Shown here: in pieces, positions 1-36,427 of the stretch
Numbering within the stretch: the first letter of the stretch is position 1
How the letters are laid out: each line of letters starts with the position of its first letter
NCBI GenBank assembly: GCA_020847735.1
Contig: JADLBL010000021.1
Location: forward strand, 190,059-226,485
Source: Candidatus Eisenbacteria bacterium
GTDB taxonomy: Bacteria > Eisenbacteria > RBG-16-71-46
Length of the DNA stretch: 36,427 nt
Direction: 5' to 3'
Position numbers and translations under genes: made by a program
Notes under the pieces: generated by a model
The model's input: the letters and a program-made list of their open reading frames with translations, nothing else
Told to the model about the DNA's origin: nothing
Databases searched by the model: none

Positions 1-1287
1 GGCGCTTGGCTGACCTGGCAGCAGGGTGGTAGCGGGGCGCGTGAACTGCGAATGCTCCACTTCGGCGAGGGTGGCACGGTTTCTCCCGACTGGCCGAGCG
101 ATGGCCGCATCGTCGCCGAGTCGGGCCAGAATGCGGTGCGCCCGGTGGCAACGGGAGACGCCGAAGGTGGCGTGATGCTGACCTGGGTTTCCGAGGCCCC
201 CGGCCAGAGCCGCCTCCGGCTCTCGCGGCTTGATGCTTCGGGCCGGACCCGGGCCGGCTGGCCGAGCGACGGCCTTGAACTCGCCGCGTCGGCGCTCCGA
301 CTGCGCACCGTCGCGCTGGTTGCCGACACGAGCGGGAGCTTCGTCGCTTGGAACGACGCCGGCGACGACTCGACCCGGTCGCTCCTCGCCCGTGTGACGC
401 CTGACGGCGCCCTCGACCCGAACTGGCCTTCTGGCGGTAGGGTGATCGGAGCCGGCGACTTCGCGTCCACGCCATCGCTGACTTCCGATGGCGCTGGTGG
501 GGCATATGTGGCCTGGATCGGCCATGCCGGCGAATCGGCGCCGGGAGACGTGCGACTCGTTCGCCTGGACGGGCGCGGCCACGAGGCGACCGGTTGGCCC
601 GCGGGTGGCGTCCGCGTGACGGAGACGGCGCTGGACGAGCACCGCCCGAGACTGCTCGCGCTTCCGGACGGCGTACTGGTCTCGTGGGGGCAGGACGAAT
701 CCGGAGGCCACGGCACGGTCCTGAGCGCCGCGCTGGCGGGCCTCGGCGCGCTGCCAGCGCTCCAGTCAGTGGAGAAGTGGCCGGATCTCGTGCGTCTCTC
801 CTGGCGGGGTGCCGCCGATGCAAAGTACGCCGTGCTCGTCGAGCGCTCCGGAGAAGGCGAGGAGTGGGCGCTCGTCCGCGAGCTCGCCCGCGACAGCAAG
901 GGCGACCTCGTGCTCGAAGACCCGGAGGTGGCGCCCGGCGAGGCGCTCACCTATCGCCTGAGGCTTCGCACCTCCGATCTCGACGTGGTGACGGGGGAAG
1001 TGCTGGTGGAGGTGCCGGCCGCGACCCCGCTCGCCATTCGCGGCCTGGCGGTCGAAGGCGGGGTGCTCCACCTCGCCTACTCGCTGCCCTCACGTGCGGA
1101 GACGCGCTTCGAGCTCTTCGACGTGCAGGGGCGCAGGCTGCTGCGCGACGTGCGGCAGCACGAGCACGCGGGGGAGCTCACCCTCCAGTGGCCCAAGCCC
1201 CCGGGAATACGAGCAGGCGTCTTCTTCGCGAGGCTGACGCAGGCGGGTGAGTCCCGGACGCGGCGCTTCGTCCTAGCGGGGAGGTGA
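1..1287 (+). CDS. Secreted propeller-like protein with C-terminal sorting domain (5' partial)
   Basis: The reading frame is open from the first base, so the true start lies before the window. Four copies of a unit carrying a (G/D/N)WPS-G motif begin near nt 91, 259, 424 and 594, a period of about 56 residues, which suggests beta-propeller blades. A fibronectin-III-like segment follows (nt about 760-1020). The last 80 or so residues have the FELFDVQGRRLL ... GVFFARLTQAG ... RFVL pattern of type IX secretion / FlgD-like C-terminal sorting domains. By family knowledge such proteins are exported and displayed at the cell surface or released. The stop codon overlaps a possible GTG of the RHS gene, so the two are probably co-transcribed. 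No enzymatic motif is visible. The sorting-domain call is fairly sure; the ligand is unknown. Confidence 0.75.
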   Translation, partial: GAWLTWQQGGSGARELRMLHFGEGGTVSPDWPSDGRIVAESGQNAVRPVATGDAEGGVMLTWVSEAPGQSRLRLSRLDASGRTRAGWPSDGLELAASALRLRTVALVADTSGSFVAWNDAGDDSTRSLLARVTPDGALDPNWPSGGRVIGAGDFASTPSLTSDGAGGAYVAWIGHAGESAPGDVRLVRLDGRGHEATGWPAGGVRVTETALDEHRPRLLALPDGVLVSWGQDESGGHGTVLSAALAGLGALPALQSVEKWPDLVRLSWRGAADAKYAVLVERSGEGEEWALVRELARDSKGDLVLEDPEVAPGEALTYRLRLRTSDLDVVTGEVLVEVPAATPLAIRGLAVEGGVLHLAYSLPSRAETRFELFDVQGRRLLRDVRQHEHAGELTLQWPKPPGIRAGVFFARLTQAGESRTRRFVLAGR

Positions 1288-1292
1288 GCGCC

Positions 1293-4200
1293 ATGACCAC
1301 GAACCTCCGTCGCCTGCGCCCGCTGATTGCGGCTTGCACGCTGCTCACGATCTCCCTGCTGGCGCACGGGCCGGCCAGCTCCCCGCAGGCCTCGGCAGCC
1401 TGCGCGGACACCGTCCTCGTCCGGACCGTCAAGCGCTACTCGCTCACCAGCGGCTCGCAGGTGACGCACATCGACACCTGCACGGCCATCGCCGTGCCGG
1501 GACGGCGCTTCCTGCTCGAGGTACTCCGACCGAGCGCGTCGAACCCGCTCGATTCAGCCCGGGTGACGTATGGCGGCATCGAGTACCTCGGCACCCACGA
1601 CGTCGACGCCTCGAACGTGCTCCTGAGCCGTACGATCACACCAAAGGGCACGGCCACGCTCAAGGTGACGCTCTACGGCAGCGCCGGTGCCAAACTCGAC
1701 CTGCGCATCACCCAGGTGTCCGAGCCGCTCTTCCAGGCGGCCTCGCAGTCCGGCTTCAACGGCGCCAGCAGTTCGGCGGACAAGTGGTACACCCGCTACT
1801 TCAGCCCGGTGGACGGCGTGCCGGCCACGCCCCACGTCATGGTCCTGACGAACGGCAACGTCGACTCCACGGGCACGGCGCGGACGCTCGAGTCCGAGGT
1901 CTGGCTCAACAGTCAGCAGGTCATCTTCCCGGGCGAGGTGACGCGCGGGCGGCCCTACCTCGCCCGCAACGTGACCCTGGAAGACGACAACACTCTGGAG
2001 GTGAAGCTCCAGGGCAGCCAGTCCGGCAAGACGATGTCGGTCAAGTTCTACGCCACCGACGTGACGCCGCCGGACCTGGTCGTCGTCGCGCCGACCGACT
2101 CGCTGGTGACTCGGGCGGCGAAGGTGCTGGCCACGGTGCAGCTCGCCGACTCGCAGACGGGGACGCGGTTGTGGGCGGATGGCACCGAGCGGACGCTGAC
2201 GAACGGCACCTGGAGCGACTCGCTGGCGCTGCCTGCGCAGGACGGCATGACCACGTTCACGTTCGCCGGCATGAACGGCGCCTGCCTCACGGACACCGTG
2301 CGGCGGACGGTCATCCGCGACACGCAGGCGCCGACGCTCGACGTGCTCGCCCCGGCACCGAGCGGCACCGCGGTCGCCTCGGCCTCGGCGCAGGTGCAGT
2401 TCCAGGTCCGGGTTGCGGACGCCACCAGGACCATCCTCTGGCTGGACGACGCGCCCGTCGACACCCTGCCCATGGGCGCGGCCGTCGACACGTTCGAGGC
2501 CGACGTTCCGCTCGACATCGGGCCCAATGGGATCCTCGTGCGCGCCACCGATGCGGCCGGGAATACCGCCGGGTTCAAGCACTTCGTCTTCCGTCTGACG
2601 GGCGAGGACGCCCACGAGGACAGCCTGGTGGGCGAGACGCCGATCGCGCTCACGGAAGTGGGCTCGTTCCGGGACCAGATCGCGTTCCTCTTCCAGGGTG
2701 CCGACCCGGTGCAGACGATCACCCACCCGGAGAGCATCGCTGTCGGAAGAGAGGCCGTGCTGCGCGGATTCGTCGTCGCCCGCGACTTCGGCCCCCTACC
2801 CAACGTCAAGGTCGCCGTCAAGGACCACCCCGAGTTCGGCTGGACCGAGTCGCGCGAAGACGGCCGGTTCGACCTCGTCGTGAGCGGCGGCGAGACCTAC
2901 ACGCTGCGCTTCACGCTGGGCGAGTTCCTCGAATCGCAGCGGCAGGTGCTCGCACCACCGCTCGACTACGCCGTGCTCGACACCGTGGCCATGATCGGCC
3001 GCAGCCAGCGCTGGTACTACGCCGACACCTCGCAGTCCTGGCACATCGTGGGACGGTTCGAGTCGGATGCGAACGGGGACCGCTACATGTACGTCCACGT
3101 CCCGAACGGAGCGCTCGCGACGGTGACGCCGGTCGGCGGCGCGCCTGCGACATTCGACAAGTACCGGATCCGGCTCAAGGAGTTCACCGTGGGCTCGGGC
3201 GGCCGGGACGCCATGCCCGGAGAACTGCCGCCGACGACGGCCTACACGTACTGCGTCGACATGAGCCTCGTCGAGGCCGACTCGATCCTCGACAACCACT
3301 ACCCCGGCAGCACCGCCCCCGAGATCACCTTCAGCAAGCCGGTCATCACGTACGTGCGGGAGTTCCTCGGACTCCCGGTGGGGACGGCCGTGCCCTCGGG
3401 CTACTACAGCCCCGCTCGCGGCGTGTGGGTAGCCGACCCCGACGGCGTGATCCTCAAGATCCTGTCGATCGGCGGAGGCTACGCGACGCTTGACACCGAC
3501 GGGGACGGCCAGGCGGATGACGGGGCGAAGCTCGCCAGCGCCGGGATCGACTCGCTCGAACTGGCCCGGATGACGGCGAACTTCGGGCAGAATGACATCC
3601 TGTGGCGGGTGCCGGTGACGCACTTCTCGAGCCACGACTACAACTACAACTACGGGCCGGAGCCGGACGGGAGCGGCCCGAATGCCGCAGGGGTCGGTCC
3701 CGGCGTTCCGCCCATCGAAGACCCGGACGAGACGTGCAACTGCGTCATCGAGAACGAGAACCGCGTCCTCGGCGAGGCCATTCCGGTCTCGGGGACGCCG
3801 TACGCGCTCAACTACCGCAGCAACCGCGTGCCCGGCGACCGCGCGAGCTACTGGCTGCGCGTGCCGCTCACGGGCGCGACGGTGCCGGCCGGGCTGTGGC
3901 GGGTGCACCTGACCGTCGACGTGGCGGGTAGGCACTACGAGAAGATCTACACCGGGCTCGGCTCCAACGAGTGGCGCATGTTTACGGACTGGGATGGCCG
4001 GGACGGCAACGGCCGGCGCGTGCCGGGCTCCGTGACGGCGACGGTCCGAATCGGCTACGAGTTTGGCGCTTCCTACGCCACGACGAAGTCCGGGAGCGGG
4101 CCGAGCTGGAGGAACTCCTCCAGCGTCGCGACTCGGTCGGGGTCGGCGGCTGCGGGCGACCGCGACGGCGGCAACATCGCCTGGAGCACGCAGAAGGTGA

Positions 4201-7200
4201 GTCTCGGCGCGCCGAGCATGGCCTCGGCCGGCCTGGGCGGTTGGACGCTGAGCCCGCACCACTTCTACGACCCGAGTGGCCGCGGAGCGCTCTACTTCGG
4301 CGACGGCAGCACCCGATACGGAGAAGCGCGGCGACCGATCATCTCGAGGTTCGCGGGGAACGGGCTCAACGAAAGCATGACGTGGCCACCCAATGGATCC
4401 CGACTTAGCGTCGGGATCTACCCGTCCGGGGATCTTGCCTTCGGACCCGACGGGAGTCTGTTCTTCATTGGCGCAAGCAACTACCTCGGCTCGGGCAGAC
4501 CCTACATAGGCCGGATTCGGCCCGACGGGACCGTCGCGATTTGGGCCGGCAGTAACGTGGCAAATGAGGGCCAGACAGATACTATCCGTACTGGGGAACC
4601 AGCGGTGGGGCAGCGGTTCATCGGCCCGCTTAGCATGGCTGTGGGCGGAGACGGCTCAGTCTACGTTGCTGACAAGGAGTGGCGGCAGATCTATCGCATC
4701 AGTCCCACCGATACGATCTACGTCCTTGCCGGTCGTTACCAGCTCGGGTATGGCACATTCGTCGACGGATCGACCGCGGCTAGCAGTGCTTTGAGCGCAC
4801 CCTGCGCGATTGCAGTCGAGCCCGACGGGAGCGTGCTCTTTGCCGATGATAGCTGGCGCCGGATCGTCCGGATCACGACGGACGGCCGCATTCGTGGGGT
4901 GGCGGGCAATGGTAGCACCACGCCGATCGGCGACGCGGGCAAAGCAGACTCGCTGGCTGTCTATTCCGGCGGAGGCAATGACGTACGGGATATCGAGGTC
5001 GACAGAGTTGGGAATATCCACTTTCTCGTGGCCGGCCGCCTGTACGTCGTAAGGCCCGATGGTCAGATGCGTCGGCTGCCCGCAAGCGTGGTGCCCGACC
5101 ACGGTCCCGATAAGCTCGCTTTGGGCCCCGATGGAGGGATCTACGTAACACAGAAGGAATATAGCGGCGTGTACCGAATTGAGTCCGACCGTGCGAGCAC
5201 CACGCGCCTCGCAGGGGGGTACACCAACTATCCTCCGGAGCTCCCAAGGACGTTCGACCTCACGGAGGGCGCCGACGCCATCGGTACGATGCCGTTCACC
5301 CTTGGCGGGATCGCCGTCGATCGTACGGGAGTGGTGTACATCAGCGAGACGTCGCAGACGGGCGGTCGAGTGAGCGGCATCCGCCGTATCGCCCCGCCCG
5401 TGCACGATGCCGTGAACGGCGAGTTCGTCTACCCAAGCCAGGATGGTCGCGAGGTCTACTACTTCACGCCCGGCGGCCGGCACAAACGCACGAAGGATGC
5501 GTGGACCGGGGTGACGCTCCACACGTTCGGCTACGACGCCGCCGGGCGACTCACGAGCGTCACGGACGCCAACTCGCTCGTCACTCAGATCATCCGGGAC
5601 GCGAACGGCAACCCGCAGGCCATTGCCGGGCACTTCGGTCACAGGGACTCGCTGGCCGTTGACGGGAACGGCTACCTCTCGCTCGTCCGCAACGAGCTGA
5701 GCAACGAGCAATACGTCCTTGACCACAACGCCGACGGGCTGCTCGAGACCTACCAGAATCCACGCGGAAAGACGCAGCAGTTCCGTTACCGCACCGGCTC
5801 ACCCGGACTCGGGATGAGCGTGCAGGGCGACGGCCGCCTGGACACAGACACCGATGCGGCCTCGGCCGAACTGACACTCGGCTACTCCGTGCAGGACGCA
5901 CTCCGGACAGTGACGCGCACAACCGAGCTCAACCGCACCACGACCTACCAAATCACCGAGTACATGAACGGCCTGCGCCGACGGCTGACCCGTTACCCGG
6001 ACAACAGCTACACGTACAGGAGCGACAGCTCGTCGGCTGAGGGATACACGAACACGACGGTCACTCCCCCGGTCCGGCGAGAGGTCGGCCGCTCGGGCGA
6101 GGAGACGCTGACCTATCCGAAACGTGACAGCCGGTTCGGGACGCTCGCGCCCATACCCGCCATACGGACGACGCGACTGCCCTCGGGCCGGATCCGCACC
6201 ACCGAGTACGCTCGCACGTACGGAGGAAACGGCCAGTTCTCCGAGTCGGTCCGACTCAACCAGGCCCAGCAGACCTACGCGACGAGCTTCGACTCATCGA
6301 CGGGATTGCTGACGCTGACCACGCCGGCGCAGCGTACGAGCAAGTTGTGGCTGAACGAAAAGGGGAGGCCGAGGAAGGTCGAGACCGGAAACCTGATCAC
6401 TCCCGTGGAACTCGGATATGACGGCTCGGGTAGACTATGGCACCTCTCCCAGGGCGCACGCGCCTGGCGGTACTCCTACGACGACCGCGGGCGGCTCGAG
6501 ACGGTGACCGACACGCTTGGGCGCGTGAGCAGCTACCAGTACGACGCTGCCGACCGCGAGTCGCTGCTGACGCTTCCTGGGAACCGCGTGCTGCGGTTCC
6601 GCTACGATGCGAATGGAAATCTCCTCGGGCTGACGCCGCCGGGTGGCGATGAGCATGAGTTCGCCTACACGGACGTGGACCTCAACGAAGTGTACACGCC
6701 TCCGGCTGTGGCCGGGATCGCCGACCCGGCGACTCGGTACACGTACAACGCCGACCGGCAGCTCACGGACGTGGAACGTCCTGACGGCAGCCAGGTGCGG
6801 CTGCGTTACAGCAGCTCGCGCGGATGGCTCGACTCGCTCTCGATCGCGCGCGGACGGACAACGCTATCCCACGGTCCGACGGGACAGCTTTCGGTTGCGC
6901 TGAGCCCGGACTCCGTCATGAGCACGTACGCTTGGGACGGGCCCGTGCTGATCCGCGAATCGTGGAGTGGTAAGGCTTCAGGGGCGGTCGCCCGAAGCTT
7001 GAATATCGCGTTCGCCGAGAGCACGCAGACGGTGATCGTGGGGAGCGACAGCAGTTCGGTCGTGACCTACACCTACGGAGACGCCGACGGGCCGCTCACG
7101 GGAGTATCGATCGCGGGCGGCACGGAGAGCATCACCCGGCGCAGCGCCGACGGGCTCATCACCGGCACGAGCCTAACCGCCGGCGGGGGCACCGTCTCCA

Positions 7201-8549
7201 GCACGCTCGACTACAACGTCCACGGCGAGCTCTCCAGCCTCAGCTACGCGTGGCCGGGGGGTGGGGCGTTCGCGCAGGAGATCGAGCGAGATGCGCTCGG
7301 GCGCATCACGCAAATCACCGAGACCGCTGACGGCTCGACGTACGTGCTCGAGTACCACTACGATGCCGCCGGCCGCCTGGACGAGGTCAAACGCGAGGGC
7401 GCGGTCGTGCGCAGCTACGTCTATGATGACAGCCTCGCGGGCAACGGCAACCGGACGAAGGAGAAGGACGGATCGGGGGCGGTGCTCGCGATCGGGAGCT
7501 ACGACGCCCAGGATCGCCTGACGAGCTACGGCGGCACCGCGTACGAGTGGACGGCCAACGGCGAGCTGGCGCGCCGGATCGCCCCCGGTCCAGACACGAC
7601 GCGGACCACCTACGACGCGCTTGGCAACCTGACCGGCGCTCACCTGCCGGGGGTGACGGGCGACAGCCTCACGTACTTGATCGATGCCAGCAACCGACGC
7701 GTGGGCCGGCTCGTCAACGGGCAGCGCACGCACACTTGGCTCTACGCGAACCGTCTGAACGTGGTGGCGGACCTAGACGGCGATGGTGCGCTCCGCCACC
7801 GCTACGTGTACGGCACGCAGGCCCACGTCCCCGACCTGCTCGTGCACGCGGACACTCTCTACCGGCTGATCACCGACCACCTCGGCAGCGTGCGCGCTGT
7901 CGTGCGCGTCAGCGACGGCGAAGTGGCCCAGCGCATCGACTACGACGCCTGGGGCGCCCAGACGACGGGCAGCAACCCCGGCTGGCAGAGCCTTGGCTTC
8001 GTAGGCGGGCTGACGGACACGAGCACAGGGCTCGTGCGGCTCGGGGCGAGGGACTACGACCCCCGTGTCGGGAGGTGGACCTCGAAGGATCCAAGCGGCC
8101 TGCGTGGCTCAGATATCAGTCTGTACGCCTACGCCCTGGGCGCACCGACGAACTACCTCGACTCCAGTGGGCACGATCCCGAGCGCGCCGCCGACCTCGG
8201 TGAGAACATCCTCGAGTACATCATCTATTGCAGTATTGTGGCTGATTCGGTGTGGAACGAATCTCGCAAGATGGTGTTCGCGTCGGGGCGAGAGCAGAGC
8301 GATTATCTGCACTCGGCAACGGCATGCAAGATCACGGAACGTTACGGCCCTATTGGAGGATGGACGGCCTCGTATCTGAAGGAGGGGCGTAGTACAATTG
8401 ACTATTGTGTGGAGTGCGTGACCAACCTCCTGCGCGGAAACCGAGCCCGGCCGCCCGGTGAGTTCTGGGAGGACACGCGGAAGGACTTGGATGCGGCCGG
8501 AGCCGGAATTCGTGAAGCGCGCACGCCAAGTCCTCAGACAAGACCCTAG
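1293..8549 (+). CDS. RHS-repeat protein with NHL-type propeller and variable C-terminal tip
   Basis: About 2,418 residues. ATG 1293 is preferred because GGGGAGG (1278-1284) sits 8 nt upstream; GTG 1284 is possible. An N-terminal signal peptide (TLLTISLLAHGPASS) implies export. Beta-rich, Ig-like and carboxypeptidase-regulatory-like segments come first. NHL-like propeller repeats (FGPDG / VEPDG / LGPDG) lie at about residues 1020-1365, and YD/RHS repeats (YDDRGRLETVTDTLGRV type) at about 1410-2195. The conserved RHS core (DHLGSVRAVV ... GARDYDPRVGRWTSKDPSG) ends near residue 2290. The roughly 125-residue tip beyond it is unlike the rest and more AT-rich. Known RHS proteins form a shell that encloses a C-terminal toxin; whether this tip is toxic is inference. 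The tip has a YLHSATACKITERYG ... DLDAAGAGIREA pattern that I associate with other RHS C-termini but cannot name. A candidate partner lipoprotein follows. Confidence 0.9.
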   Translation: MTTNLRRLRPLIAACTLLTISLLAHGPASSPQASAACADTVLVRTVKRYSLTSGSQVTHIDTCTAIAVPGRRFLLEVLRPSASNPLDSARVTYGGIEYLGTHDVDASNVLLSRTITPKGTATLKVTLYGSAGAKLDLRITQVSEPLFQAASQSGFNGASSSADKWYTRYFSPVDGVPATPHVMVLTNGNVDSTGTARTLESEVWLNSQQVIFPGEVTRGRPYLARNVTLEDDNTLEVKLQGSQSGKTMSVKFYATDVTPPDLVVVAPTDSLVTRAAKVLATVQLADSQTGTRLWADGTERTLTNGTWSDSLALPAQDGMTTFTFAGMNGACLTDTVRRTVIRDTQAPTLDVLAPAPSGTAVASASAQVQFQVRVADATRTILWLDDAPVDTLPMGAAVDTFEADVPLDIGPNGILVRATDAAGNTAGFKHFVFRLTGEDAHEDSLVGETPIALTEVGSFRDQIAFLFQGADPVQTITHPESIAVGREAVLRGFVVARDFGPLPNVKVAVKDHPEFGWTESREDGRFDLVVSGGETYTLRFTLGEFLESQRQVLAPPLDYAVLDTVAMIGRSQRWYYADTSQSWHIVGRFESDANGDRYMYVHVPNGALATVTPVGGAPATFDKYRIRLKEFTVGSGGRDAMPGELPPTTAYTYCVDMSLVEADSILDNHYPGSTAPEITFSKPVITYVREFLGLPVGTAVPSGYYSPARGVWVADPDGVILKILSIGGGYATLDTDGDGQADDGAKLASAGIDSLELARMTANFGQNDILWRVPVTHFSSHDYNYNYGPEPDGSGPNAAGVGPGVPPIEDPDETCNCVIENENRVLGEAIPVSGTPYALNYRSNRVPGDRASYWLRVPLTGATVPAGLWRVHLTVDVAGRHYEKIYTGLGSNEWRMFTDWDGRDGNGRRVPGSVTATVRIGYEFGASYATTKSGSGPSWRNSSSVATRSGSAAAGDRDGGNIAWSTQKVSLGAPSMASAGLGGWTLSPHHFYDPSGRGALYFGDGSTRYGEARRPIISRFAGNGLNESMTWPPNGSRLSVGIYPSGDLAFGPDGSLFFIGASNYLGSGRPYIGRIRPDGTVAIWAGSNVANEGQTDTIRTGEPAVGQRFIGPLSMAVGGDGSVYVADKEWRQIYRISPTDTIYVLAGRYQLGYGTFVDGSTAASSALSAPCAIAVEPDGSVLFADDSWRRIVRITTDGRIRGVAGNGSTTPIGDAGKADSLAVYSGGGNDVRDIEVDRVGNIHFLVAGRLYVVRPDGQMRRLPASVVPDHGPDKLALGPDGGIYVTQKEYSGVYRIESDRASTTRLAGGYTNYPPELPRTFDLTEGADAIGTMPFTLGGIAVDRTGVVYISETSQTGGRVSGIRRIAPPVHDAVNGEFVYPSQDGREVYYFTPGGRHKRTKDAWTGVTLHTFGYDAAGRLTSVTDANSLVTQIIRDANGNPQAIAGHFGHRDSLAVDGNGYLSLVRNELSNEQYVLDHNADGLLETYQNPRGKTQQFRYRTGSPGLGMSVQGDGRLDTDTDAASAELTLGYSVQDALRTVTRTTELNRTTTYQITEYMNGLRRRLTRYPDNSYTYRSDSSSAEGYTNTTVTPPVRREVGRSGEETLTYPKRDSRFGTLAPIPAIRTTRLPSGRIRTTEYARTYGGNGQFSESVRLNQAQQTYATSFDSSTGLLTLTTPAQRTSKLWLNEKGRPRKVETGNLITPVELGYDGSGRLWHLSQGARAWRYSYDDRGRLETVTDTLGRVSSYQYDAADRESLLTLPGNRVLRFRYDANGNLLGLTPPGGDEHEFAYTDVDLNEVYTPPAVAGIADPATRYTYNADRQLTDVERPDGSQVRLRYSSSRGWLDSLSIARGRTTLSHGPTGQLSVALSPDSVMSTYAWDGPVLIRESWSGKASGAVARSLNIAFAESTQTVIVGSDSSSVVTYTYGDADGPLTGVSIAGGTESITRRSADGLITGTSLTAGGGTVSSTLDYNVHGELSSLSYAWPGGGAFAQEIERDALGRITQITETADGSTYVLEYHYDAAGRLDEVKREGAVVRSYVYDDSLAGNGNRTKEKDGSGAVLAIGSYDAQDRLTSYGGTAYEWTANGELARRIAPGPDTTRTTYDALGNLTGAHLPGVTGDSLTYLIDASNRRVGRLVNGQRTHTWLYANRLNVVADLDGDGALRHRYVYGTQAHVPDLLVHADTLYRLITDHLGSVRAVVRVSDGEVAQRIDYDAWGAQTTGSNPGWQSLGFVGGLTDTSTGLVRLGARDYDPRVGRWTSKDPSGLRGSDISLYAYALGAPTNYLDSSGHDPERAADLGENILEYIIYCSIVADSVWNESRKMVFASGREQSDYLHSATACKITERYGPIGGWTASYLKEGRSTIDYCVECVTNLLRGNRARPPGEFWEDTRKDLDAAGAGIREARTPSPQTRP

Positions 8550-8558
8550 GGGTATCCA

Positions 8559-8990
8559 ATGCCTCGACGATCAGTCAGCTTGGCCCAGCGCTGGCGGATG
8601 CTCGTATTTCTGACACTGAGTTGTGGACTCTTGTTCTCCTGTTCGGTGAGCCATGTCGCCGTGCTCATCCAGGGGGACGGCTCCACCCTCGGAAGTACCG
8701 TTGTGCTCGACGGGAGGGTGAGCGGCACGATGCAGGCTGTCGAAGGCACGATGCCAGACATTTACATCATAGATGGCACTGTGGATAGCGTCGGCAAAGC
8801 TATACAAAGGAGAGTGAGTTGTGGGCCTGGCTATGCTGAGTGTCGCGTGCGGGCCCTGCGAGGGGTGCACGTGTTTAGGCTGGTCAGCGTAGCCGGAGAC
8901 ACTCTCGAAGCGCGGGTGTACTTCACTGGAAACGCGCTCGTACGAGCATCGTTTGTAGCAGGTGGGGTACAGGCCCTCGAAGGCTCATGA
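8559..8990 (+). CDS. Small putative lipoprotein downstream of RHS tip (possible immunity protein)
   Basis: A 143-residue protein starting 9 nt after the RHS stop, with AGGGG overlapping that junction as a likely ribosome site. A charged N-terminus is followed by a hydrophobic stretch (MLVFLTLSCGLLFSC). Cys22 or Cys28 could be a lipidated cysteine, although neither lipobox is ideal (TLS-C, LFS-C). The mature part is beta-rich, contains SCGPGYAECRVRAL, and has no family I recognise. Base composition is more AT-rich than the RHS body and similar to the RHS tip, suggesting the two arrived together. Position directly after a polymorphic RHS C-terminus is where immunity genes usually sit, so immunity is a reasonable but untested inference; it could also be a secretion accessory. 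Confidence 0.6.
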   Translation: MPRRSVSLAQRWRMLVFLTLSCGLLFSCSVSHVAVLIQGDGSTLGSTVVLDGRVSGTMQAVEGTMPDIYIIDGTVDSVGKAIQRRVSCGPGYAECRVRALRGVHVFRLVSVAGDTLEARVYFTGNALVRASFVAGGVQALEGS

Positions 8991-9112
8991 CTCGTAGTTG
9001 CTGTATTAGAAAGTGGCCAAGCGCGACCACGGAAGGAGAGATTCAAGGGAGCTGCATGGGGTTGACCCCAAGGCCGGAGGAATGCCCAAGAGGAGTGAGT
9101 GGAGGCGCGGTG

Positions 9113-9216
9113 CTGAAGTTCAATGTCGCGGAGCTGGACGGCGACGGTGCACTGCGGGCCACCGTTACGCCTACGGCACGCAGGCACACGTGCCCGACCT
9201 GCTGGCGCGTGCGGCC
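9113..9216 (+). pseudogene. Orphan RHS core fragment, frameshifted
   Basis: The DNA closely matches the RHS gene around 7757-7850. One frame gives NVAELDGDGALR (the intact gene has NVVADLDGDGALR); after a one-base shift near 9150 another frame continues HRYAYGTQAHVPDLL (intact gene: HRYVYGTQAHVPDLL). Similarity stops after about 100 bp on both sides. The remaining open frames in 8991-9681 carry no recognisable domain. This looks like the remnant of a displaced RHS core, as seen behind RHS loci that have exchanged their tips. Confidence 0.75.
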
Positions 9217-9456
9217 TGTCGTCCGCTCCCGTCGGCATGTCAGCGGTTGATGCCTGTGCCGCGGCCTCCAGACCCCGTGTGCCGTTTATTGCGAAGGCTG
9301 CACCCGGCGTACACGCCCGTGTCTCGCCTGCGGATCCGCTCGTGCCATGTCAGGGCGCCCGTTGGCGACGAACCATGCCGGACACCCGAGCGTCAGGCGG
9401 CCCGAAGGGCTTGGCGAAACGCACCGGCGGTGCCATACTTCATGACGTTGATCAAG

Positions 9457-9480
9457 TGCGCCCTCTAGCAGAAGTGCGCA
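9457..9480 (+). repeat. Inverted repeat copy 1 (recombination-site-like)
   Basis: A 24-bp sequence of form TGCGC-N14-GCGCA. Its reverse complement matches the sequence at 9623-9646 at 20 of 24 positions, including the central CTTCTGCTA. The two copies face each other across 142 bp. A tyrosine recombinase gene starts 36 bp past the second copy, so these could be its sites. Confidence 0.6.
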
Positions 9481-9622
9481 CTCCCTGGCTCCGCGGCACG
9501 GTTACCCCCGAATCTCGCTGCGTCCGAGCCGCCCCTGAGCCAACCGGAAGGCTCGGGGCTGCCCGCCAACTGAGCAGAAGGAGCCCGATTCCGCGGGCTC
9601 TCGCTGACCGAGCTCGACTGAC

Positions 9623-9646
9623 TGCGCCCTTCTGCTAAAACGCGCA
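9623..9646 (-). repeat. Inverted repeat copy 2 (recombination-site-like)
   Basis: The partner of 9457-9480: also TGCGC-N14-GCGCA, in inverted orientation, 20 of 24 matching. A partial third copy of the inner half (AGCAGAAGGAGC) lies near 9572-9583. The 142-bp core between the copies contains two imperfect GC-rich hairpins (CCCCTGAGCC/GGCTCGGGG and GAGCCCG/CGGGCTC) and no convincing promoter. Confidence 0.6.
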
Positions 9647-9681
9647 GTGAGAGCCACCCGGCGATCACGCTCCTCCCGACG

Positions 9682-10308
9682 TTGTCCATCCCGCCGCTCC
9701 CGCATCAACGACCCCCGCGCTACCTGACCCAGACGGAGGTCGGGCGCTTCTTCGCAGCGATCGCGAACGTGCGGGACCGGGCGCTCTTCGCGCTCATGTA
9801 CCACCATGGCCTGCGCGTGGGCGAGGTGCTCCTCCTACGGCGGGGAGACCTCGACCTCGAGCGCGGGCGCCTTCTTGTCCGGCGCTTGAAGGGCGGAGCC
9901 TGGAGCGAGCAGATCCTCTTCGCCGGGACGGCGACGCTCCTCCGCGCGTACGTGGCGGACCTGTCCGGTGGGCCTGACGACTCGCTCTTCCCGGGCCGGT
10001 TCGGGCCGCTCCAGCGCCGGCAGATCCAGTGCCGGTTCGTCCGCTACCGCTCGCTCGCCGGCCTGCCGCCGGACCGCACGACGCACTCGCTGCGGCATTC
10101 GATCGCCACGCACCTGCTGGAAGCCGGCGCCTCGCTCGAGTTCGTCCAGGACCACCTCGGCCACCAGGACGTCCGCAGCACGTCCGTCTACGCCCGCGTC
10201 ACCGACCGCATCCGCGAGTCGCAGATGCGGGCCTTCGAACGCTCGCCGCTCATCGTACAGCTCGATTCCGGCCGCGACCGCCCGGGAGGGACGGTTCGGC
10301 CGGAGTGA
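9682..10308 (+). CDS. Minimal tyrosine recombinase (catalytic domain only)
   Basis: 208 residues from TTG 9682; the frame is open back to a stop at 9619-9621 with no ATG or GTG, so the start is uncertain. The full catalytic set of a tyrosine recombinase is visible: Arg45 (HHGLRVGE), Lys70 (RRLKGG), His135-x-x-Arg138 (HSLRH), His161 (HLGHQD) and Tyr170 (STSVYARV). The N-terminal core-binding domain found in XerC/D or phage integrases is absent, so this is either a short-form recombinase or a 5'-truncated one. It would cut and rejoin DNA through a 3'-phosphotyrosine intermediate. A pair of 24-bp inverted repeats lies just upstream, and an orphan RHS fragment before that, suggesting a local DNA-rearrangement module. 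Confidence 0.8.
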   Translation: MSIPPLPHQRPPRYLTQTEVGRFFAAIANVRDRALFALMYHHGLRVGEVLLLRRGDLDLERGRLLVRRLKGGAWSEQILFAGTATLLRAYVADLSGGPDDSLFPGRFGPLQRRQIQCRFVRYRSLAGLPPDRTTHSLRHSIATHLLEAGASLEFVQDHLGHQDVRSTSVYARVTDRIRESQMRAFERSPLIVQLDSGRDRPGGTVRPE

Positions 10309-10337
10309 TCCCCTCCACCGCCCCTTCGAGGTGCAGC

Positions 10338-11990
10338 ATGCGAGCCCTCCGAATCCTTTCCGCCGTCGCGACCCTCCTTGTGTTCGGGCTGCTCACGAAC
10401 TGCTCGAAGAAGTCCGCACCAACGGCACCGCCAGCGAGTCCGACGTGCAGCATCAGCGAGACCTCGCTCGCGTTCGGGATCGTTCCACTCGGATCGAGTG
10501 CGGACCGCAGCTTCACGATCTCGAACACCGGCACCGGCACGCTGGACGGCACGGCCGGGACGACTTCCCCCGGGTACGTCGTGGTCGGAGGCGCCTCGTA
10601 CAGCCTCGGCGCCGGACAGGTGGCGACCGTGACGGTCCGCTTCACTCCCACGGGCTCGGGCTCGCACCCCGGGACCATCGCACTCTCCGGTTCCGGCTGT
10701 GGGTCGGTGGCCTGTTCGGCGACTGGCGGACCTTCCACCTGCCAAGTGGCGCCCACGACGCTCGCCTTCGACACGGTCACGGTCGGGCAGAGCGCCACGC
10801 GGACCTTCTCGATCACGAACGTGGGGACGGGCACCCTCGCCGGCACGGTAAGCGTCGCCTGCCCCGACTTCGCGCTCGTCGGCACCGGCGCCTACAGCCT
10901 CGGACCCAGCCAGGCGGCGACGTTCACGATCCGCTTCTCGCCGACCTCGGCCGGCCCGATGTCCTGCACGGTCAACACCGGGCTTCCCACCTGCTCCTCG
11001 GTCTCCTGCACCGGCAGTGGCGCGGCGGTCAACCCGGCCTGCGAGGTGTCGCCGAACGGCCTGCTCTACCCCAGCGTGCCGATCGGGGACCGGGCCGACG
11101 CCACCTTCACGATCCGCAACACCGGCACCGGCACGCTCTCCGGCACGATCGACGTGCCCGGGCCGTACTTCACGAACCCCGGCGCGTCGAGCTACAGCAT
11201 CGCCGCCGGGGCCAGCCAGACGTTCGTCGTGCGCTTCACGCCGACGCACGTGGCACCCGAGAGCTGCGACGTGACCACCGGCACCGGCTGCCGGCCAGTC
11301 CGCTGCTGGGGCAGTGGCCTCATCGGCTGCACGCTCGATCCCGACACCCTCGACTTCGGCTACGTCCACTACGGCGAGCGCGGGTATCGGACGTTCACGA
11401 TGTCCAACTACACCAACACCACGCTCTCTGGGAACCTCTCAACCACGGGATGGTTCGATGTCCGGAACAGCGCCGGCGGCAGGACGTACTCGATTCCGCC
11501 GCACGGCTCCGCCTGGTTCGGCGTCACCTTCGATCCACCGTCCCGGTGCGACACGGAGGTCTTCACCGGGGCCGTGCTCACCACCAGCTCGATCTGCAAC
11601 CGGGTGGGCCTGCGCGCCGTCGCGACGTACCGCTGTGACTGCACCGTCAGCCCGACCACGTTGGATTTCGGCAACGTGGTGATCGGCGACGCCACATCGT
11701 CGCTTCCGGTCCAGATCACGAACTCGACCCGCGAGGGAGGGCTGACCGGGGCCGTCCGCGTCGTTGCCGGCGACTTCGTGGCCAGCCCGAGCTACACCTG
11801 CCCGGCGTATCCGCCCGGGAACTGCGCCGTCTGTACCGCGACCATCGGCGTGAGCTTCCGGCCGCAGCGGCTCGGGCCGCAGATCGGAAAGGTCGTGGTC
11901 GAGAAGCCGGCGGGTTGCCTGGGCGCCGGTGCCGCCTGCGACACGATTACCTGCACCGGAACCGGAGTGACGGCGGCGGCTCGTCGCTGA
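10338..11990 (+). CDS. Lipoprotein with five choice-of-anchor-D repeats
   Basis: 550 residues from ATG 10338, chosen because the lipoprotein signal (LVFGLLTNCSKKSAP) begins there; the frame is open further upstream. After a Ser/Pro-rich linker come five tandem domains of roughly 100 residues, each opening like CxVxPTTLDFGxVxxG and containing TFTIxNTGTGTLxGT and VRFTPT. This is the ASPM/SPD-2/hydin-like (choice-of-anchor D) Ig fold. Each repeat ends with a Cys-rich strand (such as SVSCTGSG), so disulfides are likely and would fit an extracytoplasmic site. Repeats 4 and 5 are more diverged. The protein is probably anchored to the outer membrane and adhesive or structural. A 10-bp GC stem (11970-11979 with 11998-12007) brackets the stop codon but has no T-run. 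Confidence 0.85.
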   Translation: MRALRILSAVATLLVFGLLTNCSKKSAPTAPPASPTCSISETSLAFGIVPLGSSADRSFTISNTGTGTLDGTAGTTSPGYVVVGGASYSLGAGQVATVTVRFTPTGSGSHPGTIALSGSGCGSVACSATGGPSTCQVAPTTLAFDTVTVGQSATRTFSITNVGTGTLAGTVSVACPDFALVGTGAYSLGPSQAATFTIRFSPTSAGPMSCTVNTGLPTCSSVSCTGSGAAVNPACEVSPNGLLYPSVPIGDRADATFTIRNTGTGTLSGTIDVPGPYFTNPGASSYSIAAGASQTFVVRFTPTHVAPESCDVTTGTGCRPVRCWGSGLIGCTLDPDTLDFGYVHYGERGYRTFTMSNYTNTTLSGNLSTTGWFDVRNSAGGRTYSIPPHGSAWFGVTFDPPSRCDTEVFTGAVLTTSSICNRVGLRAVATYRCDCTVSPTTLDFGNVVIGDATSSLPVQITNSTREGGLTGAVRVVAGDFVASPSYTCPAYPPGNCAVCTATIGVSFRPQRLGPQIGKVVVEKPAGCLGAGAACDTITCTGTGVTAAARR

Positions 11991-12395
11991 TTGTCATCCG
12001 CCGCCGTGCCGAGCCGGACGGAGGCGACATCTGGGACTTCAAGTGGGCGTTGTAATGGTCGGGAGGCGCCGACCGGCATTCACCACGTCCGGCGGTCATG
12101 ACCACATCGGCGATTCGGAGCGAGGCCGTCCGACCGCGCGGCGACCCAATTCCGTCATTCCGCGGGAGCCGGAAGTCCTGCTCGGGCTGACGCAAACCCA
12201 AGCGCGCACGATGTCGTATATCCATATGGCTCTTGACATTACGGGACAACAATGTTACACTACTCCATTCGTCCATCCAGTTCGATACTCGGTGACTTCC
12301 TCAGGTTCGGCCGTCCGCAGCCACGGTGCCGGTCTCGGGCCCCTTGGCTGCGGGCGATGCGCATGCCGCGCCTCCTCAGCAGCGGAGGACGCGCG
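11991..12395. other. Non-coding interval with leader of the next gene
   Basis: About 400 bp without a supportable gene. It holds the right arm of the hairpin at 11970-12007, a short open tail ending at 12055 with no start, and from 12233 a strong promoter. The 12268-12395 stretch would be a leader of about 130 nt for the gene at 12396. Short open frames crossing the promoter are not credible genes. Confidence 0.5.
12233..12261 (+). promoter_or_regulatory. Strong sigma-70 type promoter
   Basis: TTGACA (12233-12238), 17-bp spacer, TACACT (12256-12261) with a TG two bases upstream of the -10 box. It is embedded in an AT-rich patch that stands out from the GC-rich surroundings. It drives the small gene at 12396. 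Confidence 0.75.
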
Positions 12396-12713
12396 ATGAC
12401 TGCACGAACCGACAGAACATCCGAACTGCTCGTTGAACTTAAGTGCCCGGGGATCCTCGACGTCACGGCCTGGTTCGAGCACGACCGACGCGGTCCACCG
12501 AGCATCCGAATCCTCGTGACATCACATCGCAGGCAGCACCAGGTTGAGGGGGTCGTCGCCGGTTTCGCGGAGCGGCGAGGCGCCAGCATGAACCCCGCCG
12601 GCACGCTCGTGGACAGCGTTGCCCTGTCTCTCCCAGCCCTGCGCGCACACCCTCGACGCAGGGCTGTCGAACTCCTTGGCGAGCTGCTTCGGGACTTGCA
12701 CCGTCATTTGTGA
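12396..12713 (+). CDS. Small protein of unknown function, solo transcription unit
   Basis: 105 residues. GGAGG (12384-12388) lies 7 nt before ATG 12396, and the gene has its own promoter (12233-12261) and terminator (12731-12760). The sequence is MTARTDRTSELLVELKCPG..., then a basic, arginine-rich mid-region and a helical C-terminus (RRAVELLGELLRDLHRHL). No family recognised. Its last 10 bases overlap the end of the opposing gene at 12704. Well-equipped single genes at the edge of an integrative element are often accessory or regulatory, but nothing here assigns a role. Confidence 0.6.
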   Translation: MTARTDRTSELLVELKCPGILDVTAWFEHDRRGPPSIRILVTSHRRQHQVEGVVAGFAERRGASMNPAGTLVDSVALSLPALRAHPRRRAVELLGELLRDLHRHL

Positions 12714-14290
12714 GGGGTTCGTCCTGATCGGGGGCGACGAGCATCTGCTCGTCGCCCCCTTCTTGCATCTACGGACTCCACCCCAGTGCTCGTCGAATCG
12801 ACGTTCGGTGGCGTTGGTGAGGAGAACCACGCCAGTTGTCGTGAGTCCAGGTGCAGGAGACGATCAAGGTCCGGCATCGCGCCAGCAAAGTCCGCAGGCT
12901 CTAGGTAGCTCACCCCTCCCCGCAGAGGTTGCGAGCGATGGCGCATCGTCTCAAAGAGCGCGCGAGAAGCAATGCTCCTCACAAGCACGTCAGCGACCGG
13001 ACGGCCGTCGGCCCGCCGCGAGGCCAGCGTCTCGGCTCTTCTGATCAGGTCCGCGGGAAAGAACCCCCCATGTGCCGACATGTGCCTGTTCGCCGCCGCA
13101 GCGAGTTGGAAGATACAGGCGGCATGATACTGGAGCGAGGCGCTCAGCAACTGCGCGTCACCCGCGACTTGCGCGATGCTGAAGGCCTCCCTCAGGAGCA
13201 GTTCGGCGCGCTCAAAGCGAGGCCTCGCCTCCTCCATGCTCGCCGAGGCGCGGGCCTCGCATAGAATCAACAGTGCGCGCAACACCTGCGTGCGCCCCCG
13301 ATCAACGTGTGAAGTATCACCGATGAGGTGCTCCGCCTCATCGAGGTCCTTGTTGCACTCCTTGATGACCTTGTCGTCGAGTTCCTCCATCAAACGGGTG
13401 ATGCGGTCATGGTACGCACAATGCACGCGGGCGATCCGAAGACGCGCATCGAGCAGTCTGTCGCGCGGGCCGCGGTGCGGTAGCGGTGATCGTATGAGCG
13501 CGGCGGCCCCGGCCCCTGCGGCCGCGTACTTGGCGGGCTTCCCCGCCTCCAGGCTGAGGTCCAGTCGGACCCAGCGCAGGTACCTGACGAGGTAGCGCCG
13601 GTCGTAGCGGCTGCAGGCCTGCGAGCATGCGTCGGCGAGCAGTTCCTCGGCAGCCGGATTGTCATCGCCGACCGCTGGGGTGTTGACTCCGCCCCGGAAG
13701 GAGGACAGGTACCCAGCGTATTCGGGTGTCCACCGGGCGAGATCCTCCCGAGTAGGAAACGCATCAGCGGCCTGATCGACGAGTGCGATTGCTTCTTCCC
13801 AACGCCCCTTGAGCGCAAGAGCGCGGGCCGCCCCCTCCTGAATCGCGACGAGAACATCCCATGGGTCGGCCGGCATCAGGTAGGGCTCCCACAGGTCGCG
13901 CTCAAGGAAGCTGCGGGCCTGTGATGCAAGCCACGCCCGGCAGTCGGGAGGAGGGGGTTCGGCGAAGCGGAATGCTGCCCTTCCCTCCGCAATGGTCGCG
14001 TGCGACTCCAGCCGAAGCTCGGGGAACTCGCTCAGCAGCCGTCTGCGCGCCCGGGCGAAGCCGCTGCGGTTGGCCTCCGAGAGGTTGCCGCGTCCCGGGT
14101 CCTCGAAGTGCCGTCCGTACTTGGCGAGGTGATCCTGGGTGATCCAGCCGCCAGCGAACATCTCAGGCCACTGGGCGGCGAGGGTGGCGAGGGCAAGCGT
14201 GTCACCCACTTGACCCTCGAGCATCGCCAGTCGCCTCGAAAGACCAGCGCGAACTTCGCCCTTCCCTCGATTCTCGCCACATCGTGCCAC
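12704..14290 (-). CDS. Helical-repeat (TPR-like) protein of unknown function
   Basis: 528 residues from GTG 14290, preceded on its strand by AGGAGAGG. Almost entirely alpha-helical with repeated Ala/Leu/Arg-rich pairs such as EGAARALALKGRWEEAIALVDQAADAF, typical of TPR-like scaffolds, between about residues 150 and 440. No catalytic motif or DNA-binding motif was recognised. The last 50 or so residues are low-complexity and basic (RRGRRADARRPRSGR) and are encoded across the terminator of the opposing gene, so the original stop may have been lost or the end is unstructured. It diverges from the E2-like/JAB-E1 gene set, which would fit a regulator or partner of that module; this is inference only. 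Confidence 0.65.
   Translation of the reverse strand: MARCGENRGKGEVRAGLSRRLAMLEGQVGDTLALATLAAQWPEMFAGGWITQDHLAKYGRHFEDPGRGNLSEANRSGFARARRRLLSEFPELRLESHATIAEGRAAFRFAEPPPPDCRAWLASQARSFLERDLWEPYLMPADPWDVLVAIQEGAARALALKGRWEEAIALVDQAADAFPTREDLARWTPEYAGYLSSFRGGVNTPAVGDDNPAAEELLADACSQACSRYDRRYLVRYLRWVRLDLSLEAGKPAKYAAAGAGAAALIRSPLPHRGPRDRLLDARLRIARVHCAYHDRITRLMEELDDKVIKECNKDLDEAEHLIGDTSHVDRGRTQVLRALLILCEARASASMEEARPRFERAELLLREAFSIAQVAGDAQLLSASLQYHAACIFQLAAAANRHMSAHGGFFPADLIRRAETLASRRADGRPVADVLVRSIASRALFETMRHRSQPLRGGVSYLEPADFAGAMPDLDRLLHLDSRQLAWFSSPTPPNVDSTSTGVESVDARRGRRADARRPRSGRTPHK
12731..12760 (+). terminator. Rho-independent terminator
   Basis: A perfect 14-bp GC-rich stem (12731-12744 with 12747-12760; GGGGGCGACGAGCA and its complement) with a 2-base minimal loop, followed by TTCTT, 17 bp after the stop of the 12396 gene. 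The opposing reading frame (12704-14290) runs through this hairpin. Confidence 0.85.
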
Positions 14291-14480
14291 ACCCTACCTC
14301 TCCTATCGTGATTCCAGGTCAGGACGGGCCGGCCGCAGCTGGGGGTCACGTGAGCCAGCGCCAAGGGCTTGACGCGCATGAGCCTGGCGACGGGCAGACC
14401 CGGCAGGCGGCCGGAACGTCCTCGACCATCGACCGATGTTCATGACTTCCCCATGCCAGATGCGAAAGGAGGTGGTCCGC

Positions 14481-14564
14481 ATGGTTGCCCCGCTGATGCC
14501 CAAGCTCAAGGGGGACGAGGATGGCAAGAAGCCGTTGATCCCGCCCGGAACCTTCCGACGCTGA
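14481..14564 (+). CDS. Possible 27-residue peptide with strong ribosome site
   Basis: ATG 14481 is preceded by AAAGGAGGTGG (14466-14476), the best ribosome site in this block. The peptide begins MVAPLMPKLKGDEDGKK and ends PPGTFRR, with stop TGA at 14562-14564. It is followed by a perfect hairpin and then the E2-like gene. It could be a genuine small protein of the module or a leader peptide. It is too short to be a complete ubiquitin-like fold and has no terminal diglycine. Function unknown. Confidence 0.4.
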   Translation: MVAPLMPKLKGDEDGKKPLIPPGTFRR

Positions 14565-14584
14565 TCCACCAGCCCTCTCCACCC

Positions 14585-14616
14585 CCCGGTGGAGGCCCCT
14601 CGGGGCCTCCACCGGG
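14585..14616 (+). promoter_or_regulatory. Perfect intergenic hairpin (attenuator or mRNA stability element)
   Basis: A 15-bp perfect stem (14585-14599 CCCGGTGGAGGCCCC, complement at 14602-14616) with a 2-base minimal loop, between the 27-residue frame and the E2-like gene. There is no downstream T-run, so it is unlikely to be a simple terminator. It may set the ratio of upstream to downstream products, or protect an mRNA end. Confidence 0.55.
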
Positions 14617-14632
14617 ACCCATCGAGGACGTG

Positions 14633-14986
14633 ATGAGTCTCGCACAGATGCTCGGCCTCGCGCAGCGCCCGTCGACGTCCGCGGAGGATTTCTCCGGCAC
14701 CGTCATCTATCGCTCGGAGGACGGCACGACCGACTTCAGCTTCCGGATCGCGCGTCACGGCGATAGGTACCGGATCTACATCCTCGACCAGCCCCTCTAC
14801 CACGGCAGGGCCGACGACCTCCACAGTACGCACCGCTACCACAGTCCGACCTCCGGACACTACATCTGTTGGGACGGCCGTCTGGAATCCCTCGACGACA
14901 TCCTCTACGTGGCCAGCGAGTGGGCCGAGCGCACGCTCCGCTACGTCCGCCACGGGACCCCTTTCGACAATCGGAGGACCAGATGA
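14633..14986 (+). CDS. Putative E2-like small protein partnered with JAB-E1
   Basis: 117 residues from ATG 14633 (GAGGA at 14624-14628); the frame is open further upstream through a Pro/Gly-rich stretch, so a longer form is possible. The order is FSFRIARHGDRYRIYILDQP, then HSTHRYHSPTSGHYICWD with a single Cys79, then a final helix LYVASEWAERTLRYVRHG. Paired His residues before a lone Cys, followed by a Trp-containing helix, resemble divergent bacterial E2-type conjugating folds. The stop overlaps the start of the JAB-E1 gene (ATGA), which indicates tight coupling. That an E2-like enzyme would accept a ubiquitin-like protein from an E1 is family knowledge. The E2 assignment here is an inference from motif layout and operon position. 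Confidence 0.5.
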   Translation: MSLAQMLGLAQRPSTSAEDFSGTVIYRSEDGTTDFSFRIARHGDRYRIYILDQPLYHGRADDLHSTHRYHSPTSGHYICWDGRLESLDDILYVASEWAERTLRYVRHGTPFDNRRTR

Positions 14987-16494
14987 AGCTCTCAAGACTC
15001 AAACCAAGGGCGCGGGCGCCAAGACCTGCGCCGCGCATGTCCGCCGCTGCGACCATGCCCGAACTCCGCATCACCGAGCTCGCCTACGAGCAGTTGAGGG
15101 CCGGCCTGAGCGCCGGGGCGCCGGAGCGCGGCATGGCCCTGTTCGGATTCGCCGGCGACGGCGTCGTCCGCCAGGTCGTGCTCGACGACACCGCGCAGTG
15201 CACCGGTGCGAGCTACACGCCCGACGTCGCCCGGCTCAATCGGCTGTCCGACGAAGTGTTCACGCCGGCCGGGCTCGTTCTGCTGGGCTTCGCACATTCG
15301 CACCCGGGCGCGCTCTCCCGGCCCTCGGGTGCCGACCTCGAGTACGCGGCGGCCATTCTCGCGGCATTCCCCACGCTGCCGAACCTGCACCTTCCCATCG
15401 CGACTCTCTTCAACGGTTTCGCGATCCACCCCTACGTCGCAGTCCGCGCCGCCCAGGGCGTGCGGATCGAGCGGGCGAAACTGACGCCGATGCGGGAGGC
15501 CCTGGCGCCGGCCGTACCCGCCACACCGCAGGTTCCGCCGCAGGCACCATCGTGGCGAACGCGGCTCGGACTGCCGCACCCCGCGAAGACCCAGGCTCCG
15601 TGGTGGGAGGCCGAGGCCTTCGCCCGCGTGCGGACCGCCTACGACCTGGGGCGGCTCGCGCACAGCTGCATCTTCGTGGTCGGTGTGGGCGGCGCCATGG
15701 CGGGCATCGAGGACCTCGCGCGTTGCGGCGTCGGGCGGATCGTGCTCGTCGACCCCGACCGCGTCGCCGAGGCGAACCTCGCGACCCAAGGGGTCTGCCG
15801 CAGCGACCTCGACAAGCCGAAGGTCGCGGTCCTCGGCCGGCGGATCCGGGCGATCAACCCGCACGCAGAGGTCATCACGCGCATTGCCCGGCTCGAGGAC
15901 ATCGGCGAGGAGGAGTTCGCCCGGTTGGTCGGTATTCGGGATCCCGAGCGGCCGCGGGCGGTCGTCCTGCTCGGAATGACGGACAGCTTCGCGGCCCAGG
16001 CGCGGGTCAACAGGCTCAGCCTCACGCATGCGATCCCTTCGGCGTGTGCGCAGTTGTACGAGCGCGGCCTCGCGGGCGAGGTGACGTTCGTGCTTCCCGG
16101 CGTGAGCCGGGGCTGCCACCGCTGCCTGCTCGAGCCCCGGTACCGCGCGTACGACGAGGGATTCGAGAACGCCGTCACCTCGCACGGCTCACCCATCAGC
16201 TCGACCGAGCGGATCAATTCGATCGTGGCCTTCCTGACGCTCGCGATCCTGCACCACGGTTCAGGGCATCCGCGCTGGGACGGGATCGCGCGCGAGCTCG
16301 CGACGCGCAACCTGATCCAGTTCCGCATGCACCCGGACGCGTCCCTCGGCGGGTTCGGCGCCGGCACGGATCCCATGTCGCGCTTCGACGCCGTCAGGTC
16401 GTGGCGGCTGCGCTCGCTCGACGGCGCAGGCGGCCGGCCCCGCTGCCCCGATTGCGGCGGGACCGGGGTTCTCCGCGATGCCACCGCGCGGTGA
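14983..16494 (+). CDS. JAB (JAMM) isopeptidase fused to ThiF/E1-like adenylyltransferase
   Basis: 503 residues from ATG 14983, with GGAGG at 14973-14977. The N-terminal JAMM domain shows Glu48 and His105-x-His107 ... Ser115-x-x-Asp118, the complete zinc metalloprotease signature used to trim or remove ubiquitin-like tags. After a Pro-rich linker (about 165-200), the E1-like domain has GVGG (234-237), VDPDRVAEANL (256-266) and two Cys pairs, Cys378/Cys381 and Cys488/Cys491, that probably bind zinc. Such enzymes adenylate the C-terminus of a ubiquitin-like protein. It overlaps the E2-like gene by 4 bp. No ubiquitin-like gene is evident next to it, so its substrate is unknown. It is clearly different from the second JAB-E1 at 26641-28110. 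Confidence 0.85.
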   Translation: MKLSRLKPRARAPRPAPRMSAAATMPELRITELAYEQLRAGLSAGAPERGMALFGFAGDGVVRQVVLDDTAQCTGASYTPDVARLNRLSDEVFTPAGLVLLGFAHSHPGALSRPSGADLEYAAAILAAFPTLPNLHLPIATLFNGFAIHPYVAVRAAQGVRIERAKLTPMREALAPAVPATPQVPPQAPSWRTRLGLPHPAKTQAPWWEAEAFARVRTAYDLGRLAHSCIFVVGVGGAMAGIEDLARCGVGRIVLVDPDRVAEANLATQGVCRSDLDKPKVAVLGRRIRAINPHAEVITRIARLEDIGEEEFARLVGIRDPERPRAVVLLGMTDSFAAQARVNRLSLTHAIPSACAQLYERGLAGEVTFVLPGVSRGCHRCLLEPRYRAYDEGFENAVTSHGSPISSTERINSIVAFLTLAILHHGSGHPRWDGIARELATRNLIQFRMHPDASLGGFGAGTDPMSRFDAVRSWRLRSLDGAGGRPRCPDCGGTGVLRDATAR

Positions 16495-16499
16495 CGGCG

Positions 16500-16859
16500 A
16501 TGCTCGAACGCTTGATGAAGTCCGTCTTCGTCCTGACGCTCGCGCTCCTGCTCGGACTGGCCTTCCTCAAGATCCTGGCGGAGGTGGCGCGAATGGGGCC
16601 GTCAGGGCTGATCTCGGGGATCGTGCATACGACCTCGGCATTCGGCGCGGTGCCGGGCCTGCTGCTCGCCCTCGTTCTGGTGGTCGGCGTCGTCATCCGC
16701 GGGAAGGACGCCCTTGCTCGTCTGCACGGGAGGGGCCGGCACGGGGCCGACCCCGGCGCTCGCTACGCCCGCCGGCACTCCGTTACCGGGGATCCCCCGG
16801 CCAGTCGCGGACGCGGCGACATGCCACATCGCAGGGGCCGTCGCCACGAGGTCGACTGA
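16500..16859 (+). CDS. Small membrane protein with two transmembrane segments
   Basis: 119 residues from ATG 16500, 5 nt after the JAB-E1 stop. Two hydrophobic helices are clear: about residues 8-27 (VFVLTLALLLGLAFLKIL) and 45-68 (TSAFGAVPGLLLALVLVVGVVI). They are followed by a basic, Arg/Gly/His-rich tail of about 45 residues. No family recognised. It sits directly before the VirD4/HerA-like ATPase, so it may be its membrane partner in DNA transfer; this is inferred from position only. The ribosome site is weak. Confidence 0.55.
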   Translation: MLERLMKSVFVLTLALLLGLAFLKILAEVARMGPSGLISGIVHTTSAFGAVPGLLLALVLVVGVVIRGKDALARLHGRGRHGADPGARYARRHSVTGDPPASRGRGDMPHRRGRRHEVD

Positions 16860-16862
16860 GTG

Positions 16863-18416
16863 ATGCGCTGCCTCCTGCAGCTTGCGCAACGAATCCTCGT
16901 GGGTGATCCGCGGACACTCGCGCGTGAGGCGGAGCGCAGGGCGTGGCTCGCGGGCGATCGCGACGCGCGGCAGTTCGCCGCGCAGCTCGCGCCGCGTCCC
17001 GGCTCCGACGATGTCGGGGTGGGCCACGTGACGTTGCGCGACGGCCGCAGGAAGGCGGTGGCCCTCACGCGGGGGTTCCTCCGGCAGTCGCATCTGGCCA
17101 TCCCGTGCGGATCCACGGGCTCGGGTAAGACCACGATGGCGGTCGAGTTCCTGGATCGGGTCCTGGACGATCCCGGCGAGCGGCTCCTTGCCATCGACCC
17201 CAAGGGCGATGTCTCGAGCGCCCTGCGCGAGCGGTACTTCCCGGCCCGTGCCGCGGGTCCTGATGGCGGGGCGTTCGCGGCGCGACTCCGCTACCTGCGG
17301 GCCTTCGCCGGCGGCCAGCCACCGCCGCTGCGACTGACCCTGCCCGAGCCGGGAGTGGCGCCGAACGTCCAGGCCATGAGCCTCGGCGTTGCGCTCGCGG
17401 AGGCGGCCGGTGTCGAACTGAGCCTGCCCGCGGTGCACACGTTCGCGAAGCTCGCCCGCGTGGCCATCGAGCGGGGCGCGGCGCTGACCGAGATCGTCCG
17501 GTGGATTGCGCGGCCCGAGTTGTTCGCGCGGATCGCATGCAACTCGCGCGACGAGGAGATCCGGCAGTTCGGTGCGCACGGGTTCCAGCACGAACACAAG
17601 GGTGTCCTGCGATCGCTCAAGGCCCGCATCGAGGGCGTGCTCCTTCTCCCGAGCGTGCGGGCCGCGCTGGAGGCGCCCGGCTGCATCGACTTCGCGCGGT
17701 CGCTCGAGGAGCATCACCTGCTCATCGACCTGTCCAATCCGCCCGCAGGGGAGGAGGCCGCCGTCCGCATGTTGGGCGGGCCCCTCATCGGCAGGTTCAC
17801 GCGCGCGATCCTCAACCGCCGTCTCCACGCCGACTCGCCGCACGTCTGGCTCGCCATCGATGAGGTCCAGGAAGTCCTGACCAACGGAGGCTACGAGGCC
17901 TCAAGTCTGGACAGAATCCTCGCCCTGAGCCGCGCGAGGCGAGTATCGCTTCTGACCATCAACCAGTTGTCAGCACAGCTCCCCCGCAGGTTGCGTGAAG
18001 CGATCCGCGCCAACACCGGCGCGGAGCTCTTCTTCAGGGCAAGCGAGGCGGACGCCAAGCTGCTATCGACCGTGCTGCCAGTGCCCGAGGACGCCGAGCG
18101 GCCCTCGGAGGCCCGGCGCGCCCTGATCCGACGGATCATGGGCCTGCAGCGCCGGGAGGCTGCGCTGTGGGTCAAGACCGCACGGGTGCCGCTCGGGTTC
18201 ATCCGGGCGCCAAAGGTCGACTTCGACGAGCTGGACCGCCGTGCGGCACGGCTTGCGCCAGAGACGCGCGCGCGGTTGGGCGAATGGCCCGCGCATGAGG
18301 TTCAGGACCGGCGACTAGCTCCCGTCGCGTCGCCGCCCGAGCCCGTGAATGAACCGGCAGAGGTCGTGCCGCCGTTCCCGGACGACCCGGGCGGCGACTT
18401 CCCGGGGCTGGGGTGA
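16863..18416 (+). CDS. VirD4/TraG/HerA-like conjugation-type ATPase
   Basis: 517 residues from ATG 16863; GTG 16860 directly before it is an alternative. Walker A is CGSTGSGKTT (Lys89) and Walker B HVWLAIDEVQEVL (near residue 333), with an arginine-rich sensor region after it (LSRARRVSLLTINQLSAQLPRRLREAIRANTG). The DPKGDVSSAL segment following Walker A is characteristic of the FtsK/HerA/VirD4 superfamily. Such ATPases couple DNA to a type IV secretion channel. No membrane helix is present in the protein itself; the preceding gene encodes two. No relaxase or mating-pair channel genes are seen, so the block may be mobilisable rather than self-transmissible. The tail after about residue 470 is Pro-rich and probably disordered. 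Confidence 0.8.
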   Translation: MRCLLQLAQRILVGDPRTLAREAERRAWLAGDRDARQFAAQLAPRPGSDDVGVGHVTLRDGRRKAVALTRGFLRQSHLAIPCGSTGSGKTTMAVEFLDRVLDDPGERLLAIDPKGDVSSALRERYFPARAAGPDGGAFAARLRYLRAFAGGQPPPLRLTLPEPGVAPNVQAMSLGVALAEAAGVELSLPAVHTFAKLARVAIERGAALTEIVRWIARPELFARIACNSRDEEIRQFGAHGFQHEHKGVLRSLKARIEGVLLLPSVRAALEAPGCIDFARSLEEHHLLIDLSNPPAGEEAAVRMLGGPLIGRFTRAILNRRLHADSPHVWLAIDEVQEVLTNGGYEASSLDRILALSRARRVSLLTINQLSAQLPRRLREAIRANTGAELFFRASEADAKLLSTVLPVPEDAERPSEARRALIRRIMGLQRREAALWVKTARVPLGFIRAPKVDFDELDRRAARLAPETRARLGEWPAHEVQDRRLAPVASPPEPVNEPAEVVPPFPDDPGGDFPGLG

Positions 18417-18423
18417 GGCTTCC

Positions 18424-18720
18424 ATGAAGGAAATGCGACTCGTTCTCAACGCGGTCGCCTGGACGTTCGTCACGTTCGTGATCGGGCTGCGCGCGTGCGT
18501 GCGCGGCATCCAGCTTGCGGTGCGATCGCCCCAGGTGTTCCGCACCGAGACGCGCTGCCCGCGAGGGCACCGCGTTGCGCTCCACGGGACGTACGCGTGC
18601 GGTCGCTGCGGAGCCCAGTTCGAGGGCGGTGCGTTCGACCCTTGTCCGGGCTGCGGGGCGCTGGCGCACCACGTCTCATGCCCGCGATGTGGCCTGAGCT
18701 TGCTGGATCCCCTGCGATGA
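18424..18720 (+). CDS. Membrane-anchored zinc-ribbon protein
   Basis: 98 residues from ATG 18424, 7 nt after the ATPase stop. A hydrophobic N-terminal helix (about 8-28, NAVAWTFVTFVIGL) is followed by three closely spaced Cys pairs: CPRGH ... CGRC, CPGC and CPRC. This gives one or two rubredoxin-like zinc ribbons facing the cytoplasm. Zinc ribbons bind nucleic acid or protein; which applies here is unknown. The stop overlaps the start of the replication-relaxation gene (ATGA). Confidence 0.65.
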   Translation: MKEMRLVLNAVAWTFVTFVIGLRACVRGIQLAVRSPQVFRTETRCPRGHRVALHGTYACGRCGAQFEGGAFDPCPGCGALAHHVSCPRCGLSLLDPLR

Positions 18721-19562
18721 TCCGGCGACGTGCACGCGATCAGCGCCGCCCCGGCGTCCGCATCGTCCTCGGTCCCCGGGACGAGGCCCTGCTGCGTGGT
18801 CTCGCGCGGTTCAGGATCGCGACGACGGGCCAGCTCGTGCGGATCTTCTTCCGGGACGTCCGCAGGGACACGGCGGTCCCGCGCTTGAGGAGGCTCTACG
18901 ACGCGGCAGTGCTGGACATCGTTACAGCCCCGCGGAACGGCGAGAACGTCTACGCCGTCGGCAGGGCCGGTCGCCGCTGGCTCGAGGACCGCGGTATCGC
19001 CTGCGGCGCCGCCCCGCATGGCTCGCTCGCGCACCCCCTGACAGTGGTGGACGCGTGGGCGGCACTCGCGAGCGCGTTGCACGGTGGCGTCGACGTGAGG
19101 CTCGTCCGATTCGTTCCGGACTGGCAGGGCCGTGCTGAGGCGGCCGGGACCGTGGCCAGGGTCGTGCCGGACGCGACCATCGACCTCGCGGTGCGGCGGG
19201 CGAGTCAGCGCGCCCTGCCGGTCCGCGTGTTCCTGGAGGTGGACCTCGCCACCGAGCGCGCCGGCGTTCTGGGGCGCAAGCTCACCGCCTACGGGCTCGA
19301 GCGGGCCGGGGAGGGTGTCGGGCTCGCGGTCGTGCTCGCGGATGCGGGAGATCGGCGTGTGGAGACCGTGAGGCGGCTCGCCGCGGAGCACTGGCCGTCG
19401 TGGTCGGTGGTCTGTCGTCGGTCGGAGTGGCCGGACGCGCTCCTGGCCCACGAGGCCCTGGCTCCCCTTGCAGCCTCCCCTGACGGCGAGGGGGGGCCGG
19501 TGGACGCAACGCACTGCGATGCAACGCCGGGCTCGAGCCAAGGGGAGGGGCCTTCTCGATGA
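18717..19562 (+). CDS. Replication-relaxation family protein
   Basis: 281 residues from ATG 18717, overlapping both neighbours by 4 bp. The N-terminus is a winged-helix-like region (DEALLRGLARFRIATTGQLVRIFF ... VPRLRRLYDAAVL), followed by YAVGRAGRRWLEDRGI and an alpha/beta domain with PDATIDLAVRR and VFLEVDLATERAGVLGRKLTAY. This layout is the replication-relaxation family common on plasmids and integrative elements. It is thought to act in element replication or transfer; the biochemical role is not well defined. The C-terminal 40 residues are low-complexity. Confidence 0.75.
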   Translation: MIRRRARDQRRPGVRIVLGPRDEALLRGLARFRIATTGQLVRIFFRDVRRDTAVPRLRRLYDAAVLDIVTAPRNGENVYAVGRAGRRWLEDRGIACGAAPHGSLAHPLTVVDAWAALASALHGGVDVRLVRFVPDWQGRAEAAGTVARVVPDATIDLAVRRASQRALPVRVFLEVDLATERAGVLGRKLTAYGLERAGEGVGLAVVLADAGDRRVETVRRLAAEHWPSWSVVCRRSEWPDALLAHEALAPLAASPDGEGGPVDATHCDATPGSSQGEGPSR

Positions 19563-19807
19563 GAGATGGCAACTCGGTCCACATCATGCCCGCGGTGAGC
19601 GAGCCCGCCGCTGTCCGGCGCGGCGGCGTCGGCGAAGCCGCGCCGCGCCTGCTCACGCTGCCCGAGGTGGCGGCCTTCCTGCGCGTCAGCCCGAAGACCG
19701 TCCGACGGCTCGTGGCGGGCCGGAAGATCCGCTGCGTTCGGGTGGGCCGCGTGCTACGGTTCCGGCAGGCGGATCTGTTCCGGTTCGTCGAGGCAGTAGA
19801 GGAGTAA
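19559..19807 (+). CDS. Excisionase-type helix-turn-helix DNA-binding protein
   Basis: 82 residues from ATG 19559. The core LLTLPEVAAFLRVSPKTVRRLVAGRKIRCVRVGRVLRF is a MerR/excisionase-like winged helix, in which a helix-turn-helix is followed by a short beta wing. It overlaps the upstream gene by 4 bp and ends 3 bp before the integrase start. Small proteins of this type next to integrases control the direction of recombination (excision versus integration). Confidence 0.8.
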   Translation: MRDGNSVHIMPAVSEPAAVRRGGVGEAAPRLLTLPEVAAFLRVSPKTVRRLVAGRKIRCVRVGRVLRFRQADLFRFVEAVEE

Positions 19808-19810
19808 TCG

Positions 19811-20803
19811 ATGCCTCGACTACCCAGCAACATGATCAAGCGCGGAAGGGTGTTCTACTTCCGGCAGTTGGTCGGCGGCCGTGACCGACGCATCTCGCTC
19901 GGGACCGACTACGACGAGGCACGTCGCCGACTTCGTTCTTTGAAACGCGATGGTGTGCCACAAGCCTCCGGAACCGTCGACGACGCGGCGCGGAGGTGGC
20001 TTTCGTCGTACGTCCCCACCGTGCGCGGGCCGCGGGACGAGCGGCTCGCCGGGCAGCGCGTCAGGGACTACCTGGCAAGGTTCCTCGGCCACAAGCTCCT
20101 GGGGCGCCTCGGTGCTGACGACATCCGGGCGTACCGGCTCTGGCTCGAGAAGCAGCACCTGAGCCCGCAGTCGGTGAAGCACGTGCTCTCGGACCTGCGG
20201 TGCATGCTCAACTGGTGCGAGGACTCAGGGCTCGTGGAGCGCTCGCCATTCCCGCGGCGCGTCCTGCCGAGGATCCAGGAGCGGGCACCGGACCGGCTGT
20301 CGGATCAGGAGGTTGAGAAGGTGTGCGGCCTGGCCGACCCCTACGGGTTCATCTGCAGGGTGCTCGTGCAGACGGGGCTCCGGTGGGGGGAACTGGTCCG
20401 GGCCACGACCGCGGACCTCGCGGGTGGGATCCTCGTCGTCCACCTGACCAAGTCGGGGAAGGTGCGGCGCGTGCCGCTGCCGCCGGGTCTGCATGCCGAG
20501 CTGCGGACGCGCGTGGGGAAACTCTCGCCGCTCAAGTGCGCGGACGGGTTTGCCCTCCAGGTGCGGAAGCGGACCGGGATCGATCGCTTCCACGCGCACC
20601 AGCTGCGGCACTCGTTCGCGTGCCGGTGGCTGGAGGCGGGCGGTTCGCTCGCGGCGCTGCAGGAGATCCTGGGCCACGCCTCGATCGTCACGACGCAGCG
20701 GTACGGGCGTCTCGGCGAGGCGCACGTGCAGGCGGAAGCGCAGAGGATTCAGGGACAACTCGGCACACCACACGGCACACCTGCCTTGCACCACAGCCGC
20801 TAA
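19811..20803 (+). CDS. Tyrosine recombinase / integrase
   Basis: 330 residues from ATG 19811. An N-terminal arm-binding-like region (RGRVFYFRQLVGGRDRRISLG) is followed by a SAM-like core-binding domain (about 55-150). The catalytic domain has Arg191 (TGLRWGE), Lys214 (LTKSGKVRR), His263-x-x-Arg266 (HQLRH), His289 (LGHAS) and Tyr298 (TTQRYGR). All six hallmarks are intact, so the enzyme should be active. Its stop is 19 bp from the 5' end of tRNA-Ser. Integrases beside a tRNA generally use that gene as attachment site. Here the integrase lies on the 5' side of the tRNA rather than beyond its 3' end, which is the less common arrangement. Confidence 0.9.
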   Translation: MPRLPSNMIKRGRVFYFRQLVGGRDRRISLGTDYDEARRRLRSLKRDGVPQASGTVDDAARRWLSSYVPTVRGPRDERLAGQRVRDYLARFLGHKLLGRLGADDIRAYRLWLEKQHLSPQSVKHVLSDLRCMLNWCEDSGLVERSPFPRRVLPRIQERAPDRLSDQEVEKVCGLADPYGFICRVLVQTGLRWGELVRATTADLAGGILVVHLTKSGKVRRVPLPPGLHAELRTRVGKLSPLKCADGFALQVRKRTGIDRFHAHQLRHSFACRWLEAGGSLAALQEILGHASIVTTQRYGRLGEAHVQAEAQRIQGQLGTPHGTPALHHSR

Positions 20804-20822
20804 GTGTTGTAAACACACGCAC

Positions 20823-20912
20823 GGAGAGGTGCGAGAGCGGCTGAATCGGGCGGTCTCGAAAACCGTTAAGGGCGCAAGCCCTTCGAGGGTTCGAATCCCT
20901 CCCTCTCCGCCA
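20823..20912 (+). tRNA. tRNA-Ser (anticodon CGA)
   Basis: A 90-nt cloverleaf with acceptor GGAGAGG (20823-20829) pairing with CCTCTCC (20902-20908), discriminator G and encoded CCA. The anticodon loop CTCGAAA gives anticodon CGA at 20857-20859. The long variable arm (AAGGGC GCAA GCCCTT) is typical of serine tRNAs. The T-arm is GAGGG TTCGAAT CCCTC. It is a likely integration site for the neighbouring element. Confidence 0.95.
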
Positions 20913-21372
20913 GCTTGCGCGGAAAAGCCGCAGAAACCGCTTGGAACGGCCCTGGTCCTGAGGATCGGGGCTGTTTCCGTTGAGGGCAGGAGCGGTCAGG
21001 CGAGGACCCGAGAGGACGGTCAAGGGGTACCCCCGGGGTACCCCGCCGGGTTGCCGCAGAGGACGACCCTGTGACCTGGCGATGCAGGACGGGGCCCCGA
21101 CCCTGGCATCCGCCCGAGGATTGGTCACCCTACCGTCCCCTCCAACGGGATTCGAACGCAAGACCCCACCGAAGCCACCGTCGGAAAGAGTCGACCAAAG
21201 TCGGAAGGACAAGGACTTAGGCGGGACACCGGCGGCGGGGACCAACAAGAGTAGACGCTCTACGGGGACAGTTCGGGGACAATTGAGGGACAGCAGAACA
21301 CCAAGTCCCCAGAGACGCCTGAGGCTCTCCGCTGGCCGCACCCCCTCGGCTTCGCCTTGCGGCCACCTCTTA
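20913..21372. other. Repeat-rich non-coding interval between tRNA-Ser and IS21 element
   Basis: No gene is supportable here. Visible structures are: two copies of the palindrome GGGGTACCCC at 21024-21033 and 21035-21044; the dyad GTAGA-CGC-TCTAC (21251-21263); three tandem 11-bp units resembling GGGGACAGTTC (21264-21296); and an 8-bp inverted repeat TGGCCGCA/TGCGGCCA (21333-21340, 21358-21365). It may contain attachment or transfer sites of the element to the left. Confidence 0.5.
21368..21372 (+). repeat. Target-site duplication TCTTA (left copy)
   Basis: TCTTA immediately left of the TG terminus is repeated immediately right of the CA terminus at 23705-23709. A 5-bp duplication is within the range known for IS21 elements. 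Confidence 0.85.
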
Positions 21373-21422
21373 TGCGGGTTCCGGAAATTCTGACCACCCC
21401 TTTTCCGGAAACTCTGACCACC
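21373..21422 (+). repeat. IS21 left end with two tandem terminal repeats
   Basis: Outer copy at 21379-21398 and inner copy at 21403-21422, matching at 19 of 20 positions with a 24-bp period. These are probable transposase binding sites. Confidence 0.85.
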
Positions 21423-21515
21423 TGAGGGAGGCTGTGGGCTCCGATAGCCTGCCGCCCGTCGCGAGCGCGGATGAACCGCGCCGCCGCCGGGAGGCGAAGG
21501 AGGATGATCGGAGCC

Positions 21516-22895
21516 ATGGCCAGACATCGAGTGCAGGTGTTGCGCGCCGCAGGCAAGACGCTGAAGCAGATCGTGGCGGAGACCGGGGTGTCGCAGTCGA
21601 GCGTGCAGCGGATCGGGCTGGAGCCGCCGCTCGAGACGGTCGCCGACCTGGTGCGGGTCGGGCGGCGCGGGGTGGGGCGGCCGAGCGTCGCCGAGCCGTG
21701 GCGCGACCGGGTGGCCGCCGTGCTCGCGGCTGAGCCGGAGCTGCCGACGGTGGAAGTCCTGCACCGGATGCGCGAGGAGCGTTACGCGGGCGGGAAGACA
21801 GCCCTCTACGAGCTGGTGCGCGAGTTGCGGCCGCATCCGACGACGCCACTGGTGCGCTTCGAGGGTGTGGCGGGCGAGTTCTCGCAGCACGACTTCGGGC
21901 AGGTCGAGGTGCGCTACGCCGACGGCGGCCACGAGCGCGTGCATTTCTTCGTGTCGCGACTGAAGTACTCGCGCTGGGTGGACGTTCGGCTGGTCGAGAA
22001 CGAGGGCGTCGAGTCGCTGGTGCGGAGCCTGCTGGCCGGCTTCGCGAGCTTCGGCGGCGTGCCGCTGGTGGCGGTGTTCGACAACCCCAAGACGGTGGTC
22101 CTGAGCCGCGAGGGCGGGCGGATCCAGTGGAACGACACGTTCGGCCAGACGGCGCTCGACTACCGCTTCGCACCGGAGCTGTGCACGCCGCGGCGCGGGC
22201 AGGAGAAGGGCTCGGCCGAGAACCTGGTCGGGTTCGTGAAGAACGGCTTCTTCAAGGTGCGGCGCTTCCACGATCACGAGGATATGGTCGCGCAGCTTGC
22301 CGCCTGGCATGTCGAGGTGAACACGATGCGGCCGTGTCGCGCCACGGGCGTGACGCCGGCGGCGCGGATCGAGGCCGAGCGCGAGCGGCTGCGGCCGCCG
22401 GCGATTGACCCGAGCGAGTACGCGCTGCGCTTCTCGGTGTTCGTCGGCCCGACGGGGCTGGTCAGCTTCCAGGGCTACCGCTACTCGATGCCGCCCGAGG
22501 CGATCGGCATCCCCGGGATGCTGTGGCTCTACCCGGAGCGGGTGCGGATCGTCGCCGGGCGCTTCGAACGCGAGCACGGCCGCGTGCCCGAGCAGGGCAA
22601 GGACTCGATCCATCCCGAGGACCGCACGCGGCGGCTGGCGCAGGTGGCCGGCAAGCGCGGGCGGCTGTACCTCAAACGCCAGGAGATCCTCGACCTGGGA
22701 CCCGCGGCCGAGGCGTTCCTCACCGAGATCGTCCACCGCCATCGCTTCACCTGGCAGGGCGAGGTCGAGCAGCTCCACGGCGCCCTCGTCCAACACGGGC
22801 CGGCGGCGCTGCACCGCGCGCTCGCCGCGGCTCACGCGCGCGAGCTCTACGGCGCCCCGCACGTGCTGCGACTGCTGGCGAAGGAGGTGGCGTGA
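21516..22895 (+). CDS. istA: IS21-family transposase IstA
   Basis: 459 residues from ATG 21516; ATGs at 21471 and 21504 are in frame, and AAGGAGG at 21497-21503 favours 21516. The N-terminal helix-turn-helix is LRAAGKTLKQIVAETGVSQSSVQRI. The retroviral-integrase-type core has Asp126 (SQHDFGQVEV), Asp189 (AVFDNPKT) and Glu235 (KGSAENLVGF), the DDE triad that catalyses strand transfer. A C-terminal beta-barrel-like domain follows (GYRYSMPPEAIGIPGMLWLY). Its stop overlaps the istB start (ATGA), the usual IS21 coupling. The frame is intact and probably active. Confidence 0.92.
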   Translation: MARHRVQVLRAAGKTLKQIVAETGVSQSSVQRIGLEPPLETVADLVRVGRRGVGRPSVAEPWRDRVAAVLAAEPELPTVEVLHRMREERYAGGKTALYELVRELRPHPTTPLVRFEGVAGEFSQHDFGQVEVRYADGGHERVHFFVSRLKYSRWVDVRLVENEGVESLVRSLLAGFASFGGVPLVAVFDNPKTVVLSREGGRIQWNDTFGQTALDYRFAPELCTPRRGQEKGSAENLVGFVKNGFFKVRRFHDHEDMVAQLAAWHVEVNTMRPCRATGVTPAARIEAERERLRPPAIDPSEYALRFSVFVGPTGLVSFQGYRYSMPPEAIGIPGMLWLYPERVRIVAGRFEREHGRVPEQGKDSIHPEDRTRRLAQVAGKRGRLYLKRQEILDLGPAAEAFLTEIVHRHRFTWQGEVEQLHGALVQHGPAALHRALAAAHARELYGAPHVLRLLAKEVA

Positions 22896-23737
22896 TGCAC
22901 GCGCTCGATCTCGACGGCATGCTGCGCCGGCTGCACCTGCCCACCGTGCGCCGGCTCTACCCCGAGTGCGAGCAGCGGGCGGAGACGGAAGACCAGTCCT
23001 ATCGCGACTTCCTCGCCACGCTGATCGCCGAGGAGGTCGCCCACCGCGCCCAGACTCGCATCGAACGCTCGGTTCGCAAGGCCCGCTTCCCGTTCCTGCG
23101 GACCATCGAGGACTTCGACTTCACCTTCCAGACCTCGGTGCGCCTGCAGCTGCTCGGCAGCTACCTCGGGCCCGAGCTCGTGACCGAGGGCCGCAGCCTC
23201 GTGCTATGCGGGCCCTCGGGCACCGGCAAGACCCACCTCGCGATCGCCGTCGCCTACCGCGCCATCCAGAACGGCTACGAGGCGTTGTTCACGAGCGCCG
23301 CCGGCATGATCGAGGACCTCTCGAGCGCTTCACGTCGCGGCGAACTCGCGCGCGCGCTCGCGTACTACACGCATCCGCCCGCGCTCGTGATCGACGAGGT
23401 CGGCTACCTGACCGTCGGCGGCGACGCGGCGAACCTGATGTTCCAGGTCGTCAACGAGCGCTACCTGCACCGGCGCCCGATGTTGTTCACTACCAACAAG
23501 CCGCTGGCGGCGTGGGGGCTGGTGCTGCACGACCCGGATCTCGCCGAGGCGATCCTCGATCGCGTCCTCGAGCGCGGTCGGCTGGTCGAGCTCCGCGGTG
23601 CGTCGTATCGTACCCGCCACCTCAAAGCCGTTGACCACCGGAGCGCGGCTCCCGAAGTGGTCAGAATATCCGGAAATCAGCGGTCAGACTTCCCGGAACC
23701 CACATCTTACATTCACGCATTCTGCGCTCGAAAGTGA
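22895..23737 (+). CDS. istB: IS21-family helper ATPase IstB
   Basis: 280 residues from ATG 22895. Walker A is LCGPSGTGKTH (Lys112) and Walker B ALVIDEVGYL (near 167), with an arginine-finger region NKPLAAWG ... ILDRVLERG. It is an AAA+ protein of the DnaA/DnaC class that assembles on target DNA and activates IstA. The frame continues through the right terminal repeats and ends 33 bp outside the element, so about 10 C-terminal residues are encoded by flanking DNA. The core is intact. Confidence 0.92.
   Translation: MHALDLDGMLRRLHLPTVRRLYPECEQRAETEDQSYRDFLATLIAEEVAHRAQTRIERSVRKARFPFLRTIEDFDFTFQTSVRLQLLGSYLGPELVTEGRSLVLCGPSGTGKTHLAIAVAYRAIQNGYEALFTSAAGMIEDLSSASRRGELARALAYYTHPPALVIDEVGYLTVGGDAANLMFQVVNERYLHRRPMLFTTNKPLAAWGLVLHDPDLAEAILDRVLERGRLVELRGASYRTRHLKAVDHRSAAPEVVRISGNQRSDFPEPTSYIHAFCARK
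23657..23704 (-). repeat. IS21 right end with two tandem terminal repeats
   Basis: In inverted orientation, outer copy TTCCGGGAAGTCTGACC (ending at 23698) and inner copy TTTCCGGATATTCTGACCAC (23657-23676). The IstB reading frame runs through this end. Confidence 0.85.
23705..23709 (+). repeat. Target-site duplication TCTTA (right copy)
   Basis: Right copy of the 5-bp duplication; joining the two flanks restores ...GGCCACCTCTTACATTC... as the pre-insertion sequence. Confidence 0.85.
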
Positions 23738-23800
23738 CCAACCAGTGCCGCGAGCCGCAAGGGTGCCCGCCGACACGCTAGCGTTAGCAGAGAGGTTGCC

Positions 23801-26602
23801 TTGGACAGTGGGGCTCATTTCCACAAGTGTGACCTGCAGGTCCACACGCCGCGCGACTTGAACTGGCAGGGTGCAGGCGCGACCTCGGAAGATGAGCGAA
23901 AGGCGTACGCAGCTGAGTTCGTGGCGGCATGCCGCGCCAGGAAACTTCAGGCTGTCGGGATCACCGACCACCACGATGTCGCCTTCATCCGGTACATCCG
24001 TGAAGCCGCGGCTCAAGAGACAGACGAGCAGGGCAAACCGCTGCCGGACCTGGAGCAGCTGGTGGTGTTCCCTGGCATGGAGCTCACCCTAGGGATTCCG
24101 TGCCAGGCTTTACTCTTGTTCGACTCGGACCTCCCAACCGAGTTCCTGCCGCTTGCCCTGCCCGCGCTAGGCATCACGCCAGCCGACGATGCGGCAGAGA
24201 AGCATGCTCAGATCAAGAAGCTCGACATAATGAGCTTCCAAGCCCTCTATTCAGCGCTCGACAAGATTGAGCCCTTACGTGGGCGGTTCATCGCGTTTCC
24301 GAATGTTGACGATCAAGGCTACCAAAGCCTCATCCGTAAGGGGTTCGAGAAACACTATGCAGATATGCCTTGCGTCGGTGGGTACGTTGACGGTCTCCTG
24401 CCCGTACCGCCGAAGGGCGACGGCATGCGGCGGATTACGGGTGGGCAAGACAAGAACTGGGGGAATAAGGCAATCGGTGTCTTTCAAACATCCGACTGCC
24501 GGAGTCGTGCGCTCGAGACCCTGGGGACACATGCAACCTGGATCAAGTGGGCCCGGCCAACCGCCGAAGCGCTGAGGCAGGCATGTCTCGCGAGCCACTC
24601 TCGGATTACGCACAGCGCTCCGACGGTGCCGCCGGTTCAGATCACTCGGGTTGAAGTAACAAACAGCAAGTTCTTGGGTCCGATTACGCTCGACTTCAAT
24701 CCCCAGTACAACGCGATTATCGGCGGAAGAGGCACAGGGAAGTCGACGATTCTCGAGTACATCCGGTGGGCGCTCTGCGACCAGCCAGTCCAAGCTGATG
24801 ATCCCGCAGAGCTGGCGGATTACGAGCGCCGCCGTCAAGGGCTCATCGACGGAACTCTCCTGCCGTTGGACGCAGTGGTTGATGTCGTGTTCCTGCTCAA
24901 CGGCGTTTCCCACACTGTTCGTCGAAAGGCGTCAGGCGAACTGACTCTTCGTATCGGAGATGCCGCCTTTCAAGGGTGCACCGAGAAGGATGTGCGAGAA
25001 CTGCTTCCGATTCGTGCCTACAGTCAGAAACAACTGAGCGCCGTTGGCGCGCGGCTCGATGAGTTGCGACGGTTCGTCCATGCCCCAATTCAGCCTGAGC
25101 TCGATGCGGCATCCGAGGGCATCGACAACGTAGCCGTGAACCTGCGCGGTGCATTCGAGCGGCTCGTGCGACATCGCGAACTTAGCGCCGAAATCAGCGC
25201 ACATGACATCGAACGCCGTTCACTCGGCGAACAGGTTGCACACCTACGCGCCACGCTCGCTGGCCTCCCTGAGGCCGACGCGGCAATCATCGATAGGCAA
25301 CCGAGCTACGAGGCCGAGCAGCGTGCTATTCAGACGCTTGAGCGTGAAGCGGCCGCAGCCAAGACGGCGCTCCAGTCAGCCCAAGCGGAACTGTCGCGCG
25401 TTCCTTCTCCTTTGGCCCAGAACGAATCAGCGAACAAGGCGCTGGTTGAGGGCGCACACGAGGCCTTCGGTCAATGGGTACGTCAGGCGAAGGACAGAAT
25501 CGATGCGTTAGTTCTGGAGCTTGCGACTCCAGCCGCGGGCTCTTCATTGAAGCAGTACGTCGAGCTGCTTGGTCAATGGCGTCAGCGCCGCGATGCACAC
25601 CGAGTGGAGTACGACGACGCCGCATCGCGAGCAAGCGTGCACGAGGAGACGCTTCGCGGTATCCAGGGGCTCGAAGGACGTTTGGCCGACCTCAATGCTC
25701 TTGCTGATCAGAAGAGCGATGATCTCAAGCGTTTGGGGGATCCGAATGCTGAAGTCTTGCGGCTTCGTGCTGAATGGAGGGATGCACACGCGAATCGCGC
25801 GACTCTGCTGGAGAAGCAATGCTCGGCGCTTACGTCGATAGCAGGATCTCGTCTCAAGGCCAGTCTTCGCAGGTCTGGTGACACGGAACCGCTGGCTGAG
25901 AAGCTGAAGCAGGTCATGAAGGGAACGACGATACGCGGCGATCGGATTGACTCCCTTGTGGAATCTCTCGGGAGTGCAAGTAACCCGTTCGGGGCTTGGC
26001 AAGACGTGCTGAGTGAACTGCTAGAGCTTGCTTGGGTTCATGTCGAGGAGGAAGCCACCGCGCAGTTGCCGTCCGTCCCGCGGCTCGACGCGGCCGGGTT
26101 CACCCAAAAGGCAAAGGTCGCCATGGCCCGCCAGCTTGAGCCGGACGCGTGGGTTGATCTGTTGCTCTTTGACGTGAAGGACCTGCCTGTATTTGAGTAC
26201 ATGGTGCGCCCTGGCGACTTCCTACCGTTCGCGGACGCCTCTCCAGGCCAACAGGCCACGGCGCTGCTTTCGATCTTGCTGCTGGAGGGTGGGCCGCCAC
26301 TGCTAGTCGACCAACCGGAAGATGACCTCAATATGCGGGTCATTAACGAGATTGTGACGACCCTCTGGCAAGCAAAAATCCAGAGGCAGATCATCTTCAG
26401 CAGCCACAACGCGAACCTCGTGGTGAATGGGGACGCAGAGCTCGTTACTTGCTGCGACTATCGGACAAGCGCAACGGAACACGGCGGCCGAATTAAACTC
26501 ATGGGCGCTATCGACGTCCCGATGATCAATAGAGAGATTGCAGAGGTAATGGAAGGCGGCGAGGCAGCGTTCAAGTTGCGTTACAAGAAGTACGGCTTCT
26601 AG
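23801..26602 (+). CDS. PHP-domain / SMC-like ATPase (TrlF-like)
   Basis: 933 residues from TTG 23801 (AGAGAGG just upstream). The N-terminal PHP-type phosphoesterase has CDLQVHTPRDLN (about 10-21) and GITDHHD (53-59) with metal-binding His/Asp residues. The ATPase head has Walker A IIGGRGTGKST (307-316), a Gln-containing central hinge, long coiled coils at about 430-760, an ABC signature-like SPGQQATALLSILLLEGG (about 813-830), Walker B LLVDQPEDDLN and the H-loop SSHN. I recall this architecture from the TrlF family of AAA-like ATPases found in defence islands. PHP domains hydrolyse phosphoesters, so a DNA- or RNA-directed nuclease gated by ATP is plausible. The IS21 element sits 96 bp upstream and may have separated it from its promoter. 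It converges on the ubiquitin-like operon, with only 38 bp between stops. Confidence 0.85.
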   Translation: MDSGAHFHKCDLQVHTPRDLNWQGAGATSEDERKAYAAEFVAACRARKLQAVGITDHHDVAFIRYIREAAAQETDEQGKPLPDLEQLVVFPGMELTLGIPCQALLLFDSDLPTEFLPLALPALGITPADDAAEKHAQIKKLDIMSFQALYSALDKIEPLRGRFIAFPNVDDQGYQSLIRKGFEKHYADMPCVGGYVDGLLPVPPKGDGMRRITGGQDKNWGNKAIGVFQTSDCRSRALETLGTHATWIKWARPTAEALRQACLASHSRITHSAPTVPPVQITRVEVTNSKFLGPITLDFNPQYNAIIGGRGTGKSTILEYIRWALCDQPVQADDPAELADYERRRQGLIDGTLLPLDAVVDVVFLLNGVSHTVRRKASGELTLRIGDAAFQGCTEKDVRELLPIRAYSQKQLSAVGARLDELRRFVHAPIQPELDAASEGIDNVAVNLRGAFERLVRHRELSAEISAHDIERRSLGEQVAHLRATLAGLPEADAAIIDRQPSYEAEQRAIQTLEREAAAAKTALQSAQAELSRVPSPLAQNESANKALVEGAHEAFGQWVRQAKDRIDALVLELATPAAGSSLKQYVELLGQWRQRRDAHRVEYDDAASRASVHEETLRGIQGLEGRLADLNALADQKSDDLKRLGDPNAEVLRLRAEWRDAHANRATLLEKQCSALTSIAGSRLKASLRRSGDTEPLAEKLKQVMKGTTIRGDRIDSLVESLGSASNPFGAWQDVLSELLELAWVHVEEEATAQLPSVPRLDAAGFTQKAKVAMARQLEPDAWVDLLLFDVKDLPVFEYMVRPGDFLPFADASPGQQATALLSILLLEGGPPLLVDQPEDDLNMRVINEIVTTLWQAKIQRQIIFSSHNANLVVNGDAELVTCCDYRTSATEHGGRIKLMGAIDVPMINREIAEVMEGGEAAFKLRYKKYGF

Positions 26603-26640
26603 CTTCTGCTTATGCATTTGTCTCGCGGGCCATGGCTAGC

Positions 26641-28110
26641 CTAGAGATCAGCGAACGGCATGTCCGCGTTGTCGCCTTGACCCTCAAAGGGGTTGCAGTG
26701 GCGACATCTGGGATCGCGGTGTCGCGGCACCTCTGCGAGCGTACCCGGAATCATGTCGTAGTACAGCTCCGTCACCGCGCGCCTTGAGAGTATGAAGATC
26801 AAGTCTTGCAAGCGTAGTTCCACCAGGGCCGACGTTAAGCTGTTCATCGGCATCACGCTGGGTGCGTGTTCGGGGCCGAGACCTTCAACGTAGCCGCGGT
26901 GTCGATCTGCTGCTCTATCTTCCACGGTGCGAAAGGCCTTGCTCAATTTCATTGAGTCGAGATGCCCGGAGCACCACAGACACGCGTGGCCTGGACCAAC
27001 CGTGTTGATGCGGACGGCCCCGTTCTCGACGACCCCGTGTTCGCAATGCGGGTCATCCTCTGCGGTTGAGGCGATGACGCTGCCACCGTCGATTACCGGA
27101 ATGAAGTGCGCGTAGGAGAGGCGATTCAGAAAGTGGCGAGGCCGAGGATCGTCCACGAGCGACAGAATGATGTCCGCATCTAGAAGTCTGGGCAGTTCTG
27201 ATGACCGACGAAGATCGCGATCGCTGTGACGTACGCGGATGTCTCGCTGTAGCGCAAATGTACGGAGCGCCGCGGCAAGTACCGGCGCCTTGTGTCGCCT
27301 CGCACGCGCATCGTCGAAGGTATAGACGGACGATCGGTTGATGTTGACGTCCGTGATGACGTCGGGGTCCCAGAGGCTCACTGCCCCCACGCCCCAACGG
27401 GCGATGTGATCTGCGACGATCGATCCGACGCCACCGTTGCCGGCAACCACGATATGTAGGTCGGCCAACTGACGCTGCCCTTCTCTTCCGAAGACTCGAA
27501 TGGAGCGGTCCGCGAATTCCGGGACGTCCTCGCCTTCGGCGCGAGGATGGTCGATCGTCCTCTGCGCTTCGAAGGCATCGGCCGCAATCGTCCTCACTCT
27601 ATGAATCGGATCGAAGACGCTCTTGCCATCGACTTGAGACCACCGAATGGCGCGACCGCGCAAGGCGCCGCGCGACGCGACGAGAGATAGAAGTGGAGCC
27701 CCAGGTGGCAGAAGACCGACACCAAGGAAGCACTCGCCCAGATCCTTGTCGGTGGAGTCATCCGTGACACTCCAGACCGGTGGGCCGCTTCCGCCCGGGT
27801 GGGTATGCAACACGCAGAGTCCAACGAGGCCATCCTGTCGGCGCGCGATGTCCACAGCGCGGTTCCAGTACTTCGCCGTCAGACTGACGTTGCCCCACTT
27901 GTCGTGCTCCAGATCACCACGCTCTGGGGTGATGGCCTTCTGAACAAGAAATGTAGCGCGCGTGGCTCCGCTGCTCCGGCGCACCAAAGCAAGCAGGGCT
28001 CCCTCACGCGGAGCAAACTCGAGCGCCCCGCCCCAAACCGCTGCCCGTGTGGGAGCAGTCCAGGCGATTTCAGCCTGCAGGTCGGTTGCAGCGGCGGTAG
28101 GTGCGGCCAC
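26641..28110 (-). CDS. JAB-E1 fusion of ubiquitin-like operon
   Basis: 489 residues from GTG 28110, 3 nt after the E2-fold gene stop. The N-terminal JAMM domain has Glu36, His102-x-His104 and Ser114-x-x-Asp117; the His-Ser spacing is two residues longer than the classical motif. The ThiF/E1 domain has GNGGVG (224-229), WDPDVITDVNINR (247-259) and two zinc-type Cys pairs, Cys377/Cys380 and Cys469/Cys472. E1 enzymes activate the C-terminus of a ubiquitin-like protein with ATP, while JAMM domains process or remove it. I see no obvious extra Cys in the crossover-loop region to act as a thioester-forming nucleophile. It is the last gene of a three-gene operon. Confidence 0.88.
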   Translation of the reverse strand: MAAPTAAATDLQAEIAWTAPTRAAVWGGALEFAPREGALLALVRRSSGATRATFLVQKAITPERGDLEHDKWGNVSLTAKYWNRAVDIARRQDGLVGLCVLHTHPGGSGPPVWSVTDDSTDKDLGECFLGVGLLPPGAPLLSLVASRGALRGRAIRWSQVDGKSVFDPIHRVRTIAADAFEAQRTIDHPRAEGEDVPEFADRSIRVFGREGQRQLADLHIVVAGNGGVGSIVADHIARWGVGAVSLWDPDVITDVNINRSSVYTFDDARARRHKAPVLAAALRTFALQRDIRVRHSDRDLRRSSELPRLLDADIILSLVDDPRPRHFLNRLSYAHFIPVIDGGSVIASTAEDDPHCEHGVVENGAVRINTVGPGHACLWCSGHLDSMKLSKAFRTVEDRAADRHRGYVEGLGPEHAPSVMPMNSLTSALVELRLQDLIFILSRRAVTELYYDMIPGTLAEVPRHRDPRCRHCNPFEGQGDNADMPFADL

Positions 28111-28113
28111 GGT

Positions 28114-28518
28114 CTAGTTCTTTCTTAGAAACCGGCCTTCCAAGGTCGCAAGGTGGGTTTCGAGGGAGTCGCGGGTCGGGTCAAACTGTGGGCCCTTGGG
28201 TCCCCAGGAGAACTTCATCCACTTCTCCCCAAGTAGATCGGCATCAGCGTTGGTTGCCTGTGGCTGGCCCTTCGACTCCATTACGGTCAACGTCCGAGGC
28301 TTGATGTAGAAACCGGAGGTATCGGGAACGGCGTCGGGATAGATGGCCGGCACGAGGAAAGCGAGAGCCTCGATCACGTTCGACGAGTAGACCGCCGCGA
28401 CGGGCAGGGTGTACGGCTCGAGGATGACGGCGACTTGTTCGCCGACATCCTCGCACCGAACCTTCGATCCGGGTCGACTGAGCCGACCAGCTTCATCTCG
28501 GATTCGCTCGCGGCTCAT
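28114..28518 (-). CDS. E2-fold protein (Prok-E2_E-like) without catalytic-position Cys
   Basis: 134 residues from ATG 28518, overlapping the ubiquitin-like gene by 4 bp (ATGA). The stretch LPVAAVYSSNVIEALAFLVPAIYPDAVPDTSGFYIKPRT fits the beta-sheet and YPxxxPD turn of bacterial E2 family E, with MKFSW ... DSLETHLATLEGRFL as the C-terminal part. The only cysteine is Cys22, before the fold core; the region after the YPDAVPD turn, where an E2 normally holds its catalytic Cys, has none. Either another residue (a Ser, for example) carries the tag as an ester, or the protein is an adaptor. Family-level assignment is good; mechanism is inference. Confidence 0.75.
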   Translation of the reverse strand: MSRERIRDEAGRLSRPGSKVRCEDVGEQVAVILEPYTLPVAAVYSSNVIEALAFLVPAIYPDAVPDTSGFYIKPRTLTVMESKGQPQATNADADLLGEKWMKFSWGPKGPQFDPTRDSLETHLATLEGRFLRKN

Positions 28519-28811
28519 ACGCGCATGCCCGCCGAGTAGTCGGTCCCTTTGAGCATCGCCCGGAAGTGGTCGCCGGGCTTCACGTGGACCGTGCTCGTCA
28601 GCGGGATCTCGTCTCCGACCTGCCCCCCGTGCTCGTTGTACAGGCGGTACTTCTCCGGGTCGAGCCCGACTCGCTCGAGAATCTGGGCCGCGGTGAGGTC
28701 CTCGCCGTGCGGCTCGACGTGGCCCTTCCGGTCTCCAACGTGGAAGAAGGGTCCGCCATCGCCGGGCGACTGAGCCGCTTCCTTGGCGGCCGGGTTGTTC
28801 TGAACGCTCAT
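28515..28811 (-). CDS. Ubiquitin-like beta-grasp protein (multiubiquitin-like, single domain)
   Basis: 98 residues from ATG 28811 (GGAAAGAGG upstream on its strand). After an acidic/polar leader of about 22 residues, the pattern FHVGDRKGHVEPHGEDLTAAQILERVG ... DEIPLTSTVHVKPGDHF matches the bacterial multiubiquitin-type beta-grasp fold: two strands, a helix, then strands. The C-terminus is AMLKGTDYSAGMRV, with no diglycine. Either the tail is trimmed by the JAMM domain, or a different residue is conjugated. It is first in an operon with an E2-fold protein and a JAB-E1, the arrangement of described bacterial ubiquitination-like operons. Confidence 0.8.
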   Translation of the reverse strand: MSVQNNPAAKEAAQSPGDGGPFFHVGDRKGHVEPHGEDLTAAQILERVGLDPEKYRLYNEHGGQVGDEIPLTSTVHVKPGDHFRAMLKGTDYSAGMRV

Positions 28812-28877
28812 AGCCTCTTTCCTTGCAGGGCCTTGGTGAATCGAGGCTGCCGGCCCACGTGAGCTGCCTCTGCGGGC

Positions 28878-28907
28878 ATTGTCGCGCGATTGGTCGCGGT
28901 CTGTCAA
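28878..28907 (-). promoter_or_regulatory. Candidate promoter of the ubiquitin-like operon
   Basis: On the minus strand, TTGACA (28907-28902), an 18-bp spacer and GACAAT (28883-28878), about 65 bp upstream of the ubiquitin-like start. The -10 box is a 4-of-6 match. The palindromic operator lies 28 bp upstream of the -35 box. Confidence 0.45.
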
Positions 28908-28935
28908 GTAGACACATGCATATCGCATCGTCAGA

Positions 28936-28954
28936 TGAACAAACTGTTTGTTCA
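28936..28954. promoter_or_regulatory. Perfect 19-bp palindromic operator
   Basis: TGAACAAAC-T-GTTTGTTCA has 9-bp perfect arms around one central base. It ends one base before the -35 box of the XRE gene promoter and lies in the divergent intergenic region shared with the ubiquitin-like operon. Palindromes of this size are typical targets of dimeric XRE regulators, so the neighbouring regulator is the likely ligand. Confidence 0.7.
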
Positions 28955-28955
28955 C

Positions 28956-28983
28956 TTGACACCCAGAGGTCGATTGGGATACT
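28956..28983 (+). promoter_or_regulatory. Promoter of the XRE/ImmA operon, probably leaderless
   Basis: TTGACA (28956-28961), 16-bp spacer, GATACT (28978-28983). The predicted transcription start, about 7 nt after the -10 box, falls within a couple of bases of GTG 28992, and no ribosome site is visible. The mRNA would be leaderless or nearly so. Confidence 0.65.
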
Positions 28984-28991
28984 GTTCACGC

Positions 28992-29342
28992 GTGCCAAGA
29001 ACAACCGCCCCAGCACTCTACCGACAGATCGGCGATCGGATCGCTGCGAAGCGGCGCGAGCGCCGTCCGCTGATGAGCCAACAAGGACTCGCAACCGCGG
29101 CAGGCGTGTCGCGAGCGACCATCGTGAACATCGAGCGCGGGCGCCACCGAGTGCAGCTCCACGTTCTCTACGACATCGCCCGCGCACTCGGGGCAGGCGT
29201 CCAGGATCTACTCCCGAGGCTCTCCGCCTCGGCGCCGCCGCCGCTTCCCCAAGACATCCTAACTAAGCTAAAGCCCGATGAAGTGGCTTCGGTAGGCCGC
29301 TTGCTTGAGGACACTCACGGAGGCCAACATGGCGAGCAATAG
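28992..29342 (+). CDS. XRE-family transcriptional regulator
   Basis: 116 residues from GTG 28992; the frame is open further upstream but crosses the operator and promoter. The helix-turn-helix MSQQGLATAAGVSRATIVNIERGRH (about 28-52) is a canonical XRE domain, followed by a dimerisation-like helix and a Pro-rich linker. Its 3' end overlaps the ImmA/IrrE gene by 14 bp. XRE/ImmA pairs usually form a repressor cleaved by its partner protease on a stress signal. It probably binds the palindrome 38 bp upstream and so represses itself, and perhaps the divergent ubiquitin-like operon. Confidence 0.85.
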   Translation: MPRTTAPALYRQIGDRIAAKRRERRPLMSQQGLATAAGVSRATIVNIERGRHRVQLHVLYDIARALGAGVQDLLPRLSASAPPPLPQDILTKLKPDEVASVGRLLEDTHGGQHGEQ

Positions 29343-29856
29343 GATTGCGAGAGCCGCACATGAGGTGCTGCGTGAAACCGACACGACGAAGGCGCCGGTA
29401 CCTGTCTTCGATATTGCCCGAAGGCTTGGGGTTGTTCTTCGCGTCGGCCCTCTTCCTGAAGAGCTGAGTGGTTTCTTAGTCCGCGAAGGCGGGAAAGTGG
29501 TCATCGGAGTGAATAGCCTTCATCCAAAGCAGCGGCAAGCGTTTACCGTGGCTCACGAACTTGGGCATTTGAGGCTTCACCGCGACGATAGCTTCGTCGA
29601 TCGAGGGTTTTCGTTCTACTTTCGAAACCAACGATCAAGTCAGGCTGTCGATCAGAAAGAAGTCCAGGCAAATCAGTTTGCCGCTGAGCTGCTGATGCCA
29701 GCGCATCTGCTAGAGCCCCTGCTCAACGGAAGGTCTGTCGACGTCGGCGATGAGCATTTCATCAGTTCTCTCGCCAAGCAGTTCCAAGTGAGCAGCCAGG
29801 CAATGACCTTCCGACTCATAAACCTGGGAAAGGCCAAGCGAGATACTGGAAACTGA
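29329..29856 (+). CDS. ImmA/IrrE-family zinc metallopeptidase
   Basis: 175 residues from ATG 29329 with GGAGG at 29319-29323. The zinc site is VAHELGHLRLH (His76-Glu77-x-x-His80), with a probable third ligand in EVQANQFAAELLMP, the hallmark order of the family. A C-terminal helical region (HFISSLAKQFQVSSQAMTFRL) is typical of the ImmA-type DNA- or protein-binding tail. Family members cleave XRE repressors to switch on the locus. It overlaps the XRE gene, which is the likely substrate. Confidence 0.88.
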   Translation: MASNRIARAAHEVLRETDTTKAPVPVFDIARRLGVVLRVGPLPEELSGFLVREGGKVVIGVNSLHPKQRQAFTVAHELGHLRLHRDDSFVDRGFSFYFRNQRSSQAVDQKEVQANQFAAELLMPAHLLEPLLNGRSVDVGDEHFISSLAKQFQVSSQAMTFRLINLGKAKRDTGN

Positions 29857-29913
29857 ATCGCGGCATCCCGGTCATCAAATCTTCGAGCATTCCCACCGAT
29901 AGGAGTCGACCGC

Positions 29914-31314
29914 ATGACCAATGCCTCCGCGGGTAAGGATCGCGGATCCGGGCGCTGGACGAACCGATCCGTCAAGGCGTTGGCACAGGACCGCGACCCA
30001 GTGCAACTCATTATCGCCCTCGCTCGCCAGACGGCGATTGAGGCCCTCGACAAGGGATGGATAGGGCCTCCATTTGATCCGATTTCGCTCGCCGAAATCC
30101 TGGGCCATGAAGTCGCCGCGAATACCGACATTCGCGACGCTCGAACGGTGCCCGCCGCTCGCGGCAGAGTTAGGATCGAGTTCAATCCGAGCCGGCCTCG
30201 TGGTCGAATGCGTTACTCGATTGCGCACGAGATCGCCCATACGCTATTCCCTGATGTAGGGGAACGAATCAGGAATCGCGCTGCACACGCCGAGCTCCAA
30301 GGCGATGACTGGCAGCTTGAGGCCCTATGCAACATCGCTGCGGCAGAACTGCTCATGCCTTACGGTGCTCTAGCCATGCAGCGCCCGCAGGACTTGACTG
30401 CTCATGCGATTCTCGAGCTTCGCAAGCGCTTTGATGTGTCCACTGAAGCCCTTGTTATTCGTCTTGCTGAAACGAGCGAGGGGCGTGTCGCCGCGTTCTG
30501 CGCTTCTCCAACCTCTACCGCAGTCGAGGGAGTTAAGTACCGCCTTGACTACGTAATCGGGTCAAACGGCTGGCGGCCAGGCGGACGAAGCACTCGGTTA
30601 CCGGACGACTCGGCGATCCGTGAGTGCACGGCGATTGGCTACTCTGCACGTGGCTTGGAGACGTGGTGGGAAGACTTGGGCAAGATGCAAGTCGAAGCAA
30701 TAGGCATTCCGCCATATCCAGGGAGCGGGTTGCCGAGAGTCGTTGGATTGTTGAGGGTGTCCGATCGCACTCACTCGCATCCCGCGATCAAGTACGTTCA
30801 CGGCAACGCGACGGATCCACGCGGCAGTGGTCTTCGGATGGTTGTGCAAGTCGTCAACGATAAGACTGCGAACTGGGGTGGTGGAGGCTTCGCAAGTGCG
30901 GTGCGAAGGGCCTGGCCAGTAGTTCAGCGGGACTTCAAGGAATGGGCTGAAGGTCAGCGCTCGGCATTCAAGCTGGGAGCTGTTCGCCTGACTGAAGCGG
31001 ACGACCGGACGCTTGTCGCCAGCATTGTGGCGCAGCATGGCTACGGTCCCTCGCCAAGACCGCGTGTGCGCTACACAGAGCTTCGGGAGGGATTACGCCA
31101 AGTGGCCCGCCTCGCGATCGATCGTGGAGCGACGATCCATTTACCCCGCATCGGAACGGGACAAGCTGGCGGGAGTTGGAACGTCGTCCGCGACTTGGTC
31201 GTCGAGACGCTAATCTCCGCGGGACTTCACGTAACGGTCTACGATTTGCCCGGATCATCGGCGCCCGCCGAACCCCAACTTGGCTTGAGCCTCAGCCAGA
31301 CGGAAGACGCCTAA
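29914..31314 (+). CDS. ImmA/IrrE-like peptidase fused to a macrodomain
   Basis: 466 residues from ATG 29914 (AGGAG upstream). The N-terminal part has the zinc site YSIAHEIAHTLFPD (His105-Glu106-x-x-His109) and CNIAAAELLMPYGAL, followed by an ImmA-like helical tail to about 190. From about 292 a macrodomain begins: KYVHGNATDPRG, VVNDKTANWGGGGFASAVRRAWP and LPRIGTGQAGGSW, resembling Poa1p-like macrodomains that bind ADP-ribose or remove it from targets. The roughly 100 residues between the two are unassigned. A second zinc peptidase directly after the first is unusual. With a putative ADP-ribosyltransferase two genes downstream, the macrodomain could be the neutralising or reversing enzyme; this is inference. 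Confidence 0.82.
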   Translation: MTNASAGKDRGSGRWTNRSVKALAQDRDPVQLIIALARQTAIEALDKGWIGPPFDPISLAEILGHEVAANTDIRDARTVPAARGRVRIEFNPSRPRGRMRYSIAHEIAHTLFPDVGERIRNRAAHAELQGDDWQLEALCNIAAAELLMPYGALAMQRPQDLTAHAILELRKRFDVSTEALVIRLAETSEGRVAAFCASPTSTAVEGVKYRLDYVIGSNGWRPGGRSTRLPDDSAIRECTAIGYSARGLETWWEDLGKMQVEAIGIPPYPGSGLPRVVGLLRVSDRTHSHPAIKYVHGNATDPRGSGLRMVVQVVNDKTANWGGGGFASAVRRAWPVVQRDFKEWAEGQRSAFKLGAVRLTEADDRTLVASIVAQHGYGPSPRPRVRYTELREGLRQVARLAIDRGATIHLPRIGTGQAGGSWNVVRDLVVETLISAGLHVTVYDLPGSSAPAEPQLGLSLSQTEDA

Positions 31315-31335
31315 CTCGACCTTAGTCAGGGCCGC

Positions 31336-33018
31336 ATGGCGAGACCTTCTACTCCGATACCTAGCCATCCTGCAGGGAGACAGACCGGCCTTCTGCCTGG
31401 GCAGCTGATTGTGCTGTCAGGGCCCGTGTCCGCCGGAAAATCAACGCTCGCTGCAACGTTGGCGGAGAAGTTCGGAGTCACGCACTTCAAGACCCACGAA
31501 ATGATCCAACGGTTGACGGGCGCCCCGTTGGATCGGGCCGCGTTGCAGAAGGCCGGCGAACGACTCGACCGCAAAACGAATGGCCGGTGGGTCGCTGCTG
31601 AGATCACCCGGGTCCTCGGGGAGATGTCCGATGCGAGCGGCTCATCCGTCGAATCGCGTCGAGTACTTGTCGACTCCTCGCGGCTGCTGAGCCAAATCGA
31701 AGCGCTCCGTCAGGCTTTCGGCCAGCGCGTCGTGCACATTCATCTCACTGCGCCCGAAGCAGAGTTGCGTCGCCGCTACCTCACGAGACGGACTGCAATG
31801 CGAGAGCTTCCGTCCTATGCAGCCCTGCGGAGAGATCGCACCGAGGCGGTAATTGACCGGTTGAAGGCGTCAGCCGACATCGTCATCGACACCCATCGCA
31901 ACACTCGCGATGACGTTGTCGTGCGTGTGGCATCGCAGCTTGGCTTTTACGGGCGAGGCTGTGAGCGATTGGTTGATGTTCTAGTCGGCGGCGAGTACGG
32001 CAGCGAGGGCAAAGGGCAAATCTCCGCCTATTTGGCCCCGGAGTACGACGTGCTTGTCCGTGTTGGTGGTCCCAATGCCGGCCATCAGGTATTCGAAGTG
32101 CCCACCCCTCGGACGTGGCACCACCTTCCCTCCGGTACCGCGCGCAACCCTCGCGCGCAAGTTGTCCTGGGACCGGGCGCGGTACTTCGGGTTCCGAACC
32201 TGCTGGCAGAAATTGCGAGTGCTGAGGTGTCCTACAAGCGACTCTCAATCGACCCGAAGGCAATGATCATCTCTGACGAAGACATTAAGGCGGAAACTGG
32301 GCTCAAGGCATCGATCGGTTCAACGGGGCAGGGGGTCGGATATGCAACGGCCCGAAAAGTTCTCCGCGGCGGCGGAACAGATCGAGTGCTTCTTGCCAAG
32401 GACGTCCCCGCACTCCGACGCTACGTTCGAGACGCCCTCGAGATACTTGAGAATGCGTACGCGAAGGGGCGCCGTGTCTTCTTGGAGGGAACGCAGGGTA
32501 CGGGGCTCTCCCTCCACCACGGAGAGTACCCACACGTTACATCGCGCGACACCACCGTAGGAGGGTGTCTTGGCGAGGCCGGGATTTCCCCGGCACGAGT
32601 GCGCCGAATCGTAATGGTCTGCAGGACCTATCCTATCCGGGTTCAAAGCCCGCCGGGGAAGACCTCAGGCAGAATGAGTCGCGAGCTGAAATGGGCGGAA
32701 ATCGCTCGGCGATCGCGCATTCCACTCAAGGAGCTGCGCAAGAACGAGCGCACCTCAACGACGAAAAGGAAACGACGCGTCGGTGAGTTCGACTGGGTCT
32801 TGATCCGAAGAGCGGCCTCGCTCAATGGCCCCACGGACATCGCGCTGACGTTTGCCGACTATATCGACGTCCAGAACCGGAAGGCGCGTCGATTTGATCA
32901 ACTCTCACCCGAAACCCTTCAGTTTATCGCAGAGCTTGAACGCGTGGCCTCCGCGCCCGTCTCCTTGGTGGCAACGAGATTCGCTTTCAGAAGCATCATC
33001 GACCGGCGAATGTGGTAG
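31336..33018 (+). CDS. Kinase-adenylosuccinate synthetase (PurA/PurZ-like) fusion
   Basis: 560 residues from ATG 31336. The N-terminal P-loop kinase (about 22-205) has LSGPVSAGKST (Lys35) and an LID-like RRRYLTRRTAMRE, like nucleoside-monophosphate kinases. From about 211 comes an adenylosuccinate-synthetase fold: VLVGGEYGSEGKGQ, VRVGGPNAGH (His250), WHHLPSG, IGSTGQGVGYATA, FLEGTQGTGLSLHHGEYPHVTSRDTT and the aspartate-binding-like TTKRKRR. In PurA the first motif is normally GDEGKG, with Asp as catalytic base; here it is Ser223. I recall phage PurZ enzymes, which act on dGMP to make 2-aminoadenine precursors, also departing from Asp at this point (not verified). The substrate may therefore not be IMP. 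It is unlikely to be the housekeeping purA, given the fusion and location. Confidence 0.82.
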   Translation: MARPSTPIPSHPAGRQTGLLPGQLIVLSGPVSAGKSTLAATLAEKFGVTHFKTHEMIQRLTGAPLDRAALQKAGERLDRKTNGRWVAAEITRVLGEMSDASGSSVESRRVLVDSSRLLSQIEALRQAFGQRVVHIHLTAPEAELRRRYLTRRTAMRELPSYAALRRDRTEAVIDRLKASADIVIDTHRNTRDDVVVRVASQLGFYGRGCERLVDVLVGGEYGSEGKGQISAYLAPEYDVLVRVGGPNAGHQVFEVPTPRTWHHLPSGTARNPRAQVVLGPGAVLRVPNLLAEIASAEVSYKRLSIDPKAMIISDEDIKAETGLKASIGSTGQGVGYATARKVLRGGGTDRVLLAKDVPALRRYVRDALEILENAYAKGRRVFLEGTQGTGLSLHHGEYPHVTSRDTTVGGCLGEAGISPARVRRIVMVCRTYPIRVQSPPGKTSGRMSRELKWAEIARRSRIPLKELRKNERTSTTKRKRRVGEFDWVLIRRAASLNGPTDIALTFADYIDVQNRKARRFDQLSPETLQFIAELERVASAPVSLVATRFAFRSIIDRRMW

Positions 33019-33046
33019 CGGCGCCCCTCTACCCGAAAGGACCTAG

Positions 33047-33679
33047 ATGCCGTTCGACTCGGAGGTCTTCGCAGCGCGAAGGCCCTACCTCTTTCACCTG
33101 ACGGCGCGAAGCAATGTGGCCCGCATTCGGGCTGCTCGTCGACTGCACAGCATGGTTGTCCTGGCGCGCAAGGCTGGCAGAGAGGATCTGTTGAACGTCC
33201 GGCGTCGGGAGCACGTTCAACTCAGCGTTCAGGGTAAAGCAGTGCACATCAGGGACCAAGCCCCACTTCACGAGAACAACATGTCCTTGGAAGACGGCTG
33301 GACATTCCCGCAGTTCGTGCGCGACCTCAACGAGCGCGTGTTCTTCTGGCCCGGGGGACTCTCAGGCCCAATTGCCCACGGACTCCGCCACTTTGCCCGG
33401 TATCGGGAAGAGCGCCCAGTGCTGCTGCGAATCCCCACCGATGGCCTCTTCGCTGCCAATAGCGGTGTGCGTCCACTCTATTGCCGCTACAACTCCGGAT
33501 CGCCCCGTTGGAGTCGCGGCGTAGCATCACCTCGCGGGCCGGCCACATTTGTGCCCTCTAATCAAGCGACGTTCTCACCATCCAGCGTGGTCGAGGTGGC
33601 TTTCATGCGTGGCGCCGTGCTACCCAATGGTTCGGAGGTCGGCAACGGCCCGTCTGGACCGTGGCGTCGTTTGTTCTAG
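33047..33679 (+). CDS. DUF7002 / DarT-like putative ADP-ribosyltransferase
   Basis: 210 residues from ATG 33047 (GAAAGGA upstream). It opens with YLFHLTARSNVARIRAARRLHS (His17), then IRDQAPL, a conserved-looking LNERVFFWPGG, and near the end SVVEVAFMRGAVLP (Glu183). A His in an LxHxT strand, a central FF strand and a late Glu match the layout of DarT-like and DUF7002 ADP-ribosyltransferase folds, which transfer ADP-ribose from NAD+ to DNA or protein. The macrodomain fusion two genes upstream would fit as its counteracting partner. The family match is from memory; the activity is inferred. Confidence 0.65.
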   Translation: MPFDSEVFAARRPYLFHLTARSNVARIRAARRLHSMVVLARKAGREDLLNVRRREHVQLSVQGKAVHIRDQAPLHENNMSLEDGWTFPQFVRDLNERVFFWPGGLSGPIAHGLRHFARYREERPVLLRIPTDGLFAANSGVRPLYCRYNSGSPRWSRGVASPRGPATFVPSNQATFSPSSVVEVAFMRGAVLPNGSEVGNGPSGPWRRLF

Positions 33680-33765
33680 TGCGGTCGAGCTGTTCCAGAC
33701 TCTGCACCGCACGCCTGGCCTTGGCCTTCCTACGCCGCTTCGACCGTTCCTGTCACACTCCTCAC

Positions 33766-34119
33766 ATGGTCCACTCCCAGCTTCAAGTCCGGCAGGTCGA
33801 ACTCCTCTGTTTCAAAGAGCCAGGTTCGGGGACGAACGCAAGAGGTCCGCCAGTTTGCGCTGAAGGCCACAGAATCCGCTTGGAACTCACCGGGCTCTTC
33901 GTCGCCGTGGCAACTGAGATCCCCAAGCTCCCGCAGGTCCGGGCGCCGGTGGAGGAGATCGAGCGGCTGCGCACGACTTGGATCACGCGCGGGCCAACTG
34001 CGTGGCCGGCGGAGTTGAAGAAGCTCCCGGGGATCTTCGGGGATTGTCTGCGATTGATCCGAAGTCTGACTCCAGCCCGAGCCGATCAGGTGATGAAGCT
34101 CGAAGCAGCCCTCGGCTAA
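33766..34119 (+). CDS. Small protein of unknown function
   Basis: 117 residues from ATG 33766; the frame is open upstream but that part has no gene-like composition. Third positions are G/C-rich, supporting real coding. The sequence has an RIRLELTGLFVAVATEIPKLPQV segment and a helical C-terminus LPGIFGDCLRLIRSLTPARADQVMKLEAALG. No family recognised and no clear ribosome site. It lies between the DUF7002-like gene and the helicase in the same direction. Confidence 0.5.
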   Translation: MVHSQLQVRQVELLCFKEPGSGTNARGPPVCAEGHRIRLELTGLFVAVATEIPKLPQVRAPVEEIERLRTTWITRGPTAWPAELKKLPGIFGDCLRLIRSLTPARADQVMKLEAALG

Positions 34120-34138
34120 GTCGTGACACCGCTGGATC

Positions 34139-34167
34139 TTGACGCTTACTGTTGACGGCTCTACCGT
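34139..34167 (+). promoter_or_regulatory. Candidate promoter of the helicase gene, probably leaderless
   Basis: TTGACG (34139-34144), 17-bp spacer, TACCGT (34162-34167). The expected start point coincides with ATG 34174 and there is no ribosome site. A second TTGACG at 34152-34157 is wrongly spaced. Confidence 0.4.
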
Positions 34168-34173
34168 ATCAGC

Positions 34174-36129
34174 ATGTCAGATTCCATTGATCAAGTTGTC
34201 GTAGTTCCCGCCTCCGGGTTCGCCCCAACCGTCGAGCAGGCGGCGATCCTCGCGCACCGGCCCGGGCAGCACGCCCGTGTGCTGGCAGGACCAGGAACTG
34301 GTAAGAGCGCCACGCTCGTAGCCCTCCTTACTGAGCTCTTGAATACGAGCCCCGCACCTCGGGTAAAGCTCCTCACATTCACGAGGGCGGCGACCGCGGA
34401 GCTCGCTCAGAAAGTCTCGATGCATCCTTCGACCGCCGCATTGCGGCCGAGCACGATGCACTCCTTCGCCCTGGCAGTGCTGATGCAGAACCAAGGCGCC
34501 GGAGAACTGCCCTTCCCGCTTCGAATCGCCGACGACGCCGAAGACAGCGAAATCGTGCTTCCCTCTCTGGCTCGTCGACTTGGGGTCAGTGTGACACGGG
34601 TAAAGGAGTTCATCCGGGAGATGGCGGCGAACTGGCAATCCCTGCGAGCCGACGAGGACCCAGCGATCAGCCCGGAGGAGCGGGCACGCTTCCTTGGCGG
34701 GTGGAACGAACACCGGCGGGTCTTCGGATACACGCTCCTGCAGGAACTTCCGTACGCCCTCAACAAGGCACTGGCCAACCACCCGACCTTGAGCGGAGTG
34801 AGCTACGACCTGCTCATCGTCGACGAGTACCAGGACTTGAACGCCTGTGACCTGTCGGTCCTGAGGCAGATCGCCGATCGAGGATGCTCCCTGATCGGAG
34901 CCGGCGACGACGACCAGTCGATCTATTCATGGCGCAAAGCCGACCCGGCCGGGATTCAGGGCTTCGTGACGGCGTATTCCGGGGCTGCCGACTACCCGCT
35001 CTCTGTCACACAGCGCTGCGGGCGGAGGATCATTGAGTGGGCGACGGCAATGATCGAGGGCGACGCTGGTCGTTCGACCACGCGGCCCCGACTGTCGTGC
35101 AGAGCGGACGCGACCGACGGCGAGGTTGCACTACTCGCCTTCGCGAACCAAGAGGCCGAGGCCAAGGGGGTCGCGAAGCTCGTCGAGGGGTTCATCGGCG
35201 ACGAGATCGCGCCCGAGGACATCCTCGTGCTCTTGCGGAGCGACTACAATCAGGCCTTCAGCAAGCTGATCAAGCAGGCGTTGTCCGACCTTAACATCGT
35301 CTCGGCTGACCCAGGGTACATCGACCGAGTCCTTGGCGACCGAGCGAATCGGGAACTACTGGCCCTCCTTCGACTCATGTGTAACGGGAATGACTCGCTC
35401 GCGTGGGCGACCGTTCTTCACCTCACACCGCGGGTGGGTAACCGGTTTGTTGATCACGTCTATGATCGTGCCCGAACGGTGGGCCGCAGCTTCGGCGAAA
35501 CGCTGCTTTCTGAGCGCCAGTCTGGATTCATCGGCGCGCCAGCTATTTCATCCAGACCGGCTATCGCGGCGATCGATCGGGTTCTGCAGTTGATCGCGAC
35601 CCATGCTGTGCCAGAGGAAAGACCGGCGAACGGCTGGGGTGCTTGGATTCTTGAACTTGCTCAGCAGCCGGGAATGCCACAGCCTACTGCGGAACTTGCG
35701 ACGTTGGTGGTCGATCTCGACACAATGGCCGAGGGTGACATCGACCTCGCGCGCTACCTGAGCCAGATGCGGCCCTTGGGCAAAGATCGCGCTTCGACCA
35801 TCGGGACAGGCGTGCGGATCATGACCATGGGCATGTCGAAAGGGCTCACAGCGAGAGCAACGATCGTCGCCGGAGCGGAGGAAGGAGTCGTCCCTCGCCC
35901 CGACCAGGATCCGAGTGAAGAACGACGGCTGCTGTACGTCGCCATGACGCGCTCGAAGGAACGCCTCATCGTGACGTGGGCGAGGCAGCGCACGGGTCCG
36001 ACCGCGCGTGCTGGTGCTGCGCGAGTCGTGTCGCCTCGAACGTATTCAACTTTCTTGCAGGGGTGCCCGGTAGAGTCTGAAGATGGCCCTACTTACGTGT
36101 CGCGACGGTGGCCGAGGACCACAAGTTAG
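34174..36129 (+). CDS. UvrD/Rep-family superfamily-1 helicase
   Basis: 651 residues from ATG 34174. Helicase motifs are in order: Q-motif region (APTVEQAAILA), motif I LAGPGTGKSAT (39-46), Ia LLTFTRAATAEL (66-77), II LLIVDEYQDLN (213-223), III IGAGDDDQSIYSWR (241-254), IV-like ITQRCG/VTQRCGRRI, V IMTMGMSKGL and VI RRLLYVAMTRSKERL. It should unwind DNA 3' to 5' using ATP. At 651 residues it is slightly shorter than housekeeping UvrD/PcrA and lacks an appended nuclease domain. It may serve the neighbouring defence genes or be an independent unit. Confidence 0.9.
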   Translation: MSDSIDQVVVVPASGFAPTVEQAAILAHRPGQHARVLAGPGTGKSATLVALLTELLNTSPAPRVKLLTFTRAATAELAQKVSMHPSTAALRPSTMHSFALAVLMQNQGAGELPFPLRIADDAEDSEIVLPSLARRLGVSVTRVKEFIREMAANWQSLRADEDPAISPEERARFLGGWNEHRRVFGYTLLQELPYALNKALANHPTLSGVSYDLLIVDEYQDLNACDLSVLRQIADRGCSLIGAGDDDQSIYSWRKADPAGIQGFVTAYSGAADYPLSVTQRCGRRIIEWATAMIEGDAGRSTTRPRLSCRADATDGEVALLAFANQEAEAKGVAKLVEGFIGDEIAPEDILVLLRSDYNQAFSKLIKQALSDLNIVSADPGYIDRVLGDRANRELLALLRLMCNGNDSLAWATVLHLTPRVGNRFVDHVYDRARTVGRSFGETLLSERQSGFIGAPAISSRPAIAAIDRVLQLIATHAVPEERPANGWGAWILELAQQPGMPQPTAELATLVVDLDTMAEGDIDLARYLSQMRPLGKDRASTIGTGVRIMTMGMSKGLTARATIVAGAEEGVVPRPDQDPSEERRLLYVAMTRSKERLIVTWARQRTGPTARAGAARVVSPRTYSTFLQGCPVESEDGPTYVSRRWPRTTS

Positions 36130-36183
36130 CCTGGCCGCGACGCCTCATGCGGGTGTAAGGGCGTGACGATCGCCTCGCCCTAC

Positions 36184-36427
36184 CTAGGCGGTCTTCGCGA
36201 TTCGTGCTTTACTATCGACGCGCACAGAAGACCAATCGATCTCTGGCATGTAGAAATCAGGGTTTTCGAGGAGCCAGGTTCGAACGTCTCGTACAGTGGT
36301 GCACCAGTCAGAATCTGACCCCGTCGCCTTGATGAGCGTGAACGGTTTCTTCGCGTCGTAGAGCGCCTTCCGCGCGGTGACGCGGTAGTTCGACCCGATC
36401 GTTTCCAGAACCTGGCGCTGCTGAACC
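36184..36427 (-). CDS. C-terminal part of an unknown protein (partial, cut by window end)
   Basis: A minus-strand frame open from the window edge to TAG at 36186-36184, giving 80 residues: VQQRQVLETIGSNYRVTARKAL..., then SDWCTTVRDVRTWLLENPDFYMPEIDWSSVRV, ending SKARIAKTA. Codon use and composition look coding. The protein converges on the helicase gene, with 54 bp between stops. No family recognised from this fragment. Confidence 0.6.
   Translation of the reverse strand, partial: VQQRQVLETIGSNYRVTARKALYDAKKPFTLIKATGSDSDWCTTVRDVRTWLLENPDFYMPEIDWSSVRVDSKARIAKTA

Follow-up and report, generated by a model that had tools for sequence, protein, structure and literature searches.

The window, a stretch of 36,427 nucleotides from a Candidatus Eisenbacteria contig (JADLBL010000021.1, assembly GCA_020847735.1), carries a compact operon of three genes on the minus strand, running from 28811 down to 26641. 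The first gene (28515..28811) encodes a 98-residue, BubA-like beta-grasp protein, assigned as ubiquitin-like (Ubl) from its alignment with 24 relatives at the equal operon position; the second (28114..28518) encodes a BubB-like, E2-fold protein of 134 residues that belongs to the Prok-E2_E family; and the third (26641..28110), which begins with GTG, encodes a BubCD-like fusion of JAB and E1 domains (489 residues). The Ubl and E2 genes overlap by four bases (ATGA), and a gap of three bases separates the E2 gene from the E1 gene. The nearest relative found is locus L011 in a Gemmatimonadetes MAG, with identities of 52% for E1, 51% for E2 and 42% for Ubl. Because both of its junctions, Ubl/E2 and E2/E1, are exactly identical to those of the window operon, the three frames can be taken as real genes. 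The coordinates, order and tight junctions given by the earlier note are correct.

The JAB-E1 fusion has its best PDB match in Citrobacter BubCD (phmmer E=1.4e-19), and this match spans residues 71-426, including both domains. Its AlphaFold model (pLDDT 89.6) likewise fits BubCD best (9ea4, Z 37.2 over 433 residues), while the E1 part of the model resembles ThiF, MoeB and eukaryotic E1s with Z scores of 24-27. Against Pfam, the fusion matches ThiF (PF00899) with E=3.9e-25, and the Prok-JAB match is weak. The JAB/JAMM peptidase domain (27556..28080, minus strand) nevertheless has an intact zinc site (Glu36, His102, His104, Ser114 and Asp117), whose columns are invariant or nearly so; Asp117 lies in an HxHP...SxxD motif shared with BubCD, in which the corresponding Asp104 is mutated in structure 9ea5. 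The E1/ThiF adenylation domain (26656..27543, minus strand) retains Gly224-x-Gly-x-x-Gly229, Asp248, Asp250, Asn256, Arg259, Lys274 and Asp320, and the residues for ATP binding and adenylation are invariant among relatives. Three further residues, Cys377, Cys380 and Cys469, are conserved, and together with Cys472, present here, they occupy the places of the zinc ligands of ThiF and MoeB. The retention of these zinc-type cysteines and the proximity of the E1 fold to ThiF and MoeB (Z 27) would accord with a sulfur-carrier pathway of the ThiS/MoaD kind in place of protein conjugation, yet such a role is highly improbable: neither a rhodanese nor a sulfur gene occurs among the scanned neighbours, the operon includes an E2-fold partner and a JAB peptidase, the Ubl tail lacks a diglycine, and for both JAB-E1 and E2 the Bub proteins are the better match.

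The crossover loop of the E1 domain (residues about 381-419) contains no cysteine, in agreement with the earlier note, and no Cys, Ser or Thr of this loop is both conserved in relatives and present here. The loop does contain an invariant tyrosine that had been missed, Tyr407 (codon 26890..26892, minus strand), which is kept in 77 of 79 sequences, the exceptions being one truncated and one misaligned sequence. Tyr407 aligns with BubCD Tyr370, a residue replaced by Phe in 9eav, titled BubCD(D104A/Y370F)-BubB-BubA(155-229), and the presence of Y370F in that construct therefore marks this tyrosine as important. A cysteine at E1 position 318 was also weighed as a possible relay residue and dismissed: it is kept in 73 of 78 relatives, but the position is Leu here and Ala in L011.

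On its own, the Ubl matches no Pfam family, Multi_ubiq (PF14452) included; that family is matched by 10 of the 25 aligned Ubl members (E<0.01). Its identity therefore rests on operon position and on alignment with relatives. A relation to BubA itself is tentative: the Ubl profile reaches BubA with E=0.27 and multi-ubiquitin proteins with 7e-9, and the operon position agrees with it. The description of this protein as ubiquitin-like without a diglycine thus holds for the tail, with the correction that Pfam assigns it no family, and it had left out a likely processing of that tail. Among non-fused sequences, the tail ends exactly in V/T/A-A/S in 56 of 68, and the window Ubl runs five residues past this usual end; L011 and two other loci (L067 and L079) likewise carry short extensions there. 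Given this overrun, the extension AGMRV (28518..28532, minus strand) is predicted from the aligned tail ends of relatives to be cut off after Ser93, between GTDYS and AGMRV, and trimming by the JAB domain offers the simplest reading. Natural one-frame fusions of Ubl and E2 occur at seven loci (L009, L024, L032, L039, L044, L054 and L066). Most such fusions have Val-Ser or Val-Ala at the domain junction, as if for cutting by the JAB domain.

The E2-like protein matches Prok-E2_E (PF14462) with E=1.9e-10 and 41 bits, against a gathering cut-off of 25. Its AlphaFold model (pLDDT 84.7) has BubB (9eae_C) as the top Foldseek match, with a VIA Z of 11.5, followed by eukaryotic E2s with Z of 5-7, and the family profile finds Citrobacter BubB with E=2e-4. 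The protein contains a single cysteine, Cys22, which lies away from the expected site, as had been claimed: in the model it is on the first strand, well separated along the chain from the active-site strand, and it is not conserved among the 74 aligned E2 sequences. Nor do the relatives have a conserved cysteine that was lost here; they share an invariant serine instead. Among the aligned sequences, conservation is highest at Ser104 and Trp100, and a serine is kept at the Ser104 position (codon 28207..28209, minus strand) in 74 of 74 sequences, 70 by a strict pattern and four (L005, L012, L004 and L022) by inspection, in which it lies within FSWH or RWSH and is shifted by alignment gaps. BubB has YQRWSRHRSWN at this place, so that the YQRWSRH motif is also found there. 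Read from the sequence, Ser104 is separated from Phe112-Asp-Pro by the same eight residues that separate the E2 catalytic cysteine from Trp-Ser-Pro, and each of these tripeptides precedes the next long helix. When the family was aligned with yeast Ubc4 by hhalign, the aligned part covered only Tyr-Pro...Pro and did not reach the Ser/Cys region; the equivalence of Ser104 to the E2 cysteine is therefore drawn from the spacing of the motif, from the E2-fold model and from BubB. The canonical E2 (UBC) catalytic cysteine is thus absent and Ser104 stands at its site, where we infer it to be the nucleophile. Judged by the aligned sequences, the replacement of Cys by Ser is a trait of the whole family and not of the window operon alone.

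The lack of a cysteine at this site can also be read as a sign that the E2-fold protein is inactive in the manner of RWD or UEV domains and serves only to bind and position the Ubl, while E1 passes it to targets from the adenylate or from Tyr407. An inactive RWD-like fold was proposed for the E2/RWD-like family of operon type 6e in a 2006 survey (PMC1779556), and the structural matches of the E2 model include the UEV domain 3r3q (Z 7). A scaffold would have no obvious reason, however, to keep a serine in 74 of 74 sequences from bacteria and archaea whose identity to the window protein falls to 8-20%, which makes this reading rather unlikely. Less probable still is a scheme in which the Ubl is held covalently by Tyr407 alone, with Ser104 in a hydrogen-bonding or oxyanion role. 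Tyr407 equals Ser104 in conservation, it lies in the crossover loop at the place of the E1 relay cysteine, and its BubCD counterpart Tyr370 is Phe in a solved complex; a tyrosine, on the other hand, may equally act as a general base or positioning residue.

Ubiquitin-type transfer has long been equated with cysteine thioesters. The window holds a complete operon of the Bub (bacterial ubiquitination-like) type, which probably moves its Ubl as an oxygen ester. In such a pathway, the JAB domain would trim the Ubl to ...GTDYS, and the E1 domain, whose catalytic residues are intact, would adenylate the new C-terminus with ATP. The Ubl would then be loaded onto Ser104 of the E2-fold protein as an oxygen ester rather than a thioester, either directly from the adenylate or via Tyr407, and be passed by the E2 to a target protein, from which the JAB domain might later cut it off. 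A stricter version, a two-step all-oxygen relay through Tyr407 and then Ser104 that follows a five-residue JAB trim and extends from bacteria to haloarchaeal plasmids, is a tentative proposal with perhaps one chance in a few of being right. The main mechanistic Bub paper, by Ye et al. in 2026, is said to report oxyester intermediates. The suggestion in the earlier note of chemistry other than a thioester, perhaps through Ser, remains likely, and with the invariant serine the operon is best read as using a mechanism without cysteine; the note's implication that the operon is peculiar in this respect does not stand, as all relatives share the serine. With a serine E2 site and a tyrosine E1 loop throughout the family, this minimal three-gene operon makes the alternative chemistry testable with two point mutants, and the Ubl tail extension offers a simple assay handle for the JAB domain.

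The Bub pathway of Citrobacter (BubA, BubB and BubCD; PDB 9ea4, 9ea5, 9ea8, 9eae and 9eav) shares with the window operon a Ubl, a Cys-less E2 with a WSR-type motif and a JAB-E1 fusion. Citrobacter BubCD has the equal crossover-loop tyrosine, and the overall folds match those of the window proteins, with identities of about 18-23% when the structures are aligned. The two differ in the Ubl, which here is a single domain extended at its C terminus, while the solved part of BubA, residues 155-229, belongs to a longer protein. They differ also in the CxxC zinc-type cysteines, which the window E1 keeps and Citrobacter BubCD lacks at the corresponding place. The Bil system and CBASS Cap2 have the Ubl/E1/E2/JAB logic and the defence setting in common with the window operon, and use a cysteine E1 and E2. 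The PADLOC E1-E2 models match the E1 domain only of the window operon, and weakly. The general arrangement was described as operon type 6e by Iyer, Burroughs and Aravind in 2006, with a Ubl of 1-3 repeats and a Cys-less E2/RWD-like gene between the Ubl and the JAB-E1 fusion (PMC1779556). Its fourth gene, for a metal-binding protein, is missing here: no zinc-finger gene of this type was found downstream of the operon, where the next gene is convergent. The operon is accordingly a member of a type described since 2006 (PMC1779556), with a serine E2 site throughout the family and a relative with solved structures under the name Bub, a name now applied to 544 operons (PMC13373217), and not a singular case.

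Upstream of the operon and divergent from it lie a CapH-like helix-turn-helix repressor gene (28986..29342, plus strand; HTH_31 E=2.8e-10, HTH_3 E=3.8e-10), in an arrangement like that of L011, and a gene for a CapP-like M78 (ImmA/IrrE) peptidase (29305..29856, plus strand; PF06114 E=8.4e-22). The window thus presents the gene combination of CapH+CapP regulation, an HTH repressor and an M78 peptidase beside an immune-type operon. The earlier note had overlooked this pair. The divergent promoter region (28812..28991) contains promoter-like sites at 28907-28878 on the minus strand and 28956-28983 on the plus strand, with 0.4 expected by chance in the scanned stretch. Between these sites is a perfect 19-bp palindrome, TGAACAAACTGTTTGTTCA (28936..28954), a candidate operator that has this sole match in the window, 0.01 being expected with up to three mismatches. 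A divergent M78-type gene lies upstream in 26 of 74 E2-bearing loci, with other placements in 3, and in L011 the HTH-M78 pair is complete. Many Bub operons have a CapH/CapP-like regulator nearby, as here: CapH+CapP or CapW, responsive to DNA damage, flank 219 of 544, and phage protection by Bub operons has so far not been shown (PMC13373217). By analogy with the named relatives, the CapH-like repressor would block expression and the CapP-like protease would relieve this block on single-stranded DNA, so that the pair and the palindrome together suggest induction of the operon by DNA damage.

Relatives of the JAB-E1 fusion numbered 70 in a scan of genome contigs, and further ones were found on plasmids, haloarchaeal plasmids included; with the window protein as query, viral contigs yielded none. 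An E1 alignment of nine distant members had no stretch conserved enough for scanning, and a closer set was used instead. In nearly all relatives the JAB-E1 gene is immediately preceded by an E2-like sequence, and the gene order Ubl-E2-JAB-E1 is common to bacteria and haloarchaea. A tblastn search of plasmids with the E2 gave no match, although E2 genes are present there, the sequence being too diverged. Within the phylum, the window's own genome was the only one of 47 searched to have the E1; the operon is thus patchy, as expected of mobile genes. That the family is spread over haloarchaea and many phyla of bacteria is relevant to the origin of the eukaryotic cascade. Loci L003, L004 and L022 are haloarchaeal (Halorussus, Haloplanus and Haloferax), two of the three on plasmids, with the equal three-gene operon and Ubl tails that end in GENYV or GSGRS. 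In proteobacterial plasmid operons (L005, L007 and L009), DUF6527 genes follow JAB-E1, and L005 also has a phosphotransferase; neither kind of gene follows the window operon.

Beyond the regulator, a second M78 (ImmA/IrrE) peptidase is encoded at 29914-31314, whose C-terminal half is macro-domain-like (HLPRIGTGQAGG) and has no Pfam match. It is followed by a P-loop kinase-like domain fused to adenylosuccinate synthetase (31336-33018) and by a DUF7002 gene (33047-33679). In Terrabacter (L074), a pair of this kind (7389-9197 and 9860-10561) adjoins the Bub-type operon, and the synthetase fusion has relatives on Rhizobiaceae plasmids. The synthetase/DUF7002 pair is not regarded as specially linked to the operon: two Rhizobiaceae plasmids carry the synthetase with no Bub-type operon nearby, and the pair is therefore taken as a shared passenger of defence islands. 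On the other side, a large SMC-like ATPase whose N-terminal part is PHP-like (23801-26602; PADLOC Ppl, E=8e-47) is convergent with the operon. Farther on, 21471-23737 encodes an IS21-type transposase fragment and an IstB helper ATPase, the latter being the most likely source of a PADLOC DrmD match at this place. An RHS/teneurin-like protein of 2421 residues is encoded at 1284-8549.

Follow-up and report, generated by a model that had tools for sequence, protein, structure and literature searches.

A three-gene cassette of a peptidase–macrodomain protein, a kinase–PurZ fusion and DUF7002 is probably an undescribed anti-viral system

In a stretch of 36,427 nucleotides of Candidatus Eisenbacteria DNA (the window), the last three genes of a five-gene string form a conserved cassette, which is probably an undescribed anti-viral system. 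The conserved unit consists of an ImmA-peptidase–macrodomain protein (ImmA-macro), a kinase–PurZ fusion and a DUF7002 protein. It is tentatively best explained as an immune-type system, with a two-enzyme core that would make and ADP-ribosylate a 2-amino-purine and a macrodomain protein that would read the product. No description of a system combining kinase–PurZ, DUF7002 and a macrodomain was found in the open-licence literature, and the preliminary description of this DNA did not recognise its own five-gene combination as a named system.

All five genes reported in that description were confirmed as consecutive, co-directional (+ strand) and closely spaced, in the order XRE, ImmA, ImmA-macro, kinase–PurZ and DUF7002 (Table 1). 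The XRE gene overlaps the open reading frame listed for the stand-alone ImmA (29305–29856), for which the ATG at 29329 is the likelier start. The following intergenic distances are 57 bp (genes 2 and 3), 21 bp (genes 3 and 4) and 28 bp (genes 4 and 5). The module was initially thought to extend to position 34119, thereby taking in an open reading frame at 33661–34119. Since this frame matches no family and none of the related loci holds a homologue, it was rejected as a sixth gene and excluded from the unit. A promoter and terminator scan of the locus gave no signal exceeding that of shuffled sequence.

Table 1. Features of the five-gene string, in positions of the window
Feature	Position	Strand	Evidence
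XRE/CapH-like HTH repressor, candidate local regulator	28992..29342	+	HTH_31 E 3e-10, CapH E 5e-8
Stand-alone ImmA/CapP-like peptidase, candidate partner of the XRE repressor	29329..29856	+	Peptidase_M78 E 8e-22, CapP E 1.5e-34
Core gene 1: ImmA/IrrE-type zinc peptidase (M78) + ALC1-like (SCO6735/BT1257-class) macrodomain, 466 aa	29914..31314	+	
M78 peptidase domain of core gene 1, HEIAH	30166..30465	+	Pfam, residues 85-184
Macrodomain of core gene 1, residues 290-450, Gln374 in AQHGYG, GTGQAGGSW loop	30781..31263	+	PDB sequence match, family alignment
Core gene 2: adenylate-kinase-like kinase + PurZ-type adenylosuccinate synthetase fusion, 560 aa	31336..33018	+	Pfam/NCBIfam/PHROG PurZ
Kinase domain of core gene 2, residues 1-213, P-loop GPVSAGKS	31336..31974	+	
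PurZ domain of core gene 2, Ser223 in GGEYGSEGKG	31975..33018	+	
Core gene 3: DUF7002, predicted DarT/KptA-superfamily ADP-ribosyltransferase, 210 aa	33047..33679	+	PF22531 E 4e-29

In the related loci compared, the trio is not accompanied by the XRE and stand-alone ImmA genes, and the five-gene string was rejected as the unit. Of the module as first outlined, the last three genes are conserved, while the first two are probably a regulatory add-on. As an XRE and M78 peptidase pair heading the operon of the window, these two resemble the CapH-CapP switch of CBASS and the ImmR-ImmA switch. Unlike in CBASS, the pair lies outside the conserved unit and no CD-NTase or Cap effector is present among the locus genes scanned.

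Kinase–PurZ and DUF7002 are the constant pair, with DUF7002 adjoining kinase–PurZ in 85 of 87 related loci from plasmids and genomes. The full trio is found in 65 of these 87 kinase–PurZ loci (14 phyla, including archaea), and the median gaps within it are 5 and -4 bp in the 87-locus set. Distance-matrix correlations among the three genes are 0.83 and 0.64. Because the trio recurs this often and none of 500 permutations reached these correlations, its association is beyond chance. The macrodomain protein is missing from 21 of the 87 loci, and of 12 such genomes tested, 11 have no macrodomain elsewhere either. A survey of 72,556 plasmid records retrieved eight with kinase–PurZ, all carrying DUF7002, which in total occurs in 10 records, the other two being solo. 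Of 23 genomes with the system, 22 carry a single copy of DUF7002, and 14 control genomes have none. The three genes singled out in the preliminary description therefore do co-occur elsewhere, so that its refuting condition, a lack of such co-occurrence, clearly does not hold. The module probably moves horizontally and is probably of the immune type.

The kinase–PurZ protein matches Adenylsucc_synt in Pfam (E 4e-54) and PurZ in NCBIfam (E 3e-57), the latter with a score of 193.9 bits. As this is below the curated cut-off of 300 bits, the protein is placed in a sister clade outside the curated phage family. In the tree, the kinase–PurZ clade is sister to phage PurZ (support 0.986), with Asp-type PurA separate, and full-length relatives share 43–61% identity. 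A serine replacing the catalytic aspartate of PurA is a hallmark of phage PurZ. Indeed, the altered catalytic residue remarked on earlier is Ser223, which occupies the position of PurA Asp13, and serine is found there in 81/81 kinase–PurZ proteins and 65/65 PurZ proteins of viral contigs. At the position of the ribose-contacting Arg of PurA, kinase–PurZ proteins have Arg (49/81) or Lys (21/81), and viral-contig PurZ mostly Lys; given this split, GMP instead of dGMP is a possible substrate. A housekeeping PurA role was rejected, as a separate full PurA is encoded in the same genome and in eight others. The kinase domain matches AK9 and the AdkA-like structures 3LW7 and 3H0K in the PDB profile search (E 1e-11 to 1e-12), and its AF2 model (pLDDT 92) aligns to 3LW7 in Foldseek with a TM of 0.79 (by target length). 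At the sequence level, the earlier guess that the module involves a modified purine nucleotide is well supported.

To our knowledge, synthesis of 2-aminoadenine (Z) has been solely a phage trait. Nine of 11 actinobacterial loci encode a MazG-like NTP-PPase, with DR2231 as its closest match, and four encode a PurB, each of these four genomes having another PurB elsewhere. The actinobacterial versions with the MazG-like enzyme, some with this second PurB, would thereby hold a near-complete Z pathway. The Rhizobiales version carries a YfbR-like HD protein that matches Atu1052/YfbR, not DatZ, and on viral contig L097 kinase–PurZ lies near a DNA polymerase and a dNMP kinase. The locus of the window itself has no MazG, PurB or HD gene. 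No polymerase was seen among the recurrent neighbours of the bacterial loci, in neighbour clusters named only in part. The nearest neighbours include type I restriction genes, AbiEii and BilD, as seen without a matched control.

DUF7002 is predicted to be a distant DarT-like ADP-ribosyltransferase. In a Foldseek search with its AF2 model (pLDDT 93.7), ranks 1 to 7 were all DarT, the best being the weak match to DarT1 structure 8BAQ (E 8e-3, TM 0.38). DarT1 was also the best, again weak, match in the PDB profile search (E 0.05). No DarT/DUF4433 match was found in Pfam, NCBIfam or PADLOC, so the DarT-like label given earlier holds for distant fold and profile similarity, but not for membership of the DarT family by sequence. 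Across 76 sequences, H17, R53, R69-D70, W101, Y119, N149, G151, F168 and E183 are invariant. Matched by eye, the invariant Arg-Asp, Asn and Glu resemble the catalytic set of DarT1, and E183 would, without superposition, be the equivalent of DarT1 E152. The short C-terminus in the window was rejected as a frameshift, since the copies of locus L049 and of Bacteroidota have it too, and it therefore points to a DUF7002 subtype.

ImmA-macro matches Peptidase_M78 (Pfam, E 1e-11), and in its family both histidines of HExxH are invariant, with the glutamate in 63 of 64 aligned members. In Pfam, the macrodomain scores weakly (E 0.0012, under the cut-off), but residues 290–447 clearly match PDB entries 2AFC, 2FG1 and 5E3B with E-values of 1e-27 to 1e-30. 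Macrodomains of the SCO6735 class have been assayed on thymidine or protein links, not on purine links, and guanine-linked ADP-ribose is taken off by NADAR enzymes. Like the hydrolases SCO6735 and BT1257, the domain is of the ALC1-like subclass and keeps the equivalent of SCO6735 Gln85 (64/64 aligned members); unlike them, it is fused to an M78 peptidase and lies within an operon. As Gln85 is essential in SCO6735 and required for thymidine-ADP-ribose hydrolysis (PMC9411070), its retention points to an erasing activity.

In the tentatively favoured explanation, kinase–PurZ would use a guanine nucleotide, most likely dGMP, and aspartate to make succino-2-aminoadenylate. Z-monophosphate would then be completed by the PurB of the host, or by the dedicated second PurB in some Actinobacteria, and phosphorylated by the fused adenylate-kinase-like domain. 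With NAD+ as donor, DUF7002 would attach ADP-ribose to a 2-amino-purine, present as the Z nucleotide or in nucleic acid that contains Z or G, comparable to DarT1, which targets the N2 amine of guanine (PMC11543638). In most lineages, the ImmA-peptidase–macrodomain fusion would read, and probably also erase, the ADP-ribosylated product, while its peptidase would give or tune the output. As kinase–PurZ and DUF7002 are the constant pair, we infer a Z nucleotide to be either the target of the transferase or the signal that switches it. The sequences show the conserved linkage, the intact catalytic motifs, the PurZ-type serine and, in some lineages, dedicated partners of the MazG-like and PurB kinds; the substrates, the acceptor, the order of the steps and the anti-phage role are what we infer for the module. 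Slightly more cautiously still, the cassette may represent a widespread cellular immune system, in which 2-aminoadenine nucleotides are made and, either as such or within nucleic acid, ADP-ribosylated and read by a protease-linked macrodomain.

The DarTG-like logic proposed initially is unlikely as a full account. Here, DUF7002 would ADP-ribosylate DNA or RNA, ImmA-macro would be the antitoxin erasing the mark, and kinase–PurZ would have a side role, e.g. through a nucleotide regulating the toxin. As in DarT1-NADAR and DarT2-DarG, a predicted DarT-like transferase, with DarT as best fold match and the invariant E183 as the presumed catalytic glutamate of the ART fold, adjoins a macrodomain from a class able to remove DarT marks, including the conserved Gln, and the neighbouring genes co-evolve. 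To this extent, the proposal is supported. However, DUF7002 is outside the DarT family by sequence, and the macrodomain, here joined to an ImmA peptidase, is dispensable, as seen in the 21 loci lacking it, nearly always with no copy elsewhere in the genomes tested. Two plasmids carry DUF7002 solo, and its constant partner is kinase–PurZ, not the macrodomain.

Less probable again is a Thoeris-like signalling system, a sharper form of the favoured explanation, in which kinase–PurZ and DUF7002 would jointly produce an ADP-ribosylated purine as a free messenger. ImmA-macro would then be a non-erasing receptor with a protease that is switched on. Both systems combine an NAD+-using enzyme with a macrodomain protein as possible reader, and the macrodomains of TM-macro ThsA bind ADPR-derived signals (PMC11204291). 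ImmA-macro is also replaceable and effector-like, the two enzymes staying constant. Nevertheless, the hydrolysis Gln of SCO6735 is kept, no small-molecule product is known and the Rhizobiales form has no recognised effector. Unlike in Thoeris, none of the operon proteins matches a TIR domain; the cassette has an ART fold instead, a peptidase in place of the membrane effector, and a purine enzyme in addition.

A cellular Z-DNA or dZTP system is slightly more doubtful. Raised dZTP would cause phage DNA to be mis-made or self DNA to be protected, and DUF7002 would only control a protein or the NAD pool. The PurZ-type enzyme with Ser in place of Asp13, in a sister clade, and the MazG-like, PurB and HD-nucleotidase-like partners of some lineages resemble in kind the phage Z-cluster (PurZ, DatZ, MazZ, DpoZ), which is toxic to E. 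coli when expressed (PMC8342488). In contrast to that cluster, the cassette sits on chromosomes or plasmids of bacteria and archaea, and its PurZ is fused to an adenylate-kinase-like domain and accompanied by an ADP-ribosyltransferase and usually a peptidase–macrodomain protein, with no polymerase seen. As DUF7002 was not found in phage isolates and no Z-specific polymerase was seen recurring beside the bacterial loci, the ADP-ribosyltransferase appears to be a cellular novelty. Finally, KptA/Tpt1-style nucleic-acid repair, with DUF7002 moving a phosphate to NAD+, the macrodomain clearing ADP-ribose-1''-phosphate and the kinase domain re-phosphorylating ends, is highly improbable: KptA/Tpt1 structures do follow DarT in the fold search and the macrodomain matches PHROG 335 ('phosphatase'), but the kinase is adenylate-kinase-like, not polynucleotide-kinase-like, there is no ligase and PurZ is left unexplained.

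If a 2-amino-purine is indeed made and ADP-ribosylated by the two-enzyme core, Z-nucleotide chemistry would for the first time be seen in use outside viruses, and ADP-ribosylation would have a new acceptor. A deep PurZ clade in bacteria and archaea, tied to an ADP-ribosyltransferase-like family, would show that cells use Z chemistry, and DUF7002, a family without an assigned function, gains a testable one. It would also join the fields of modified-base DNA and nucleic-acid ADP-ribosylation, the extra 2-amino group being the very atom that DarT1-type enzymes modify.

The kinase–PurZ fusion and DUF7002 are a constant pair. Profiles were run on all ORFs of 87 kinase–PurZ loci, and DUF7002 lies beside or close to the fusion in 85 of them, the exceptions being L077, at a contig end, and L083, where an M48-like metallopeptidase takes its place. 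ImmA-macro is present in 66/87 loci and the complete trio in 65/87, covering 14 phyla (including Thermoplasmatota, Nitrososphaerota and Methanobacteriota), with median intergenic gaps of 5 and -4 bp. A plasmid search yielded eight full-length fusions (43–48% identity; Rhizobium, Agrobacterium, Sinorhizobium, Methylobacterium), phage PurZ aligning to the second half only; their alignment was used to scan 84,980 species genomes, and the best 80 of 293 relatives (79 loci) were retained. Protein distances of kinase–PurZ correlate with those of the macrodomain protein (0.83) and DUF7002 (0.64), values reached in 0/500 permutations and to which species history contributes too. DUF7002 is single-copy in 22/23 genomes carrying the system, absent from all 14 control genomes, and found on 10 of 72,556 plasmid records, eight being the kinase–PurZ plasmids; none was found in phage isolates. 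Within the window's phylum, DUF7002 and the full fusion are each confined to this genome (1/47). The kinase–PurZ tree requires 20 phylum-label changes (minimum 13), which is consistent with, but no proof of, some inter-phylum transfer.

The ORFs were as given in the preliminary description, with XRE, ImmA, ImmA-macro, kinase–PurZ and DUF7002 as families, except for an unsupported ORF at 33661-34119 within the stretch it assigned to the module. The separate ImmA is CapP-like (PADLOC, E 1.5e-34). The macrodomain matches Pfam weakly, yet solved ALC1-like macrodomains (2AFC, 2FG1, 5E3B) at E 1e-27 to 1e-30. Across 64 ImmA-macro members, the HExxH histidines are invariant, Glu is kept in 63, and all have the Gln equivalent to that needed by the hydrolase SCO6735 for thymidine-ADP-ribose hydrolysis (PMC9411070).

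The window kinase–PurZ carries a GGEYGSEGKG motif, with Ser223 at the position of the PurA catalytic Asp13; Ser occupies this position in 81/81 fusions and 65/65 viral-contig PurZ. The fusions group as a single clade (support 0.955) whose sister group is viral PurZ (0.986), with PurA lying apart. The window protein scores under the NCBIfam PurZ cut-off, and ordinary PurA is retained in its own genome and eight others. Both the profile (E 1e-11 to 1e-12) and the model (pLDDT 92, TM 0.79 to AMP-bound 3LW7) relate the kinase domain to adenylate kinases, which would suit phosphorylation of an adenylate-like monophosphate, e.g., Z-monophosphate. A second, stand-alone kinase-domain copy adjoins the operon in several Pseudomonadota (L080–L084, L090).

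The DUF7002 AF2 model (pLDDT 93.7) has DarT as its top seven PDB fold matches, followed by KptA/Tpt1, with the profile in agreement. Because the likeness to DarT is distant (TM 0.38), the modelled fold is assigned to the ART superfamily and not to DarT. The window's kinase–PurZ falls with those of Gemmatimonadota, Myxococcota and Acidobacteriota, whereas its DUF7002 is of a subtype found in L049 and Bacteroidota copies, a mismatch that a swap of the transferase may explain.

In the phage Z (2-aminoadenine) route, MazZ converts dGTP to dGMP, PurZ dGMP to dSMP and the host dSMP to dZMP, while DatZ lowers dATP (PMC8342488, PMC12884076). Enzymes of these kinds gather at kinase–PurZ loci: a MazG-like NTP-pyrophosphohydrolase in 9/11 actinobacterial loci, an added PurB in four (all four genomes having another elsewhere), and a YfbR/Atu1052-related HD protein in the Rhizobiales form, which lacks ImmA-macro. 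These variants point to Z chemistry, with predicted substrates. The Rhizobiales form also encodes a 450-aa protein without Pfam match, PEP-synthase/ATP-grasp-like as read by eye. Viral contig L097 (IMGVR_UViG_3300033067_002286, 3792-12078) has kinase–PurZ near a DNA polymerase, a Sak4-like protein and a dNMP kinase, without DUF7002, and is a candidate Z-genome phage with fused PurZ. In L012 (S. medicae pMl5, 5296-8057), a solo PurZ lacking the kinase domain stands with a dCTP-deaminase-like protein, which probably has a membrane segment, and a divergent HD protein; this is apparently a related PurZ cassette of bacteria that has no DUF7002. The FolE, PurA-like, PurB, QueE, IMPDH-like and QueC cluster of L013 (R. 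leguminosarum pCC283b_4, 5363-11617) looks like a 7-deazapurine nucleoside pathway with a PurA homologue. A conserved protein of ~245 aa, with MKNQYFGDxNDYKKYGLLR early in its sequence, is encoded after or near the operon, downstream of DUF7002, in Chloroflexota and archaeal loci (L037, L039, L040, L043, L046, L047, L056, L062, L072), a possible fourth component.

In a listing with no matched controls, type I restriction genes, AbiEii, BilD and CapP-like genes are among the nearest neighbours of the loci. In the window, the unit is flanked by a JAB–ThiF operon and TrlF on one side and a UvrD-like helicase on the other; the window ends at the contig end. The tRNA repeat beside a second integrase suggests an integrative island holding the cassette, with recombinase/tRNA and repeat as putative attachment sites and a presumed contig join. 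At L005 (R. leguminosarum pRLN3, 2564-5098), an 844-aa adenosine-deaminase-domain protein adjoins the locus, possibly a neighbouring defence system.

Features around the cassette
Feature	Position	Remarks
Second JAB-ThiF-looking set	window 14303-16494	near 15 kb
Tyrosine recombinase	window 19811-20914	adjoins tRNA-Ser(CGA)
IS21-like IstA/IstB pair	window 21471-23737	between tRNA and defence-like genes; read from ORFs
TrlF-family AAA-like ATPase	window 23801-26602	NCBIfam E 1e-147, over cut-off
JAB-ThiF (E1-like) fusion	window 26641-28955	- strand; small ORFs alongside, perhaps ubiquitin-like
60-bp exact repeat of tRNA-Ser(CGA) 3' half	window's genome, contig C3, about 37998-38057 (L198)	other contig, beside second integrase

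A DarTG-like toxin dependent on the macrodomain as antitoxin, the logic first proposed, does not fit all members, as ImmA-macro is absent from 21/87 loci, no copy is present elsewhere in 11 of the 12 genomes of this kind examined (Sorangium, the remaining one, carries a stand-alone macrodomain), and DUF7002 is solo on two plasmids. While linkage, motifs and partners are read directly from the loci, we infer substrates, acceptor, output and a defence role. DarT1 modifies the guanine 2-amino group (PMC11543638) and 2-aminoadenine shows the same edge; among 76 DUF7002 sequences, ten residues are invariant, including Arg-Asp, Asn and Glu. It is therefore proposed that kinase–PurZ would make or supply a 2-amino-purine as the target of DUF7002, with ImmA-macro reading or erasing the product. 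No description of the combination was found in the open-licence papers searched. Comparison with DarTG, Thoeris and CBASS showed that the cassette lacks at least one defining feature of each, and it is read as a new system made from known folds.
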